53,430 nt of DNA from a virus. A program made the position numbers and the translations under genes. Position 1 is the first letter of the stretch. Each line of letters opens with the position of its first letter. Below are positions 1-53,430 of this stretch, piece after piece. The notes beneath the pieces are model-generated. The model saw nothing but the letters and a program-made list of their open reading frames with translations. It had not been told where the DNA came from and made no database searches. The DNA is taken from positions 1-53,430 of IMG/VR virus record IMGVR_UViG_3300044632_002284, one strand, 5' to 3'.

Positions 1-704
1 TCATAAAAAAGAGTATAATGTAAATTTCTCTCGTAAAAATGTTCTCCCTTTTTGAAAAAACCATTGAGTTCAGATTCTTTTCTAAACAAAACATTTGTGT
101 GATTTTTGAACTCTGTTTTGGTAATATATTCCAAATTTACATTCTGTCCAAAATCTCTCATCCTTTTTTCAATCTCATCACGATTATAATCGGTGAACAA
201 TCGTGGTAATTTGTCAACCCTTACAGACTTTAAAGACCCAAACATAAACCCATCACTGTCACCAGTTGTTGTGTAAAGAATTGAGTCATAATTTTCTAAT
301 AACTCATTGTGTTGTTTTAAAATTTCTAAATCAAGGACCTCACAATCATACTCAATGTGATGTATATTTTTATATCCAAAATTGATTGCAATTTGTGATG
401 CGATTGAAAACATTCTGTAGATTGCAAACCCATAAAAGTTTTTTATGAAAAAAATGGATTTTATGATTTTGTCACCAAAAGAAAAAAAGAAACCAGGAGG
501 TAATAAATCTACGTCCTCAGAAGTATCATTCAAATAGTCGTAGAAATAAAAATTACATTTTTTTTGAATATGAAAAGGAATATGAGTGTGAGATAATAAG
601 GCAATGTGATATCCACTTTTTGAAACAGAATCAATACACCTCTCAAGAGCTCTTTCTTGTTCTTCCGATGGACAATGAGCCGTTATAAAAATCAAATCTT
701 TCAT
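1..704 (-). CDS. Glycosyltransferase-like protein, C-terminus cut by window edge
   Basis: An open frame of 234 codons starts at ATG 704 and runs off the window at base 1. The visible part begins MKDLIFITAHCPSEEQ and looks like a GT-A type fold: a beta-strand start, then a His-Ile-Glu-Tyr-Asp-Cys-Glu stretch near residue 118 that could be the acidic metal-binding loop of a nucleotide-sugar transferase. Four more sugar genes lie in the window (6.5, 22-25.7 kb), so a glycan role fits. Family membership is inferred and the missing C-terminus prevents a firmer call. Confidence 0.5.
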   Translation of the reverse strand, partial: MKDLIFITAHCPSEEQERALERCIDSVSKSGYHIALLSHTHIPFHIQKKCNFYFYDYLNDTSEDVDLLPPGFFFSFGDKIIKSIFFIKNFYGFAIYRMFSIASQIAINFGYKNIHHIEYDCEVLDLEILKQHNELLENYDSILYTTTGDSDGFMFGSLKSVRVDKLPRLFTDYNRDEIEKRMRDFGQNVNLEYITKTEFKNHTNVLFRKESELNGFFKKGEHFYERNLHYTLFY

Positions 705-746
705 TCAATAAAAAATAACAAAATAAAAAATTCTGTAAATAAAAAA

Positions 747-765
747 CCCCCACTTTATGTGAGGG
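747..765 (-). terminator. Intrinsic terminator after the DUF262 gene
   Basis: A 7-bp stem (747-753 with 759-765) is followed on the minus strand by a T run. One pair is G-U only in the minus-strand RNA, so the hairpin is better for minus transcripts. Near-identical CCCCCAC-type hairpins recur at 2478, 3885 and 18209. Confidence 0.8.
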
Positions 766-772
766 TCTTTTT

Positions 773-2335
773 TTAGATGGTGTATTCATCAACTAACTCA
801 ACAATAGAACGTAAGGTTGGTTTAACCAAAACATGGTCTTTTTGAGAGTGACCACCTAAACGAATCAGGTTGTCAAAAAGTTTTTGGTTAGTCTCATACA
901 TACCCATCAAACCATACTTCTTGAGGGGTTTATCAACATTACCGTAATCTTCTTTCTCCATAGTTCTCATAGTTACTGTTGAGATAACTTTAGACAACAA
1001 CTCCATGTAATTATACATACTATCGTAAATAGTCTCGCCACTCATGTACTTGGACGATTTGTTGTTTTCTTTAAGATACATCCAAAATTCCATAAGTGAA
1101 AGAATAAACAAACGTTGCATCACAGCTTTTTGACCTACACCAACCATCTCACGAGCCAGTTCCACTTTACGAACATTATTGTTTTTATCACCAAACTTAC
1201 CACTAAAAACCTTACCCAAACGGGTTCTCATAAAGTCGATGAAACCGAAAGCATTTGGTTGAACAGGAATCTCATCATCATAAACAGCATCGAGTAAGTT
1301 TTCAGCCACTTTTTGGATACCAAGACCCCACTTAACTTTTTCATCAAAACCTAACATGGAACGTACCAACAGGTCGTTAAAGGTTCGTGTCACTTCTTCG
1401 TCATTGGTTGAACCATCCTCTTCCAAGTTGTATCCAAATGCACTCATGATAGCTGGGTAAGTCTCAACATATCCACGGGACTTGATGTTATACTCATCTC
1501 GAGAACCCCAAATCTGATGGATGGGTTGTACAGGTTTTTGTTGTAAGTTCAACTTGTTAAATTTACTCCTAACCATCTCAATAACTTTAGTCTCATCGTA
1601 GTCTTCAGAGTTGTAAGTCAACGTAATATCGTCTTCGATACACTTGAACACTATCTTACTAATTACTTTGAGGTCAAAGGTTAGTTTTTTTATCTCTTTT
1701 CTTACATTATGCGGTAAGTTTTCAAATTTTACCACCGGTACGTTTTTGTTGGTTCCAATCGCTTTCAAGAGTTTATTACATTCAAGTTGTAAACTCTCAT
1801 CGACTTTTTGTTGGTGCCCTCGGATAATTTCGGGAAGATAGTAAGCCCAAAATTTAGCCGCTTGTTGACCAGAAAGTGTCAATTTACTATTTATAAACTT
1901 ACGGATAATATCAACTCGTTGACCACCATCTACAAGCTCTTGTTGATAACGGTTTTCAGGTTGATAAAGTACGATAGTTCCAACTCGTTCTCCACACAAA
2001 AAGTCAAGAAGAATTCCTTTTTGAACTTTAGGCGAGTGTTGGCCCGCAGGACGTTGATATGCAGGTTTCGGATTTACAAGACCATCTGACTTATAGTCAT
2101 CAATGATAGTAGTCACTGATACTTCTTTACCAGCATCTTCTTTGATATACACAAGATAGTGTTTACCAGTCACCTCACCTTTAAACAAAGGTTGAGTAGT
2201 AGAGTCGACTAAACGTCTTTTAGCGTCAGCGACTAATTGGTTGTCTTGGTTCTTTTGACCGTGACCTTCACTTCCTGTGAGGGTGGGTGCTCCCGATGAT
2301 ACCATATCGGTTTCATGTAATGAATTTTGGTTCAT
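773..2335 (-). CDS. DUF262 (GmrSD N-terminal / ParB-like fold) protein
   Basis: 520 residues. The stretch YQRPAGQHSPKVQKGIL near residue 93, followed by a Val-Asp-Gly-Gly-Gln-Arg-Val motif near residue 136, matches the DUF262 pattern of QR and DGQQR boxes. In the family these boxes form a ParB/sulfiredoxin-like nucleotide-binding fold. The C-terminal half is helical and I do not recognise it; no HNH nuclease of the GmrSD type (DUF1524) is visible. The gene stands alone, with its own host-type promoter and a long folded leader upstream and a terminator downstream. It could be a DNA-handling enzyme or an anti-defence factor; the function is open. Confidence 0.75.
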   Translation of the reverse strand: MNQNSLHETDMVSSGAPTLTGSEGHGQKNQDNQLVADAKRRLVDSTTQPLFKGEVTGKHYLVYIKEDAGKEVSVTTIIDDYKSDGLVNPKPAYQRPAGQHSPKVQKGILLDFLCGERVGTIVLYQPENRYQQELVDGGQRVDIIRKFINSKLTLSGQQAAKFWAYYLPEIIRGHQQKVDESLQLECNKLLKAIGTNKNVPVVKFENLPHNVRKEIKKLTFDLKVISKIVFKCIEDDITLTYNSEDYDETKVIEMVRSKFNKLNLQQKPVQPIHQIWGSRDEYNIKSRGYVETYPAIMSAFGYNLEEDGSTNDEEVTRTFNDLLVRSMLGFDEKVKWGLGIQKVAENLLDAVYDDEIPVQPNAFGFIDFMRTRLGKVFSGKFGDKNNNVRKVELAREMVGVGQKAVMQRLFILSLMEFWMYLKENNKSSKYMSGETIYDSMYNYMELLSKVISTVTMRTMEKEDYGNVDKPLKKYGLMGMYETNQKLFDNLIRLGGHSQKDHVLVKPTLRSIVELVDEYTI

Positions 2336-2416
2336 TGTAAAAAAAGTGTCGTCCGAATTGTGATTAATAGAGTGTCTGTGATAGAAGCTCGGACATTTAC
2401 TCCCACATCGACACTA
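2336..2416 (-). promoter_or_regulatory. Structured 5' leader of the DUF262 gene
   Basis: This leader is about 80 nt, long for this genome. It contains a perfect 7-bp helix (2345-2351 with 2409-2415) closing a perfect 6-bp helix (2351-2356 with 2389-2394). The outer helix begins almost at the predicted transcript start. It may be a protein-binding or autoregulatory RNA element; no known riboswitch class is recognised. Confidence 0.45.
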
Positions 2417-2424
2417 CAAATATA
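2417..2424 (-). promoter_or_regulatory. Host-type promoter -7 box TATATTTG
   Basis: The minus strand reads TATATTTG, matching the Bacteroidota TAnnTTTG box, with a TTTG about 20 nt upstream. The downstream bases GTAGTGT are repeated after the boxes at 27138 and 29993, suggesting a shared extended promoter. Confidence 0.7.
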
Positions 2425-2477
2425 AAACAGATTTTTGAATTACCAAACGATTTTAAAACTTTTTTTAAAATAAAAAA

Positions 2478-2498
2478 CCCCCACTTAATTAGTGAGGG
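2478..2498 (-). terminator. Intrinsic terminator after the first methyltransferase gene
   Basis: Stem 2478-2485 with 2491-2498 and loop TAATT, followed by a T run on the minus strand. It belongs to the same hairpin family as those at 747, 3885 and 18209. Confidence 0.8.
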
Positions 2499-2504
2499 TC
2501 TATT

Positions 2505-3332
2505 TTACAGATTCATTTCCGTTTGAATCGTTCCTAACCTTCGGTCACAAATATCTACATACTCTTCATTTATCTCAGAACCAATCCATAGTCTATTCAA
2601 CAACATCGCACCTTTTGCGGTGGTTCCACTTCCCATAAATGGGTCGTAAATAATATCCCCCTCGTTTGTCCAAGATGTAATATGGTCCTTAACCAAATCA
2701 ATCGGGAAGATAGCGGGGTGTTCATATGCAACCTCATCTTCTTGTCCATTCTTAGAAGTTTTATACGTCCAAACATTATATCTTTGTCCATACTCCTCAA
2801 TCATCTTCTTGGTATTCTCCTTCATGGAACCATCTTTTTGTCTGACAGTGTTTTTACCCCACGAACCTACCTGTCCACCATATACATTCTTCCTGTCTTT
2901 GATTGGATTGAATACCTCAGGTTTACCTTTAGATAAAACAAACATATACTCAAATATCTGATGATATCTTGTGTTTGATGGATTGGCAAAGTTGTTCTTC
3001 ATATAAATCATTGTGTCGTGAATATTGAACCCAATTTCTTTAAAGAATAACGCCTGTCTGAATGATGTTCCTGTTTCAGAACCATTGTGTGTTGCATCTC
3101 CTACAACCCATACAACAACCCCACCTTTTTTGGTTACTCTGTATAACTCACGAGCAATGTTCTCAAAGTCAAATGAGTATCCATTGTAATCAGTGGTTAA
3201 ACCTTTTATCTTATTGTTATACGTTCTAAGGTCATCATACGGAGGTGATGTGACAGTCAGAGAAACAAAATTGTCTGGCATTCTTTTCATCGTGTCCAAA
3301 CAATCTTCCAAATAAATTCTATTAACTTCCAT
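2505..3332 (-). CDS. Site-specific DNA methyltransferase (SPPY type)
   Basis: 275 residues. The catalytic motif IV SPPY is at residues 29-32 and the AdoMet-binding DPFMGSGTT starts at residue 230, so motif IV comes first, as in beta-class enzymes. SPPY is typical of N4-cytosine methyltransferases, though some N6-adenine enzymes also have it. No restriction partner lies next to it, so it is an orphan that probably protects phage DNA from host restriction or marks it. A second, divergent SPPY enzyme lies at 35504-36382. A near-consensus TATATTTA box lies just upstream of the start, so the message may be almost leaderless. Confidence 0.9.
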   Translation of the reverse strand: MEVNRIYLEDCLDTMKRMPDNFVSLTVTSPPYDDLRTYNNKIKGLTTDYNGYSFDFENIARELYRVTKKGGVVVWVVGDATHNGSETGTSFRQALFFKEIGFNIHDTMIYMKNNFANPSNTRYHQIFEYMFVLSKGKPEVFNPIKDRKNVYGGQVGSWGKNTVRQKDGSMKENTKKMIEEYGQRYNVWTYKTSKNGQEDEVAYEHPAIFPIDLVKDHITSWTNEGDIIYDPFMGSGTTAKGAMLLNRLWIGSEINEEYVDICDRRLGTIQTEMNL

Positions 3333-3367
3333 ACAGTAAATATAAGATTTTTTAAATACAAAGTATA

Positions 3368-3841
3368 TTATTTATTACGCCTGTTTAAAAATTCATAAAT
3401 TTTTTCCGCACTCATTTTTTTATTCTTACCTAATTTTCCATTTTTTTCTAACAAGACAATTTCATCTTTAGTTATTTCATGAAAAATTAGGTTTTCAATA
3501 TCTCTAAAATCGACAGCAACATAAATGTCTAAACTATTTAATTTTTCTTTAAACCCTTCTTCAGTAACCACCCTACCATATCCAACCTCCTTAGATGATG
3601 CAAAAGAAATACCATTTTTACTTATGGACCTAACTTCTTCTCTACCATTCATAACATCACTAACATCATATGGACTCGACTCAGATGACGCTCGAGTGGA
3701 ACCTCTTACTTCTTCTCGAATAAATTCCGAAAGTCTACCAATGATTCTACCATCATTTAAAAATTTTTTTACCGCATCAACACTGATGTTGAAACCTTCA
3801 GCAATTTTTTCAAGGTTAATTTGGTGTTCCATATTACTCAT
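3368..3841 (-). CDS. Hypothetical protein with possible N-terminal HTH
   Basis: 157 residues. Residues 8-30 (LEKIAEGFNISVDAVKKFL) look like a helix-turn-helix: a helix, a Gly turn and a recognition-like helix. A Ser/Arg-rich linker follows, and the C-terminus ends MSAEKIYEFLNRRNK, another DNA- or RNA-binding-like helix. It lies between the cyclophilin and methyltransferase genes and is probably transcribed with them. A small regulator is possible, but no family is recognised. Confidence 0.6.
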   Translation of the reverse strand: MSNMEHQINLEKIAEGFNISVDAVKKFLNDGRIIGRLSEFIREEVRGSTRASSESSPYDVSDVMNGREEVRSISKNGISFASSKEVGYGRVVTEEGFKEKLNSLDIYVAVDFRDIENLIFHEITKDEIVLLEKNGKLGKNKKMSAEKIYEFLNRRNK

Positions 3842-3884
3842 AATGCAAAGTAAAACAAAAAATTTGACACTACCAAATAAAAAA

Positions 3885-3904
3885 CCCCCACTTTTGGTGG
3901 AGGG
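3885..3904 (-). terminator. Intrinsic terminator after the cyclophilin gene
   Basis: A C-rich/G-rich stem with a short TTTTG loop and one bulged base, then a run of T on the minus strand. It separates the cyclophilin gene from 3368-3841. Confidence 0.7.
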
Positions 3905-3930
3905 CTTTATGATTTTGATTTAAATGGGAA

Positions 3931-4362
3931 TTACATCATCCCGATTGAGTTAATCACATCTCCCTGTCTGATTTGGTCAAGGACATCAAGACCTTCCACC
4001 ACTTTACCAAAACAAGTGTGGTTATTATCCAAATGCTGTGTACCTTGTCGGTTGTGACAGATAAAGAACTGTGAACCACCTGTGTTACGTCCCGCATGTG
4101 CCATAGACAATACACCTCTGTCGTGGTATTGTTTTGGTGCGGTTACCTCACACTGAATGGTGTAGCCAGGACCACCGTTACCCATACCGTTAGGACATCC
4201 ACCCTGAACAACAAAGTTTGGAATTACTCTGTGGAAGTTTAATCCATCATAAAACTTCTTCTCAATTAAACTTTTGAAGTTACCTGTGGTAATTGGCGTT
4301 TCATCGTCATACAATTCTGCAATCATATCACCCTTGCTTGTTGAAATTTTTACTCTACTCAT
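3931..4362 (-). CDS. Cyclophilin-type peptidyl-prolyl cis-trans isomerase
   Basis: 143 residues, a minimal single-domain cyclophilin. Diagnostic stretches are FHRVIPNFVVQGGCP (catalytic Arg, Phe and Gln region), RGVLSMAHAGRNTGGSQFFI and NNHTCFGKVVEGLDVLD. The position that is Trp in human cyclophilin A is His here, as in many bacterial members. There is no signal peptide, so it acts in the cytoplasm, where it could speed folding of proline-containing phage proteins such as the collagen-like fibres; that link is inferred. Phage cyclophilins are uncommon. Confidence 0.93.
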   Translation of the reverse strand: MSRVKISTSKGDMIAELYDDETPITTGNFKSLIEKKFYDGLNFHRVIPNFVVQGGCPNGMGNGGPGYTIQCEVTAPKQYHDRGVLSMAHAGRNTGGSQFFICHNRQGTQHLDNNHTCFGKVVEGLDVLDQIRQGDVINSIGMM

Positions 4363-4450
4363 GTGTTATATTTTTGATAAACATAAACAATCTGTGGTGA
4401 TGTATCAACACATTATTAATGGGTATGTCAAACAAATTGTGATTTTTACG

Positions 4451-4459
4451 GTATTTATT
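4451..4459 (+). promoter_or_regulatory. Candidate late promoter GTATTTATT
   Basis: This is an RTATTTATW element 3 nt before the ATG at 4463. The same element precedes most genes with the shared N-terminal peptide. The extremely short spacing would make the transcript leaderless if it acts as a -10 box. Confidence 0.4.
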
Positions 4460-4462
4460 TAC

Positions 4463-5023
4463 ATGGGTAAATTTATATTACAAGAATCCGAAAAAGAACA
4501 AATCAGAAGAATGTATGGGTTGGTTAATGAACAAACACAATCTCCTGAAGATAACCAAGAATTTCTTGATTGGGCTAAAAATGCTACAGTAATGCCATTT
4601 ATAGCACCAAACCCATATAGTAATGGGGATTTAAAACTTGGTGTTCAAATCAAAGGTAATGATGGAGAAACCATATCTTCAATGGATTTAAGAAATCCAA
4701 ATCAATCACAAGTTATTAATCTCATTGAAAGATTGGATGTAACAACTGAAGATGGTAAACTTGTTTATCGTTTTGGTACAGATAATGGTCAACTTTTTAA
4801 CGCCTCAACATTTAAAGCAAACTATGAGGTTATTGATAATTCATATGTTGTATATTCTATAGTTGATGAAAATTCTGATATGATTCAAAAACTAAAACAA
4901 TTTACCAAACCAGGTAAAATAAATAAATTTATTGTTACTGTTACACCAAGACTATCAAGTGATTTATTAAAAACAGGTTCAAAATTATTTACAACCAAAC
5001 CCAACATATTAATTGTACAATAA
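4463..5023 (+). CDS. Hypothetical protein with capsid-targeting-like N-terminus
   Basis: 186 residues. An upstream in-frame ATG exists (4274), but the start at 4463 follows the RTATTTATW element, leaves the cyclophilin gene free, and gives the N-terminus MGKFILQE-SEKEQIRRMYG, which matches nine other proteins in this window. The L-Q-E followed by S fits the (L/I)-x-E cleavage rule of T4-type prohead proteases. The rest (many Asn/Asp, a MIQKLKQFTKPGKINKF stretch) is not recognised. It may be an internal virion protein. Confidence 0.7.
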   Translation: MGKFILQESEKEQIRRMYGLVNEQTQSPEDNQEFLDWAKNATVMPFIAPNPYSNGDLKLGVQIKGNDGETISSMDLRNPNQSQVINLIERLDVTTEDGKLVYRFGTDNGQLFNASTFKANYEVIDNSYVVYSIVDENSDMIQKLKQFTKPGKINKFIVTVTPRLSSDLLKTGSKLFTTKPNILIVQ

Positions 5024-5088
5024 AAAATCCCATCATTGATTACATTCTAAATATGTGTTCTTTGAACTTTTCATAATGGATAAATATA

Positions 5089-5610
5089 TTAATTTATTTC
5101 AAAATTGTTTGTCCCATCAGGTTTAACAAAATATTTATCTATCACCTTTTTATTATCTAAGACATCGGATAAACTTACATAGTCTTTATTTTTATCACCC
5201 CATGTTGTTTTCATTAAAACCACATCTGAGTGGGGTATAACAATTGCACCAACATCATCCATATCTGACTTAAGAAATGCGTATCTTCTGTGATTTCCAT
5301 CAACCACAATATACTTAGTCCTGTCATATGGATGTTGTATTACTTTGATTGGTGGTAACTCTTCACCATCATTGATGGATTTAACCATATTTTTAATATT
5401 ATCACTTGTTTCCATGTATGATATATCTTTGAATGGCTCGTTTGGTAATGTGTCACTTACTCGTATCTTCTGAATTGCTCCAACATATTTGTCTGCATAT
5501 TCACTTCCCCCACCATCAGAGAATATTTCTACAGGTTGATTGGTGATTACCTCTTCATTGATAACTCCCATCATTTCTTTGATTCTATGTATATTTTCTT
5601 GTAAGTTCAT
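5089..5610 (-). CDS. ParB/Srx-like domain protein with capsid-targeting-like N-terminus
   Basis: 173 residues. The N-terminus MNLQE-NIHRIKEMMG is nearly the same as that of the upstream gene and carries the L-x-E motif. The body has the ParB/sulfiredoxin signature: PPIKVIQHPYDRTKYIVVDG followed by NHRRYAF, where the D-G-N-H-R box binds nucleotide. Family members are CTPases, nucleases or kinases. It overlaps the upstream gene by 4 bases (ATGA), so the two are translationally coupled. If the N-terminus is a packaging signal, this enzyme enters the cell with the phage DNA. Confidence 0.75.
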   Translation of the reverse strand: MNLQENIHRIKEMMGVINEEVITNQPVEIFSDGGGSEYADKYVGAIQKIRVSDTLPNEPFKDISYMETSDNIKNMVKSINDGEELPPIKVIQHPYDRTKYIVVDGNHRRYAFLKSDMDDVGAIVIPHSDVVLMKTTWGDKNKDYVSLSDVLDNKKVIDKYFVKPDGTNNFEIN

Positions 5611-6128
5611 CGTCTCAAATAATTGTTGATTTTATCTTGAACTTCAGGGTCATCACCCGTGTAAATGATGTCTATAAGATAACGATGTAATGGATATATT
5701 TCATTAGTCATCACACGTTCTTCCAATTCATTATTCTTTTTATGATATTCGTAGTCAGGTTCAATCCCTGCATAGTTGAACGATTCAACTTTATATTTTG
5801 TTCTTAATTTGTTTCTATCTACAACAAATGTCATATTTGAATCTTCCAATGGTGATTCCAATCCTATACCTATTGTGTGACCTGGGTCCCAATTCTTATC
5901 TCTTGTAAATGAAATGGCGTTTTGATGTTTTGTTTTGGCCATTCTTTTATCATATTGAAGGTAATCTCCTGATGGTATTGAACCCGCCCTTAACGCATCA
6001 CTATTGATTATATCTAATCCCCTGTTTGTTGAAGTCTTGTGATATAACGGAACTCCTTTGATGTCATCAAACACTTCGTTTAATCCCATCACCTCCTTAA
6101 TCCTATTTATGTTTTCAAACAAATTCAT
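5607..6128 (-). CDS. ADP-ribosyltransferase-like protein with capsid-targeting-like N-terminus
   Basis: 173 residues from ATG 6128; a TTG two codons upstream is less likely. The N-terminus is MNLFE-NINRIKEVMG. The body has features of the ART fold: Leu-Tyr-His-Lys-Thr-Ser near residue 27 (the NAD-binding His of H-Y/T-E type enzymes), Ile-Ser-Phe-Thr-Arg-Asp in the middle, and Glu-Glu-Arg-Val near residue 140, which could supply the catalytic Glu. T4 Alt is a packaged, injected ART with a similar N-terminal processing site. The ART call is inference from short motifs; the paired N-terminus with the next gene is seen directly. Confidence 0.5.
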   Translation of the reverse strand: MNLFENINRIKEVMGLNEVFDDIKGVPLYHKTSTNRGLDIINSDALRAGSIPSGDYLQYDKRMAKTKHQNAISFTRDKNWDPGHTIGIGLESPLEDSNMTFVVDRNKLRTKYKVESFNYAGIEPDYEYHKKNNELEERVMTNEIYPLHRYLIDIIYTGDDPEVQDKINNYLRR

Positions 6129-6142
6129 AAACAATAAATATT

Positions 6143-6319
6143 TTAATCTTTTGTAATTAGTTCAGATATCTCCTTTAACACAACGTTCATTTGTGAAATA
6201 CCATCAAATAAAGCAACATAGATGTTTGGATTATTTGGAACATAATAAAACTTTTTTATAGTCCACATTTTGTTGTTGTAAGTAATCTCTTTACCTATGA
6301 TTGGGAATGCATCTCTCAT
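6143..6319 (-). CDS. Small hypothetical protein (58 aa)
   Basis: ATG at 6319, stop at 6143. The protein begins MRDAFPIIGKEITYNN and contains WTIKKFYYVPNNPNIYVALFD, a compact beta-type pattern like small SH3-fold phage proteins. It is preceded by a palindromic TATTTATAAATA element and followed closely by the ART-like gene, so all three genes may form one late operon. No family is recognised. Confidence 0.6.
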   Translation of the reverse strand: MRDAFPIIGKEITYNNKMWTIKKFYYVPNNPNIYVALFDGISQMNVVLKEISELITKD

Positions 6320-6358
6320 AAAAGGTAAATACTATCATCACAAATAATAATTTGAAGA

Positions 6359-6370
6359 TATTTATAAATA
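6359..6370 (-). promoter_or_regulatory. Candidate late promoter, palindromic TATTTATAAATA
   Basis: A 12-bp perfect palindrome, the symmetric form of the RTATTTATW element, 40 nt before the start at 6319. The same 12-mer lies between the divergent genes at 31759 and 31774. Confidence 0.4.
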
Positions 6371-6379
6371 AAACAAGCC

Positions 6380-6451
6380 CCCTGTTTCAGGGCATTTAGG
6401 ACCGTTACCGTTTCGGTAACAAAAAAAAGGGGAATTCGCTACTCCCCTTTT
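6380..6451 (-). terminator. Three hairpins in tandem ending the glycosyltransferase/phosphatase operon
   Basis: On the minus strand a perfect 9-bp terminator stem (6425-6433 with 6443-6451) followed by eight Ts is followed by a 7-bp stem (6404-6410 with 6414-6420) and a 5-bp G+C-rich stem (6380-6384 with 6388-6392), both with AAA loops. The first is an intrinsic terminator. The other two may protect the RNA end or form a small RNA. Confidence 0.75.
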
Positions 6452-6455
6452 ATTT

Positions 6456-7193
6456 TTACCAATAACCCACGTCTTGTCTAAAAAAGTTTGGATTCCGTCT
6501 GTTAACATATGATTTGATTAACAACCGAATCATACCTGTATAACCCATCTTCCTGAATCTTCTATCGTCCTGACCAACGTAGTGATTTAAAATTTTAAAT
6601 TCTCTTACTCTGTATTTTTTTGACAAACAATAATCTTCAGAGTGTTGAAGGGTTTCATCAAATTGTCCGTAATGCATAAATGATTTCTTTGTAGTTAAAA
6701 AGAATGTACCAACCGCGAATGGTGTCTTCTTACTCACAAAGTGATTTACCACATTGAAGAGTTTAAATGCAAGTTTGCTTCTAAGTGATTTACTAACCGA
6801 TTTTACCTTACAAGTTACAAGTTGTACCTTACTGTCTTTCAGTGTTAAAAGTGCATCAGATATTTGAGTATCACTTAAAAGTATTGAGTCAGCATCCAAG
6901 AATAAAATGTAAGGTGTTTTACTCAGATTGGCACCTACGTTCCTACCAAGAGCAACCTTCCCCCCATTTTGTATCTCAATCTTTAACACATCCTTTAACT
7001 CCTCTTTACATCTTTTGATAACCTCTTGTGTTCCGTCAGTTGATTTACCATCACTGACAATAACTCTTGTTCCTTTGATACCCACTTGTTTACCAATGTT
7101 CATCAAAGTTTTTCCTATGTAATTCACCTCGTTGTAACACGGAATTACAATTGTCAATTCATCACTAATATTTGTGTACTTCATATTGCCCAT
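6456..7193 (-). CDS. Family 2 glycosyltransferase
   Basis: 245 residues. The GT-A signature is clear: LTIVIPCYNEVNYIG at 13-27, VIVSDGKSTDGT at 44-55 and the metal-binding DAD at 100-102, then a His-Tyr-Val-Gly-Gln-Asp-Asp-Arg-Arg acceptor-side stretch near residue 205. There is no transmembrane helix at the C-terminus. It starts inside the end of the LpxH-like gene (ATG 7193 or 7184), so the two are coupled. The pairing suggests modification of a lipid-linked or envelope glycan; the acceptor cannot be told from sequence. Confidence 0.9.
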   Translation of the reverse strand: MGNMKYTNISDELTIVIPCYNEVNYIGKTLMNIGKQVGIKGTRVIVSDGKSTDGTQEVIKRCKEELKDVLKIEIQNGGKVALGRNVGANLSKTPYILFLDADSILLSDTQISDALLTLKDSKVQLVTCKVKSVSKSLRSKLAFKLFNVVNHFVSKKTPFAVGTFFLTTKKSFMHYGQFDETLQHSEDYCLSKKYRVREFKILNHYVGQDDRRFRKMGYTGMIRLLIKSYVNRRNPNFFRQDVGYW

Positions 7194-7854
7194 CTTTTAA
7201 TGTAATATATGATTTGTTCTCAATCCAATCACCACAATTTAAATATCTAACCCCATCAACCATCTTGTCTTCAGGTGTGTGGATGTGCCCACATATAACC
7301 GTATGACAGTATCTTCTTTTAGCTTGGAACACAAGTTGATTCTCAAATGATGTGATAAACTTTACCGCCTCTTTAACTCTGTCTTTTAAGAATTTGGACA
7401 AAGACCTTTTAACCCCCAAAGACTTTAGTTTTCTGTCAATGTAAATCGCCGAGTCATATCCAATTGAACCTAACATAGCCAACCACTTTAATTTAACCAC
7501 ACCGTCATATAAGTCACCGTGTGTAATCCAAGTACCTTTATATTCATATTCATTATGAATTTCAATGTTACCCAACTCCAAGAATGGGAACTCCCTCAAA
7601 AACTCATCATGGTTTCCCGTAATGTAAATTACCTTGGTACCGTTCTTTGAGTAAGATAGAATCTTTCTAATTACATTGGTGTATGATTGTGTCCAATAAA
7701 ATCTTTTCTTGAGTAACCAACCATCTATTATATCACCAACTAAAAACAAATGCTCAGGGTTGTACATCTTCAATACTTCTAACAGTTTTTCGGACTCAAC
7801 CCCACGGGCACCTAAGTGAACGTCCGAAATAAATAATGCTTCTATTTTCATCAC
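7165..7854 (-). CDS. LpxH-like calcineurin-type metallophosphoesterase
   Basis: 229 residues. All metal-binding motifs are present: D11-x-H13, G40-D41, G80-N81-H82-D83 and a C-terminal GHIH, plus a THGD before it. The layout SDVHLG...GDIIDGW...GNHD...GHIHTP is that of UDP-2,3-diacylglucosamine diphosphatase and its Bacteroidota relatives, which act in lipid A synthesis. It is the upstream partner of a glycosyltransferase, which supports a substrate carrying a nucleotide sugar or lipid. It might alter host lipopolysaccharide to block superinfection. Confidence 0.82.
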   Translation of the reverse strand: MMKIEALFISDVHLGARGVESEKLLEVLKMYNPEHLFLVGDIIDGWLLKKRFYWTQSYTNVIRKILSYSKNGTKVIYITGNHDEFLREFPFLELGNIEIHNEYEYKGTWITHGDLYDGVVKLKWLAMLGSIGYDSAIYIDRKLKSLGVKRSLSKFLKDRVKEAVKFITSFENQLVFQAKRRYCHTVICGHIHTPEDKMVDGVRYLNCGDWIENKSYITLKDGQYEVHKY

Positions 7855-7927
7855 CTATAATTAGGTTAAATTATGTTGTTATGATGGTTTTATGTATTAT
7901 CAAAACTTTAATATTAACTATAGGAAA

Positions 7928-7936
7928 GTATTTATA
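7928..7936 (+). promoter_or_regulatory. Candidate late promoter GTATTTATA
   Basis: The element lies 3 nt before the ATG at 7940 and matches those at 4451, 21857, 28275, 35331, 39932 and 51280. Confidence 0.4.
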
Positions 7937-7939
7937 ATC

Positions 7940-8326
7940 ATGAAGTATATTATCTCAGAATCACAATATAAAAGATTCAATGAAAATATTGATATTGAAT
8001 CTAATATTATTGGCCAGCCAACAGAGGAAGTTTTAACCGTTGCCGATTTTCTGAATCGTTACGATATTGTTGAGCCAGGAAGAATGTTAATTGAAGACCA
8101 AGCAATTCAAGTCTTTGGATTTGAAGGAAAAGATTTCAAATTCTTTGATGATGAATTCTTAATCTTTATTGTCTACCCAAGTAAAGGTGACATTTGGATT
8201 AACGTTGAATGGGTTGAAGATGATACCATTAATCCCGAACAATTAAGTGAAGTCATTGATTATGTGAAACAACTCGCAGGTAATTATTCCATGTTTTATT
8301 GGGCAATTGAAGGGGAACCCATCTAA
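7940..8326 (+). CDS. Hypothetical acidic protein with capsid-targeting-like N-terminus
   Basis: 128 residues from ATG 7940; an upstream ATG at 7892 is rejected because the shared N-terminal peptide MKYIISE-SQYKRFNEN begins at 7940. I-S-E followed by S-Q is almost identical to the sigma-factor gene just downstream. The rest is acidic (WINVEWVEDDTINPEQ) and ends in IEGEPI; no family is recognised. It lies 17 bases from the sigma factor gene and is probably co-expressed with it. Confidence 0.65.
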   Translation: MKYIISESQYKRFNENIDIESNIIGQPTEEVLTVADFLNRYDIVEPGRMLIEDQAIQVFGFEGKDFKFFDDEFLIFIVYPSKGDIWINVEWVEDDTINPEQLSEVIDYVKQLAGNYSMFYWAIEGEPI

Positions 8327-8329
8327 CAG

Positions 8330-8338
8330 ATATTTATT
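8330..8338 (+). promoter_or_regulatory. Candidate late promoter ATATTTATT
   Basis: RTATTTATW element 5 nt before the ATG of the sigma-factor gene. Confidence 0.35.
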
Positions 8339-8343
8339 AGAAT

Positions 8344-8889
8344 ATGAAAATTATTATCACGGAGTCTCAACGTAAGATTTTAACCGAAGGGTTAGATTTT
8401 ACGGAAGTTTATAAAAAAAATTACAATCCAATATTTTCTCAGGTTTGTATGAAGTACGCCAAAGGTGATATTGATTTAGCCAAAGAGTTTTGTCAGATTG
8501 GATTTCTTAAAGTTCATAAAAACTTAGACAAATACTCAGGTCAAGGTAGTTTACAAGGATGGGTAAGAAGAGTTGTCACCAACGAAATTATCAATGAGTT
8601 TAGAAAAAAACAGTTGGATACCACAACTGATTTAGATATCTCAAAAATGGATGTTGGAGTAGAACCTACGGAAACCGATTTCATGGGTGGTAGAATAACC
8701 AAAGAACAGTTAAGAAAAGCGGTTGATGGTTTAGCCGAAGGTTACAAAACAATATTGATGTTATATTATTTTGGTAACCTAAAACACAATGAGATTGCGG
8801 AGGTCTTGGGTATTGACCCAGGAACCTCTCGTTCACAACTCAGTAAGGCAAAAATAAGTTTAAGAAACGTTTTAGCGAAATACCTTTAA
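8344..8889 (+). CDS. ECF-type sigma-70 family factor with capsid-targeting-like N-terminus
   Basis: 181 residues. After a 16-residue extension (MKIIITE-SQRKILTEG), region 2 runs from about residue 25 to 90: AKEFCQIGFLKVHKNLDKY is the core helix that binds RNA polymerase, and SLQGWVRRVVTNEIINEFRK is the -10 binding part. Region 4 (130-181) has the helix-turn-helix LKHNEIAEVLGIDPGTSRSQ. There is no region 1 or 3, as in ECF factors. The extension ends in I-T-E then S, like nine other proteins here. I infer that this sigma factor may be packaged in the head and delivered with the DNA. Confidence 0.9.
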   Translation: MKIIITESQRKILTEGLDFTEVYKKNYNPIFSQVCMKYAKGDIDLAKEFCQIGFLKVHKNLDKYSGQGSLQGWVRRVVTNEIINEFRKKQLDTTTDLDISKMDVGVEPTETDFMGGRITKEQLRKAVDGLAEGYKTILMLYYFGNLKHNEIAEVLGIDPGTSRSQLSKAKISLRNVLAKYL

Positions 8890-9140
8890 TATCTATTAAG
8901 GATTTGTAACCTAATCTTTTTTTGGTCTTCCTCAGGATTTGATTTTAATCCCCCCAAACTTATAGACTCACCATAACAATGTGGTTCAACAACATCAAAG
9001 TCATCCACATCTTTGATTACTCGGAATGAGACAAACCCAGCACTTGTTGCATCTTGCCCACCAACTATGTCAGAGTGATTTATCGCAGCACTAAAAACAA
9101 TCACACTACCATTGATAACAACATATTTTGCGACAAACAT
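8886..9140 (-). CDS. Small hypothetical protein (84 aa)
   Basis: Begins MFVAKYVVINGSVIVFSAAINH; two beta strands then an acidic stretch (VIKDVDDFDVVEPHCYGESI), ending in a charged helix. Its end overlaps that of the sigma-factor gene by 4 bases in a convergent arrangement. It resembles short phage proteins of unknown role. Co-transcribed with the gene at 9143, two bases upstream. No function can be given. Confidence 0.6.
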   Translation of the reverse strand: MFVAKYVVINGSVIVFSAAINHSDIVGGQDATSAGFVSFRVIKDVDDFDVVEPHCYGESISLGGLKSNPEEDQKKIRLQILNRY

Positions 9141-9142
9141 AA

Positions 9143-9361
9143 TTATGAATTTAATTGTTTCCCAATCATTTTACATTTGTGTCTCATATCACAAATGATT
9201 TCAAAATACAAATGTGTATCTAATTGTTTGATTTGTGGTTGTTCAGAAAAGTTATCAATCAATCGTTCGGCAGTTCTAATTTGCTCAGATGTCTGACAAC
9301 TATCAATTACTTTATGGACCCATTTAATCAGGTCTCCGTAGTGAACTTCGTTTTTACTCAT
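9143..9361 (-). CDS. Small hypothetical protein (72 aa)
   Basis: Begins MSKNEVHYGDLIKWVHKVID; mostly alpha-helical, with Cys residues at about 22, 57 and 63 that do not form a clear zinc site. A TATATTTG promoter box ends 5 nt before the start codon, so the message is probably leaderless. It heads a two-gene unit with 8886-9140. No family is recognised. Confidence 0.6.
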   Translation of the reverse strand: MSKNEVHYGDLIKWVHKVIDSCQTSEQIRTAERLIDNFSEQPQIKQLDTHLYFEIICDMRHKCKMIGKQLNS

Positions 9362-9365
9362 AGAG

Positions 9366-9373
9366 CAAATATA
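9366..9373 (-). promoter_or_regulatory. Host-type promoter -7 box TATATTTG
   Basis: A consensus Bacteroidota -7 box only 4 nt upstream of the ATG at 9361, implying transcription starts at or beside the start codon. Confidence 0.5.
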
Positions 9374-9409
9374 ATATAAAAAACTTCACTCACAAGTTAG
9401 GGTGTTAAA

Positions 9410-9637
9410 TTATTCTTCATCTTTAAATGGAAACCCACCCCAAAGGATTCTAATCAATCCCAAAGAGAGAGCATGATGTTGCCCATCATAATAAAAATGG
9501 TCGTAATGAAACCTCCACAAACCAAATTCAAATGTAAGATAATCTAATTTTGTAAATTTGGATAACCATTGTGAGTGTCCACCACTTTTTGTTGGTTTAC
9601 CATCAAATACTTTAATTTTTTTTCGGAGAACTTTCAT
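9410..9637 (-). CDS. Small aromatic-rich hypothetical protein (75 aa)
   Basis: Rich in Trp, Phe, Tyr and His (LWRFHYDHFYYDGQHHALSL). The order YDGQHH-LSLGLIRI-WGG looks like a conserved small beta-sheet domain found in phage and bacterial proteins of unknown role. The clustered His could bind a metal. It has its own short AT-rich upstream region. No function can be given. Confidence 0.6.
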   Translation of the reverse strand: MKVLRKKIKVFDGKPTKSGGHSQWLSKFTKLDYLTFEFGLWRFHYDHFYYDGQHHALSLGLIRILWGGFPFKDEE

Positions 9638-9665
9638 TTGTTATATTTTTAAAAAATATAGTAAA

Positions 9666-9926
9666 CTATTCCTCTCCGCCCAACTCTGAACTCAAAATTT
9701 CATATACTCTGTCAAGAACTTCTAAGGTAAAGTCCTCACCGTACACACCATTAATCTCTCTGAACTTAGAAATCATTCTATCTGAGATGTAATTTACTTT
9801 GTTTTGTTTGTTTGGTTTTTTGTCAATATCCATATTAAAATCAAATGATTGTGGGAGTTCAGGGTATTTTACCGCAATCTCCTTAATTAAATCAATAAGT
9901 TGTGATTCCGTTAACCGAACTTTCAT
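9666..9926 (-). CDS. Small helical protein with capsid-targeting-like N-terminus
   Basis: 86 residues. The N-terminus MKVRLTE-SQLIDLIKEIA carries L-T-E followed by S-Q, the same as the sigma factor and 7940 proteins. The remainder is helical and charged (YISDRMISKFREINGVYGEDF) and ends GGEE. It sits right after the secreted-nuclease gene, 11 bases away, with an ATATTTAA element before it. It may be a small internal head protein. Confidence 0.65.
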   Translation of the reverse strand: MKVRLTESQLIDLIKEIAVKYPELPQSFDFNMDIDKKPNKQNKVNYISDRMISKFREINGVYGEDFTLEVLDRVYEILSSELGGEE

Positions 9927-9937
9927 ACTATTAAATA

Positions 9938-10525
9938 TTAGTGATTACAAGAAATTTGATGTTCACCCCACTTTTTAGTTGGTTTTACATTTGGGAAGTA
10001 ATAACACTTCCAAACTCTTTGATTGTTAAAGTATATGTGTTTGGTAAATCCTGTTGGTACCGTGGCACCTGTTGGTAAGACATTATTTTTATTTTTGAAT
10101 TCAACACTTATCTTGATAGTTAACTTCTCAGCATCATCCCATTTTCTTTCTTGTTCTTCAAGTAATCTCCATTCCCCTCTGTTGAGGTATTGATTTTGAA
10201 GAGCTGAATTCAAATATGAGAAGGTGGTCTTTAGGTTTACCATGTTGTCAGAGAATGTTGCCGCAGGTGCCAAGTGACCCTTATCATAAATATTACTTAC
10301 ATAATCAGCACCGTCAGATGTTTTGATGCCTGGCTCAATATAAAAGTCCATAGACCCCCTGTTAACGTTTGTGGGACGATTTGAGGACTCGTAAGTTAAT
10401 TCTAATGGTTGTTCTAACTTTTGAGAATAACTAACCGTGTAGATTGTTTTATCAACTTTAACATCAGGTAAAGAGTTACTTGATGATAGAAAGAATAATG
10501 GTAATAAGATAATAAACTTTTTCAT
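9938..10525 (-). CDS. Secreted DNA/RNA non-specific endonuclease (NucA/EndoG type)
   Basis: 195 residues. Residues 1-18 form a signal peptide (MKKFIILLPLFFLSSSNS). The beta-beta-alpha-metal motif is Asp81-Lys-Gly-His84 (DRGH in the family), with His84 as general base; the metal-binding Asn is in the stretch SALQNQYLNRGEW at 107-119, followed by the usual Trp. It is the last gene of the eight-gene export operon, one base after the previous gene. An exported nuclease would cut extracellular or periplasmic DNA, for example DNA of competing phages or matrix DNA. The enzyme call is solid, the role inferred. Confidence 0.88.
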   Translation of the reverse strand: MKKFIILLPLFFLSSSNSLPDVKVDKTIYTVSYSQKLEQPLELTYESSNRPTNVNRGSMDFYIEPGIKTSDGADYVSNIYDKGHLAPAATFSDNMVNLKTTFSYLNSALQNQYLNRGEWRLLEEQERKWDDAEKLTIKISVEFKNKNNVLPTGATVPTGFTKHIYFNNQRVWKCYYFPNVKPTKKWGEHQISCNH

Positions 10526-10526
10526 T

Positions 10527-11726
10527 TTAATATGTTAATTTGTTTTTATTTGAGAAACCTGTTGTTATTAAATAGTAATTAGATGAACCATTTCTAACAG
10601 GTGAAGAAATTGTTATTGATTGGGAACCTGTAATTGTTGATTTTAAATTTGTGGTTCCCGTTTTAATGGTGTTCCATTCAGATGGAATAAAAAACCTGAC
10701 TGAAGGTAATGACCCCCAAGTTGATATTAATCCTGATTTTCTACCGTAAATAACAAATGCATCCGATACATTCACTCTACCATCATTATTCACATCCATA
10801 CGGTAATATTCTCTACTCGTTAGATTTGTTTTACCTAACACAATATCTGTTGCATGATTGGCATCAGTGTTTGATAGAGATGATTTTGTTGACGGTGTTG
10901 GTATTTTAATTTGAAACTCATAGTTGTTAATATCCAATCCTGTTGAAGTAAAATTATACTGTCCATTTGAATTGGTATAAACAGTTCTGTTAAGTGAGAA
11001 TGAAGTCTGAACAGATGAAGGTGTGAATCTATATTTGGTTCCACTTGATATTGACCATACAGTTGCGTTTTTACCACCGACAGGAACAACTTTAGTACCA
11101 TCACTGTTGGTTAAACCCATCGTAGATGCGTTGTTACTACAATTAGGTTTTGATAAGACATTTATATCTATGTTATTTGATGATTCATACAACACAATTT
11201 GAAAAGTGAAGTATGTTGTTCTACAACTATAGTGTGGTGTGTTATTGAAGTTAAAAACAAATACTCTATTTGGTGAGGTACCTGTCGTATAATAGTTCAT
11301 GTTACCCGTGTTTGGAAATAAATCTTCCCAATCCGCTAATATCGCATTTTTTGGTGCTCCACTGTTTGGTAAAAATTGTGCGGTATATCCGTTTGTTTGA
11401 TTGGCAGAGAAACCTACCCAACCGTTTGAACTGGCATAAACCTGTGTGTAGTTGTTACCAAAATAAGTGAACGTGAAACCAATATTGAAAGGTCCCTGAA
11501 CACAGTCATCACAACCTGATACAGATGTTCCCCCACCATAGTTGTAGTTACCGTATGTTGGTGTGGTTATAGTATAGTTTGAAATACTTTTTGTGTGAAG
11601 TTCTACGGGTACATTAACAACCCCAACCTCATTACCGTCATAGATATATCCCGAATACGCAAACTCTTGTCCCTTTAGATTAAGGACAGAAACAAAGAGT
11701 AAACATATTGAGAATACAAACCTCAT
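10527..11726 (-). CDS. Secreted beta-rich protein with dockerin-like module
   Basis: 399 residues with a signal peptide at 1-19. Residues 74-235 resemble the nidogen-like beta domain common in Bacteroidota exported proteins (FNIGFTFTYFGNNYTQVYAS, NAILADWEDLFP, FTFQIVLYESSNNIDI). Residues 287-352 are paralogous to 257-328 of the 15133-17028 protein and contain a dockerin-type calcium loop, DVNNDGRVNVSDAF. Unlike that protein it lacks a full T9SS C-terminal domain. It overlaps its upstream neighbour by 4 bases. Confidence 0.75.
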   Translation of the reverse strand: MRFVFSICLLFVSVLNLKGQEFAYSGYIYDGNEVGVVNVPVELHTKSISNYTITTPTYGNYNYGGGTSVSGCDDCVQGPFNIGFTFTYFGNNYTQVYASSNGWVGFSANQTNGYTAQFLPNSGAPKNAILADWEDLFPNTGNMNYYTTGTSPNRVFVFNFNNTPHYSCRTTYFTFQIVLYESSNNIDINVLSKPNCSNNASTMGLTNSDGTKVVPVGGKNATVWSISSGTKYRFTPSSVQTSFSLNRTVYTNSNGQYNFTSTGLDINNYEFQIKIPTPSTKSSLSNTDANHATDIVLGKTNLTSREYYRMDVNNDGRVNVSDAFVIYGRKSGLISTWGSLPSVRFFIPSEWNTIKTGTTNLKSTITGSQSITISSPVRNGSSNYYLITTGFSNKNKLTY

Positions 11727-12178
11727 TCTACTTTAGAAATCGCGTTCTCTAATGATTTTTTAACCGCAGATGCAAATACACTTTTTTCAAATGGTAAATT
11801 CTCATCTTTAAGTTCCGCAAATCCAGCTTTAACGGATAATTTAGCTTCACCCTCACCCTCGTAAACCACAGAATCAATAATCATCTTAGTTTTTACAATA
11901 GTTATTTTCTTTTTAATCATGAATGGTCCGATGTTAATACCAATTGAAGGAGCTTCAATAGAAACTATTTCAACAGTTATTGGTGCACCATCTTCACATA
12001 ATGAGTATTTCTGACTCGCCAATTCTTCAGTAATTTGTTTAACACCAAAGGTGAATCTTTTTGAGGATAAGTCGGGATTCTCTGTTTTATTTTCAACGGA
12101 TTTTACTGTGTAACAATCCTGAGCCTGAAGGTTTATACCTGAAAGTATAAGACCGATTATTAAAATTATTTTTCTCAT
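11723..12178 (-). CDS. Exported protein of the CsgG-like operon (151 aa)
   Basis: A signal peptide (MRKIILIIGLILSGINLQAQ) is followed by a small mixed domain. The pattern ITVEIVSIEAPSIGINIGPF, then KKITIVKTKMIIDSVVY and a C-terminal helix SVFASAVKKSLENAI, resembles lipoprotein or periplasmic assembly factors that accompany CsgG in Bacteroidota. It could be a pore accessory of the CsgE/CsgF kind, but sequence alone does not show this. It overlaps both neighbours by 4 bases, so it is translationally coupled. Confidence 0.6.
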   Translation of the reverse strand: MRKIILIIGLILSGINLQAQDCYTVKSVENKTENPDLSSKRFTFGVKQITEELASQKYSLCEDGAPITVEIVSIEAPSIGINIGPFMIKKKITIVKTKMIIDSVVYEGEGEAKLSVKAGFAELKDENLPFEKSVFASAVKKSLENAISKVE

Positions 12179-13686
12179 AATAAAATTTTTGCACCTGTTA
12201 ATATTTGATAGTTTAACACACTACCTTTTATTTGGTAAGTACTAGATATACTCACGTTATACTTGAATGATTTTGATATAGTGTAATCCCAAGAACTGAA
12301 CGGTACTAATAAGATTCCTGAATCCCACCACTTACCATCATAGAACTTTGTAAAGGGTGAATAAACCCCCAACATTAGTATATTCCCTGAAAGTTTTTTA
12401 GATGCTTTAAATGGCATAAACCCACCACCAATTGCCGACAAGTTTGAAAACCCTTCACCCGCTAAAACACCAACAGTCATGTTTAAACCACCCATCATAG
12501 TTAATTTACCAAATCTCTTTGAATTCATCGCTGTTGATGTGTTGAATAAGTTTCTTTCAAAATCAATCATAGATGAGTTTGCAACAATCAAAGTGTTTGT
12601 TTTTTTCTTATTAGAAAACGCACCGTAGAATGTAAGGTTTGTATTATTAATTGTTGTTGTGAAGTTTAAAAGAAATCCTTTCGCCTTTGTATTGTTTGTA
12701 TTTGACTTAGTAACTGACATGGTTCCCTTAAATTGATTAGAACCGTCTTCATTACTTCTTAACGCAACGATGTCACCCGTACCAATTATTGAACCAACTC
12801 TAACTTTGGAACCACCACCATTACCTGATGACGATGCTTCTGCAGCATTTGCAACTGAGTTTGTTATCCCACCATTACCACCGCCTGATTCGGTTTGTTT
12901 ATTATTCTCAGGAACATTTTGTCCTTGAGGGGTATTTGTACCCGATTGGGTATTACCACCACCACCTTGACCCGTATTCGTACCCGATTGGGTATTACCT
13001 TGACTTGAATTATTATTTGAAGGATTGTTTACAGATGGCTGAGTCTGTCCACTTCCACCTTGAGTTGAGTTACCTGAACTTGATGTGTTTCCTCCATTTT
13101 GGTTAGTTGTTTCTCCTTGTTGTGAATTTCCACCACCATTAGTTGAACCACCTCCTGAGTTTCCTGTTGTGTTAGGTGTTCCGTTTTGAGTTGTAGAACC
13201 ATTCGATACAGTTCCTGAAGATGTGTTATTTGATTGATTTGTTCCATTGTTTTGTCTGTTTGAAGAACCTTTCCTTGAGGACGGAGAGTTATTTGACGAG
13301 GCATTATCTACACTATTACTAATTGAGTTACCAACTGATGATACACTCATAGTAGAAGCCGCAGTAATAGAAGTCAATGTTGATATTATGTTTTGTGTAA
13401 TAATCATATTTTGAGTTGTCTGAGTTTGTGTCATCATCTCATCACATGGTTGATTCGCACCTTGAACTTGAATGTTAGTCATCCAATTATCAAAAGTACC
13501 ATTTGCAAAATCTGTTTGGCTGAAACTACCGATAAAACCGAGGTAGTTCACGGTAACATTTTGGTTACCTGTAATATTAATTACTTTTTGTTTTTTGGAA
13601 CAAGGGTCCACATACGAATACGTGAACCCCTGCCCAAATAAATTAGAAGAAAATAATAGTGATAATATGATTAATATTTTTTTCAT
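12175..13686 (-). CDS. Exported low-complexity protein with C-terminal beta-barrel-like domain
   Basis: 503 residues with a signal peptide at 1-18. Residues about 120-275 are almost only Asn, Ser, Gly, Gln and Thr, with repeats such as NTQSGTNT. Such stretches are seen in curli-like subunits and in linkers of surface proteins. From about 290 to the end, alternating hydrophobic strands (GNILMLGVYSPFTKF, YQIKGSVLNYQILTGAKILL) suggest an outer-membrane barrel or barrel-like end. It starts on the last base of the upstream stop codon. It may be the main surface product of this operon. Confidence 0.6.
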   Translation of the reverse strand: MKKILIILSLLFSSNLFGQGFTYSYVDPCSKKQKVINITGNQNVTVNYLGFIGSFSQTDFANGTFDNWMTNIQVQGANQPCDEMMTQTQTTQNMIITQNIISTLTSITAASTMSVSSVGNSISNSVDNASSNNSPSSRKGSSNRQNNGTNQSNNTSSGTVSNGSTTQNGTPNTTGNSGGGSTNGGGNSQQGETTNQNGGNTSSSGNSTQGGSGQTQPSVNNPSNNNSSQGNTQSGTNTGQGGGGNTQSGTNTPQGQNVPENNKQTESGGGNGGITNSVANAAEASSSGNGGGSKVRVGSIIGTGDIVALRSNEDGSNQFKGTMSVTKSNTNNTKAKGFLLNFTTTINNTNLTFYGAFSNKKKTNTLIVANSSMIDFERNLFNTSTAMNSKRFGKLTMMGGLNMTVGVLAGEGFSNLSAIGGGFMPFKASKKLSGNILMLGVYSPFTKFYDGKWWDSGILLVPFSSWDYTISKSFKYNVSISSTYQIKGSVLNYQILTGAKILL

Positions 13687-14027
13687 TAATCACCATTCGT
13701 CACATCCGATAATACTTGACCATCTTCCTCATCTACTTTCTGAATTAACATCTTATCTCTATCTTCAGAGTTGAACCAATAGTCAACAACCTTATTTAGA
13801 TTACCAACGAAAGCACCCAATAAGATTAATAACATTTCCTTCCAACTCTCTTGAATTGGGATACCAACAAATGTTGCAACGTTGATACCTAAAATAATAA
13901 AGAAAAACAAAAACAACACAACGATAGTAATTCTCCATCTATTTGATTGCATTTGTTGTAACATGTAATAGAATCTGTTTTTATCATCTACCTTAACGTA
14001 ATCACTTGTACTAAATAATTTTTTCAT
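13686..14027 (-). CDS. Two-helix membrane protein
   Basis: 113 residues. Hydrophobic helices lie at about 35-55 (ITIVVLFLFFFIILGINVA) and 64-77 (EMLLILLGAFVGN), with a charged N-terminus and an acidic C-terminal tail (KVDEEDGQVLSD). It sits between the CsgG-like lipoprotein and the low-complexity protein, one base from each. It could anchor the export complex to the inner membrane or act as a holin-like protein; two short helices and a charged tail would fit both. The operon favours the former. Confidence 0.6.
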   Translation of the reverse strand: MKKLFSTSDYVKVDDKNRFYYMLQQMQSNRWRITIVVLFLFFFIILGINVATFVGIPIQESWKEMLLILLGAFVGNLNKVVDYWFNSEDRDKMLIQKVDEEDGQVLSDVTNGD

Positions 14028-14028
14028 T

Positions 14029-14757
14029 TTAACTTTTTAACATTCCTTTTTTAATGAGTTTTTCAACTACTCTTACAGTTGAAGTCTCGAGAGCCTTTTT
14101 TGTAGATACACCCACAGTTGATTTGTTAAATGTTGGTCCTTCAATATCACCTAAAGTCGTTGAAGTCTTGGTTGTGATTGCTCTACCTTGACCTGACCCT
14201 GTAATAATTTCTCCTGTTTCAGCATCCACAAATCTAACCTGTAATCCTAACTGAGTTACTTGTTTTATTGTAACGCCACTTGTTTCAACAACTTCATCTT
14301 CACCGACAGAAAAATCATAGACTTCAATGTAAACAAAGTATTTTGCTAATTTGATTTTACCTTTCCCATCAATTTTGTTTTCGGTAAAACCTTTATTGGA
14401 CGCTTTGAATTGTTGAACCATTCTTTCTTTGATTTCCAATTTGTCTTCTGTGAATACAAATCTTCCTGTTTCCTCCAAGTATTCCAATACAATGTTTGTA
14501 ACACCCATTCCAACACGAGCATCTTTCAACTCAGGATACATTTCATAAACTTCATCGTTGATACCAATTTTTAGGATTTGAATAGGGATTTGGATTGTAT
14601 CGGTGTAAGGTGGAAGTGATTCCAAAGACTTCTTTTTTTCAAAGTTGGCGGTATACTCCTCAGTTTTAATAGAACCGATTGGTTGACCATGACACTCTTT
14701 TGGAGTACCACACCCAACCAACACTAATCCCAAAACAATTAGTTTACCAAGGTGCAT
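14029..14757 (-). CDS. CsgG-like outer-membrane secretion lipoprotein
   Basis: 242 residues from ATG 14757; the longer frame from 14877 is rejected because the lipoprotein signal MHLGKLIVLGLVLVGC starts here, with the lipidated Cys at 16. The body follows the CsgG family layout: GVTNIVLEYLEETGRFVF, a conserved GKGKIKLAKYFVYIEVYDF strand, LGLQVRFVDAETGEIITGSG before the barrel part, and a C-terminal helix with a repeated Val/Lys pattern. CsgG forms the nine-subunit curli export pore. Finding it in a phage operon of exported proteins suggests dedicated secretion of the products. It overlaps the upstream gene by 14 bases. Confidence 0.8.
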   Translation of the reverse strand: MHLGKLIVLGLVLVGCGTPKECHGQPIGSIKTEEYTANFEKKKSLESLPPYTDTIQIPIQILKIGINDEVYEMYPELKDARVGMGVTNIVLEYLEETGRFVFTEDKLEIKERMVQQFKASNKGFTENKIDGKGKIKLAKYFVYIEVYDFSVGEDEVVETSGVTIKQVTQLGLQVRFVDAETGEIITGSGQGRAITTKTSTTLGDIEGPTFNKSTVGVSTKKALETSTVRVVEKLIKKGMLKS

Positions 14758-15058
14758 CTTCAGATTCACTTTTCTCTTGTTTAGGAGCAGGTGCTGCAGG
14801 TTTTTCAACTGTCTTTTCTTTGATAACTGTTGTCGTTCCACCGCCAGAATTTGTGTTCTTAGATGAATTGTCAACATTCAAATTAATTACAGGTGCCGCA
14901 GGTGCAACTTGCTCTGTTTTTGGTGACTCTTCTTCATCACCACCAAAAAGTGTTGTGGTGAAATAAGCTCCACCAGCTGTGACTGCTGTTGCAATCGCCC
15001 CGATAATAGTCTTCTTAAGACCACTCCAGGTTCCGTCATTTTCTTGTTCTTCTGACAT
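14744..15058 (-). CDS. Small single-helix membrane protein with coiled charged tail
   Basis: 104 residues from ATG 15058; a longer frame from 15115 would run through the inverted repeat and is rejected. A glycine/alanine-rich membrane helix (TIIGAIATAVTAGGAYFTTTLF) is followed by Ala/Pro-rich and Asn/Ser/Gly-rich segments and an acidic end (SESEDAPW). This layout (short helix, long flexible acidic tail) is typical of inner-membrane anchors. It overlaps the CsgG-like gene by 14 bases. Confidence 0.65.
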   Translation of the reverse strand: MSEEQENDGTWSGLKKTIIGAIATAVTAGGAYFTTTLFGGDEEESPKTEQVAPAAPVINLNVDNSSKNTNSGGGTTTVIKEKTVEKPAAPAPKQEKSESEDAPW

Positions 15059-15102
15059 TTTATTTGAATTTAATTTAGGGTTTATTGTTTTTATTGGGCT
15101 AA

Positions 15103-15129
15103 CTTGAGGTCTCAATTTGAGACCTCAAG
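15103..15129. repeat. Perfect 12-bp inverted repeat between operon genes
   Basis: CTTGAGGTCTCA (15103-15114) and its perfect complement (15118-15129) enclose a 3-base loop. No T run follows in either direction, so it is not a simple terminator. It may be an RNA processing or stability hairpin that sets the ratio of the big T9SS protein to the following genes, or an operator. Confidence 0.7.
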
Positions 15130-15132
15130 ATT

Positions 15133-17028
15133 TTACTTAACTACTGAAGTTCTATCTGAGTACAACTCATCGTCTTTTCTGAGAATAGCAATGTATTCAC
15201 CAGCACTTAACATTCCTAAGTTTACAGTTGTAGAGTATTGACCAACAGAATATGTTCCGTTTAACACTTCCACACATTTTTTACCACCCATATCGTAAAC
15301 ACCTAAGGTAACAAAACCTTTCTCGTATATCTTGAATGTAATCATGGTTTCACCCATAGTTGGGTTTGGGTAAACTCTCATCTTTTCAAAACCTGATAAC
15401 TCCGTAGGGTCTCTTTTGAAGACTTGTAAGATACCGTCTGTTGGTGTGATAATTAAATCAGTTGCAACATTGTCACCAGCAAATTTTCTTGTAACATACA
15501 AAGGACTTTTGTTCCACTCACTCTGAGTCATTTTAGAACGAAATTCTAATGTAAATAAAGTCTCACCGTCTTTAACCAAATTTTGATTGTTTGTTGGGTC
15601 GTATCCACCCCATTCAACTTCGTTATCATTTACATTAATAAAAGAAATCCAATAAGAAGATTTCAATTCATTTTGAAGTGATACAAACTCTAACAAATCA
15701 GAATCATATTTCATTGAAAGTTGTAACGCTCCTAAGTTAATCCCTGATGTTTTTAATTTTACAGGAACTCTCACCAAGTTACCTTCATCAACACCAAGGG
15801 TTGGGAAGTTTACTTCAATGGTTCTTAGATTATTGTCGTATTGAGTTGTAACGTCAATGATACGTTTATTAGCGTTGTTTGGGTTAACAATTTCAATTGG
15901 AATCAAACGAGCTCTCTTGAATCCTGTTCCGTTAGCATCACCCGGTACCAACACATAGTATGTTACTGAGTCAGGTTGACCTGCAACAATATCAAATGTG
16001 AAGTTGGTTACACCAGGATGTGTGTTCTGTTGAGTTGTTGTTGAACCAACAATTGAATTATATTGTGATTCTGTAAAGAACTTAACATCAGGAACTGAGT
16101 TAGCCCATGTTGTAAATCTACCCGCAACTCTTGCATAAACACCGTAAACGTCAGACACGGTTACATTCTTATCACCATTAACATCTGATGAATAAAAATC
16201 AAAACCTGTCATCGTTTGTGTACCCAAAACGTATTGGTTAATTCTTTGAGCGTCTGCGGTTGTTACCACATTACCAACACTCATCGTGTCACCCTGAACT
16301 CTGATTCTTACGTTCCATGCACTTGTATCAATTTCAACATCGGTAAAAGCAAAACGACCGTTTACGTTTGTTTTCTGTGATGTAACTTGTGTCCAAGTAG
16401 ACGATGTCTTAAGTTTTTTGTCTAAAGCAACCGCCAAATTTTTGGATACCGTTCCTGTAACGTTTACAAACTTACCTTTAAATGACATCTTCTGTGATTT
16501 CAAAACACCACCAAAGTTTGTAAGATTCAAACTGTAGTCATCACCTGCTTGTTTTGTTGCTGTCTGTGAAAAACTACTTGAACCAACAAATTTCATGTCA
16601 GTCACAGTAAAGTAAGTTGTTGCCAGTGAAGATGTGTGATTCATCTTTACATTGAACAAAGAACCTGCAGGAATTGTAAACGATGAGTTGGTTCCTGTGT
16701 AAACCAAAGTAATCGTCACATATCCTGAAGCAGGTGCATCAACATACTGAAGACTCTGTGAAAAAGATGTGTTAGTTGAGGTTACTGTGTCAACTCCACT
16801 GAAAGCCTGATTGTCATAAAACAACCTGAACTGAACAGCGGTTATGTTCTCGGAAGAACTGTTGTAAAAGCACAATCCTACGTCAGTGTAACCCGCACTA
16901 TATTTTCCAAGTTGATACGTGGAATCTAAAGTAACGTGAACTCCTGAGGTGGTTGGTGTGGGGCACGTCTGTGCTTGTAACGTGACCCACGTGGTTAGTG
17001 CAAAAATTGCAGCAATTATTTTTTTCAT
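15133..17028 (-). CDS. Secreted cohesin/dockerin-like protein with T9SS C-terminal sorting domain
   Basis: 631 residues. Signal peptide 1-20 (ends LQAQ). Residues about 28-175 and 405-540 look like cohesin-type beta sandwiches (NITAVQFRLFYDNQAF; NLGALQLSMKYDSDLLEFVS). A dockerin-like loop SDVNGDKNVTVSDVYGVYAR is at 281-300. Residues 547-631 form a type A T9SS sorting domain: MRVYPNPTMGE, LGVYDMGGKK, and LSAGEYIAILRKD. It would be carried to the cell surface by the host T9SS and the domain cut off. It is the first gene of the operon, starting beside an ATATTTATA element shared with the divergent gene at 17057. Confidence 0.85.
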   Translation of the reverse strand: MKKIIAAIFALTTWVTLQAQTCPTPTTSGVHVTLDSTYQLGKYSAGYTDVGLCFYNSSSENITAVQFRLFYDNQAFSGVDTVTSTNTSFSQSLQYVDAPASGYVTITLVYTGTNSSFTIPAGSLFNVKMNHTSSLATTYFTVTDMKFVGSSSFSQTATKQAGDDYSLNLTNFGGVLKSQKMSFKGKFVNVTGTVSKNLAVALDKKLKTSSTWTQVTSQKTNVNGRFAFTDVEIDTSAWNVRIRVQGDTMSVGNVVTTADAQRINQYVLGTQTMTGFDFYSSDVNGDKNVTVSDVYGVYARVAGRFTTWANSVPDVKFFTESQYNSIVGSTTTQQNTHPGVTNFTFDIVAGQPDSVTYYVLVPGDANGTGFKRARLIPIEIVNPNNANKRIIDVTTQYDNNLRTIEVNFPTLGVDEGNLVRVPVKLKTSGINLGALQLSMKYDSDLLEFVSLQNELKSSYWISFINVNDNEVEWGGYDPTNNQNLVKDGETLFTLEFRSKMTQSEWNKSPLYVTRKFAGDNVATDLIITPTDGILQVFKRDPTELSGFEKMRVYPNPTMGETMITFKIYEKGFVTLGVYDMGGKKCVEVLNGTYSVGQYSTTVNLGMLSAGEYIAILRKDDELYSDRTSVVK

Positions 17029-17046
17029 AAGAGTGTTGATTAGTGT
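17029..17046 (-). repeat. 18-nt leader repeat, copy 1
   Basis: The minus strand reads ACACTAATCAACACTCTT directly before the ATG at 17028. The identical 18-mer occurs at 21071-21088 in a gap between genes. Confidence 0.75.
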
Positions 17047-17056
17047 ACTTATAAAT

Positions 17057-17515
17057 ATGATAAAACACTTAGTTTTCTTACTACTATCAACTTTTTCGTT
17101 ATCAATTAACGCACAAGTTAAAATTGATGTCGTTGGTGATAATTGGGAACAGGTTGTTCACAATGCTCTCACATTAATAAAAGAAACAGATTCAACAACT
17201 TATAAATTTGTCACAAGTAATTGTAATCACATAGGATTTTGGAATGGTAATTATTCAACTACCGAAGGTAAAAGTATTTTTTTAACAACTACCGAAGTCA
17301 GAAATGGTAATATTAATAATATTGCATGTGCAATTGTTCATGAGTCTAAACACATAGAACTTTCAAATAGAAACTTATCAGAGTCACAGGAAGAATGTAT
17401 TTGTTATTTTTATGAACTTGAATTCATTTTGAAAATGAAAAACATTGACTTATTTTTGATAGACAATATCCAAGTTAACCTGAATAAATACAATTGTGAA
17501 AACTATTTAAAGTAA
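17057..17515 (+). CDS. Secreted protein with HExxH metallopeptidase-like motif
   Basis: 152 residues from ATG 17057; the longer frame from 16949 lies on the opposite gene and is rejected. A signal peptide (MIKHLVFLLLSTFSLSINA) precedes a body with His-Glu-Ser-Lys-His at about residue 98, the HExxH zinc-binding form, followed by Glu residues about 15 positions later (SESQEEC) that could be the third ligand. Small exported metallopeptidase-like proteins of this size exist in bacteria. The start codon overlaps a TATAAATA/ATATTTATA element shared with 17028. Its stop overlaps the next start by one base. Confidence 0.65.
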   Translation: MIKHLVFLLLSTFSLSINAQVKIDVVGDNWEQVVHNALTLIKETDSTTYKFVTSNCNHIGFWNGNYSTTEGKSIFLTTTEVRNGNINNIACAIVHESKHIELSNRNLSESQEECICYFYELEFILKMKNIDLFLIDNIQVNLNKYNCENYLK

Positions 17516-18036
17516 TGAGCAGTAAATTAAGATTAGCCAATAAAGTTATTAAAGACTTATTTGTTAAACATAACGTAAAGTACAAAATTTCTGAAACCGA
17601 TAGAGAATTTATCGGGGATTTAGATTTTGACATTTATGTTGATTTGTCAAAATATCATAGATTGGGTGAGAATTTTGACGAATCATATCGTGATTTCTTT
17701 GATAACTTTTTGGAAGATGAAATTGCAGAATCACTTGAAATGGTTGGTCTTGAAGAGGATTTTAATCAAATCACTTTTCATCACGAAAACCGAGAAGTAG
17801 GTATATTAATGAAAAGAATTATTCAAGATAAATTAGATTCAACACTTAAACGTCTTGGAGGTTATTCTTCTTATGACAAATTTAAAATTAAATCATTAAA
17901 GTTACAAGACTACCGTCCTGGTTACGAGGTAGTGATTGAAAACCCTAAAAGTATTGTGAATTTAGTTAAAAATACCGCACAGAGACAATTGTCAGATATA
18001 CCTGAGCTTGAAGATATTGTCATCAAATTCATTTAG
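17515..18036 (+). CDS. Hypothetical acidic protein (173 aa)
   Basis: Starts on the last base of the previous stop codon and is therefore coupled to it. It begins MSSKLRLANKVIKDLFVKHN and is acidic and helical in the middle (FDESYRDFFDNFLEDEIAES), then basic near the end (YSSYDKFKIKSLKLQDY). No signal peptide or family is seen. It may be an intracellular partner of the exported HExxH protein. Confidence 0.6.
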   Translation: MSSKLRLANKVIKDLFVKHNVKYKISETDREFIGDLDFDIYVDLSKYHRLGENFDESYRDFFDNFLEDEIAESLEMVGLEEDFNQITFHHENREVGILMKRIIQDKLDSTLKRLGGYSSYDKFKIKSLKLQDYRPGYEVVIENPKSIVNLVKNTAQRQLSDIPELEDIVIKFI

Positions 18037-18188
18037 TCCCAATCCTGAGAATTGGCATCCATCACAATACATTTTCTCCAAAATTTGGCAAATTTAGTTT
18101 TTGGGAATTTTATGGTAAAAAATTCACCTATAATAATAACACCTAATAGTAGGAGTGATATTAGTAACGAATAAAAAATATACTTCAT
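18033..18188 (-). CDS. Small membrane protein (51 aa)
   Basis: ATG 18188, stop 18033. One strongly hydrophobic helix (IFYSLLISLLLLGVIIIG) follows a two-residue N-terminus, then a basic juxtamembrane segment (KFPKTKFAKFWRKC) and a short tail ending DANSQDWD. It converges with and slightly overlaps the gene at 17515-18036. The layout fits a small inner-membrane protein, holin-like or a superinfection factor; no family is recognised. Confidence 0.6.
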   Translation of the reverse strand: MKYIFYSLLISLLLLGVIIIGEFFTIKFPKTKFAKFWRKCIVMDANSQDWD

Positions 18189-18208
18189 ATTTTAATACTA
18201 ATAAAAAA

Positions 18209-18231
18209 CCCCCACTCGTAAAGAGTGAGGG
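18209..18231 (-). terminator. Intrinsic terminator after the DIP1984-like gene
   Basis: A 9-bp stem (18209-18217 with 18223-18231; one G-U in minus RNA), then a T run on the minus strand. The 3' UTR upstream of it (18232-18403) holds a small UUCG-capped hairpin at 18357-18368 and a 21-codon frame I do not trust as a gene. Confidence 0.75.
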
Positions 18232-18403
18232 TAGTGAGTCTCGTACAGAAAAAGAATATCAGAAAGAGTTTTAAATGTTAAAGTTTGCTTGTTGAATCTC
18301 TTGACGGTTGAATTTTAAAAGCAAAATCAAATTCTGTTATCATGGTTTTTAGGTAAAGCCGAAGCCTGGATGAAAATTCAATCTCTGACGGACTCAACTA
18401 TCT

Positions 18404-18841
18404 TTAGATTGTTTTGGTTGCGTTGTGGACATCCAATTCATCTTGAAGTTTTTCAATCTTAACTTCAAGAAGTTCAATCAAGTTATTACGACGAACAACA
18501 TCAATAATGGTAGTTTTCACCATCGGAGTTTCATCACTGTAACGATGCATTTTTCTTACAGTACCTTCACCACAATCTAAACCACGAAGGTGTTTTAACA
18601 AACTTTTGAGTTCTGACATCTCAAAAATCTTATTGTAAACCCCCATGTTTGCCATGTGGATTTTTGTTTTTAGTTCAACCAAATCGTCAACATTGTTCAA
18701 CAATTCGGTAAGAGTTTCTTCAACGTCATAGTGACGGACCGCACCTTCTTCAACTGAGTTATTCTCATTTAGACGGTGGTATAAGTCTGATGTTTTCTTC
18801 ACCAACTTATTTTTTTGTTTAAGAGCTTGTTTAATATTCAT
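18404..18841 (-). CDS. DIP1984/septicolysin-like helical protein
   Basis: 145 residues, almost fully helical. The arrangement of an N-terminal helix (IKQALKQKNKLVKKTSDLYHRLNEN), a middle stretch (LVELKTKIHMANMGVYNKIFEMSELKSLLKHL) and a C-terminal helix (LIELLEVKIEKLQDELDVHN) is that of the DIP1984 family, small proteins once called septicolysin and of unknown role. Its long 3' UTR and own terminator suggest independent expression. The family call is by pattern only. Confidence 0.6.
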   Translation of the reverse strand: MNIKQALKQKNKLVKKTSDLYHRLNENNSVEEGAVRHYDVEETLTELLNNVDDLVELKTKIHMANMGVYNKIFEMSELKSLLKHLRGLDCGEGTVRKMHRYSDETPMVKTTIIDVVRRNNLIELLEVKIEKLQDELDVHNATKTI

Positions 18842-18846
18842 AATCG

Positions 18847-19140
18847 TTATTTTGTTAAGTATAGTAAAATGTTTGCAATAAAAAATCCAAGTCCAATTAT
18901 TGAAAGTGCAATTCTGACTGAATGTGAGCCACCTAAAGAAATTCTTTTCTTTATTGCCTTGTTATATTCTTCCATCATATTGTTCATTAAATCATTATCA
19001 CCCGTTTTGGCGGTTTCTTGAAAATTTGAAATCGCGTTATTAATTTCTTTTTGTTCTTTGTTTGACATAACATATCCAACTATCCAAGAGAGTAATAGAC
19101 ATATCCATCCAAGTGGTACTAAAATTGTGTATACGGTCAT
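18847..19140 (-). CDS. Two-helix membrane protein (97 aa)
   Basis: Hydrophobic segments lie at residues about 4-25 (YTILVPLGWICLLLSWIVGYV) and 75-94 (VRIALSIIGLGFFIANILLY), with a long charged coil between (NKEQKEINNAISNFQETAKTG, then MMEEYNKAIKKR). The ends would face the same side. It lies 5 bases from the DIP1984-like gene and is co-transcribed with it. It could be a membrane-stress or holin-class protein; nothing decides this. Confidence 0.6.
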   Translation of the reverse strand: MTVYTILVPLGWICLLLSWIVGYVMSNKEQKEINNAISNFQETAKTGDNDLMNNMMEEYNKAIKKRISLGGSHSVRIALSIIGLGFFIANILLYLTK

Positions 19141-19183
19141 TTGTTTTTTTTAAAATTTAGTTGGTTAAAATGGTGAAGTCAAA

Positions 19184-19627
19184 TTATTCGTAGAAAAAAA
19201 TCTCAACTCCCGCCTCTTTAAACATAACCAAACTTCGTTTAGCATGTTCATCCCAATATTCACGGTTTTTGGTTGTGTCTTCTGTCTTACAATAAATTTC
19301 CTTTACACCAGCAGAAATAATGCCCTTGGCACAATCCGTACAAGGAATACCACAGGTGAGATACATTGATGTTCCCTTTGTAGATACTCCAATACGTGCA
19401 GCATTGTAAAGAGCATTTCTTTCCGCATGTTCCATCCAAAAGTATTTCTCAGGTCTTTGTTGCCTTTCCTCAACAAAGTCATTGATACCCCTTGGAAATG
19501 AATTAAACCCAGTGCTTACGATTTCCTTATCCTGACCAACAATAACCGCACCGATTTGAGTTCGTTGGTCTTTACTCTTGAGTTTTACAGCCTCCGCTAT
19601 GTTGAGAAAATATTCCTTCCAAGTCAT
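19184..19627 (-). CDS. Deoxycytidylate (dCMP) deaminase
   Basis: 147 residues. The zinc site is complete: His67-Ala-Glu69 with Glu69 as proton shuttle, and Pro95-Cys96-x-x-Cys99. The N-terminal WKEYFLNIAEAVKLKSKDQRTQIGAVIV is the usual dCMP/ComE deaminase start. It makes dUMP, the precursor of dTTP, and so supplies AT-rich phage DNA. It overlaps the upstream kinase gene by 4 bases, so the two are coupled. Confidence 0.93.
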   Translation of the reverse strand: MTWKEYFLNIAEAVKLKSKDQRTQIGAVIVGQDKEIVSTGFNSFPRGINDFVEERQQRPEKYFWMEHAERNALYNAARIGVSTKGTSMYLTCGIPCTDCAKGIISAGVKEIYCKTEDTTKNREYWDEHAKRSLVMFKEAGVEIFFYE

Positions 19628-20028
19628 AGTTTGATTTCAAAACGATTTCTCATTTGTTCAATTTTCTCTTCAGGACATTCGTGTATGTTAATACCCCCAT
19701 GTCGGTTTTCAACAATAATTGAGAACACTTTGTAACCATATTCTTTAGCCAACTCATAATAATCCTCCATCTCCCACTCTTGAGTGAAGGTGTTTGAAAC
19801 CACAATGTTTTCATATTCCAAACCGTAAGTGTTAAAGTTGATTTCCATCCACTCACGAACAGTTGCCTTACACCACGCATGAGCGTCTTTGATTTTGGAA
19901 CCATCAAATTTATATTCACCGTCTGAGTTGAAGAACATATCGGCTTCAACAAAGGCATCCCCAATCTCACGGGCTAATGTAGACTTACCCGAACCAGGTA
20001 ATCCACGAAGAAGGTATAGATTTTTCAT
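19624..20028 (-). CDS. P-loop kinase (AAA_33 / polynucleotide-kinase-like)
   Basis: 134 residues. A Walker A motif (LRGLPGSGKSTLA) starts at residue 7, followed by EADMFFN, an Asp-containing Walker B-like position, and a C-terminal VSNTFTQEWEMEDYYELAKEYGYKV. This is the layout of small zeta-toxin/PNK-like kinases (N4BP2L1 group). It is too short for a phosphatase domain. Coupling with dCMP deaminase suggests nucleotide or nucleic-acid-end metabolism. The divergent gene at 20055 shares its promoter region. Confidence 0.82.
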   Translation of the reverse strand: MKNLYLLRGLPGSGKSTLAREIGDAFVEADMFFNSDGEYKFDGSKIKDAHAWCKATVREWMEINFNTYGLEYENIVVSNTFTQEWEMEDYYELAKEYGYKVFSIIVENRHGGINIHECPEEKIEQMRNRFEIKL

Positions 20029-20054
20029 TTTGTAAAGATATATTATTTATTGAT

Positions 20055-20243
20055 ATGAAACAAGATAAGTCAATTATTAATCCTGAACTTTGGGACTTAA
20101 TTAAAAAGAAACAGAACATAAAGATAGAAAAAGAAATTATTGATTTCAATAGTAGAAAATGGAGATGGAAAATTTTCAAACAATACTTGAAGTCATTTTT
20201 CCAATCTCCATTCTCAAGAAAACAAAAGTATACTAACTATTGA
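20055..20243 (+). CDS. Small basic protein (62 aa)
   Basis: MKQDKSIINPELWDLIKKKQNIK... is highly basic, with a tryptophan-rich patch (RKWRWKIFKQYLKSFF) that could bind nucleic acid or membrane. An ATTATTTATT element lies just upstream. It ends 11 bases inside the opposite gene. Short, but it occupies its own gap on the plus strand and is likely real. Confidence 0.5.
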   Translation: MKQDKSIINPELWDLIKKKQNIKIEKEIIDFNSRKWRWKIFKQYLKSFFQSPFSRKQKYTNY

Positions 20244-20886
20244 TTCGTTTCTCGTGATGGTCTTGAGGTAGTGACAACTTAACGTGTGGTCTCCCTTTCA
20301 TAATACTTCTGATTTCCTCCAAAGAAATTGGATATAACTCATTACCATCAACACCAACGTCCATAGCCTTACCCTCATGTAACCTCAGTTGTTGTGGTAA
20401 GTGAACGTGACCGTGTAAGTGAATCACACCGTCGTTCATACCGTTCCATGAAGCAATCGGGTAGTGCATACACACCAAAGAAAACTTATCAACTTCTTTA
20501 CCATTGGGTTTCCTCACATCCAAGTGCAAGTAATCATGACAAGAAGAGAATATATCTTGGATTCCACCTTTATTCCTACGGATGTGTTGGTCGTGGTTAC
20601 CATATACCAAGTGAACGTTCTTACAAACAATTCGGTCCCTGAAGTCTTGAATGGATTCAAATCCACCAAAAGACCAATCACCCAAGTGAATTAGAATATC
20701 ATTCTCACCAACAAGTTCATTGATTCTATTAACCAACGTACTGTTCATATGTTCAAGTGATTTATAATCTCTTGTTAAATTATCCTGCCCACCCCAATTT
20801 GTGGTTGCACGACAGATATTTGCGTGGTTGTAGTGAGTGTCTGAAGTAAAAAACAACCCTTGACCTTTTTCTAATATTATTTTCAT
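20233..20886 (-). CDS. Calcineurin-like metallophosphoesterase
   Basis: 217 residues from ATG 20886; the longer frame from 20991 covers the small gene upstream and is rejected. All metal motifs are present: FTSDTHYNHAN near residue 14, a GDWSFGG motif, YGNHDQHI, CMHYPI and the terminal LHGHVHLPQQ. This group includes phage Ser/Thr or cyclic-nucleotide phosphoesterases. Its start overlaps the stop of a 29-residue membrane peptide in an ATGA, indicating coupling. Confidence 0.85.
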   Translation of the reverse strand: MKIILEKGQGLFFTSDTHYNHANICRATTNWGGQDNLTRDYKSLEHMNSTLVNRINELVGENDILIHLGDWSFGGFESIQDFRDRIVCKNVHLVYGNHDQHIRRNKGGIQDIFSSCHDYLHLDVRKPNGKEVDKFSLVCMHYPIASWNGMNDGVIHLHGHVHLPQQLRLHEGKAMDVGVDGNELYPISLEEIRSIMKGRPHVKLSLPQDHHEKRINS

Positions 20887-20972
20887 GAGTGAACTATTAA
20901 TGATACGATGAGTACAAAGAAAAATAAGACACACCATCCGATGAGACCCCAATACTTTTTGCGAATTTTCAT
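20883..20972 (-). CDS. 29-residue membrane peptide coupled to the phosphoesterase
   Basis: MKIRKKYWGLIGWCVLF... is a short basic N-terminus (KIRKK) and one hydrophobic helix (GWCVLFFFVLIVSLIV) ending HS. The stop overlaps the phosphoesterase start (ATGA). A TACTTTTG promoter box ends 4 nt upstream, so the message would be leaderless. It may tether or regulate the phosphoesterase, or be a translation-coupling leader. Real-gene status is moderate. Confidence 0.5.
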   Translation of the reverse strand: MKIRKKYWGLIGWCVLFFFVLIVSLIVHS

Positions 20973-20976
20973 ACCA

Positions 20977-20984
20977 CAAAAGTA
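20977..20984 (-). promoter_or_regulatory. Host-type promoter -7 box TACTTTTG
   Basis: Matches TAnnTTTG on the minus strand, 4 nt before the ATG at 20972. Confidence 0.4.
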
Positions 20985-21070
20985 ACTTCAATATTTCACA
21001 TTACAAAGACTTGATAAAAATATTTCTACCCTTATGATTGTATAATAACTTGAGGGTTGGCTGGTTGTCC

Positions 21071-21088
21071 AAGAGTGTTGATTAGTGT
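21071..21088 (-). repeat. 18-nt leader repeat, copy 2
   Basis: Identical to the bases before the T9SS-protein start at 17028, but here no ORF of size follows. It could be a decayed leader. Confidence 0.75.
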
Positions 21089-21102
21089 TAGACCAGACTT
21101 TT

Positions 21103-21131
21103 AGGAGGGGACTTGTTCTCCTCCTTTTTTT
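21103..21131 (+). terminator. Hairpin with T7 tail, plus orientation
   Basis: AGGAGG (21103-21108) pairs with CCTCCT (21120-21125), followed by seven Ts on the plus strand. It faces away from the muramidase gene. On the minus strand it lacks a T run. It might end a short plus-strand RNA in 21000-21100. Confidence 0.55.
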
Positions 21132-21840
21132 AGGCTACGTTGGTACCTAATATATTGTCAATCTTTTTACCACCTTGAGCAATAATACTATTACCCGAAT
21201 CTATTCTTGAACGTATTGCAATTTCAATTAGCTTGTTTGGGTCGGTAATACCTTTCTTAACTGCATCATTTATCTTTGTTGCAAACTTTCTAAACCAACC
21301 TGGTCCGTTCCATGTACTGTAGACAAAGTGAAACATTAAATTAGGATTTGACTCAACTATCTTTCTCGCTTCAGGTGAAAGATAATTATTCATATTCTTC
21401 AAAAAGAATGGTTTCATCATCTTAGCAACCAAACTTCTCAATTTTGGTTCTAAATTACCACCCATGTAATTGTGTTTCCAATTTGAGCTAGCTTCGGCAT
21501 TATCAATAATTTTCCAAAATTCTATTCCATCAGGTGAAGTGTTAATATCACCACCATGTCTTCTATCAATACCCATCATAGTTTCACCTGAGTTGCCCAT
21601 CGCACCTTTATTCATATTAGGATGGTAATAACCACCCTCTAAAGCACTAATAACTTTATTTGTAATTTCTTCAAAAGAACCTGGAGATACTTGAGGAATT
21701 TTGGTATCTACACTAACAAATGTCGCATCTTGTGGTGTAGAACTACCTTGCATGAATTTCGCAACATCAAAAAATGATTGTTCTTCAATATTCATTAATT
21801 TCTGTTGTCTCTTAATATCTTCTACTAATCGTCTTTTCAT
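21130..21840 (-). CDS. GH108-like muramidase with capsid-targeting-like N-terminus
   Basis: 236 residues. The N-terminus MKRRLVE-DIKRQQKLMNIEEQ carries the L-x-E motif seen in other proteins here. Residues 65-97 look like the active region of GH108 N-acetylmuramidases: Ala-Leu-Glu68-Gly-Gly-Tyr with catalytic Glu68, then GETMMGIDRRHG at 85-96. The C-terminal WNGPGWFRKFATKINDAVKKG matches the family's conserved tail. GTATTTATT lies 17 nt upstream. I infer a virion-associated cell-wall enzyme rather than a lysis endolysin. Confidence 0.72.
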   Translation of the reverse strand: MKRRLVEDIKRQQKLMNIEEQSFFDVAKFMQGSSTPQDATFVSVDTKIPQVSPGSFEEITNKVISALEGGYYHPNMNKGAMGNSGETMMGIDRRHGGDINTSPDGIEFWKIIDNAEASSNWKHNYMGGNLEPKLRSLVAKMMKPFFLKNMNNYLSPEARKIVESNPNLMFHFVYSTWNGPGWFRKFATKINDAVKKGITDPNKLIEIAIRSRIDSGNSIIAQGGKKIDNILGTNVA

Positions 21841-21856
21841 TGAATGACCTTTAAAA

Positions 21857-21865
21857 AATAAATAC
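21857..21865 (-). promoter_or_regulatory. Candidate late promoter GTATTTATT
   Basis: The RTATTTATW element lies 16-17 nt before the ATG at 21840. Confidence 0.45.
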
Positions 21866-21916
21866 CTATAATATAAGAAATACCTCGTTTATTAAAACAT
21901 AAATGAGGACATTTAA

Positions 21917-21925
21917 GTATTTATG
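21917..21925 (+). promoter_or_regulatory. Candidate late promoter GTATTTATG
   Basis: The element lies 17 nt before the ATG at 21943 and is divergent to the one at 21857. Confidence 0.35.
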
Positions 21926-21942
21926 TTTATACTAACCAAAAC

Positions 21943-22230
21943 ATGCCAGATAAAAATCTCATATTAAAAAGGTCTCTACAAAAGATTGTCAAGTCGGCAA
22001 TCAAGAAAGACCCTATTTTATCTGATGTATACCGTGTTGATATAACATTTTTATTTAAGTCACCTGTCATGTCAGCCATGTGTGATTGGGTTTATGGATT
22101 AAAAATCTATACAGATTCTGAGTTTGTTGATAGAATCGCCATCGCTAATAGACTCAAGTCAAAAATCACCAACATCATTTCACAAATATCTAACGATTCA
22201 TTCTGTTGTACAGATGTTTCATTTGAGTAA
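21943..22230 (+). CDS. Hypothetical protein (95 aa)
   Basis: MPDKNLILKRSLQKIVKSAI... is basic at the start. The middle holds a hydrophobic patch with Met/Cys (SPVMSAMCDWVYGLKIYT), and the end is FCCTDVSFE. Its divergent position opposite the muramidase, each with an RTATTTATW element, suggests a late gene. No family is recognised. Confidence 0.55.
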   Translation: MPDKNLILKRSLQKIVKSAIKKDPILSDVYRVDITFLFKSPVMSAMCDWVYGLKIYTDSEFVDRIAIANRLKSKITNIISQISNDSFCCTDVSFE

Positions 22231-22233
22231 AAC

Positions 22234-23346
22234 CTAACCCATTTTTATTTTCTGATAAAGATGAAGTGCCTGAGCAATCACTTGGTGCATATCATAGTAT
22301 TGATAGGTTCCTAACCTACCACCAAACATATACTTCTCAAGTTTATCACCTTGTATTTTGTATTTGGTGTAAATCTCACTATTTGTATCATCCTTGATTG
22401 GATAATAAGGCTCGTTATCACCTGTGTAGTCACAGGGATATTCTTTACTAACATAACTTGTTTTTTGATTTTGATAGTCAAAGAACTTATGTTCTAAAAT
22501 CCTTGTAAATGGTGTATCACTGTCTGTGTAATTAACCACAGGATGTCCTTGGAAACTGTGAGAGGTAATGTGGACGTTCTCCCATGTCAAACTACGGTAT
22601 TCCAATCTACCATGTTCGTAATTAAAAAATTTATCAATCGGACCTGTGTAGATTATCTTATCAGCAACTTCTTCCCACATTCCTTTGTTTTCAAAGAAGT
22701 CTTGGTTCAAGAACACATCAACATTATCCAATAACTTTTCAAATATTTGTGTATACCCACCAACAGGAATACCTTGGTATCTATCGTTGAAGTAATTATT
22801 GTCCCACGTAAACCTTACAGGTATTCTCTTAATGATTGACGCAGGTAGTTCCGTACATTTCTTCCCCCACTGTTTCTCAGTATATCCCTTAATAAACTTT
22901 TCATATATGTCGGTACCGACCATAGACAAGGCTTGTTGCTCTAAGTTAGTTACAGGACCCTTGTATCTTTGTTCCTCTATCTTCGCTCTTGCCTGTTCTT
23001 CTGTCTTCACACCCCACAGTTGGTAAAACGTCCACATATTAAATGGAAGGGTGTATAGTTCTTCTTTGTAGTTTGCTATGGGTGAATTAACAAACTGTTT
23101 AAAATCTGCAAATTGGTTTACCCAATCCCATATCTTTTTACTATCTGTATGAAAGATGTGAGCACCGTATCGGTGAACATGAATTCCGTCAACATCTTCG
23201 GTGTAACAGTTACCCCCAATGTGACTTCTTTTATCTATTACAAGTACTCTATGATTTTTACCCAACTCGTAGGCACAGGTTGCTCCAAAGAGTCCTGCAC
23301 CTACGATTAGATAATCATATTTCTTATTCGAAATCAAATTCAACAC
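22234..23346 (-). CDS. glf: UDP-galactopyranose mutase
   Basis: 370 residues, the usual length. The FAD-binding motif VGAGLFGA is at 15-22, followed by VLVIDKRSHIGGNCYTED. The family signature RYGAHIFHTD and the stretch IANYKEELYTLPFNMWTFYQLWG are present. It converts UDP-galactopyranose to UDP-galactofuranose. It overlaps the first of two glycosyltransferases by 23 bases; together they may add galactofuranose to a glycan on the phage or host. Confidence 0.96.
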   Translation of the reverse strand: MLNLISNKKYDYLIVGAGLFGATCAYELGKNHRVLVIDKRSHIGGNCYTEDVDGIHVHRYGAHIFHTDSKKIWDWVNQFADFKQFVNSPIANYKEELYTLPFNMWTFYQLWGVKTEEQARAKIEEQRYKGPVTNLEQQALSMVGTDIYEKFIKGYTEKQWGKKCTELPASIIKRIPVRFTWDNNYFNDRYQGIPVGGYTQIFEKLLDNVDVFLNQDFFENKGMWEEVADKIIYTGPIDKFFNYEHGRLEYRSLTWENVHITSHSFQGHPVVNYTDSDTPFTRILEHKFFDYQNQKTSYVSKEYPCDYTGDNEPYYPIKDDTNSEIYTKYKIQGDKLEKYMFGGRLGTYQYYDMHQVIAQALHLYQKIKMG

Positions 23347-24487
23347 CGTCAGAACTTAATACAGGTTCCTCAATTCTACGTTTGAGTTTATCTGACCACT
23401 CTTGTAAGAAATTTGATGTGTTATGGTAACAACGGTCTTCAATCAAGAAACACATCTGAGGGAATGGATTCACTCTTTCTTGTCCCATCATAATTTGTAA
23501 GTGTCCATAGATTTCATCGTATCTTCTTTGAGTCTCCAAGAAGAAACACAGGTAGAGTAAGTGTTCGTTTCTTGTTGGTGCGAACGCCTCTGCCTGATGA
23601 AAACACTTTTCAGCCTTCTCCAAGTCACCAATTACTTCCCAAGCCTGACCCATCAAGATAAATGCGAAGTAAGCCATCTCATCAATTCTTGCAGGTCTAC
23701 CAGTTACATAATAGTTATGAGAATACTCCATGAACTTTTCATAGTAGAAAATACATCTTCTAGCAAATTCTTTTGAGTGGTCTAATCCAAATGGAAGTTC
23801 ATCAGACTTACCCCAACAGTCAGAGTATGATTTTGCAACGTACCAAAGGTGATATAAATCTTCTCTAACGGTATTACCAACCACTTTGTCAATTTCAAGT
23901 TCCAAAGCGTCTTTCAAGAACTTCCTTGGAACATGCCAAGTCTGTCCGTCACTGTGAACCACGTGTCTAAATCCTTCAGGGAGAGTAACTCTAACAAACC
24001 CTTCACCGATTTCAGGTAAGTGGATTGTTTCGTGTCTTTTATCGTGTTGGAAGAACCATGGTCGGTCAGCATTCCACAACCAAGTTCGGTAGTATCTCAT
24101 ACCGTTTGCATGTGCAATTACATTATAAGAATCCACACTCAAGTCATCCAATACGGACCAATCAAAATCTTCATCAACCTCAAGAATCTCATCAGCATCC
24201 ATCCTCAAAATCCATTGACATCCGTGGTCTGTTTGGAGACATGTCTTCAAGGTATGGTCTCGGTTCCAACCTGGATATTGCCATTCAATCTCATAGAGTA
24301 AACCAGGGATTCCTTTTTCCGCAAAGAAGTCACGGATAATGTCCTGAGTTCCGTCTTTTGAACCGTTATCTTGGATAACCCAATAGTCAATGTGTTTCCA
24401 CACTGTTTCTAACATTCGGGTTATTGTTGGCGCCTCGTTGGCAACCATTGCGTTTAAACACAATTTAATTTTCTTGTTATTATTCAT
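23324..24487 (-). CDS. Family 2 glycosyltransferase with helical C-terminal repeats
   Basis: 387 residues. The N-terminal GT-A domain has LNAMVANEAPTITRMLETVW, IQDNGSKDGTQDII at 38-51 and the metal-binding DAD at 97-99. The C-terminal half (about 265-350) contains a TPR-like unit (AWEVIGDLEKAEKCFHQAEA). This SunS/TPR-like architecture is known for peptide and protein glycosyltransferases. It lies between the mutase and the next glycosyltransferase, overlapping both. Confidence 0.9.
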   Translation of the reverse strand: MNNNKKIKLCLNAMVANEAPTITRMLETVWKHIDYWVIQDNGSKDGTQDIIRDFFAEKGIPGLLYEIEWQYPGWNRDHTLKTCLQTDHGCQWILRMDADEILEVDEDFDWSVLDDLSVDSYNVIAHANGMRYYRTWLWNADRPWFFQHDKRHETIHLPEIGEGFVRVTLPEGFRHVVHSDGQTWHVPRKFLKDALELEIDKVVGNTVREDLYHLWYVAKSYSDCWGKSDELPFGLDHSKEFARRCIFYYEKFMEYSHNYYVTGRPARIDEMAYFAFILMGQAWEVIGDLEKAEKCFHQAEAFAPTRNEHLLYLCFFLETQRRYDEIYGHLQIMMGQERVNPFPQMCFLIEDRCYHNTSNFLQEWSDKLKRRIEEPVLSSDGVEFDFE

Positions 24488-25727
24488 AGATGTAATTCAT
24501 TATTTGTTCTTCATTATGATACTTTCTCACTCCCCCACGGTTTTGAAACTTCTGAGAGTGACCCAGTTCTTCATCCCAATTCCAATCTTCAAAACCTAAC
24601 TCAATGATTCTCTCATGAATTCGTTTGTCGTAATGGTCTCGGATTAATCTTGCTCTACGATTGATGTCTGTCGCGTTGTTATCAACCGTTGAGTTTTTGT
24701 TGTTATATTGGATGTATAACATTTTTTTGACGTGAATCATTCGTGTATGTAGAAATGTATGAACAATAAGTTCAAAGTCATCAGCAACAGGTGTCAACTT
24801 ATTGTGTCCACCAATCTCATGATATAGTTTTCTTTCCCACATTCTAACGTGGTTTGGCATTGATATGTTAAACCGTATAGACAATGGGTTGATATCAGGG
24901 TACCAATGTGCCAGTCTCTCAACACCATCAACCATAACTTTGGTATGACCAGCATATCCAAAGTCAAAGTAATTGTCGTGTCTTGCATACCAATCACCTG
25001 ACCAATCGTGGTCATAGTATTTGAACTCACCATCCTCGTAACACTCGGTAACGTCTGTGTATAGGAAACCAGCATCGGGATATTGAAGGATTGCATCGTG
25101 AGAGATTTGTAAACACTCTGAAGTTAATGCATCATCATGGTCCAACTCAACCAACCAATCCCCATCACCAAGTGTTGCTGCTCTGTGTTTTGCCAAACCA
25201 ACGTTACCACCTGTAATTGGATACAATTTATGTGGTTTTACTCTATAGTCATTCTCAGCGATTTTCTTGAGGATATTCCACGTAATCTCATCAGGTGAAT
25301 CATCCAACACAATCCATTCCCAATTGGTAAATGTTTGTTTTTTCAGACTCTCATAGGTTCTGTAAATCCTTTCGTTTGTCTTATACGTTGGAGTGAATAC
25401 TGAGAACCGTGGACGTATGTAGTCGGTGTTTCTGAAAACAGACTGACATACAATTACGTTTGCCAAGACCATATCAGGTAACGGTTCATCATAGTGAATA
25501 TGAAATCTCGTTAAATGGAAATGTGGTATTTCAATGTTCTCATCAAAAGAAATGATTAGGTCGGGCTTATACTGTGTGTAATCTTCAATGACTCTATTCT
25601 CATAGGGTAAAGAATAAATCACAACCTCATCATGAAGGTGTTCCTCCCAATAAATGTCTGAATGTAATATAATCTCCCCCAAAGTGTGCCAACCGTAAAC
25701 GATTGCCGATGGTTTTTTTGTCTGCAT
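24480..25727 (-). CDS. Family 2 glycosyltransferase with N-terminal extension
   Basis: 415 residues. The GT-A domain begins at about residue 107 (RFSVFTPTYKTNERIYRTYE), with WEWIVLDDSPDEITW, then GNVGLAKHRAATLGDGDWLV and the metal-binding ELDHDD. An upstream ~105-residue segment (GWHTLGEIILHSDIYWEEHL) is not recognised. It overlaps the following glycosyltransferase by 8 bases and is the first gene of the sugar operon. Confidence 0.9.
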   Translation of the reverse strand: MQTKKPSAIVYGWHTLGEIILHSDIYWEEHLHDEVVIYSLPYENRVIEDYTQYKPDLIISFDENIEIPHFHLTRFHIHYDEPLPDMVLANVIVCQSVFRNTDYIRPRFSVFTPTYKTNERIYRTYESLKKQTFTNWEWIVLDDSPDEITWNILKKIAENDYRVKPHKLYPITGGNVGLAKHRAATLGDGDWLVELDHDDALTSECLQISHDAILQYPDAGFLYTDVTECYEDGEFKYYDHDWSGDWYARHDNYFDFGYAGHTKVMVDGVERLAHWYPDINPLSIRFNISMPNHVRMWERKLYHEIGGHNKLTPVADDFELIVHTFLHTRMIHVKKMLYIQYNNKNSTVDNNATDINRRARLIRDHYDKRIHERIIELGFEDWNWDEELGHSQKFQNRGGVRKYHNEEQIMNYIYE

Positions 25728-25762
25728 ACAAACAAATTATAGGTAAATAACTCTATGTGTCA

Positions 25763-25786
25763 AGGGTCTCCTTTTACAGAGACCCT
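25763..25786. terminator. 8-bp hairpin between sugar operon and DUF6011-like gene
   Basis: AGGGTCTC (25763-25770) pairs perfectly with 25779-25786. No strong T run follows on the minus strand, so termination would be weak. It may be an RNA-stability hairpin. Confidence 0.5.
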
Positions 25787-25792
25787 CACACT

Positions 25793-26548
25793 TTAGGACA
25801 ACATTTCCAACATGATACTCCTGTCACCATCCCACTTTTTGATTTGTGACCTTGGAATCCAAAACTCCATCAAACCAATCTCTTCCACTCGTTTGAGGTA
25901 GTCCTCACGGTATTGGGTCGCCTGAGACCTGTCGGTGATGTATGGGACCCTCATGTGTTTAGAACAAATCTTACCCATACCAGTCAACATTGAGAACTCA
26001 TCAGTCAAGGTCTTGGCACAACACATACAAACCTTACTACGTTTTACCGTCATCTTACCTTGGAACTTCACAGCCTTTGGTGATATACCCAACATCTTGG
26101 TGATGTCAATTAAGGTTGGATTAAACTCAAGACCGTAAGTTTCTTTGAGTTGTTGGCCAATCTTACGACCAATCAAGACAGTCTCGCCAGGAGTCGGAAT
26201 ACGTAGTTTAAGAACCTTGTCTTTGTATTCCTCCTTGTCAATCTGAGCGATTGCCACTGTGATTTGTTTGTCAGTCAAAGTTCCCCACTTTTGGAACTTC
26301 TCGGCGATGTCCTTTACGAACTTACTCTCCCCTGTGTATTCTACGATACGTTTGAGCTCGGGACGCTCATCTACAGTTACCTTGGTTGGTTGACTGTTAA
26401 GACATTTCTCTGCGGTTTCCATTTGTTTTGGTGTTAAACGTCCCCACTGATTAAGGGAATCTTTCATTTTGTTGATAAAACTGTTGTTTCCTTGGTAGTT
26501 ACGAACTTTCTCGGTGATTTTGATGGTGTCAGTCATGGTTGTTGTCAT
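25793..26548 (-). CDS. DUF6011-like Cys-cluster protein with two internal repeats
   Basis: 251 residues. Two copies of a ~30-residue helical repeat occur (NSFINKMKDSLNQWGRLTPKQ; ESKFVKDIAEKFQKWGTLTDKQ). A Cys-x-x-Cys region follows (SKVCMCCAKTLTDEFSMLTG, then MGKICSKHM), the C..CGR.L...S...G.GP.C pattern of DUF6011, which probably binds zinc. A basic/acidic C-terminus follows. A host-type promoter lies 9 nt upstream of the first ATG; ATG at 26536 is an alternative start that leaves a normal leader. Confidence 0.65.
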   Translation of the reverse strand: MTTTMTDTIKITEKVRNYQGNNSFINKMKDSLNQWGRLTPKQMETAEKCLNSQPTKVTVDERPELKRIVEYTGESKFVKDIAEKFQKWGTLTDKQITVAIAQIDKEEYKDKVLKLRIPTPGETVLIGRKIGQQLKETYGLEFNPTLIDITKMLGISPKAVKFQGKMTVKRSKVCMCCAKTLTDEFSMLTGMGKICSKHMRVPYITDRSQATQYREDYLKRVEEIGLMEFWIPRSQIKKWDGDRSIMLEMLS

Positions 26549-26556
26549 TTGTTATA

Positions 26557-26564
26557 CAAAGATA
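26557..26564 (-). promoter_or_regulatory. Host-type promoter -7 box TATCTTTG
   Basis: TATCTTTGTATAAC reads exactly like the promoter of the giant RNA at 30983 (same 14 bases). Confidence 0.65.
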
Positions 26565-26600
26565 CAAATAAACTTCATTCCCACAAGCAAAAAGAAAAAA

Positions 26601-26627
26601 AATCCCCTCTTTTTTTCAGAGGGGATT
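26601..26627 (-). terminator. Strong intrinsic terminator
   Basis: A perfect 10-bp stem (26601-26610 with 26618-26627) with a T-rich tail on the minus strand ends the 26635-27114 gene. Confidence 0.85.
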
Positions 26628-26634
26628 CTCACTC

Positions 26635-27114
26635 TTAGTTTTGAGTGAAGGCTTTGTCAGCCCAAGTTTTAGCTCCCATGAAGTCCCAAATATTCATGTC
26701 ACACATGTTGGGGAAACTACTTCTCATGTCACCAACGGTCAACACATCCAAGAAACCTTTATCGATTCCGTGCCACTTGTTTCCTTTAGTTGTGAAAACA
26801 TTGTGCCATAATTCCATTCCATTGTCGTAAGTCACCTTAACTTGAACGTTTACCAAAGAGTTTTTCTTGTACCCTGCGATAACAGACTGAGCGGTACCTT
26901 TGGTGTCGTGGATGACGAGGAAACCCGCTCTACACTTAACAACGATACGGAATTCATATTCAGCGTTCACGTCTTTGATATGGTTAGAGACAGTAACAGA
27001 CAGACGTTTGCCGTTGGTGGTGGTGTCAAAGGAGCCGTAGAATACGTCTCCTGCCATTGTTCCTTCAGTAACTTTGATGATTGATTGGGTCGGGGTAGAG
27101 ATTGTGTTTGTCAT
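26635..27114 (-). CDS. Hypothetical beta-rich protein (159 aa)
   Basis: The start is taken at ATG 27114 because the promoter box at 27138-27145 places the transcript start near 27131, so the GTG at 27135 cannot be used. The sequence has alternating hydrophobic strands (GKRLSVTVSNHIKDVNAEYEFRIV) and ends MNIWDFMGAKTWADKAFTQN. Strong promoter and terminator suggest high early expression. The family is not recognised; the Asn/Thr-rich start (MTNTISTPTQS) is probably a flexible tail. Confidence 0.65.
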   Translation of the reverse strand: MTNTISTPTQSIIKVTEGTMAGDVFYGSFDTTTNGKRLSVTVSNHIKDVNAEYEFRIVVKCRAGFLVIHDTKGTAQSVIAGYKKNSLVNVQVKVTYDNGMELWHNVFTTKGNKWHGIDKGFLDVLTVGDMRSSFPNMCDMNIWDFMGAKTWADKAFTQN

Positions 27115-27137
27115 AGTAGTGGTTTTTTTTAACACTA

Positions 27138-27145
27138 CAAAGATA
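27138..27145 (-). promoter_or_regulatory. Host-type promoter -7 box TATCTTTG
   Basis: TATCTTTGTAGTGTTAA on the minus strand; shares the GTAGTGT start-site sequence with 2417 and 29993. Confidence 0.7.
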
Positions 27146-27175
27146 CGCGCAAAATCCGAACTGCCAAACTTTTTT

Positions 27176-27904
27176 TTATTTTAATCTTGACATCTTAAAA
27201 ATGTAATCGTCATCAATAAAATGTACGGTCTTTGGATTTTCAGGTATCTCATCAGTAAAATAATATAACGCCAAAGAATATCTTGAGATGTTATCGGGTG
27301 TGTTCAAAGGAACAGGGTGCCCGTGAGGAGCATTTTCAATATCAAATATAACCGCTCTATTAAAAATTGGTGAAATCTTAACACACTCCCTTGAAAAGTC
27401 TTTTTCCCACAATTCTAAATCTCCCCCCCATTCTTTTTCCCAATTTTTATTTAAGTATATTAACAAATTGAGTTTTCTACGATGATTGGTTTCAGGATGT
27501 CTATTATAATCAGTATGAATTGATAACTTACCACCTCTATTGATTTTATGAACACCACCACCCATTAAAATATCATCACAATATAAATTTGAGTGACCTG
27601 TCAATTCTTTAAGAAAATTTAAAAATTCAGGCGTGTTTAAATAATCAATAACTAAAGAAGTGTGTGGTATTTGTTTTTTTAATTGTATTATATCAGTATC
27701 ATGATTTGGTGTGTAGAATTTATTTACCTCATACTTTTCAACCCATTCTTGATTATTGTGATACCAATAATCGTGTTGTTTTAATTCCGAAAGAACTCTC
27801 TTCAAAAGATAATCAGGTAAAAAATTATCAATTACCGTATAGGGGAATGGGTGCGCATTTTGATACACACAACTTAATTTTTTAGATAAACTATAATCAA
27901 TCAT
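27176..27904 (-). CDS. 2-oxoglutarate/Fe(II) oxygenase, prolyl-4-hydroxylase-like
   Basis: 242 residues. The iron ligands are visible: His130-Thr-Asp132 (HTDYNRHP) and a distal His at 194 or 196 in NAPHGHPVPL; Arg208 (RYSLALYYF) would hold 2-oxoglutarate. NLLIYLNKNWEKEWGGDLELW is the classic strand of this family. It hydroxylates an amino acid, proline in the closest type. The window also codes three giant collagen-like fibres, an obvious but unproven substrate. Confidence 0.85.
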   Translation of the reverse strand: MIDYSLSKKLSCVYQNAHPFPYTVIDNFLPDYLLKRVLSELKQHDYWYHNNQEWVEKYEVNKFYTPNHDTDIIQLKKQIPHTSLVIDYLNTPEFLNFLKELTGHSNLYCDDILMGGGVHKINRGGKLSIHTDYNRHPETNHRRKLNLLIYLNKNWEKEWGGDLELWEKDFSRECVKISPIFNRAVIFDIENAPHGHPVPLNTPDNISRYSLALYYFTDEIPENPKTVHFIDDDYIFKMSRLK

Positions 27905-27909
27905 ATTTT

Positions 27910-28215
27910 TTAAATTCTACAAGAACCGTCACAAGTTTGTCCAACACCATCAACATAACCTCTTCTTATATCAACGTGTGTGTTTTTGGTATAACTTGTT
28001 TTTCCACCACAAATAACACAACTATCATACTCATCGTCAGAACGTTCTTCAATACCAACGACATGTCCGTAATCGTCAACAACTAACTTGACATGTTCAT
28101 CAGAATTTTTTACAAGGTTATTAATCTCATTCCAATACTTTTCTCTAACGTATTTTCCGAGTTCCAAATCATTTGGTCTTTCCAAAATTTCACGGGTTGC
28201 GATTTTTATTTCCAT
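27910..28215 (-). CDS. Small zinc-binding-like protein (101 aa)
   Basis: The start is taken at ATG 28215 rather than 28239 because MEIKIATREILERPNDLELG is the more natural N-terminus. C-x-x-C (CVICGG) and a distal C-x3-C (TCDGSC) could bind one zinc with a His between. A helical N-terminal half carries KYVREKYWNEI. It lies 5 bases before the oxygenase gene and is co-transcribed with it. Confidence 0.6.
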   Translation of the reverse strand: MEIKIATREILERPNDLELGKYVREKYWNEINNLVKNSDEHVKLVVDDYGHVVGIEERSDDEYDSCVICGGKTSYTKNTHVDIRRGYVDGVGQTCDGSCRI

Positions 28216-28274
28216 TTTTATTTTAATAATACATACCAAATGTTGAAAAAAAATACTATCAATTCAATTTTACG

Positions 28275-28283
28275 GTATTTATA
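28275..28283 (+). promoter_or_regulatory. Candidate late promoter GTATTTATA
   Basis: 14 nt before the GTG start at 28298. Confidence 0.4.
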
Positions 28284-28297
28284 TTAAAAGTCATACT

Positions 28298-29074
28298 GTG
28301 ACCAACGAGAAAATTTATCAATTAGTTTTAAAATACTCTTACTTGTTTGACCAAACGCCAAACATACTTGACCTTATTACCGTACAAATTAATAAATTGT
28401 GGGATTGGGAGTATGGCGGAAGATTTAGGAGATTTACAAATGATGATGATTCCATATTTGCAATTATGTTATATCTACATAGAAAAGGATATTCCTATGA
28501 CCAAATTATAAATAAAATTAAAAACAGTACCGCAATAGTTCTTGGTTACGACAACGAAGAACGTGTTTTAGAAACGTGTGGTGATTGTGAGGGAAGTGGT
28601 CGTGAAGAATGTACAATTTGTGGTGGTAGTGGAACAGTTGAATGTAATGATTGTGATGGAACAGGAGAAGTGTCGGGTGAGCCTTGCGACTCGTGTCAAG
28701 GCGGAGGTGAATTTGATTGTGACGAATGTGATGGAGACGGTTATATTGAATGTCGTGAATGTGAGGGTGGTGGTGATGTCGAAAACCCCGACAAAACTAA
28801 ATTTACAACAGTTACTTATCTAACCTTTAATCCTGTGGTTGCCAATTATTTTAGAGAAAATTTAAATGGTAGCGTTCCCGAAATTTCAAACTCAACTTTT
28901 GATAAATTACATAAATTGGATGAAAGTGATTTTGAAGTTGAATTACAAAGTAATTATAAAAGGGTGTCCAATTATGTTATTGAGGTAACTTCAGACCCTG
29001 AGGAATTAATTGAATTTATTTCGGACGCAAAAAACCAAATTGAAAATAACTACTTATGGACTTTAACGGTATAG
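28298..29074 (+). CDS. DnaJ-type zinc-finger protein without J domain
   Basis: 258 residues; GTG start, chosen because no in-frame ATG lies between the RTATTTATW element and the open frame. Residues about 90-160 hold six CxxCxGxG-type repeats (CGDCEGSG, CTICGGSG, CNDCDGTG, CDSCQGGG, CDECDGDG, CRECEGGG). No J domain (HPD) is present. Such stand-alone DnaJ zinc fingers can bind unfolded proteins or serve as disulfide isomerases. It overlaps the next gene by 19 bases. Confidence 0.75.
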   Translation: MTNEKIYQLVLKYSYLFDQTPNILDLITVQINKLWDWEYGGRFRRFTNDDDSIFAIMLYLHRKGYSYDQIINKIKNSTAIVLGYDNEERVLETCGDCEGSGREECTICGGSGTVECNDCDGTGEVSGEPCDSCQGGGEFDCDECDGDGYIECRECEGGGDVENPDKTKFTTVTYLTFNPVVANYFRENLNGSVPEISNSTFDKLHKLDESDFEVELQSNYKRVSNYVIEVTSDPEELIEFISDAKNQIENNYLWTLTV

Positions 29075-29595
29075 TAAAATTTTTAAAATCCCGAGGTGGA
29101 TACCCTAACCCAAATATGAATTTATATTTGGAGATGTTTGACATGACTCAATCAGAGTTTCTCATGTCCATGCACAAATCTTTAGGTGAAGAAGGTACCA
29201 AAACATTATTAACTAAATCAATCAAAAAATTAACTAAAGATGGACCATTTAAAATTGAAATAGACAGTTTAGAGGTTGGGTCATACGTTGAGTTAGATTT
29301 TAAAAATTCATCTGTTTATGTTGAAGAAATTAATGATGAAAGATATGCCACAGTATTAATAGAAAATTGGGACATACCAAATTCAAGTATAATTTACTTA
29401 CATATAAATGACGATGGTGAAGAAGAGATGAAATATTTTGACATTGATGGTTTATTAGATTTTTTATGGGATGAAAACCCGTACGACTACTCCGACGCAT
29501 TAAATGAATGGGTATCATTTATTGCAAAACAAATTAGTTCATATATGGGAACCCCAATAGGATTGGCTGATAGAGCAAATAGAGCAAAAGAATAA
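29056..29595 (+). CDS. Hypothetical acidic protein (179 aa)
   Basis: MDFNGIVKFLKSRGGYPNPNM... starts inside the zinc-finger gene and is coupled to it. The middle has alternating strands (SYVELDFKNSSVYVEEI, RYATVLIENWD) and an acidic segment HINDDGEEEMKYFDIDGLLD. The end is helical (SFIAKQISSYMGTPIG). No family is recognised. It is followed by a perfect 10-bp terminator. Confidence 0.6.
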   Translation: MDFNGIVKFLKSRGGYPNPNMNLYLEMFDMTQSEFLMSMHKSLGEEGTKTLLTKSIKKLTKDGPFKIEIDSLEVGSYVELDFKNSSVYVEEINDERYATVLIENWDIPNSSIIYLHINDDGEEEMKYFDIDGLLDFLWDENPYDYSDALNEWVSFIAKQISSYMGTPIGLADRANRAKE

Positions 29596-29621
29596 AAAAG
29601 GTCAGCCGAAACTGACCTTTT
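29596..29621 (+). terminator. 10-bp intrinsic terminator, bidirectional
   Basis: AAAAGGTCAG (29596-29605) pairs with 29612-29621; T-rich on both sides. It ends the plus-strand pair and also serves the convergent 29681-29974 gene, with a further 7-bp hairpin at 29661-29677. Confidence 0.8.
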
Positions 29622-29680
29622 CTTTTGGGACTGACCGAATGACAGTCAATCACTCCACCACCTGACATTATGTCAGGAAA

Positions 29681-29974
29681 TTATTTGGTAACTAAAGCTT
29701 CCACCTTAGATTTCATATGTTCTGACAAACTAAGTTCACCAACTGTTGGTGTAACCAAGGAAGTCAAAACAATAGAATCAACCAAATACTTGTAAGGAAT
29801 GTGAACCAAGAAGTCGGTACCATTGAAGAAATCTAAATCTCCTTTGAGTTCCAAACAACCGTGAACCATCTTCAAAAACAACTTAAACTGAACACCATCA
29901 ACAAAGGTTTCATTCAAGAGGGTTCCGAACTTCTCGTTCTCAATCCGAATATTGTATGTAAAATTTATTTTCAT
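29681..29974 (-). CDS. Hypothetical protein (97 aa)
   Basis: Begins MKINFTYNIRIENEKFGTLL; predominantly beta, with a hydrophobic core (FLVHIPYKYLVDSIVL) and a short helical end. Driven by a consensus promoter (29993-30000) with a leader of about 15 nt. It lies downstream of the giant RNA, separated by that RNA's terminator. No family is recognised. Confidence 0.6.
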   Translation of the reverse strand: MKINFTYNIRIENEKFGTLLNETFVDGVQFKLFLKMVHGCLELKGDLDFFNGTDFLVHIPYKYLVDSIVLTSLVTPTVGELSLSEHMKSKVEALVTK

Positions 29975-29992
29975 ATCTGTTGTTTAACACTA

Positions 29993-30000
29993 CAAATATA
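29993..30000 (-). promoter_or_regulatory. Host-type promoter -7 box TATATTTG
   Basis: TATATTTGTAGTGTTAAAC on the minus strand, nearly identical to the promoters at 2417 and 27138. Confidence 0.7.
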
Positions 30001-30026
30001 AAAAGAACTTTCCATATAAACAAAAA

Positions 30027-30052
30027 AACCCGAAGATTTTTTTCTTCGGGTT
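30027..30052 (-). terminator. Strong intrinsic terminator of the giant RNA
   Basis: AACCCGAAGA (30027-30036) pairs perfectly with 30043-30052, followed by seven Ts on the minus strand. Confidence 0.9.
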
Positions 30053-30976
30053 TTGGCACTTAGGTTGAGAATACACCTTTGATTGAGAATCTTTAGGAAC
30101 ATTATTGTTTCTTTCCGTTTCCACTATCTTTTGAATAGTAATTCTCAGTGACGGTTCCTTAGGGGTACCACTCCTTGAGTTGTAGCTTACTCTCTTTTTA
30201 CTTATTACTCTCCGAGGTTGCCACCCCAGTGAATCCTTGCGGGATTAGAGAACGTTCTCAAGAATCGTGTGGGTCTTGGAAACCCACAACGGCAATGAAC
30301 ATCTCATTACTATGTAGTCACCTTTCACCTACAACTGACGGACACTTTTCCTTTGTCTTTTAGTATTTGCATACCTATAAAATGCAAAGTTTGTTGTTTG
30401 TGGATGGATGAAAGTAGTGGTCCGCCGACCAGCCAAGCCATCTTTTGAACGACTCGATACTATACTACTCTCTGAGATATCCCTACCTCAACACTTCAAG
30501 ACTACTTCGTGACTTATGTCTTGGTAGACAATGGTCAAGGATGATTTCGGCACCACCCGTTTGTCATCATACCTTTCGGTTTTAAGTATCCTTTGATATT
30601 GAATCCCGCAGTTATAAGGTTGGATTACCCTATTTCCCACAACAATTCTACGAGTTATTCTTATTGTTCTTCCGAACTCAACCCAACGACCCACATCGCT
30701 GAGTCATATTTCCATTTCATCTACAGTGTCACCCTCGATTACTTAGGACTTATGATATCCCGCTTGCCTACTCGAGTTAATAAAACCGAAGTTTTAAAAA
30801 CCGCAATCTCTTTTAAACTTGAGAGACCACTTTATCCCACTTTCGTGGTTTATTTATCGACCATAGGCGGCCGATTATCTTTTCTCAGTATTTTCTCAAA
30901 ATCAACCCAAGGGTCTCATCATCAACATACTGATGGAATAATCAATAATTTAAAGAACGTTTCAGTTTCCTGATTT
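30027..30976 (-). ncRNA. Giant structured noncoding RNA (~950 nt), GOLLD/ROOL-like candidate
   Basis: No credible ORF lies here, yet the sequence is richer in G+C than the gene gaps and full of hairpins. It has its own promoter and terminator. On the minus strand loops are the stable RNA types: UUCG (30782-30795), GAAA (30837-30848) and GAAA (30962-30973). Helices include 7 bp at 30856-30862/30869-30875, 7 bp at 30268-30274/30282-30288, 7 bp at 30366-30372/30382-30388, and an 8-bp long-range helix 30178-30185/30329-30336 that closes a ~145-nt domain. A pseudoknot is possible near the 3' end. It lies just downstream of a tRNA, as giant phage RNAs often do. Class membership is inference. Confidence 0.75.
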
Positions 30977-30982
30977 GTTATA

Positions 30983-31012
30983 CAAAGATACAACAGTTTT
31001 TCATTCTGTCAA
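30983..31012 (-). promoter_or_regulatory. Promoter of the giant RNA (TTGACA ... TATCTTTG)
   Basis: Minus strand: TTGACA (31007-31012), 16-nt spacer, TATCTTTG (30983-30990). Predicted start is near 30976. It combines the host TAnnTTTG box with a TTGACA, so it is probably strong. Confidence 0.75.
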
Positions 31013-31032
31013 GCACCTTCGTGTTTTTTTTG

Positions 31033-31105
31033 TAGCGGGAGAGGGAATCGAACCCCCGACCTCAAGGTTATGAGCCTTGCGAGCTACCGCTGCTACTATC
31101 CCGCG
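31033..31105 (-). tRNA. tRNA-Met (CAT), initiator-like
   Basis: 73 nt without encoded CCA. Anticodon CAT is at 31070-31072; the anticodon stem is CAAGG/CCTTG, the T arm has loop TTCGATT, and the acceptor stem is GCGGGA/TCCCGC. The first base C faces T at position 72, so the first pair is open as in initiator tRNAs, and the D arm (AGCAGCGGTAGCTCG) is initiator-like. However, the anticodon stem has only two of the three G-C pairs typical of initiators. It lies between two RNA elements on the same strand. Confidence 0.88.
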
Positions 31106-31129
31106 ATTTATTTTTAAGAACGTTCCCCG

Positions 31130-31216
31130 AAAAAAAGTCCCACAACTTATTGTATTCTCTCGAACACTCGTTGTAGGACTGTGAATTGAGGATTTAACTC
31201 CTCTTCTTCCGAGTGT
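31130..31216 (-). ncRNA. Pseudoknotted leader or small RNA ending in a terminator
   Basis: From a promoter at 31221, the minus strand gives ~85 nt. An 11-bp stem (31136-31146 with 31170-31180, one G-U) is followed by a T run: an intrinsic terminator. The 5' end (31210-31216) can pair perfectly over 7 bp with the terminator loop (31164-31170), an H-type pseudoknot. A 5-bp hairpin (31188-31192/31199-31203) sits between. It may be a small RNA, or an attenuator for the tRNA that follows 25 nt downstream. Confidence 0.6.
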
Positions 31217-31220
31217 CTCA

Positions 31221-31252
31221 CAAAGATAAAACAATTTTTTCAAATTGTCAAA
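31221..31252 (-). promoter_or_regulatory. Promoter of the tRNA-region leader (TTGACA ... TATCTTTG)
   Basis: TTGACA (31247-31252), 18-nt spacer with a 7-bp inverted repeat (31231-31248), TATCTTTG (31221-31228). It nearly duplicates the giant-RNA promoter. Confidence 0.7.
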
Positions 31253-31302
31253 AGGGCTAAGTGAAACTTTTTTGTGGGGTGTTTCTACCTTTCGGTGGAG
31301 AT

Positions 31303-31310
31303 TATAAATA
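31303..31310 (-). promoter_or_regulatory. Candidate late promoter ATATTTATA before the RNA locus
   Basis: The minus strand reads TATATTTATAATC upstream of the leader, so the RNA locus might be driven both early and late. Confidence 0.35.
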
Positions 31311-31330
31311 TAGACATACTATTGAAAAGT

Positions 31331-31759
31331 TCAATCTTTTTCAAAAATATTTTGTAAAATTGTTTTCAAATATACTCCTGTATCCATATTATTGACTTTA
31401 TCCAAACCAAAATACCCACATTCAGTGTGTTCATGTCCATCTTGAGCGGTTTCAAGGTTAGGGTACATATACTCATGGGTATTCAACAAATAAACATACA
31501 TCATACCTTTTATACTACCGTCAGTCTTTTTCTTTTTTGGTAGTATACCCACAAAATCTAAATCGTAGTTATCTATGTTAATATCGGTCTCTTCGTAAAA
31601 CTCTCTGTACGCAGCTTCTTTAGTTGATTCATCTTTTTCAACGTGTCCTGAAGGAATAGACCACATATTAGGGTAAGATGACTTACCGTTTCTTTTACAC
31701 AATAAGCATTCACCGTTAACTTTAACGACCACACCACTCAACCTTTTATACTTTTCCAT
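31331..31759 (-). CDS. NUDIX hydrolase
   Basis: 142 residues. The Nudix box GHVEKDESTKEAAYREFYEE is at about 38-57 and continues T-D-I, with Asp replacing the usual Gly. A variable Cys pair (CLLCKRNG) precedes it. The enzyme cleaves a nucleoside diphosphate linked to another moiety; the substrate cannot be told. It starts back-to-back with the DUF192 gene, both fed by a palindromic TATTTATAAATA between them. Confidence 0.9.
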   Translation of the reverse strand: MEKYKRLSGVVVKVNGECLLCKRNGKSSYPNMWSIPSGHVEKDESTKEAAYREFYEETDINIDNYDLDFVGILPKKKKTDGSIKGMMYVYLLNTHEYMYPNLETAQDGHEHTECGYFGLDKVNNMDTGVYLKTILQNIFEKD

Positions 31760-31770
31760 ATTTATAAATA
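31759..31770. promoter_or_regulatory. Bidirectional candidate late promoter TATTTATAAATA
   Basis: A 12-bp palindrome between divergent start codons at 31759 and 31774; the same 12-mer is at 6359. Confidence 0.4.
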
Positions 31771-31773
31771 ATC

Positions 31774-32124
31774 ATGAAAGTTAAAATAGGCGATAACACC
31801 TTTACTGTAAAGGTTATGGACGATTACCGTAAACGTGCTGAAGGTATGATGAACAAAACTTTTAACGAATATTTTAACGGTATGTTGTTTCTGATGACCG
31901 ACCACACCAATTGTTTTTGGATGAAAAATTGTATAATACCTTTAGATATTATCTACATTGACAACCAAATCATATCAAAGGTTCACCACAATTGCCCACC
32001 ATGTGTTGATGAAGACTGTGAGAACTACTGTGGTAGAGGTTATCTTATATTAGAAGTTGAAGGGGGTACTTGTAAGAATCTTGGTATCAAAAAAGGGGAC
32101 TCTGTTAAGTTTCTTATTAATTAA
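31774..32124 (+). CDS. DUF192 (COG1430) family protein
   Basis: 116 residues with the family core FNGMLFLMTDHTNCFWMKN followed by CIIPLDIIYIDN and a terminal GGTCKNLGIKKGDSV. It lacks the signal peptide found on many members, so it is cytoplasmic or virion-bound. Four clustered Cys (CPPCVDEDCENYC) are unusual for the family and could bind a metal. The function of DUF192 is unknown. Confidence 0.82.
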   Translation: MKVKIGDNTFTVKVMDDYRKRAEGMMNKTFNEYFNGMLFLMTDHTNCFWMKNCIIPLDIIYIDNQIISKVHHNCPPCVDEDCENYCGRGYLILEVEGGTCKNLGIKKGDSVKFLIN

Positions 32125-33533
32125 CCTTCCTTTTTACTTTCCTGAATTTTTTCCTTTAAGACTTTAAAGAACTCTTGTCCAATCATCTTGACAAATTTGA
32201 TGTACGGTGCATCATCTCTTTCAGGGTCATATCTATATGGTCCTGATGGTGGTCTTTTGGCCCTACCCAAATAATTAAGTCCTGAAATGTTGGTAATACA
32301 TTTGTGTCCACCTGAATTGGCTTGAATCAAATCCCAAGCATTTACACCAATCTTATCCAACAATTCCATTTCAGGTTCACTTAACTCTGAGAATGGTTTG
32401 TCAATGATTGTTTTTAAATTATCTAATATTTGTTCTCCATTATCCATCATCATAATATTACCACCATAAATGGCGTCAAAATCTTTGAATGTGAATCCAA
32501 CCGATTCCGCACCCATACCTGATTCTGCAATATACTTGATTGTTGATAATGGAATTGTTCTATCTTGAAGTTGTGCTTTCCACTTATTCAAAACCTCGTC
32601 TTTAACTTCTCCAAGATTTACACCTTTGAGCTCTCTATCTTTTTTAAATGGATTACAAGACGCTTGTACCAAACCTAAAGGCCACATGATAATTAAAAAG
32701 TCCGCATCAGGATTGTTTCTAAAAGGCGTATATCTATCGTAAGAACCAGTACCTTTCAAAGTTCCCATACCATACTGAAGAATGATTCCATCTTCAACTT
32801 TCACATTTCGGTGATTCGCCATTGAGTCCATATAATCTTTGGCATTTCTTTGGAGTCTTTCAGGAGTCTCACGAGTGTTTTCACTCATCCAAGTTTTAAT
32901 ATTATTAAGGATTGAATAAAGTGACGGCTCAGAGTCCATCACCAAACTCTCTAAGAAACCTTTTTTGTTTTTAAACGCCAAGAGTAATTTGTTAGTTACT
33001 AAACCTAATAACATTTTATTTTTTGCCAGACCTTTCTCTTTATCTAATCTAAAAAGAAAATTAACAACTTCTTTTGTTGTTAAATCATGTTTTGCAAAGT
33101 CAGCCGAGTCAACTGTAGAAATCAAAAGAATGTCTGAACTTGGGAACAATTCTTTTGGTGAGATAATCTGAGAAATTGTTTCAACATTTGAACGAGCTTG
33201 TCTGAATGATTTTGAAGCATCCTTTTCAGCACCAACTTGAGTATCGTGGTGGTCTGTGTGAATGACAAACATCGGTTTACCGTGAGCAAAGTCTACTAAC
33301 ACAGGCATCACATCACCACTAGCATCAGGTTTCTTTACCGCAAACTCTTTCTCACCATATTGGATAACCTCAGAATCCACAACATCAATACCATTGTCTT
33401 CAAGGTATTTCTTCATCGCAATTGCTGTGGTAACACCATCTAAATCTTGGTGAAAATATATTTTAGCCTTTGGGTATCTTTTCGCCAAAGCTTTAATATC
33501 ACGTAAACCTGATTCTTTGATAATCTTTTTCAT
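32121..33533 (-). CDS. DHH-family phosphoesterase with capsid-targeting-like N-terminus
   Basis: 470 residues from ATG 33533, chosen because it overlaps the upstream stop by one base (TAATG) and gives MKKIIKE-SGLRD; ATG 33542 is possible. Motif I is FHQDLDG (Asp30, Asp32), the DHH motif is IHTDHHD at 91-97, Asp142 is in STVDSAD, and a terminal SGGHK matches the DHHA1 GGH. Relatives (NrnA, RecJ, GdpP) cut oligonucleotides or cyclic dinucleotides. An N-terminal I-K-E/S like those of packaged proteins suggests delivery with the DNA, perhaps against cyclic-nucleotide defence. That role is speculation. Confidence 0.82.
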   Translation of the reverse strand: MKKIIKESGLRDIKALAKRYPKAKIYFHQDLDGVTTAIAMKKYLEDNGIDVVDSEVIQYGEKEFAVKKPDASGDVMPVLVDFAHGKPMFVIHTDHHDTQVGAEKDASKSFRQARSNVETISQIISPKELFPSSDILLISTVDSADFAKHDLTTKEVVNFLFRLDKEKGLAKNKMLLGLVTNKLLLAFKNKKGFLESLVMDSEPSLYSILNNIKTWMSENTRETPERLQRNAKDYMDSMANHRNVKVEDGIILQYGMGTLKGTGSYDRYTPFRNNPDADFLIIMWPLGLVQASCNPFKKDRELKGVNLGEVKDEVLNKWKAQLQDRTIPLSTIKYIAESGMGAESVGFTFKDFDAIYGGNIMMMDNGEQILDNLKTIIDKPFSELSEPEMELLDKIGVNAWDLIQANSGGHKCITNISGLNYLGRAKRPPSGPYRYDPERDDAPYIKFVKMIGQEFFKVLKEKIQESKKEG

Positions 33534-33940
33534 TAGTCCCAACCAAAGTAATGTACAATTTTATCAAATAAATCGCCATAATCAGAAACACATTGTTTAA
33601 ATATTAATTTATCCTTATCAGGCATCGCATCCATGGTATCTTCTCCCCAAACACCATCAACAGGATAAACATTAATCATTGATTGGTATTTGGCAACTGC
33701 CTGAGCACTTTTTGATTTTGGATAGTTACCGATTGAACCGTCAATTTTTAATGGTTGACCGGCATCATCTTTAACACCTTTTTTATTTAAGAAACATTGG
33801 ATTGCACTATTGTAGTTGTATCTGTCAATAGTAGTCATACCACTATTCAAATCTTCTTTTAAATACTGTCTTGAAGTCGCACCAATGTGCATTCCAAGAA
33901 TTCTATTTTTTTCTTCTTCAGTTATTACAAACTTTTTCAT
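33533..33940 (-). CDS. Peptidoglycan-binding-domain protein with capsid-targeting-like N-terminus
   Basis: 135 residues. N-terminus MKKFVITE-EEKNRILGMH has the I-T-E motif. Residues about 45-105 match a PG_binding_1 fold: an AIQCFLNKKG helix, then IDGSIGNY, TYPKSKSAQAVAKYQ-like repeats and VDGVWGEDTMDAM. It has no signal peptide and no catalytic domain, so it may be a virion protein that docks to the host wall. It lies between the DHH gene and DUF5856-like gene in a virion-type cluster. Confidence 0.78.
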   Translation of the reverse strand: MKKFVITEEEKNRILGMHIGATSRQYLKEDLNSGMTTIDRYNYNSAIQCFLNKKGVKDDAGQPLKIDGSIGNYPKSKSAQAVAKYQSMINVYPVDGVWGEDTMDAMPDKDKLIFKQCVSDYGDLFDKIVHYFGWD

Positions 33941-33941
33941 A

Positions 33942-34313
33942 TTAATATTTGAGAGTTAATAAATATTTTAATTTGTTAATTGATAACAACATTTCATCTC
34001 TAATATTCAATAAATCAGTATCCACTTTTGAATCTAAACCTTCAGTCATAGATAATAAAAATTCACAGATACCATCAATGAAATTTTGCATTGATAGTTT
34101 ATCAATGTCTTGAAACATGATAGAAAATTCTTCAGGGAATTTTGGTCTTCCGTACTTTCCCATCATACCTTCAACGAAGTCGTCAATTAAATCACCTAAT
34201 CTATCATATACCTTACCATATGCTTTATGTTTAGCGTCAAACGTAGTTTGCCAATGTAAAAATCTAAATTGATTTTGAACTTGGACTAATTTTAAAATAT
34301 ATTCTTCTTTCAT
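33942..34313 (-). CDS. DUF5856-like ferritin-type helical protein
   Basis: 123 residues, all helical. FRFLHWQTTFDAKHKAYGK followed by VYDRLGDLIDDFVEGM repeats the HW...H...Y..L.DL.DD.VE pattern of DPS/ferritin-like phage proteins (DUF5856). The His and Glu could bind metal, but no complete ferroxidase site can be read. It overlaps the next gene by one base and is probably a virion-associated protein. Confidence 0.7.
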   Translation of the reverse strand: MKEEYILKLVQVQNQFRFLHWQTTFDAKHKAYGKVYDRLGDLIDDFVEGMMGKYGRPKFPEEFSIMFQDIDKLSMQNFIDGICEFLLSMTEGLDSKVDTDLLNIRDEMLLSINKLKYLLTLKY

Positions 34314-35305
34314 TATACTGGACTCATTAATTTTGTTAATGCTGACGTAATCGGCGACATGGATATTTTTTCACCCACAGCAACTAAACTCTGTGGTGAT
34401 ACTTGAGTTGTTGTAGTTCCACCCAACTCAGTTTTTAAGGCTTCTTGACCCTCAGGAGTTGATTCATACTGTTTCATTGCCGCTAACATCTGTTCCTCAC
34501 CCATCATACCTGAAAGTTCTTCAGGTCCAACAAAATTTCCAACACCCAATTTATCTAAAAACCCAAGATAGAATTTTGTTTGACCCATTAGTACTCTTGT
34601 TCTTAAAGAACTTTTCCCAAACAGGTCAGAAAATCTACCTAAACCAAGACCACCCCCATAAAGGAATCTTTGGAGGATATTTGGTTTACCTAATATTGCT
34701 GGGTCCATAAACTTTTCTCTTTTCAAAGCTGTTTCCAAACCTTGAACCAATTTCATTTGTTCTTGTGGTGTTTTATTTACCATTAAACGTCTAACACCCA
34801 TGGACCTTCTTGACGCACTACTGAATAAGTTTACCCAACTTTGTAGAGTCTTTTTAAACCCTGATAATAATCCTCCCATATTTGGAATTTTATCAATTAC
34901 TGTGTCAACTCTTGAAGTCCAATTTTGAGCGGTTTTAAATAATATGTTTGCAGGTCCTTCAACTTTTTCTAACATCTTAAGATTCTTGAGAGCCAATTCA
35001 GTATTACCAGCATTAATGGCTTTTTCAGCATTTCTAAGGTACTTAGTCCCTTGACTTCCGGCTTTCATGGTTCCTATAGCAGTTTTACCAACCACATCAC
35101 CAATATATGGTACTGCGGATATTAAAGACAAAAACGCAAATAGGGTGTCACCTTGTTTATAATAAGAAATGGCATTTACAAAGTCAGTAATTCCTGTTGG
35201 GTCAACAATACCAACAACATCCAAAACAGTATTCAACCAATAAGCTTCATTAAGGTTTTGTTTCAACCCTTCAAGTTGATTTTCAGTTATCAAAATTTGA
35301 CTCAT
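34313..35305 (-). CDS. Probable virion protein with capsid-targeting-like N-terminus (330 aa)
   Basis: N-terminus MSQILITE-NQLEGLKQNLNE. Residues about 20-75 hold the hydrophobic stretch VLDVVGIVDPTGITDFVNAI and FLSLISAVPYIGDVVGK, a membrane-inserting or toxin-delivery-like (pre-toxin TG) pattern. The remainder is helical and basic and ends with a Gln/Thr-rich tail. GTATTTATA lies 26 nt upstream. An internal virion protein that inserts in a membrane on injection is possible; the family is not recognised. Confidence 0.6.
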   Translation of the reverse strand: MSQILITENQLEGLKQNLNEAYWLNTVLDVVGIVDPTGITDFVNAISYYKQGDTLFAFLSLISAVPYIGDVVGKTAIGTMKAGSQGTKYLRNAEKAINAGNTELALKNLKMLEKVEGPANILFKTAQNWTSRVDTVIDKIPNMGGLLSGFKKTLQSWVNLFSSASRRSMGVRRLMVNKTPQEQMKLVQGLETALKREKFMDPAILGKPNILQRFLYGGGLGLGRFSDLFGKSSLRTRVLMGQTKFYLGFLDKLGVGNFVGPEELSGMMGEEQMLAAMKQYESTPEGQEALKTELGGTTTTQVSPQSLVAVGEKISMSPITSALTKLMSPV

Positions 35306-35330
35306 GATTTTTTAAATAAAAATATCTACT

Positions 35331-35339
35331 TATAAATAC
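35331..35339 (-). promoter_or_regulatory. Candidate late promoter GTATTTATA
   Basis: Between the divergent genes 34313-35305 and 35341-35493; 25 nt before the minus start and 1 nt before the plus start. Confidence 0.4.
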
Positions 35340-35340
35340 T

Positions 35341-35493
35341 ATGATACAACTTAATATAAAGGTTGGTGACACAATTTTGATAGGTAGATTCAAAAATAAA
35401 AAGGTGATAGTAAAAACTATCACCCTTGACCAACATGGTTTACCATTGGTAAACGGAAAACCAATTTGTAATTTTCGTTACTCAAAAGAGTAG
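35341..35493 (+). CDS. Small basic phage protein (50 aa)
   Basis: ATG 35341, stop 35491-35493. MIQLNIKVGDTILIGRFKNKK continues with a VKTITLDQHGLPLVNGKP stretch: a short SH3-like beta barrel seen in small proteins of T4-like phages, where its role is unknown. It faces away from the virion gene 34313-35305 and shares its promoter region. Confidence 0.7.
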   Translation: MIQLNIKVGDTILIGRFKNKKVIVKTITLDQHGLPLVNGKPICNFRYSKE

Positions 35494-35503
35494 AACAGTT
35501 GGA

Positions 35504-36382
35504 TTAAACCACCTCAATTGGTTTTTCAGGAAATTCTATAACCTGTTGTCTTTTTTGTTGAACAAAAAACCCAACCCTTTCATTAGCCACTTTGGAGTAG
35601 TTAGAACTGATTTCAATACCAATCCAACGACGGTCTAAAGTCTCGGCAGCAACCATACTTGTACCTGAACCAGCAAACGGGTCAAGGACAATATCATTCT
35701 TATATGTGAGAATCTTAATTGCCTTGGTTGGGATATCCATTGAGAAGGTCGCCTTTGTCAATGAACGAGTATCGGCAAAATAATTCCACTGTCCAAATAC
35801 CAAATCAATAAACTCACGTTTCTGTTGTTCGGTATACATCATCTTGGGTCTCATGTTACCGTCTTTACCTTCAACCTCACCCATCTCACCAACCCATTCA
35901 GGTTGTCCTTTAACAATCTTAATATGTTTCTTCTTATACGCCAAGATAACACATTCCTTTGGATTGTAGATGTAAGGTGCCGAGGGACTCATCCATGACC
36001 CCCAAGCTGTGGTACGACTTCTGTGTGGTGATTCTTCTTCAAGGTCCACAACTCCGAAGAACTTGTAACCAATCTGTTTCATAATTTGCCATACCTCACT
36101 CAACATGAAGATTCTTCCACCCTTGGCTTGTCGGTTAATCTCATACGGGATATTCAAAGCAATCCTGCCGTCATCTTTCAACACACGGTATGCTTGTTCC
36201 ATCCAGGAATATGTAAATTTAACATATTCCTCCCAAACCATATCATCATCGTGAACATCATATTCAATCCCGACACCATATGGTGGTGATGTCACAATCA
36301 AATCTACAGACCCTTCTTCCATGGTCTTCATCACTTCAATACAATCTCCGTTTACTATTTTTCCTAAATAATTTTCTGTCAT
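35504..36382 (-). CDS. Site-specific DNA methyltransferase (SPPY type), second enzyme
   Basis: 292 residues. TSPPYGVG at 31-38 and DPFAGSGTS at 234-242 give the same order as the enzyme at 2505. Between them is a long insertion with RTTAWGSWMSPSAPYI and CVILAYKKKH, typical of beta-class target-recognition regions, so the specificity probably differs. There is no restriction partner. It likely protects phage DNA. Confidence 0.92.
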   Translation of the reverse strand: MTENYLGKIVNGDCIEVMKTMEEGSVDLIVTSPPYGVGIEYDVHDDDMVWEEYVKFTYSWMEQAYRVLKDDGRIALNIPYEINRQAKGGRIFMLSEVWQIMKQIGYKFFGVVDLEEESPHRSRTTAWGSWMSPSAPYIYNPKECVILAYKKKHIKIVKGQPEWVGEMGEVEGKDGNMRPKMMYTEQQKREFIDLVFGQWNYFADTRSLTKATFSMDIPTKAIKILTYKNDIVLDPFAGSGTSMVAAETLDRRWIGIEISSNYSKVANERVGFFVQQKRQQVIEFPEKPIEVV

Positions 36383-36383
36383 T

Positions 36384-36587
36384 TTAATATATTGTTACTT
36401 TGTGGTCTCTTACAATAATAGGATTTTCTGTTTCAAATTCCAACCATGCTTGACCACCGTCTAAGAATGTTTTTGTTTTAACCGATACCTGAAATTCAAG
36501 ACACCTGATTGTAAGTTTTTTATCCTCGGATTGTATTACCCAACCGACTTCCATGGAACCTGTCGCAGCCAATCTGTACTTCATCAC
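36384..36587 (-). CDS. Small hypothetical protein (67 aa)
   Basis: Alternating beta strands (EVGWVIQSEDKKLTIRCLEF, QAWLEFETENPIIV) with a short N-terminal segment. It is one base after the methyltransferase gene in transcript order. The adjacent 36584 gene has a similar beta pattern (KKITIEDCCLVIE), so the two may be distant duplicates. No function is known. Confidence 0.6.
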   Translation of the reverse strand: MMKYRLAATGSMEVGWVIQSEDKKLTIRCLEFQVSVKTKTFLDGGQAWLEFETENPIIVRDHKVTIY

Positions 36588-36799
36588 TCAATAACCAAAC
36601 AACAATCTTCAATGGTAATTTTTTTAGCATTACAAGTAATATGACCTGTTTCTCTACCATCATCTCTATACCCGCTAGAAGAGTTTATCTGACACAGAAA
36701 TTCTATTGAATCAACTTTTAAAAGTTGTTTATCAATAAACACTTTCCATGGTCTGTCTCCGTTTTTGTGGTTTGAATTATATCGTACCTCAACCAACAT
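36584..36799 (-). CDS. Small hypothetical protein (71 aa)
   Basis: Begins MLVEVRYNSNHKNGDRPWKVFID; beta-rich with an Asp/Arg turn. It overlaps both neighbours by a few bases (4 and 11). Its strand pattern and length are like those of 36384-36587, so they may be paralogues. No family is recognised. Confidence 0.6.
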   Translation of the reverse strand: MLVEVRYNSNHKNGDRPWKVFIDKQLLKVDSIEFLCQINSSSGYRDDGRETGHITCNAKKITIEDCCLVIE

Positions 36800-37016
36800 T
36801 TTCTAAATTATCAATCTTCCTTTGAAGATACCAAAGAGCTTTTTTTAAGTCTTGTAATTCTTTATCACTACCTTTCTTACCAGCCCTTGAGATATACTTC
36901 ACCGTATTCCCAAGATGGAAGTCAAGTTCCCAAGCCTCAATTACTTTGATGGCCTCATACATATTATCCTCACCCCCATAATGAACCGGGTGGTTTACCA
37001 TTTCATTTAATGACAT
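36789..37016 (-). CDS. DUF3310 family protein
   Basis: 75 residues with the full DUF3310 pattern: MVNHPVHYGGEDNMYEAIKVIEAWELDFHLGN, then TVKYISRAGKKG and KKALWYLQRKI. The family is common in phages of many hosts and its function is unknown; it often sits with nucleotide metabolism genes. The call is confident because the His-Pro-x-His-Tyr and GN-x-x-KY-x-x-R-x-GKK motifs are all present. Confidence 0.9.
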   Translation of the reverse strand: MSLNEMVNHPVHYGGEDNMYEAIKVIEAWELDFHLGNTVKYISRAGKKGSDKELQDLKKALWYLQRKIDNLENVG

Positions 37017-37017
37017 A

Positions 37018-37236
37018 TTATCTTAAAGTAATGTAATAATTTTTTAGTTTAATTGATTTTTTGTATCCGTTCCTAACAGAAAACAAAGGGTTTTTAGTCC
37101 AACATATTTTGTATGAAAAGATTCCTATCCACCCATTTTCTTCTGACCTAACCAAAGAAAAGATATATTTCTTTCCCCAAGTCAAATGAATCTCATTGAT
37201 AAATTTATTCTTGAGTCGATATAGTTTTAATGACAT
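37018..37236 (-). CDS. Small basic hypothetical protein (72 aa)
   Basis: Basic, aromatic-rich beta protein (LTWGKKYIFSLVRSEENGW, then CWTKNPLFSVRNGYKK). It overlaps the next gene by 32 bases. It might bind nucleic acid because of its Lys/Arg excess. No family is recognised. Confidence 0.55.
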   Translation of the reverse strand: MSLKLYRLKNKFINEIHLTWGKKYIFSLVRSEENGWIGIFSYKICWTKNPLFSVRNGYKKSIKLKNYYITLR

Positions 37237-37405
37237 AATATTTTGAAGCTAATGGAGTTTCAATTATTAGACCCTGTGATACAAGGTCTTCCAAATACTT
37301 TTCTGTAGTCTCCAAGTCCTCCTTCAAAATATATCGTGAGATGTACGATATGTGAAGGGGTCTCCGTAGTTTTAAAAGGAGACTATTTAGTTTTTTTTCG
37401 TCCAT
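37205..37405 (-). CDS. Small winged-helix-like protein (66 aa)
   Basis: The order of helices and a C-terminal beta wing (RPLHISYISRYILKEDLETT, EKYLEDLVSQGLIIET, KYYVIK) resembles a winged helix-turn-helix DNA-binding domain of MarR/ArsR size. It may regulate early genes. It overlaps both neighbours. The fold call is by pattern. Confidence 0.5.
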   Translation of the reverse strand: MDEKKLNSLLLKLRRPLHISYISRYILKEDLETTEKYLEDLVSQGLIIETPLASKYYVIKTISTQE

Positions 37406-37613
37406 AAGATTTCTTCTCTACTTCTTTTGATTTCTTTTTCTTTGGCTCCTCCATCACAACCTCTTTCTCACCTGTTGAACCTTTAAACTCAGACTTGGAG
37501 ATGTAATTCCAATATCCTGTTGATACTCTACGCTCAGCGTCTTTGTCTACAACACGCAGCATGTGACCCTCTTTGTAAGGTCCTGTTGATTTTATCGCTT
37601 TAATACATTTCAT
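37383..37613 (-). CDS. Small Lys-rich hypothetical protein (76 aa)
   Basis: An N-terminal SH3-like beta part (MKCIKAIKSTGPYKEGHMLRVVD, YWNYISKSEFKG) is followed by a lysine-rich tail (EEPKKKKSKEVEKKSYGRKK). The tail would bind DNA or RNA nonspecifically. It overlaps both neighbours (4 and 23 bases). Confidence 0.55.
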   Translation of the reverse strand: MKCIKAIKSTGPYKEGHMLRVVDKDAERRVSTGYWNYISKSEFKGSTGEKEVVMEEPKKKKSKEVEKKSYGRKKTK

Positions 37614-37819
37614 AAAAATAAATTTTGGTTTTGTTTTTTAAGTGTGGAAAAGATTTGAGATTCATCGTGACCCTGTTGAAATAAATTAAAAACATCAGAT
37701 GATATGGTATCCATAAAAATAAAAGCATCCACCCTCGGAGAGAACAGAGTCTTTAAATCGGAATTTTCCAAATGAACTTTTACCGTCTTTTGGTCTACGA
37801 ATCGTTTTGTGAATCCCAT
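37610..37819 (-). CDS. Small hypothetical protein (69 aa)
   Basis: Begins MGFTKRFVDQKTVKVHLENS and ends with a Gln/Asn-rich segment (STLKKQNQNLFL). It overlaps the next gene by 4 bases (ATGA), so it is coupled. No family is recognised. It is the first of seven tiny minus-strand genes in this 1.4-kb run. Confidence 0.55.
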   Translation of the reverse strand: MGFTKRFVDQKTVKVHLENSDLKTLFSPRVDAFIFMDTISSDVFNLFQQGHDESQIFSTLKKQNQNLFL

Positions 37820-37828
37820 GAGACAATA

Positions 37829-38614
37829 TTAGGAAATAATTTTTAGACTGTCAAACGATTCCCAATCTTCTTTTGGAACACTTTGAAGGATATATGCCAA
37901 TAGTTTTCTCTTTAACATCGGAACCAAAGTCTGTTCAAATGGGAAGTTTTCATTGGTCTCTACCTCAAATATCGGTAACTTGGTGAAATCTACCAAGTCC
38001 TTCCACGATGTCGCATCTTTTACTAACGTGGTAACTCGTTGACCTTGGGGGTCACCACTCCATACCATATCAAAATAAATCTTGGCGTCTGATTTGGTTC
38101 TCTTCATCTTTCTAATTGAATACTCCCACAAAAATACTTGTTTCTTACTTTTGTTGGGGTAATAGATGTATCCGTGACCAAACCCCATATTGTCTTTGTT
38201 TTTCTTTAGATTGATTGCTGTTGATTCATATACTATGGACCAAATGGACTTTCCAATATTAAAAGTGTCCATCAATCTGTTACCAGAAAAAACCAATGTC
38301 TTTTCTAACTCACTGAAATCACTGTCTTGTAGTTCGGGTAACTTAAGTGGTTGAAGTTCTTTCAAGAGAATCTCATCATCACAAGATTCAAATTTCTTTT
38401 TTGTTTGTAGTAACCTTTTTTCTTTAACTAAAGATTGAACATTCGCTAAGTGAAGTGCCAACTCAACAAAATCAGGATAAATTTTAAACTCGTCAAAATT
38501 TTCCTCACATTTTTGAATGTAATTAAGTAAGGTATATTTGTTATACTCAAAATCTATTGGTTGCGAGAGCATCCAATCAGGATTTAATTTAAATGATTTT
38601 TTCTTCCTCGCCAT
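37829..38614 (-). CDS. Hypothetical protein (261 aa)
   Basis: MARKKKSFKLNPDWMLSQPIDFEYNKY is a basic tail and then a helical-rich body. A conserved-looking C-terminal half (IYFDMVWSGDPQGQRV, FPFEQTLVPMLKRKLLAYIL) suggests a structural or replication accessory protein. It lies 27 bases after the coiled-coil gene. No motif is recognised. Confidence 0.6.
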   Translation of the reverse strand: MARKKKSFKLNPDWMLSQPIDFEYNKYTLLNYIQKCEENFDEFKIYPDFVELALHLANVQSLVKEKRLLQTKKKFESCDDEILLKELQPLKLPELQDSDFSELEKTLVFSGNRLMDTFNIGKSIWSIVYESTAINLKKNKDNMGFGHGYIYYPNKSKKQVFLWEYSIRKMKRTKSDAKIYFDMVWSGDPQGQRVTTLVKDATSWKDLVDFTKLPIFEVETNENFPFEQTLVPMLKRKLLAYILQSVPKEDWESFDSLKIIS

Positions 38615-38641
38615 TTACATAAGAATAAAACACCATTTTAT

Positions 38642-39670
38642 TTATTCAACTCTTATGATAAAATAAAGAACACCCTCTACTTTTTGTTCATCAACTTTGC
38701 CATCATAATGAGACATTATCTCATAACCATCACTATCAATCCACCCTTCAATTAACTCATCTTCATTAATAAAGTTTGAAAGTTCTAAATCCCATTCCCT
38801 AATAAAACTTAAACTATCGTCCATAACATCATTTACCCTCTCCTCAATTATTTGGTTAATTAAATCATCAGGAAAATCACCTTCAGGACTTTCTTCTATT
38901 TCTTCTATCTTTTGCTCAAACTCATAGATGGCATTATCTTCCAATTGGGATATTTTATTTTCAAATACCCCACGTAATTCTCTTGGCGACTTTTCCATTA
39001 ATTGTTGCAAATTAACAATCTCACCCTTAACTTTTTCAATCTGATAATTTAAATACTTTATTTCATTATCTTGAACATATGAAGTTTCTCTCTGTGACTC
39101 GTCCAACCAACTTTCAGGGTCTTGGTAAATCAAATCATTGTACATGTCCTCAGCATATCTTTGAACACTATCATCATCAATATAATTTTCAAGAAAACTT
39201 TTTGAGAAAAAATTTATACCCTCACTTTCAATAATTTGTTTGGCGTATTCCTCAGCAGACCACTTTAATTCTCTTTCATTACCTATTGCATATTGGCTAT
39301 TGTCCCATGAAGTTTCAAAAATTTCCATATTACTATAGAATTCTTCATTTTTTGGGGTAATATCGTACACATCGTAATAATCATCAAACTCAGATAACTC
39401 TTCATCAATTTGTTCTAACTGTTGTTGTAAACTAGTCTTTAACCCTTGAGTGTCATTCTGTATTTCATCCTCAATTTGACTTTTTCTTAACTCAAGTTGT
39501 TTTTTTCTTTCTTTACCTTCTTCATCCAATGCATTTATCTCATTACTATACACCAAATGGTCAAATAAAGCATGTGCCATTAATCCTTCTTTGGGACAAT
39601 CAGGTCCTAATTTCCACAGGTCCTTCTCTCTTCTTAATTCTGCACTGATATTATTTACTTCTGAACTCAT
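38642..39670 (-). CDS. Acidic coiled-coil protein (342 aa)
   Basis: Two coiled-coil stretches are visible (about 45-95, RKKQLELRKSQIEDEIQND; about 205-265, LNYQIEKVKGEIVNLQQLM). It is strongly acidic. ATATTTATC lies upstream. Acidic coiled-coil proteins of this type can act as scaffolds, tape measures or assembly proteins. The divergent 39946-40935 protein is similarly acidic and may be related. No family is recognised. Confidence 0.6.
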   Translation of the reverse strand: MSSEVNNISAELRREKDLWKLGPDCPKEGLMAHALFDHLVYSNEINALDEEGKERKKQLELRKSQIEDEIQNDTQGLKTSLQQQLEQIDEELSEFDDYYDVYDITPKNEEFYSNMEIFETSWDNSQYAIGNERELKWSAEEYAKQIIESEGINFFSKSFLENYIDDDSVQRYAEDMYNDLIYQDPESWLDESQRETSYVQDNEIKYLNYQIEKVKGEIVNLQQLMEKSPRELRGVFENKISQLEDNAIYEFEQKIEEIEESPEGDFPDDLINQIIEERVNDVMDDSLSFIREWDLELSNFINEDELIEGWIDSDGYEIMSHYDGKVDEQKVEGVLYFIIRVE

Positions 39671-39736
39671 TACAATTGATAAATATTAGGATATGTTTAT
39701 ATTTATAATCAATAAACCTTTAATTTAAATAAAGTC

Positions 39737-39880
39737 ATGGGATGCGGTTGTAAAAACAAAAACAACACTAACACAAATCAGATTCAAGCGCCAGTGGTTA
39801 AACCCCAGGCTCAACCTGTTAATGAAAACATCAAAGATGCCATTAAAAGAACAGTAGAAAAGTATTACGTAAAGAAATAA
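39737..39880 (+). CDS. Small Cys-containing protein (47 aa)
   Basis: MGCGCKNKNNTNTNQIQAPVV... has a Gly-Cys-Gly-Cys start that looks like a lipid-attachment or metal-binding site, an Asn/Thr/Gln-rich linker, and a basic helix (KDAIKRTVEKYYVKK). ATATTTATA lies ~30 nt upstream, and a strong terminator follows. It is a typical tiny phage virion or host-take-over protein; the role is unknown. Confidence 0.65.
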   Translation: MGCGCKNKNNTNTNQIQAPVVKPQAQPVNENIKDAIKRTVEKYYVKK

Positions 39881-39904
39881 ACTAATCTGAGATGTTTTTT
39901 AGTG

Positions 39905-39926
39905 AAGGGTGGAGAAATCTACCCTT
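39905..39926 (+). terminator. Intrinsic terminator with GAAA loop
   Basis: A 9-bp stem (39905-39913 with 39918-39926, one G-U) capped by GAAA and followed by a T run on the plus strand, ending the 39737-39880 transcript. Confidence 0.8.
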
Positions 39927-39931
39927 TTTTT

Positions 39932-39940
39932 GTATTTATA
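39932..39940 (+). promoter_or_regulatory. Candidate late promoter GTATTTATA
   Basis: 5 nt before the ATG at 39946, immediately downstream of a terminator, which supports independent transcription. Confidence 0.45.
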
Positions 39941-39945
39941 AAAAT

Positions 39946-40935
39946 ATGGCACTTATTGATTTAGCAATTAAAGATTTCAACGAGGGTGATTACGACCTAA
40001 TTGAAACAGCATTTAATGGCGATATATTCTCATTCTTTAATTATGCTGATAAAAGAGGTAAATTTGATGAAATTATTGCCGATGATTATAATCACAACGA
40101 TTATGAAAACGATTACACTCTGTGGGTTTCTAATAACAAACCAGAAATTTTCCGTAAACTTATTGAAGACAAATTATCCGATGTGAAATACATTGATGGT
40201 AAATGGTATTTTATAACATCTGATAGGGGAGATTTATCCAAACTTTATTGTGACAGTAGAGATATTAGTCGTGAAACAATAGAATCTATATTGTCAGGAG
40301 AATATGATAGTTCTGATTATTGGGATTCAGGAATAGATGTCTATGACAACGTAATTGATGATTTAAATGACCAAAACAAACAAACTTTAATTGAAAAATT
40401 ATTAGAGGAATTGAAAGATGAAAGAATTACACCGTCAACAGATTTATTAGAAGAAATTGCATCGTCACAAGGTCATGATGAATATGTATCTTTAGATACT
40501 GAAACATTAAATAGAATAATAGATGATAAAGATTCTATAAAAGAAATCCTACCCGATGATTTAGACAGTGAGTTAATAAGTTTATATTGGAGTGCATATA
40601 ATGCCGCATATGAAGATGAACTCTACAAATCTATTTGGGGTGAACTTGATTCTATATTTGAAGGTAATGGTGAATGGACTCAAACACCATCCCCTTTTGA
40701 TAAAAATAAATTTATCCAAGCATTTAAAATACCTTTTATTAATTTGGAATCAATTGTAAAAGATTATCTTGAGGATAATCTTAGATATAGAGATAGAACC
40801 TTGGAGTATTGGGGTAACATCATTGATATAATAGATGATACTCATGAGTGTTTAAGAGTTAGAGTCCCTGAATATGCAGATTGGACTGATACTAAAGAAA
40901 ATATTAATTCTCTTTACAACGATTACATTTCTTAA
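39946..40935 (+). CDS. Acidic hypothetical protein (329 aa)
   Basis: ATG 39946 is preferred to 39892 because the terminator and GTATTTATA lie between. Very acidic (EIIADDYNHNDYENDYT, EELKDERITPSTDLLEEI) and helical. Its acidity and length parallel the coiled-coil protein on the other strand. It may be a DNA mimic or a structural protein. No family is recognised. Its end overlaps that of the last fibre gene by 4 bases. Confidence 0.65.
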   Translation: MALIDLAIKDFNEGDYDLIETAFNGDIFSFFNYADKRGKFDEIIADDYNHNDYENDYTLWVSNNKPEIFRKLIEDKLSDVKYIDGKWYFITSDRGDLSKLYCDSRDISRETIESILSGEYDSSDYWDSGIDVYDNVIDDLNDQNKQTLIEKLLEELKDERITPSTDLLEEIASSQGHDEYVSLDTETLNRIIDDKDSIKEILPDDLDSELISLYWSAYNAAYEDELYKSIWGELDSIFEGNGEWTQTPSPFDKNKFIQAFKIPFINLESIVKDYLEDNLRYRDRTLEYWGNIIDIIDDTHECLRVRVPEYADWTDTKENINSLYNDYIS

Positions 40936-43900
40936 AGTAATCTTTTTTCTTTCGCCTTTACTACAAGTTTTTGAGCTCTGTCTTCAATTGAGTTAATAAT
41001 AACTTCTTGCTCTTTTAAAGCTTCAATACACACGGCAATCATCTCTTTGTATTTCATGGTGTAGTGTTTTTCTTCACTACCAGATACAAGTTCAGGGAAA
41101 TATGGTAAAACTTCTTGAGCAATAAAACCAATGTTTTTATGTCCAAGTTTTTCTTTATCATCCCAATTATAATAGAATTCAACACCACGAATTTTAATTA
41201 AATTTTCAAGTGCAGATTCAATAGGTTCAATGTTTGTCTTTAATCTAATGTCGGATGGTCCTGTAGGTCCTGTAGCACCTTGTGCACCCGTATTACCCGT
41301 GGCTCCTTGTGCTCCTGTAGCACCTTGAGCACCAAAAGTAGAACCTGCCTTTCCTTGAGCACCTGTAGGTCCTTGAGCACCACCTGCACCAGGTCCTTGA
41401 GCACCTGTTGCACCTTGGGAACCTGTAGGTGCGGTACCTGGAAAACCTTGAGCACCTTGAGCACCCGCACCTTCAGAAGGAAAACCTTGAGCACCTTGTG
41501 TACCAACCGCACCTTGAGCACCTTGTCCTCCTTGTGGTCCTTGAGCACCTTGTGGTCCTTGAGTTCCTTGTCCACCCGCAGCACCTGTTGAGCCACCTCC
41601 ACCCTGAGAACCTTGTCCTCCTTGAGTACCCTGAGCACCTTGTCCTCCCTGAGCTCCTTGTGAACCTTGTCCTCCTTGAGTACCTTGAGCACCTTGACCT
41701 CCTTGAGAACCTTGTGAACCTTGAGCACCTGTAGAGCCACCTCCACCTTGCGAACCTTGTCCTCCCTGAGCTCCTTGTGAACCTGTAGCACCTCCACCAC
41801 CAGCACCACCTTGCGAACCTTGTCCTCCTTGAGCTCCTTGTGAACCTGTTGCACCTCCACCGCCAGTTCCTCCTTGAGCACCTTGTCCTCCTGTTGGTCC
41901 TGTGGCACCTTTACCTCCTTGTGAACCTTGTCCTCCTTGTGAACCTTGTCCTCCTGTTGGTCCTGTGTCACCTTTACCTCCTTGTGAACCTTGTCCTCCT
42001 TGTGAACCTTGTCCTCCTGTAGACCCCTGAGCACCTTGAGCACCTTGTCCTCCTTGTGAACCTTGAGCACCTTTACCACCTTGAGAACCTTGAGAACCTG
42101 TAGCACCTCCACCACCAGTCCCACCTTGAGAACCTTGACCTCCTTGTGAACCTTGTGAACCTTGAGCACCTGTGGAACCACCTCCACCTTGAGAACCTTG
42201 ACCTCCTTGTGAACCTTGAGCACCACCTCCACCTTGAGAACCTTGACCTCCTTGAGTTCCTTGTCCTCCTTGAGAACCTTGTCCTCCTTGTCCTCCTTGA
42301 GTACCTTGTGAACCTTGAGCACCCTGACTACCAACACCACCTATCGAACCTTGAGCTCCCTGACCACCTTGAGTACCTTGGAAACCTTGTCCTCCTTGAG
42401 CCCCTTGATTACCTGTTGCTCCTTGTGAACCGGTCGCTCCTTGGAAACCTTGTCCACCCTGAGCTCCTTGGGAACCAACCGCACCTTGAGAACCTTGTCC
42501 TCCTTGAGAACCTTGTCCTCCTTGTGAACCGACCGCTCCTTGCGAACCTTGCCCTCCTTGAACACCCTGAGCACCTTGTCCTCCTTGAGAACCTGTAGCA
42601 CCTTGAGAACCCTGTCCTCCTTGAGTACCCTGAGCACCTTGTCCTCCTTGAGAACCTTGTGAACCAACCGCACCTTGTGAACCTTGAGCTCCCTGTACTC
42701 CTTGACCTCCTTGAGCACCTTGACCTCCTTGAGCACCTTGACCTCCTTGAGAACCTTGAACTCCTTGACCCCCTTGAGCTCCTTGTGAACCTATATTACC
42801 TTGAGTTCCTTGAGTTCCTTGAGCTCCTTGTCCTCCTTGAGAACCTACAGGACCTTGAGCACCTTGTCCTCCCTGAGTTCCCTGAACACCTTGACCTCCT
42901 TGAGAACCTTGTGAACCTATATTACCTTGAGCACCCTGTCCTCCTTGAGCACCCTGTCCTCCTTGAGAACCTTGTCCTCCTTGTCCTCCTTGAGTACCTT
43001 GTGAACCTTGAGCCCCTTGACCTCCTTGAGCCCCAAGTGAACCAAGACTACCTTGTGAACCTTGACCTCCTTGAGTACCCTGTCCTCCTTGAGCGCCAAC
43101 AGCTCCTTGTGAACCTTGACCTCCTTGAGTACCTTGAGCACCTTGTCCTCCTTGAGCACCTTGAGCTCCAATAGAACCTTGAGCTCCAATAGCACCTTGC
43201 GAACCTTGTCCCCCTTGAGCACCTTGATTACCTGTTGCTCCTTGTGAACCAACCGCACCTTGAGCACCTTGTCCCCCTTGAGCACCTTGATTACCTGTTG
43301 CTCCTTGTGAACCAACCGCACCTTGTGAACCTTGTCCTCCCTGAGTACCTTGTGAACCTGTATTACCTTGAGCTCCAATAGGACCTTGAACACCCTGAGC
43401 GCCTTTAGCTCCTACATTACCTTGACTTCCTTGGCTTCCTTGACCTCCTTGAGCACCTTGACCTCCTTGAGCACCTTGCGAACCTACAGGACCTAAAAAT
43501 CCTTGAGAACCTTGAGCGCCATCCGCACCTACCGAACCTTGAGCACCTATACTACCTTGAGAACCTTGAGCACCCTGAGCTCCTTGTCCTCCTTGAGAAC
43601 CTTGTGAACCTATATTACCCTGAGAACCTTGAGCACCCTGAGCTCCTTGTCCCCCTTGTGAACCCTGTCCTCCCTGAGTACCTTGTGCTCCTTGAGTACC
43701 TTGTGAACCCTGTCCTCCCTGAGTACCTTGTGAACCTACACTACCAACAGCACCTTGTGAACCTTGTCCCCCTTGAGAACCCTGTCCTCCTTGAGTACCT
43801 TGTGAACCTTGAGGTCCTTTTCCACCTTGAGCACCTTGTCCTCCTTGAGAACCAACATTACCTGTTGCACCTTGTGAACCAACATTACCTTGAGCACCTT

Positions 43901-44231
43901 TACCACCTTGAGAACCCTGAGCTCCCGCAGCACCTTGAGAACCCTGAGCTCCCGCAGCACCCTGAGCTCCTGTTGGTCCGGTATTTGCTGTACCCGTCCA
44001 AAGAGCATTATTAACTACCGTACCTGCAGTTGTTGCAATAGTACTAAAAACATAAAGATTGTTAAAAAACAACCTAAATTTAGGTGAGGTATTAATAACT
44101 TTAAAATAAACAGTAGTACTGACTTTCCAATCAAGTACAGCACTGGAGTAAACCCAAGTTGCCTTAGTATTATTTGTATCATACAACTCAACAGTTGCAC
44201 TACCTGGTAATATAATGATATCCTTAGCCAC
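40932..44231 (-). CDS. Collagen-like fibre with S74 chaperone domain (1)
   Basis: 1099 residues. A short N-terminal domain begins [16 protein letters not shown] (attachment to the virion), followed from residue 85 by ~900 residues of Gly-x-y triplets, mostly GAQ, GSQ and GGQ, then a peptidase S74 intramolecular chaperone from Ser993 (SDIRLKTNI; catalytic Ser993 and Lys998) with [16 protein letters not shown]. The S74 domain trimerises the fibre and then cuts itself off. This is a phage receptor-binding fibre. It overlaps the upstream gene by 8 bases. Confidence 0.92.
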
Positions 44232-47200
44232 CTATTTTTGTACTTAAATCTTTAAGAAAATTATTCAACACTTCAACTCTTTTTTGGTTTTCAATTAATG
44301 CTGATACACCAACCGAAACCAATAGTTCATATTGTAAATTCTTATAACCATATTTATCTGTCCAAACTAAATCTGGATATTTTTCTTCAATTTCTTGAGC
44401 AATAAATCCAAGATTCGTACCTGTAATTAGATATCTGTACTCTGGTAAATAATCTGATAATTGAGGAATGTCCTCAACCCAATCAAATTTAACACCTCTC
44501 ATGCTAACAATGTTTTGTCTAACGTTTGTGAGAGGTTTAATATTTGTTTTATATCTGGCATCTGACGGTGGTCCTTGAGCACCTGTGGCACCTTGAGCAC
44601 CTTGTGGTCCTTTACCACCTTGAGCACCTGTACCTCCACTCGGTCCTTTTGCACCTTGAGAACCCTCAGCACCTTGAGCTCCGTTACCACTCGGTCCTTT
44701 TGTACCTTGAGCACCTTGTGAACCTTGTCCTCCTCCAGGTCCTTTTGGTCCTTGAGCACCTTGTGGGCCTGGCGTTGGTGGACCAATTGACCCTGCAGCA
44801 CCTATAGTTCCTTGAGCTCCTGTATTTCCCGTGGAACCTGTATTTCCCGCAGCACCTTGAGCACCCTGAGTAGAACTCGCGCTACCTTGAGCACCTTGGG
44901 CTCCTTGAGCTCCTGTATTAGCACCCTGAGCACCTTGTGCTCCTTGAGTTGTACTATTAGCTCCCTGAGCACCTGTATTACCTTGAGCACCTGTTGCACC
45001 TTGAGTAGAACCTTGAGCTCCTTGAGCTCCTGTGGAACCTCCACCACCTTGTGAACCCTGAGCACCTGTAACACTACTTTGAGCTCCTTGAGCACCTTGT
45101 CCTCCTTGAGAACCTTGACCTCCTTGTGCACCTTGTACAGAACTTTGAGCTCCTTGAGCACCTTGTCCTCCTTGAGAACCTTGACCTCCTTGTGCACCTG
45201 TACTAGCCCCTTGAGCTCCTTGTGAACCCTGAGCACCTTGGGCACCTGTAGCACCTTGAGCTCCTGTACTAGCCCCTTGAGCACCTTGAGCTCCCTGAGC
45301 ACCTTGGGCACCTGTAGCACCTTGAGCTCCTGTACTAGCCCCTTGAGCTCCTTGTGAACCCTGAGCACCTTGTTTACCCGTAGCTCCTTGGTCACCTTGA
45401 ACCGAACTTTGAGCACCCTGAGCACCTTGTCCACCTTGAGCACCTTGACCACCTTGAGCACCTGTATTAGCACCTTGAGCTCCTTGTGCACCTGTTGAAC
45501 CTCCACCACCTTGGGAACCCTGAGCACCTGTCACACTACTTTGAGCACCAGTACTTCCTTGTGAACCCTGAGCACCTGTACTTCCTTGAGCACCTGTAGG
45601 TCCTCCTTGAGCACCTTGTGCTCCTTGAGAACCTTGTTTACCAACAGCACCTTGAGCACCTGTAACTCCTCCTTGAGGACCTTGAGTACCTTGAGCACCT
45701 GTATTACCTGTAGCTCCTTGAGCGCCCGTATTACCTCCTTGAGCACCTGTACTACCTTGAGTACCTTGGGCTCCTTGAGCACCTTGGGCTCCTGTGTTAG
45801 CTCCTTGTGCCCCTTGTGCTCCTTGAGCTCCTTGAGCTCCTGTACTACCTTGAGCTCCTGTAACACCACCTTGAGCTCCTTGAGCACCTTGAGCTCCCGT
45901 ATTACCTGTGGCACCTTGAGCTCCCGTGGTTCCACCTTGAGCTCCTTGAGCACCTTGAGCTCCCGTATTACCTGTGGCACCTTGAGCTCCCGTGGTTCCA
46001 CCTTGAGCTCCTTGAGCTCCTTGTCCTCCTTGAGCACCTGTAACTCCCGTAGCACCCGCAGTACCTCCTTGAGCACCTATATTACCTTGGGCACCTGTAT
46101 TACCTGTCGCACCTTGGGCACCCTGTACAGAACTTTGTGCACCTTGAGCTCCTTGAGCTCCTTGTGAACCTGTATTACCTTGAGCACCTTGAGAAGCTCC
46201 TTGAGCTCCTTGAGCTCCTTGAGCACCTGTATTACCTGTAGCACCTTGAGCACCTTGGACGGAACTTTGAGCTCCTTGAGCTCCTTGAGCTCCTTGAGCA
46301 CCCGTACTACCTTGAGCACCTGTAACACCACCTTGAGCTCCTTGAGCACCTTGGGCACCTTGTTTACCTATAGCTCCTTGAGCACCTGTACTAGCACCTT
46401 GAGCTCCTTGGAATCCTTGAGCACCTTGAGCACCCGTACTACCTTGAGCACCTGTAACACCACCTTGAGCTCCTTGAGCACCTTGAGCACCCGTGTTTCC
46501 TGTAGCACCTTGAGCACCTGTGACACTACTTTGAGCACCCACAGAACCTTGAGCACCTTGGGCTCCTTGAGCCCCTTGAGCTCCTGTGTTAGCTCCCTGA
46601 GCACCTTGAGCTCCTTTAGGTCCTTGAGCACCTTGAGCACCTTGAGCACCTGTATTAGCACCCTGAGCACCTTGGGAACCTGTTGGTCCTTGAGCTCCCT
46701 GAGCTCCTTGAGCTCCCGTACTAGCACCTTGAGCTCCTTGAGCTCCTTGTCCACCTTGTGAACCTTGCCCACCTTGAGCACCAGGAGTATCATCCGTACT
46801 ACCCTGAGTACCTTGGGCTCCTTGTGCACCTGTACTACCTTGAGCTCCTGTACTCGCACCTTGAGCTCCCTGAGCACCTGTTGGTCCTTGAGAACCTTGT
46901 GCACCTGTTGGTCCGATTACAATACTCGCAGTTCCTTGACTACCTTGGGCACCTTGGGCACCTGTATTACCTTGAGCACCCGTGCTAGCACCTTGAGCAC
47001 CTTGGGCACCCTGAGCACCTTGGGCACCTGTATTACCTTGAGCACCTTGTGTGGAACTGTTAGCACCTTGAGTTCCTTGAGCACCTTGGGCACCCGTTTT
47101 TCCTTGAGCACCTTGGACTGAACTTTGAGCACCTTGAGTACCTTGTGCACCTTGAGCTCCCTGAGCACCTGTATTACCTTGAGCTCCCGTACTAGCGCCC

Positions 47201-50200
47201 TGTGCACCTTGAGCACCTTGTGTACCCTGAGCTCCTTGAGCACCTGTGTTAGCCCCTTGGGCTCCCTGTCCACCTTGTGTACCTTGAGCACCTTGTCCTC
47301 CCTGAGAACCTTGAGCCCCTTGTGCTCCTTGGGGTCCTTGTGTACCTTGAGCTCCTGTTGGTCCTTGTGTACCTTGAGCTCCTTGAGCTCCTTTAATATT
47401 GGCTTGTGAACCTATCCATTCTCCAAGGTAGTTAATAATCTGAACATATGTAGAACTACCATCCCACGCGTAAATACCTTCACCACTACTTAGGTCATTA
47501 ACAGAAAAACCTTTAGAAGTGACTGCTTGAGTACCAATACTACCTACAGAAGAATCTGTGGATGATGAAAATGTTAAATCACCATTAGCATTAACTTTTT
47601 GAACCAACTGATTACCAGTGGCATCCTCATAAATAATAAAAGGTACACCACCTGAAAAGGTGTTACCTGAAGGGTATATTATAATATCATTAGCCATTAG
47701 TAATTCTCAATATATTCCTCTAACATAGTTAATCTTTCATCAACAGATGCAATGTTATTTTGATGTTCTTTAATACCTTCCACTAAATATGCATTAAGTT
47801 GCGGATAAAGGATATAGTAATATCCATTTTCTCTCATTCTTACCACTTCAGGGATGTGTTCTCTAACTTGTTGAGCAACAAATCCTAAAGAGTGTGTTTT
47901 GTTATTTTGAAGGTAATAATCATATTCAGGAGTATTTTCTGTCCAATCAAACTCAACAGGTTGTAACATCATCAATTTTGTTAATGAGCCCTCTAAAGTT
48001 ATAACTTCATTTTTAAGTCTTAAATCTGAGAAACAACATACCAACGTACAAGTTACATCTACAGTGGCTTGATACTCCGCTATTACCAAATTAATAAGAC
48101 TATCACAACCAGAACAGTCATCTATATCATAAACTTTATCATTTGAGGTACAGTTAGGCATCATCACATTCGAGTAAACATTTGGCATTCCCATCGGCGC
48201 TAGAAAATCACAATCTGGAAATAATCCAACAAAACCAACATCATAACACGCAGGTGCTGCTGGAGGCCCTGTCGCTCCTTGAGCACCTTGAGCTCCTTGA
48301 GGACCTTGTGTACCTGTTGCACCTTGGGCTCCTTGAAGACCTTGACCTCCTGTTTGTCCTTGAGCCCCTTGTGCACCAGGTGAACCAGGAATACCCGTAC
48401 CACCTTGAGCCCCTTGAGCTCCTGTATTACCAACACTACCATTCACACCTTGAGCCCCTTGAGAACCTTGCGACGGCAATCCGTCAGGACCTTGAGCGCC
48501 TTGTCCTCCGGTAGCACCTTGAGCACCAGGACTAATTCCTGTACCTCCTTGAGAACCTTGTCCTCCTGTTGGTCCAAAACCTCCTTGAGCACCTTGAGCA
48601 CCTGTACTACCTTGAGGTCCAAGATTACCAGTATTACCTGTAGGTCCTTTACCACCTTGAGCACCTTGTGAACCTGTGTCACCTCCACCACCTGTGGGAC
48701 CAACCGCACCTACAGAACCTACACCACCTTGAGAACCCTGAGCACCCGTGGAACCTTGAGGTCCTATATTACCCGTAGCACCTGCATTACCTTGTGCTCC
48801 GGTATTACCTGTATTACCTTGAGGTCCTATATTACCCGTAGCACCTTGAGGTCCTTGTGCCCCGGTATTACCTGTATTACCTTGAGCTCCTGAATGACCT
48901 GTAGCGCCCTGAGCTCCTGTGGAACCTCCTCCACCAATAGCACCTTGTGCACCTGAATGACCTGTAGCACCCTGAGCTCCTGTGGAACCTCCTCCACCAA
49001 TAGCACCTTGTGCACCGGTGTGTCCTTGAGCACCTGTGTTACCTTGTGAACCTACAGGTCCTGTAGCACCTGTCGGACCTATATTACCTTGAGCTCCCGT
49101 ATTACCTTGAGCTCCCGTATTTCCTGTGGCACCTTGAGCACCTGTATGTCCTGTTGCACCGGCACCACCTTGAGAACCTTGAGCTCCTGTAGAACCCTGT
49201 GGTCCTATGGCACCTGTATTACCTTGAGCACCCGTGGAACCTTGAAGTCCTGTTGCACCTTGTGGTCCTACCGCTCCTTGAGCTCCTTCATTACCAAATA
49301 CACCTGTAGGTCCTGTAGCACCTTGTGGTCCTATTGGTCCTTGAGCACCTGTTGAACCTTGAGAACCTTGTGGTCCCGTGGCTCCTTGAGGTCCAATAGA
49401 CCCCGTACCACCCTGAGCACCTTGTGCACCTGTGTTTCCTGTTGCACCTTGAGCACCCGTGTTTCCTGTTGCACCCGTGTTTCCTGTTGCACCTTGTGGT
49501 CCCGTAGCACCTTGTGGTCCAATATTACCTTGAGCACCTGTTGAACCTTGAGAACCTGTTGGTCCTGTTGCACCTTGTGGTCCAATATTACCTTGAGCAC
49601 CCGTTGAACCTTGAGAACCTTGTGGTCCGATGGCACCTTGTGGTCCGATATTACCTTGAGCACCCGTTGGTCCTTGAGCTCCTTGTGGACCTTTAGGTCC
49701 TTGTGGGCCAATTGACCCTTGGCTTCCTGTATTACCTTGAGAACCTGTTGGCCCTATATTTCCTGTCGGTCCAAGGTTACCTTGAGCACCGGTATTACCT
49801 TGAGCACCTTGTGGTCCTATATTACCTTGTGCACCTGTATTACCTTGAGCACCCGTTGAACCTTGAGAACCTGTTGGCCCTATATTCCCTGTGGGTCCAA
49901 GATTACCTTGAGCACCTATATTACCTTGAGCACCAACGTTACCTACATTACCTTGAAGTCCCACCGCTCCTTGAGCACCTTCATTACCAAATACACCGGT
50001 GTTACCAGTCGCTCCTTGAGCTCCTGTATTACCTTGAGCCCCTTGTGGTCCTTGAGCACCTTGTGGCCCCGTATTTCCTTGTGGTCCTAAAGCACCTTGA
50101 GCACCTGTATTACCTTGTGAACCCGTTGGTCCTGTAGCACCTGTTGGTCCTACAGCACCTTGTGCACCTATATTACCTTGTGCACCCGTATTACCCGTGG

Positions 50201-50980
50201 CTCCTTGTGCTCCTGTATGTCCCGTGTTACCTTGAGCCCCTTGTGCACCAGTATTACCCGTAGCTCCCTGAGCACCTGTATGTCCTGTATTACCTTGAGC
50301 CCCTTGAGCACCGGTATTACCCGTGGCTCCTTGAGCACCTGTATTACCCTGAGCACCTGTATTACCCTGAGCACCTGTATTACCCTGAGCACCTGGAGGA
50401 CCAATAGGTCCTTGTGCACCTGTATTACCTTGTGCACCCGTATTACCCGTAGAACCTTGAGCTCCTGTATTGCCCGTAGAACCTTGTTTACCTTGAGCCC
50501 CTTGGTCTCCTTGAGCACCTTGGTTACCAATTTTACCTTGAGCACCTATAGCTCCTTGAGCACCTGTATTACCTGCAGCTCCTTGAGCACCTGTGTTACC
50601 TTGAGCACCTATGTTACCCTGTGCACCCGTTGGTCCTTGAGCTCCTGTAAGTCCTTGAGCTCCTTGAGCCCCGATATTACCCTGTGCACCCGTTGGTCCT
50701 ACCGCACCTGTTGGCCCAATATTACCTGTTGCACCCTGTGCTCCGGTATTACCTTGAGCACCTGTATTTCCTACGGCTCCTTGAGCACCTGTATTACCAA
50801 TGTTACCTTGAGCACCTGTATTACCCGTAGCTCCTTGAGCACCTGTGTGTCCTGTATTGCCTTGAGCACCTTGAGCACCAACGTTTCCTTGAGCACCTGT
50901 ATTACCCACATTACCCTGAGCACCAATATTACCTGTATTACCCTGAGCACCAGTATTACCCGTAGCGCCTTGAGCTCCAA
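41265..50980 (-). repeat. Tandem Gly-x-y coding repeats in three fibre genes
   Basis: Hundreds of near-identical 9-base units (Gly-Ala-Gln and relatives) fill three blocks: 41265-43980, 44565-47395 and 48240-50980. Short-read assembly of this region could be collapsed or rearranged, and recombination between units is likely. The many long reading frames in the other five frames here are by-products. Confidence 0.9.
44224..47697 (-). CDS. Collagen-like fibre with S74 chaperone domain (2)
   Basis: 1157 residues. The N-terminus [16 protein letters not shown] is related to that of the other two fibres. Gly-x-y triplets run from about 103 to 1044, dominated by GAQGAQ with GST, GNT and GAS. The S74 domain starts at Ser1045 (SDARYKTNI, Ser1045/Lys1050) with [16 protein letters not shown]. 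The sequence of the chaperone domain differs from its neighbours, so each fibre folds on its own. It shares one base with the next gene. Confidence 0.92.
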
Positions 50981-51260
50981 CAATATTTGTAGTTGGACCT
51001 ACCCATCCTTTAGTACCATTTAAAACTTGAACACCATTAACAGATAAATTATCCGTAACGTTAAGATTTCTAATAGTAAATTCGGTATCAGATAATTTGA
51101 ATATTGTGTTAACTCCGACAATCCATTGGAAACTTGTTGTTGAACCACCTGTGGCAACCACACGACCTGTCATTGATGCTGTTCCACCATCAAAATAAAA
51201 ATAAGGAACTGTTATACTTGAACCATCCCCCTCGGGATAAATAGTAATATTTTTAGGCAT
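47697..51260 (-). CDS. Collagen-like fibre with S74 chaperone domain and Cys-rich knob (3)
   Basis: 1187 residues, first gene of the fibre operon. N-terminus [15 protein letters not shown]. Gly-x-y triplets run from about 95 to 985, with more GNT and GPT than the other two. A unique Cys-rich segment (~990-1076: about ten Cys, [15 protein letters not shown]...) precedes the S74 domain at Ser1078 (SDLRLKNEV, Ser1078/Lys1083). Because the S74 domain is released, the Cys-rich segment may be the receptor-binding tip. GTATTTATA is upstream. Confidence 0.92.
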
Positions 51261-51279
51261 ATTTGGATTTTATACTCTC

Positions 51280-51288
51280 TATAAATAC
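51280..51288 (-). promoter_or_regulatory. Candidate late promoter GTATTTATA before the fibre operon
   Basis: 19 nt before the ATG at 51260 and just downstream of a terminator, so the fibre operon is probably an independent late unit. Confidence 0.5.
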
Positions 51289-51331
51289 AAGGAGTTTTAA
51301 AACAAATCAAGAAAAAACCATTAAAATAAAA

Positions 51332-51351
51332 AAGGATGGTCACCCATCCTT
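51332..51351 (-). terminator. Intrinsic terminator with GTGA loop
   Basis: An 8-bp perfect stem (51332-51339/51344-51351), GTGA (GNRA type) loop in the minus RNA, and a T run. It ends the redox gene pair. Confidence 0.85.
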
Positions 51352-51354
51352 CAA

Positions 51355-51636
51355 TTATTTTATTAAATGTTTTTTTACTATGTCTAATGCCTCGGTGAGC
51401 TCATTATAATCTCTTTCGGGAGCATATAAAAATGATTTACGTTTTTCACCACCATCTTTAATAATCATAAGTGCGGGTATGTAATCATTTTCAGTCGCTT
51501 CAACAAACAAATTATATTCATCAGAGTATTTGTCAATGTCTCGGTCAATGAATCTAATTTTGTTTTCTTTGAGCATGTCCTTAAACTCCGTGCAGAAAGG
51601 ACATCCCTTCATAGTATAAACAACAACCGTGGTCAT
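51355..51636 (-). CDS. Glutaredoxin-like protein
   Basis: 93 residues. The active site Cys-Pro-Phe-Cys (VVVYTMKGCPFC) is at 12-15, with a cis-Pro region YIPALMI. This is the dithiol glutaredoxin form found in T4-like phages, where it can reduce ribonucleotide reductase. It shares one base with the thioredoxin gene. Confidence 0.88.
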   Translation of the reverse strand: MTTVVVYTMKGCPFCTEFKDMLKENKIRFIDRDIDKYSDEYNLFVEATENDYIPALMIIKDGGEKRKSFLYAPERDYNELTEALDIVKKHLIK

Positions 51637-51947
51637 TAATACTGTTCCATAAGTTCCATTATCTGTTGTTGTGTCAAAACTCCTGAATTGGTTTTAACTA
51701 CTTCACCATCTTTGAAAATTTTTACTGTAGGTACAGAACGGATTCCCATCTCTGATGTTAGTTCACGGTCTGAATCCACATCATATTTGAACATCTCCAT
51801 TGGGAGTTCTTGACCACTGTCTGCAAGTTTTTGCATATTTCCCATTAATACTTTACACGGCCCACACCAAGTGGCATACATGTCCAAAAAGAAAGTCTCT
51901 TTGTTTGAAATCTTTTCTCTAATCTCTTCTGCTGTAAGTTGTTTCAT
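51636..51947 (-). CDS. Thioredoxin
   Basis: 103 residues, the standard length. The active site is Trp-Cys-Gly-Pro-Cys in YATWCGPCKVL, and the cis-Pro is in RSVPTVKIF. It is upstream of and coupled to the glutaredoxin gene. Together they could supply electrons to a ribonucleotide reductase (not in this window) or control disulfides in the Cys-rich fibre; the first is the better-known role. Confidence 0.94.
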   Translation of the reverse strand: MKQLTAEEIREKISNKETFFLDMYATWCGPCKVLMGNMQKLADSGQELPMEMFKYDVDSDRELTSEMGIRSVPTVKIFKDGEVVKTNSGVLTQQQIMELMEQY

Positions 51948-51951
51948 AATT

Positions 51952-52266
51952 TTAAATATTTGTATTTTTTTTAGTTGTTAGACTTTTAATAAAGAAGTTT
52001 ACGTCTGTTGTTTGTTCAGGATAAAAATAAATATCCATAGTATATGTTGGACCCCCACCTCTTTCGTAATGTAATATAAATCCGTTGATGGTCTTGTAAA
52101 CAATCTCACGATATTCCTCTGAAGTGTGAACCTTATCAAAATAAAGACAGGTAATTTTACCACTGTCTGTATTTGGTAAACCACAATCTATACTTCTTAT
52201 TACCGAAAATATTTTACCGGTAGACTCTTCAATTTTTCGTACAACGAAATGGTGTTTTGGAAACAT
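51952..52266 (-). CDS. Hypothetical protein (104 aa)
   Basis: MFPKHHFVVRKIEESTGKIF... is a mixed alpha-beta protein with a Gly-rich loop (HYERGGGPTYTMDIYFY). It lies 4 bases before the thioredoxin gene and 10 after the PcfJ-like gene, all in one operon. No family is recognised. Confidence 0.6.
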   Translation of the reverse strand: MFPKHHFVVRKIEESTGKIFSVIRSIDCGLPNTDSGKITCLYFDKVHTSEEYREIVYKTINGFILHYERGGGPTYTMDIYFYPEQTTDVNFFIKSLTTKKNTNI

Positions 52267-52276
52267 AGTTTTAAAG

Positions 52277-53430
52277 TTAAATTAAAAAATCAAAAAATGA
52301 AGATGAATTTCTATCCATTTCAAAACCATTATCATCTACCCACTTAAACCCAAAACCATTCTCATTTGGTTTTAATTTATACTGATATGTTTTTGATTTG
52401 GTTTCTTTTTTCAAACCCATAATAAAAACAAATTTACGGAGGTTTTTGTTTACCATGTCATCCACAAAGTTTAAGGCTTCGTTCCAACACTCATCCAAGT
52501 TCTTATTGTATTTTGCCAAGTATTGAACTCTTTTCATAAGATATTTTCCATGAGTTATTGAAACTTCGTATTCTACCGTAGCCCTTTCATCACCTTTTCT
52601 TAATGATAATACAAAAGAAGATGTTTTATCAACATACCCTCTGACGCAGTTATATTGATGAGAACTCTCCTCATTGAAATCGTCAGTAGTTAATAATACT
52701 TTAGGGTGATACTTCTCACCGTTAATTTCAAACGATTTGAATTCATTTAAAAATCCATCAGAATAGATTCGTGTGAATTTACCAATAACATAAGATTGTT
52801 TCAGTTCAGACAAAAATTGATGTTCTTGTGAAAAGTCAACAATGTTTTTACTTTCCCATTTTACATCTTCACCAACTTCTTTGAGGTAGTTCAATAATTT
52901 GATATGGTCAACAAAGGTACTGAAAGATGTCTTACTCCATATAAATTTTTTAAACATATCAAAACACCTTTTCTTTTCACCAATTGACCAGTTAGAAATA
53001 CTGATATTTGTTTCACTACTGCTAATCTGGTGTTGATTATTAAATAATTCCGTTAATAATTCATCGTCCTGATGAATCCATTCGGTACCAAATAAATTTA
53101 TAGCAATTCTATACCAACCCAAATTTACAAATGATATTTTATGTAGAACTTTTTTAACTTTATCACCTTTAAGATTATTACGGAGCATAAAGGCATCCAC
53201 ATACTTCATCTTTGTTTTCTTAAACTCCTTCATCGTTGGTAGGAAATCAAGTTTTCCGTGACCCGAGGTAAACAAATTTACATTGTTAGGGTATTTTATA
53301 CCCTTTTTTGTCAGATAAAAAATATACAACAAATGAATGGGACTGGATGGTAAGAAAGTTCTACTTTCCATATGGGTAATCATTTCATACTTGAATATGT
53401 TTAACAAGTAATCAATATATTCATTTCTTT
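52277..53430 (-). CDS. PcfJ-like protein, N-terminus cut by window edge
   Basis: At least 376 residues; the frame stays open to the window end without a good start, so the true start lies beyond it (TTG at 53407 is the first possible one seen). The C-terminal half has PcfJ-family features: SHQYNCVRGYVDKTSSFVLSL followed by ATVEYEVSI and VQYLAKYNKNLDECWNEAL. PcfJ-like proteins occur on plasmids and phages and their role is unknown. Confidence 0.6.
   Translation of the reverse strand, partial: RNEYIDYLLNIFKYEMITHMESRTFLPSSPIHLLYIFYLTKKGIKYPNNVNLFTSGHGKLDFLPTMKEFKKTKMKYVDAFMLRNNLKGDKVKKVLHKISFVNLGWYRIAINLFGTEWIHQDDELLTELFNNQHQISSSETNISISNWSIGEKKRCFDMFKKFIWSKTSFSTFVDHIKLLNYLKEVGEDVKWESKNIVDFSQEHQFLSELKQSYVIGKFTRIYSDGFLNEFKSFEINGEKYHPKVLLTTDDFNEESSHQYNCVRGYVDKTSSFVLSLRKGDERATVEYEVSITHGKYLMKRVQYLAKYNKNLDECWNEALNFVDDMVNKNLRKFVFIMGLKKETKSKTYQYKLKPNENGFGFKWVDDNGFEMDRNSSSFFDFLI

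Follow-up and report, generated by a model that had tools for sequence, protein, structure and literature searches.

The RNA encoded on the minus strand of a gene-free viral locus is a GOLLD RNA, a further member of an already known family, and its leader carries a predicted boxA of the kind that heads the rRNA transcripts of the putative hosts. The locus lies in a 53,430-base IMG/VR virus record, the whole of which was analyzed and is here named the window. Of the natural RNAs whose cage structure has been solved, GOLLD RNAs are among the largest. Taken as a whole, we consider with good confidence that the locus is a boxA-led GOLLD unit of a Bacteroidota phage, whose transcript would be antiterminated, assembled into a cage and active on translation. 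Such a boxA-led expression unit is undescribed, as far as the literature searched goes.

A full-length GOLLD match in a gene-free viral locus

A scan of the window with 4227 Rfam families gave only two matches above cut-off, a tRNA (31033-31105, minus strand) and GOLLD (RF02032; 30062-30472, minus strand), the latter with 318.8 bits against a curated cut-off of 150 bits, an E value of 1.5e-90 and model positions 1-416 of 416 covered. ROOL, OLE and HEARO had no match at their gathering scores in the window, nor at E<=5 in 29600-31400. A previous reading made from the letters alone (the sequence-only reading) had proposed a giant phage RNA of the GOLLD or ROOL type beside a tRNA and suggested covariance-model searches for these four families, which single out GOLLD. 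Its view that 30027-31252 is free of genes agrees with Pfam, where none of the four overlapping ORFs of at least 60 aa matched a family at E<=1 (Table 1). That reading had named a protein family in the interval, or homologues without compensatory changes, as arguments against itself; Pfam gave no such family, and compensatory changes turned out to be abundant. The RNA is assigned to GOLLD because of the full-length Rfam match together with the covariation of the 5' domain, which in GOLLD is less conserved and beyond the reach of the Rfam model. The setting is that of a phage, namely a virus record with tail fibre-like genes and an adjoining tRNA-Met (31032-31105). No tRNA was found inside the linker of the window's GOLLD.

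We infer that the phage infects Bacteroidota. One window protein carries the T9SS sorting domain PF18962, and a second one has matches in 4 of 50,697 phage records, which all belong to Flavobacterium phage immuto, with 45.5% identity over 53% of the window protein's length. A UDP-galactopyranose mutase was dropped as a clue to the host, as it matches phages of many hosts; its gene lies with two glycosyltransferase-like genes at 22234-25727 on the minus strand. At 40932-51260, also on the minus strand, three long tail-fibre-like proteins with collagen-like matches are encoded one after another.

Table 1. Coordinates of the features discussed, in window positions
Feature	Position	Strand	Basis or remark
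Intrinsic terminator of the GOLLD transcript	30025-30054	-	stem-loop then Ts
GOLLD 3' domain (ring domain)	30062-30472	-	RF02032 positions 1-416
Variable linker, 3' domain	30344-30404 (approximate limits)	-	unpaired stretch of the GOLLD model
GOLLD 5' domain (cap domain of the solved cage)	30473-30878	-	19-sequence alignment, covariation
7-bp helix closing the linker	5' arm 30420-30426 / 3' arm 30337-30343	-	covariation scan
Long-range helix, 3' domain	5' arm 30317-30322 / 3' arm 30147-30152	-	covariation scan
5'-domain hairpin loop / linker flank	30689-30694 / 30400-30405	-	covariation scan
boxA ACGTTCTTTAAATTATTG, rRNA-type antitermination element (predicted)	30943-30960	-	host rRNA matrix, conserved core
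GOLLD promoter TTGACA-N-TATCTTTG	30983-31012	-	immediately ahead of the ~950-nt RNA
tRNA-Met(CAT), initiator-like, no encoded CCA	31032-31105	-	tRNA call, Rfam
Second, weaker boxA-like sequence ACGTTCTTAAAAATAAAT	31106-31123	-	just upstream of tRNA; rank 81 in window (host matrix)
Terminator-like hairpin AGTCCTACAAC...GTTGTGGGACT then Ts	31136-31180 (approximate)	-	by eye; absent from the scan's sites
Upstream promoter TTGACA...TATCTTTG of the leader/tRNA unit	31221-31251	-	second copy
ORFs without Pfam match	30593-30973; 30488-30694; 30175-30363; 31001-31243	+; -; +; -	program-made list

Relatives of the RNA in viral, phage and genome sequences

Two pattern scans of viral contigs returned 69 loci in 68 records, of which the Rfam GOLLD model matched 60 at E<=0.001 and 53 above the cut-off. 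After extensions, the comparison set held 61 copies, the window's own included, 12 of them forming the near-identical cluster to which it belongs. A profile of 16 full-length sequences matched 45 of the 61, 43 at 465 to 914 bits and two (L033 and L073) weakly; those 43, window included, are taken as the window's clade, in which many copies are near-identical and two (L081, L082) are cut short. Gathering these 43 copies opened the poorly conserved 5' domain to covariation analysis.

In a phage collection, GOLLD was detected in two uncultured phages of 642 kb (275.3 bits) and 635 kb (287.3 bits), and under stricter filters in none of four other phage records checked alongside. Upstream of its GOLLD the 635-kb phage has a boxA core and a tRNA whose loop reads CTCATAA, while no boxA core is visible for the 642-kb phage. 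Flavobacterium phage immuto 2-6A, which shares a protein with the window, gave no GOLLD match, nor did Cellulophaga phage phi4:1_13 and Erwinia phage pEa_SNUABM_47 (stricter filters), each sharing a tRNA-Met with it.

Genome contigs scanned with the GOLLD 3' motif gave 53 matches, and Rfam, run on 19 of these, found GOLLD in L092 only. Most of the matches looked like chance (18 of the 19 without GOLLD, the other 34 lying outside that scan). The sequence profile found zero GOLLD among all 53 and missed L092 too, so that it is blind to distant GOLLDs. Among genomes of the order Lactobacillales, GOLLD was found in 0 of 118, in a search that had no positive match to vouch for its sensitivity. The L092 contig, binned as a Saprospiraceae genome, has its GOLLD at 3554-4024, exactly at the cut-off (150 bits), and 16 tRNA matches, one of them inside the GOLLD linker region. 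Five copies of the comparison set (L018, L041, L050, L078 and L079) carry tRNA genes in the linker, about -325 to -417 from the 3' end, which is described as a trait of some GOLLDs in the accessible part of PMC12286853.

Covariation supports a two-domain fold

The minus strand, folded as 943 nt, has a z score of -6.31, and none of 20 shuffles was equally stable. RNAalifold on 16 full-length sequences gave 202 pairs for the whole RNA, 118 of which show at least one compensatory change on both sides. In the 5' domain, aligned over 19 sequences, 97.1% of 1935 cells are paired and 66 of 102 pairs carry double changes, a result reached by 0 of 500 shuffles; the covariation score is 0.577, compared with 0.226 after shuffling and 0.09-0.11 for slid versions. 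Because a structure scored on the sequences from which it was derived is at an advantage, this alignment was split, with the limit that it had been made on all 19 sequences jointly: the structure of nine sequences pairs 988 of 1050 cells (94.1%) in the remaining ten, and the reverse split 935 of 1006 (92.9%), slid versions giving 38-45%. As this covariation shows, the RNA folds into a 5' and a 3' domain, and both have the features of GOLLD, namely a conserved 3' structure with its long-range helix and pseudoknots, and a separate, structured and less conserved 5' domain.

Outside the nested structure, stacked covarying pairs formed four helices of at least six pairs, three of which are listed in Table 1. 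The helix closing the linker has four pairs with double changes and three conflicts with the nested consensus, the long-range helix of the 3' domain three and one, and the pairing of a 5'-domain loop with the linker flank two and one, the last being the weakest of the three. This loop and the linker flank may pair within one chain or between chains, two arrangements that look the same in sequence covariation. The fourth helix, which we do not claim, would join the boxA core (30953-30958) to 30731-30736 by six pairs, with two double changes and three conflicts. Counting nested helices as well, 15 reach six pairs or more with two or more double changes, whereas 100 column permutations gave 0.15 such helices on average and never more than 1.

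Several elements of the sequence-only reading recur in this structure: its UUCG (TTCG) hairpin at 30782-30795, its GAAA hairpin at 30837-30848 (CCAC-GAAA-GTGG), and its long-range helix 30178-30185/30329-30336, which falls within the conserved long-range helix of the GOLLD model. It had also predicted a 3' pseudoknot; pseudoknot-type helices do covary in the 3' half, such as the long-range helix in Table 1, and one of them may be the pseudoknot then meant, which was described without coordinates.

A predicted boxA of the host rRNA type in the GOLLD leader

A short generic boxA consensus was not enriched in the window over shuffles (18 occurrences versus 16.4 expected), and therefore a matrix from host rRNA leaders was used. 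The host side comprised 23 loci of 16S rRNA, taken from four Bacteroidota genomes and from a sample of the order to which one of the four, a Flavobacteriales assembly, belongs; loci of Bordetella, Enterococcus and Ruminococcus, two small Sphingobacteriales fragments and three small fragments were left out. The boxA core of the GOLLD leaders is present in 20 of the 21 Bacteroidota rRNA leaders of at least 150 nt, and the matrix was built from these 20 alone; the Bordetella leader has the proteobacterial form CTGCTCTTTAACA. Scored with this matrix, the boxA of the GOLLD leader ranks first over both strands of the window (18.0 versus 13.7 for the next site), a rank that covers the window only, since the record may be a genome fragment.

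The 5'-domain anchor was located in 41 of the 61 copies, which reduce to 23 distinct leaders, window included. The core G[TC]TCTTT[AG]A is found within 160 nt upstream of the anchor in 22 of these, against 12 sites in 286,748 positions of the same loci as a control (0.6% per 150 nt); the deviating leader, L044, reads GTTCTTTTA. The 23 leaders are not independent events, because they are related by descent, with close ones in L001/L003, L013/L075/L080, L017/L056 and L019/L036/L043, and the sequence flanking boxA has diverged between leader groups. When the host matrix was applied across loci of 2.7-14.6 kb, the best leader site was the top one in 15 of 23 loci and among the first four in all of them, some other site outscoring it in the remaining 8. 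The element, on which the sequence-only reading was silent, is unpaired in the consensus structure and upstream of the structured RNA, at a distance from the anchor that varies from 39 to 145 nt, and its likeness to host leaders extends past the 9-nt core. As the best host-rRNA-type match in the window, with a leader position conserved in relatives, it is a candidate boxA, supported by where it lies, by its conservation and by the longer host matrix.

Among the 20 copies without the anchor, six (L018, L023, L026, L027, L041 and L073, three of them one cluster) carry the core between -884 and -1295 relative to the 3' end and two (L030, L047) have it only elsewhere; it is absent from ten in the upstream sequence, up to 3 kb, and two more were too short. 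The huge phage record LR756502.1 contains GOLLD and has no boxA core in the 4.2 kb examined. Other GOLLD branches are often without boxA.

Promoters, terminators and the upstream leader

The TTGACA promoter and the terminator with which the sequence-only reading had bounded the RNA are both present, the former as two TTGACA-N-TATCTTTG sites on the minus strand. From the proximal one, we infer a transcription start near 30976. This promoter matches TAnnTTTG, which we take to be the Bacteroidota-type -7 element; within 100 nt upstream of the GOLLD boxA the motif is found in 18 of 23 distinct leaders versus 185 of 2836 control windows, and it is lacking there in L038, L044, L055, L057 and L058. 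In L057 and L058 the tRNA and GOLLD may be one transcript, since boxA follows closely behind the tRNA and the -7 element stands before it.

A terminator scan of the region gave one site and proves nothing by itself, because shuffles also yield a mean of 1.0. L013 and L075 retain the terminator seen in the window; hairpins of their own with T runs were seen by eye in L017, L019, L055, L059 and L062, and another RNA-like sequence immediately 3' of GOLLD in L020, L034, L037, L038, L051 and L064. Ahead of the tRNA, the minus strand of 31136-31251 consists of a promoter, about 70 nt and a terminator-like hairpin. By eye, the hairpin is conserved in L003, where it shows a paired change, and in L013, L075 and L017. 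An attenuator is one possible reading of this unit, a separate small RNA another.

The adjoining tRNA-Met

Initiator tRNAs have no strong pair at 1:72 and three G:C pairs at 29-31:39-41. The tRNA-Met of the window has a C1-U72 mismatch, as initiators do, and A29:U41 in place of one of the three anticodon-stem G:C pairs, so that the description as initiator-like in the sequence-only reading holds at 1:72 and fails in that one pair. Among 14 distinct upstream tRNA-Mets of the clade, 1:72 is mismatched in 12 and A-U or U-A in two, with no G:C (the L059 tRNA being an odd fit in this comparison), and GGG/CCC anticodon-stem pairs occur in 2; four of the 18 rows of the tRNA table (L018, L029, L041, L082) were left out as belonging to another clade or not upstream.

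tRNA-Met(CAT) stands upstream of GOLLD in 20 of 23 distinct clade loci, and in 11 of these 20 a boxA-like sequence lies no more than 60 nt ahead of the tRNA. It was not called in L044, L055 and L071, L055 having a CTCATAA loop uncalled by ARAGORN. A tmRNA upstream and a tRNA array downstream of GOLLD are found in L020, L051 and L064, and other GOLLD copies lie next to various other tRNAs, or none was called. The neighbourhood of GOLLD and tRNAs is already known, as the accessible part of PMC12286853 reports that env-38 GOLLD was found downstream of a Met-tRNA and that GOLLD is often near tRNAs.

boxA as a bait in viral contigs

The extended boxA form MGTTCTTTRAAWTATTGAA was used as bait in viral contigs and yielded 75 loci, in which there are 57 distinct sites. 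The profile puts 14 of the 57 at a GOLLD 5' end, and 11 further ones are followed within 600 nt by a tRNA or tmRNA on the same strand, together 25 sites with GOLLD or tRNA genes. Rfam, applied to 28 of the 72 new loci, added a GOLLD in L221, the 3' domain starting 440 nt downstream of boxA (15 of 57). Nine sites are inside ORFs of at least 100 aa, and the remaining 22 are without GOLLD, tRNA/tmRNA or ORF, several of them near the end of a contig or ahead of an ORF. Of the 20 distinct sites obtained with the reversed motif, 0 have GOLLD, 0 have a tRNA and 18 lie in ORFs. Three of the 14 GOLLD sites (L037, L051, L064) were already known from the first scans. As the pattern was shaped by leaders seen earlier, it acts as a bait for that same element and is no blind discovery, and the result lies in the contrast with the reversed motif.

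Some sites lead other stretches. In L190 (5751-6215) a viral boxA leads a stretch resembling manA RNA, with a sub-threshold match to RF01745 at 5982-6166 (47.3 versus 55.2 bits) and a fold z of -2.26. The boxA-led stretches of L246 (7686-8100), L225 and L182 (9982-10290) had no Rfam match at E<=0.1. Those of L246 and L225 end, by eye, in a terminator-like hairpin, and that of L246 has no unusual folding stability (z = +0.84); L182 and L246 share 277 nt at 78.7%, L182 running into an ORF. Downstream of boxA in L220, L223 and L237, tRNA sequences seem by eye to be interrupted by inserts, and in L220 the Rfam tRNA match spans 144 nt.

Proposed expression and function of the unit

In the expression scheme that we propose, host RNA polymerase would start at the Bacteroidota-type promoter near 30976, and host NusB-S10 should bind to the boxA, which lies within the first ~35 nt of the RNA. 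The polymerase would thereby pass ~950 nt without Rho termination and end at the terminator of Table 1. Given the rRNA-type motif, it is probable that the untranslated RNA is read in this way and helped in its folding, as on rRNA. By analogy with the solved GOLLD 14-mer, it is probable that the RNA assembles into a similar hollow homo-oligomer. What such a cage might do is more tentative: it may act on translation late in infection by holding or sequestering ribosomes, tRNA or translation factors, a role suggested by the adjoining initiator-like tRNA-Met, by the tmRNA and tRNA arrays of some relatives and by the ribosome pull-down reported for GOLLD (accessible part of PMC12286853). According to the accessible text of PMC7567579, the GOLLD of a Lactobacillus brevis prophage is dispensable for phage production.

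The motif could also be read as a decoy, by which abundant GOLLD would titrate host NusB-S10 and weaken rRNA synthesis, its own antitermination being secondary. The GOLLD motif does copy the host rRNA boxA closely, a GOLLD is reported to rise during lysis (PMC12286853, accessible part), and a GOLLD-sized phage RNA to be the most abundant transcript of ICP1 (PMC7567579, accessible text). However, boxA also precedes tRNA genes (11 of the 57 viral-contig sites), where a simple expression role fits better, and in GOLLD its place in the leader, ahead of the structured RNA, is the one that antitermination requires, so that we hold the decoy for improbable. The same low probability is given to a motif that is part of the fold or a processing site, unconnected to Nus factors. 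Its conservation in the leader would suit such a role, and the helix 30953-30958/30731-30736 has as many double changes as the weakest listed one, with its three consensus conflicts; yet the motif is unpaired in the consensus, its spacing to the anchor is variable, and it is host-like over more than the core.

On the side of function, GOLLD might serve the adjacent initiator-like tRNA-Met, in its storage, maturation or delivery, and not ribosomes generally. The tRNA is upstream in 20 of 23 clade loci and, in the accessible part of PMC12286853, env-38 too lies downstream of a Met-tRNA, but three clade loci have no upstream tRNA-Met called and other GOLLDs are near other tRNAs or none, which makes this reading unlikely, if slightly less so than the two readings of the motif. 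That there is no structured RNA at all, only a decayed coding region or a chance fold, is refuted by the covariation, by an Rfam score far above cut-off and by the lack of a protein family, and its probability is negligible.

We thus retain antitermination of a caged GOLLD, and regard it as fairly likely that Bacteroidota phages more widely borrow host rRNA antitermination for giant or stable RNAs, that is GOLLD, tRNA arrays, perhaps tmRNA, and unclassified ornate RNAs. If so, many such units would begin with a copy of the host rRNA boxA, the phage RNA would be transcribed, protected from Rho and folded like rRNA, and boxA could be used as a bait for further giant RNAs. A host-rRNA boxA at the transcript start would offer a possible route to an untranslated phage RNA of ~950 nt and tie GOLLD to the NusB-S10 machinery of ribosome synthesis.

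Comparison with known systems

No literature linking GOLLD with boxA was found in the collection searched, no title or abstract among the best 10 or 20 matches listed connected boxA with phage tRNA, CRISPR or rRNA, and the accessible text of the literature searched gave no account of how phages express GOLLD. The window RNA shares with GOLLD (RF02032) the full-length match of the 3' domain, a separate 5' domain and a variable linker. With env-38 GOLLD, solved as a 14-mer cage of an 833-nt RNA, it has in common an upstream Met-tRNA and a similar size, put here at ~950 nt (PMC12286853, accessible part); it differs as another sequence, from a phage that probably infects Bacteroidota, and its own promoter and rRNA-type boxA leader have no counterpart mentioned for env-38 in the accessible part of that paper. 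ROOL resembles GOLLD as a giant phage RNA that lies near tRNAs and assembles into a hollow cage (PMC12286853, accessible part), but the window has no ROOL match in Rfam. The rRNA leaders of Bacteroidota share the boxA core and much of the sequence around it with the window's leader, and likewise stand ahead of a long untranslated structured RNA with a tRNA nearby; their product is rRNA, whereas that of the window's unit is a phage RNA. The nut sites of phage lambda likewise let a phage RNA use host Nus factors through boxA (PMC10250234, accessible part), and differ in that the boxA of the window is of the rRNA kind and stands ahead of a stable RNA.
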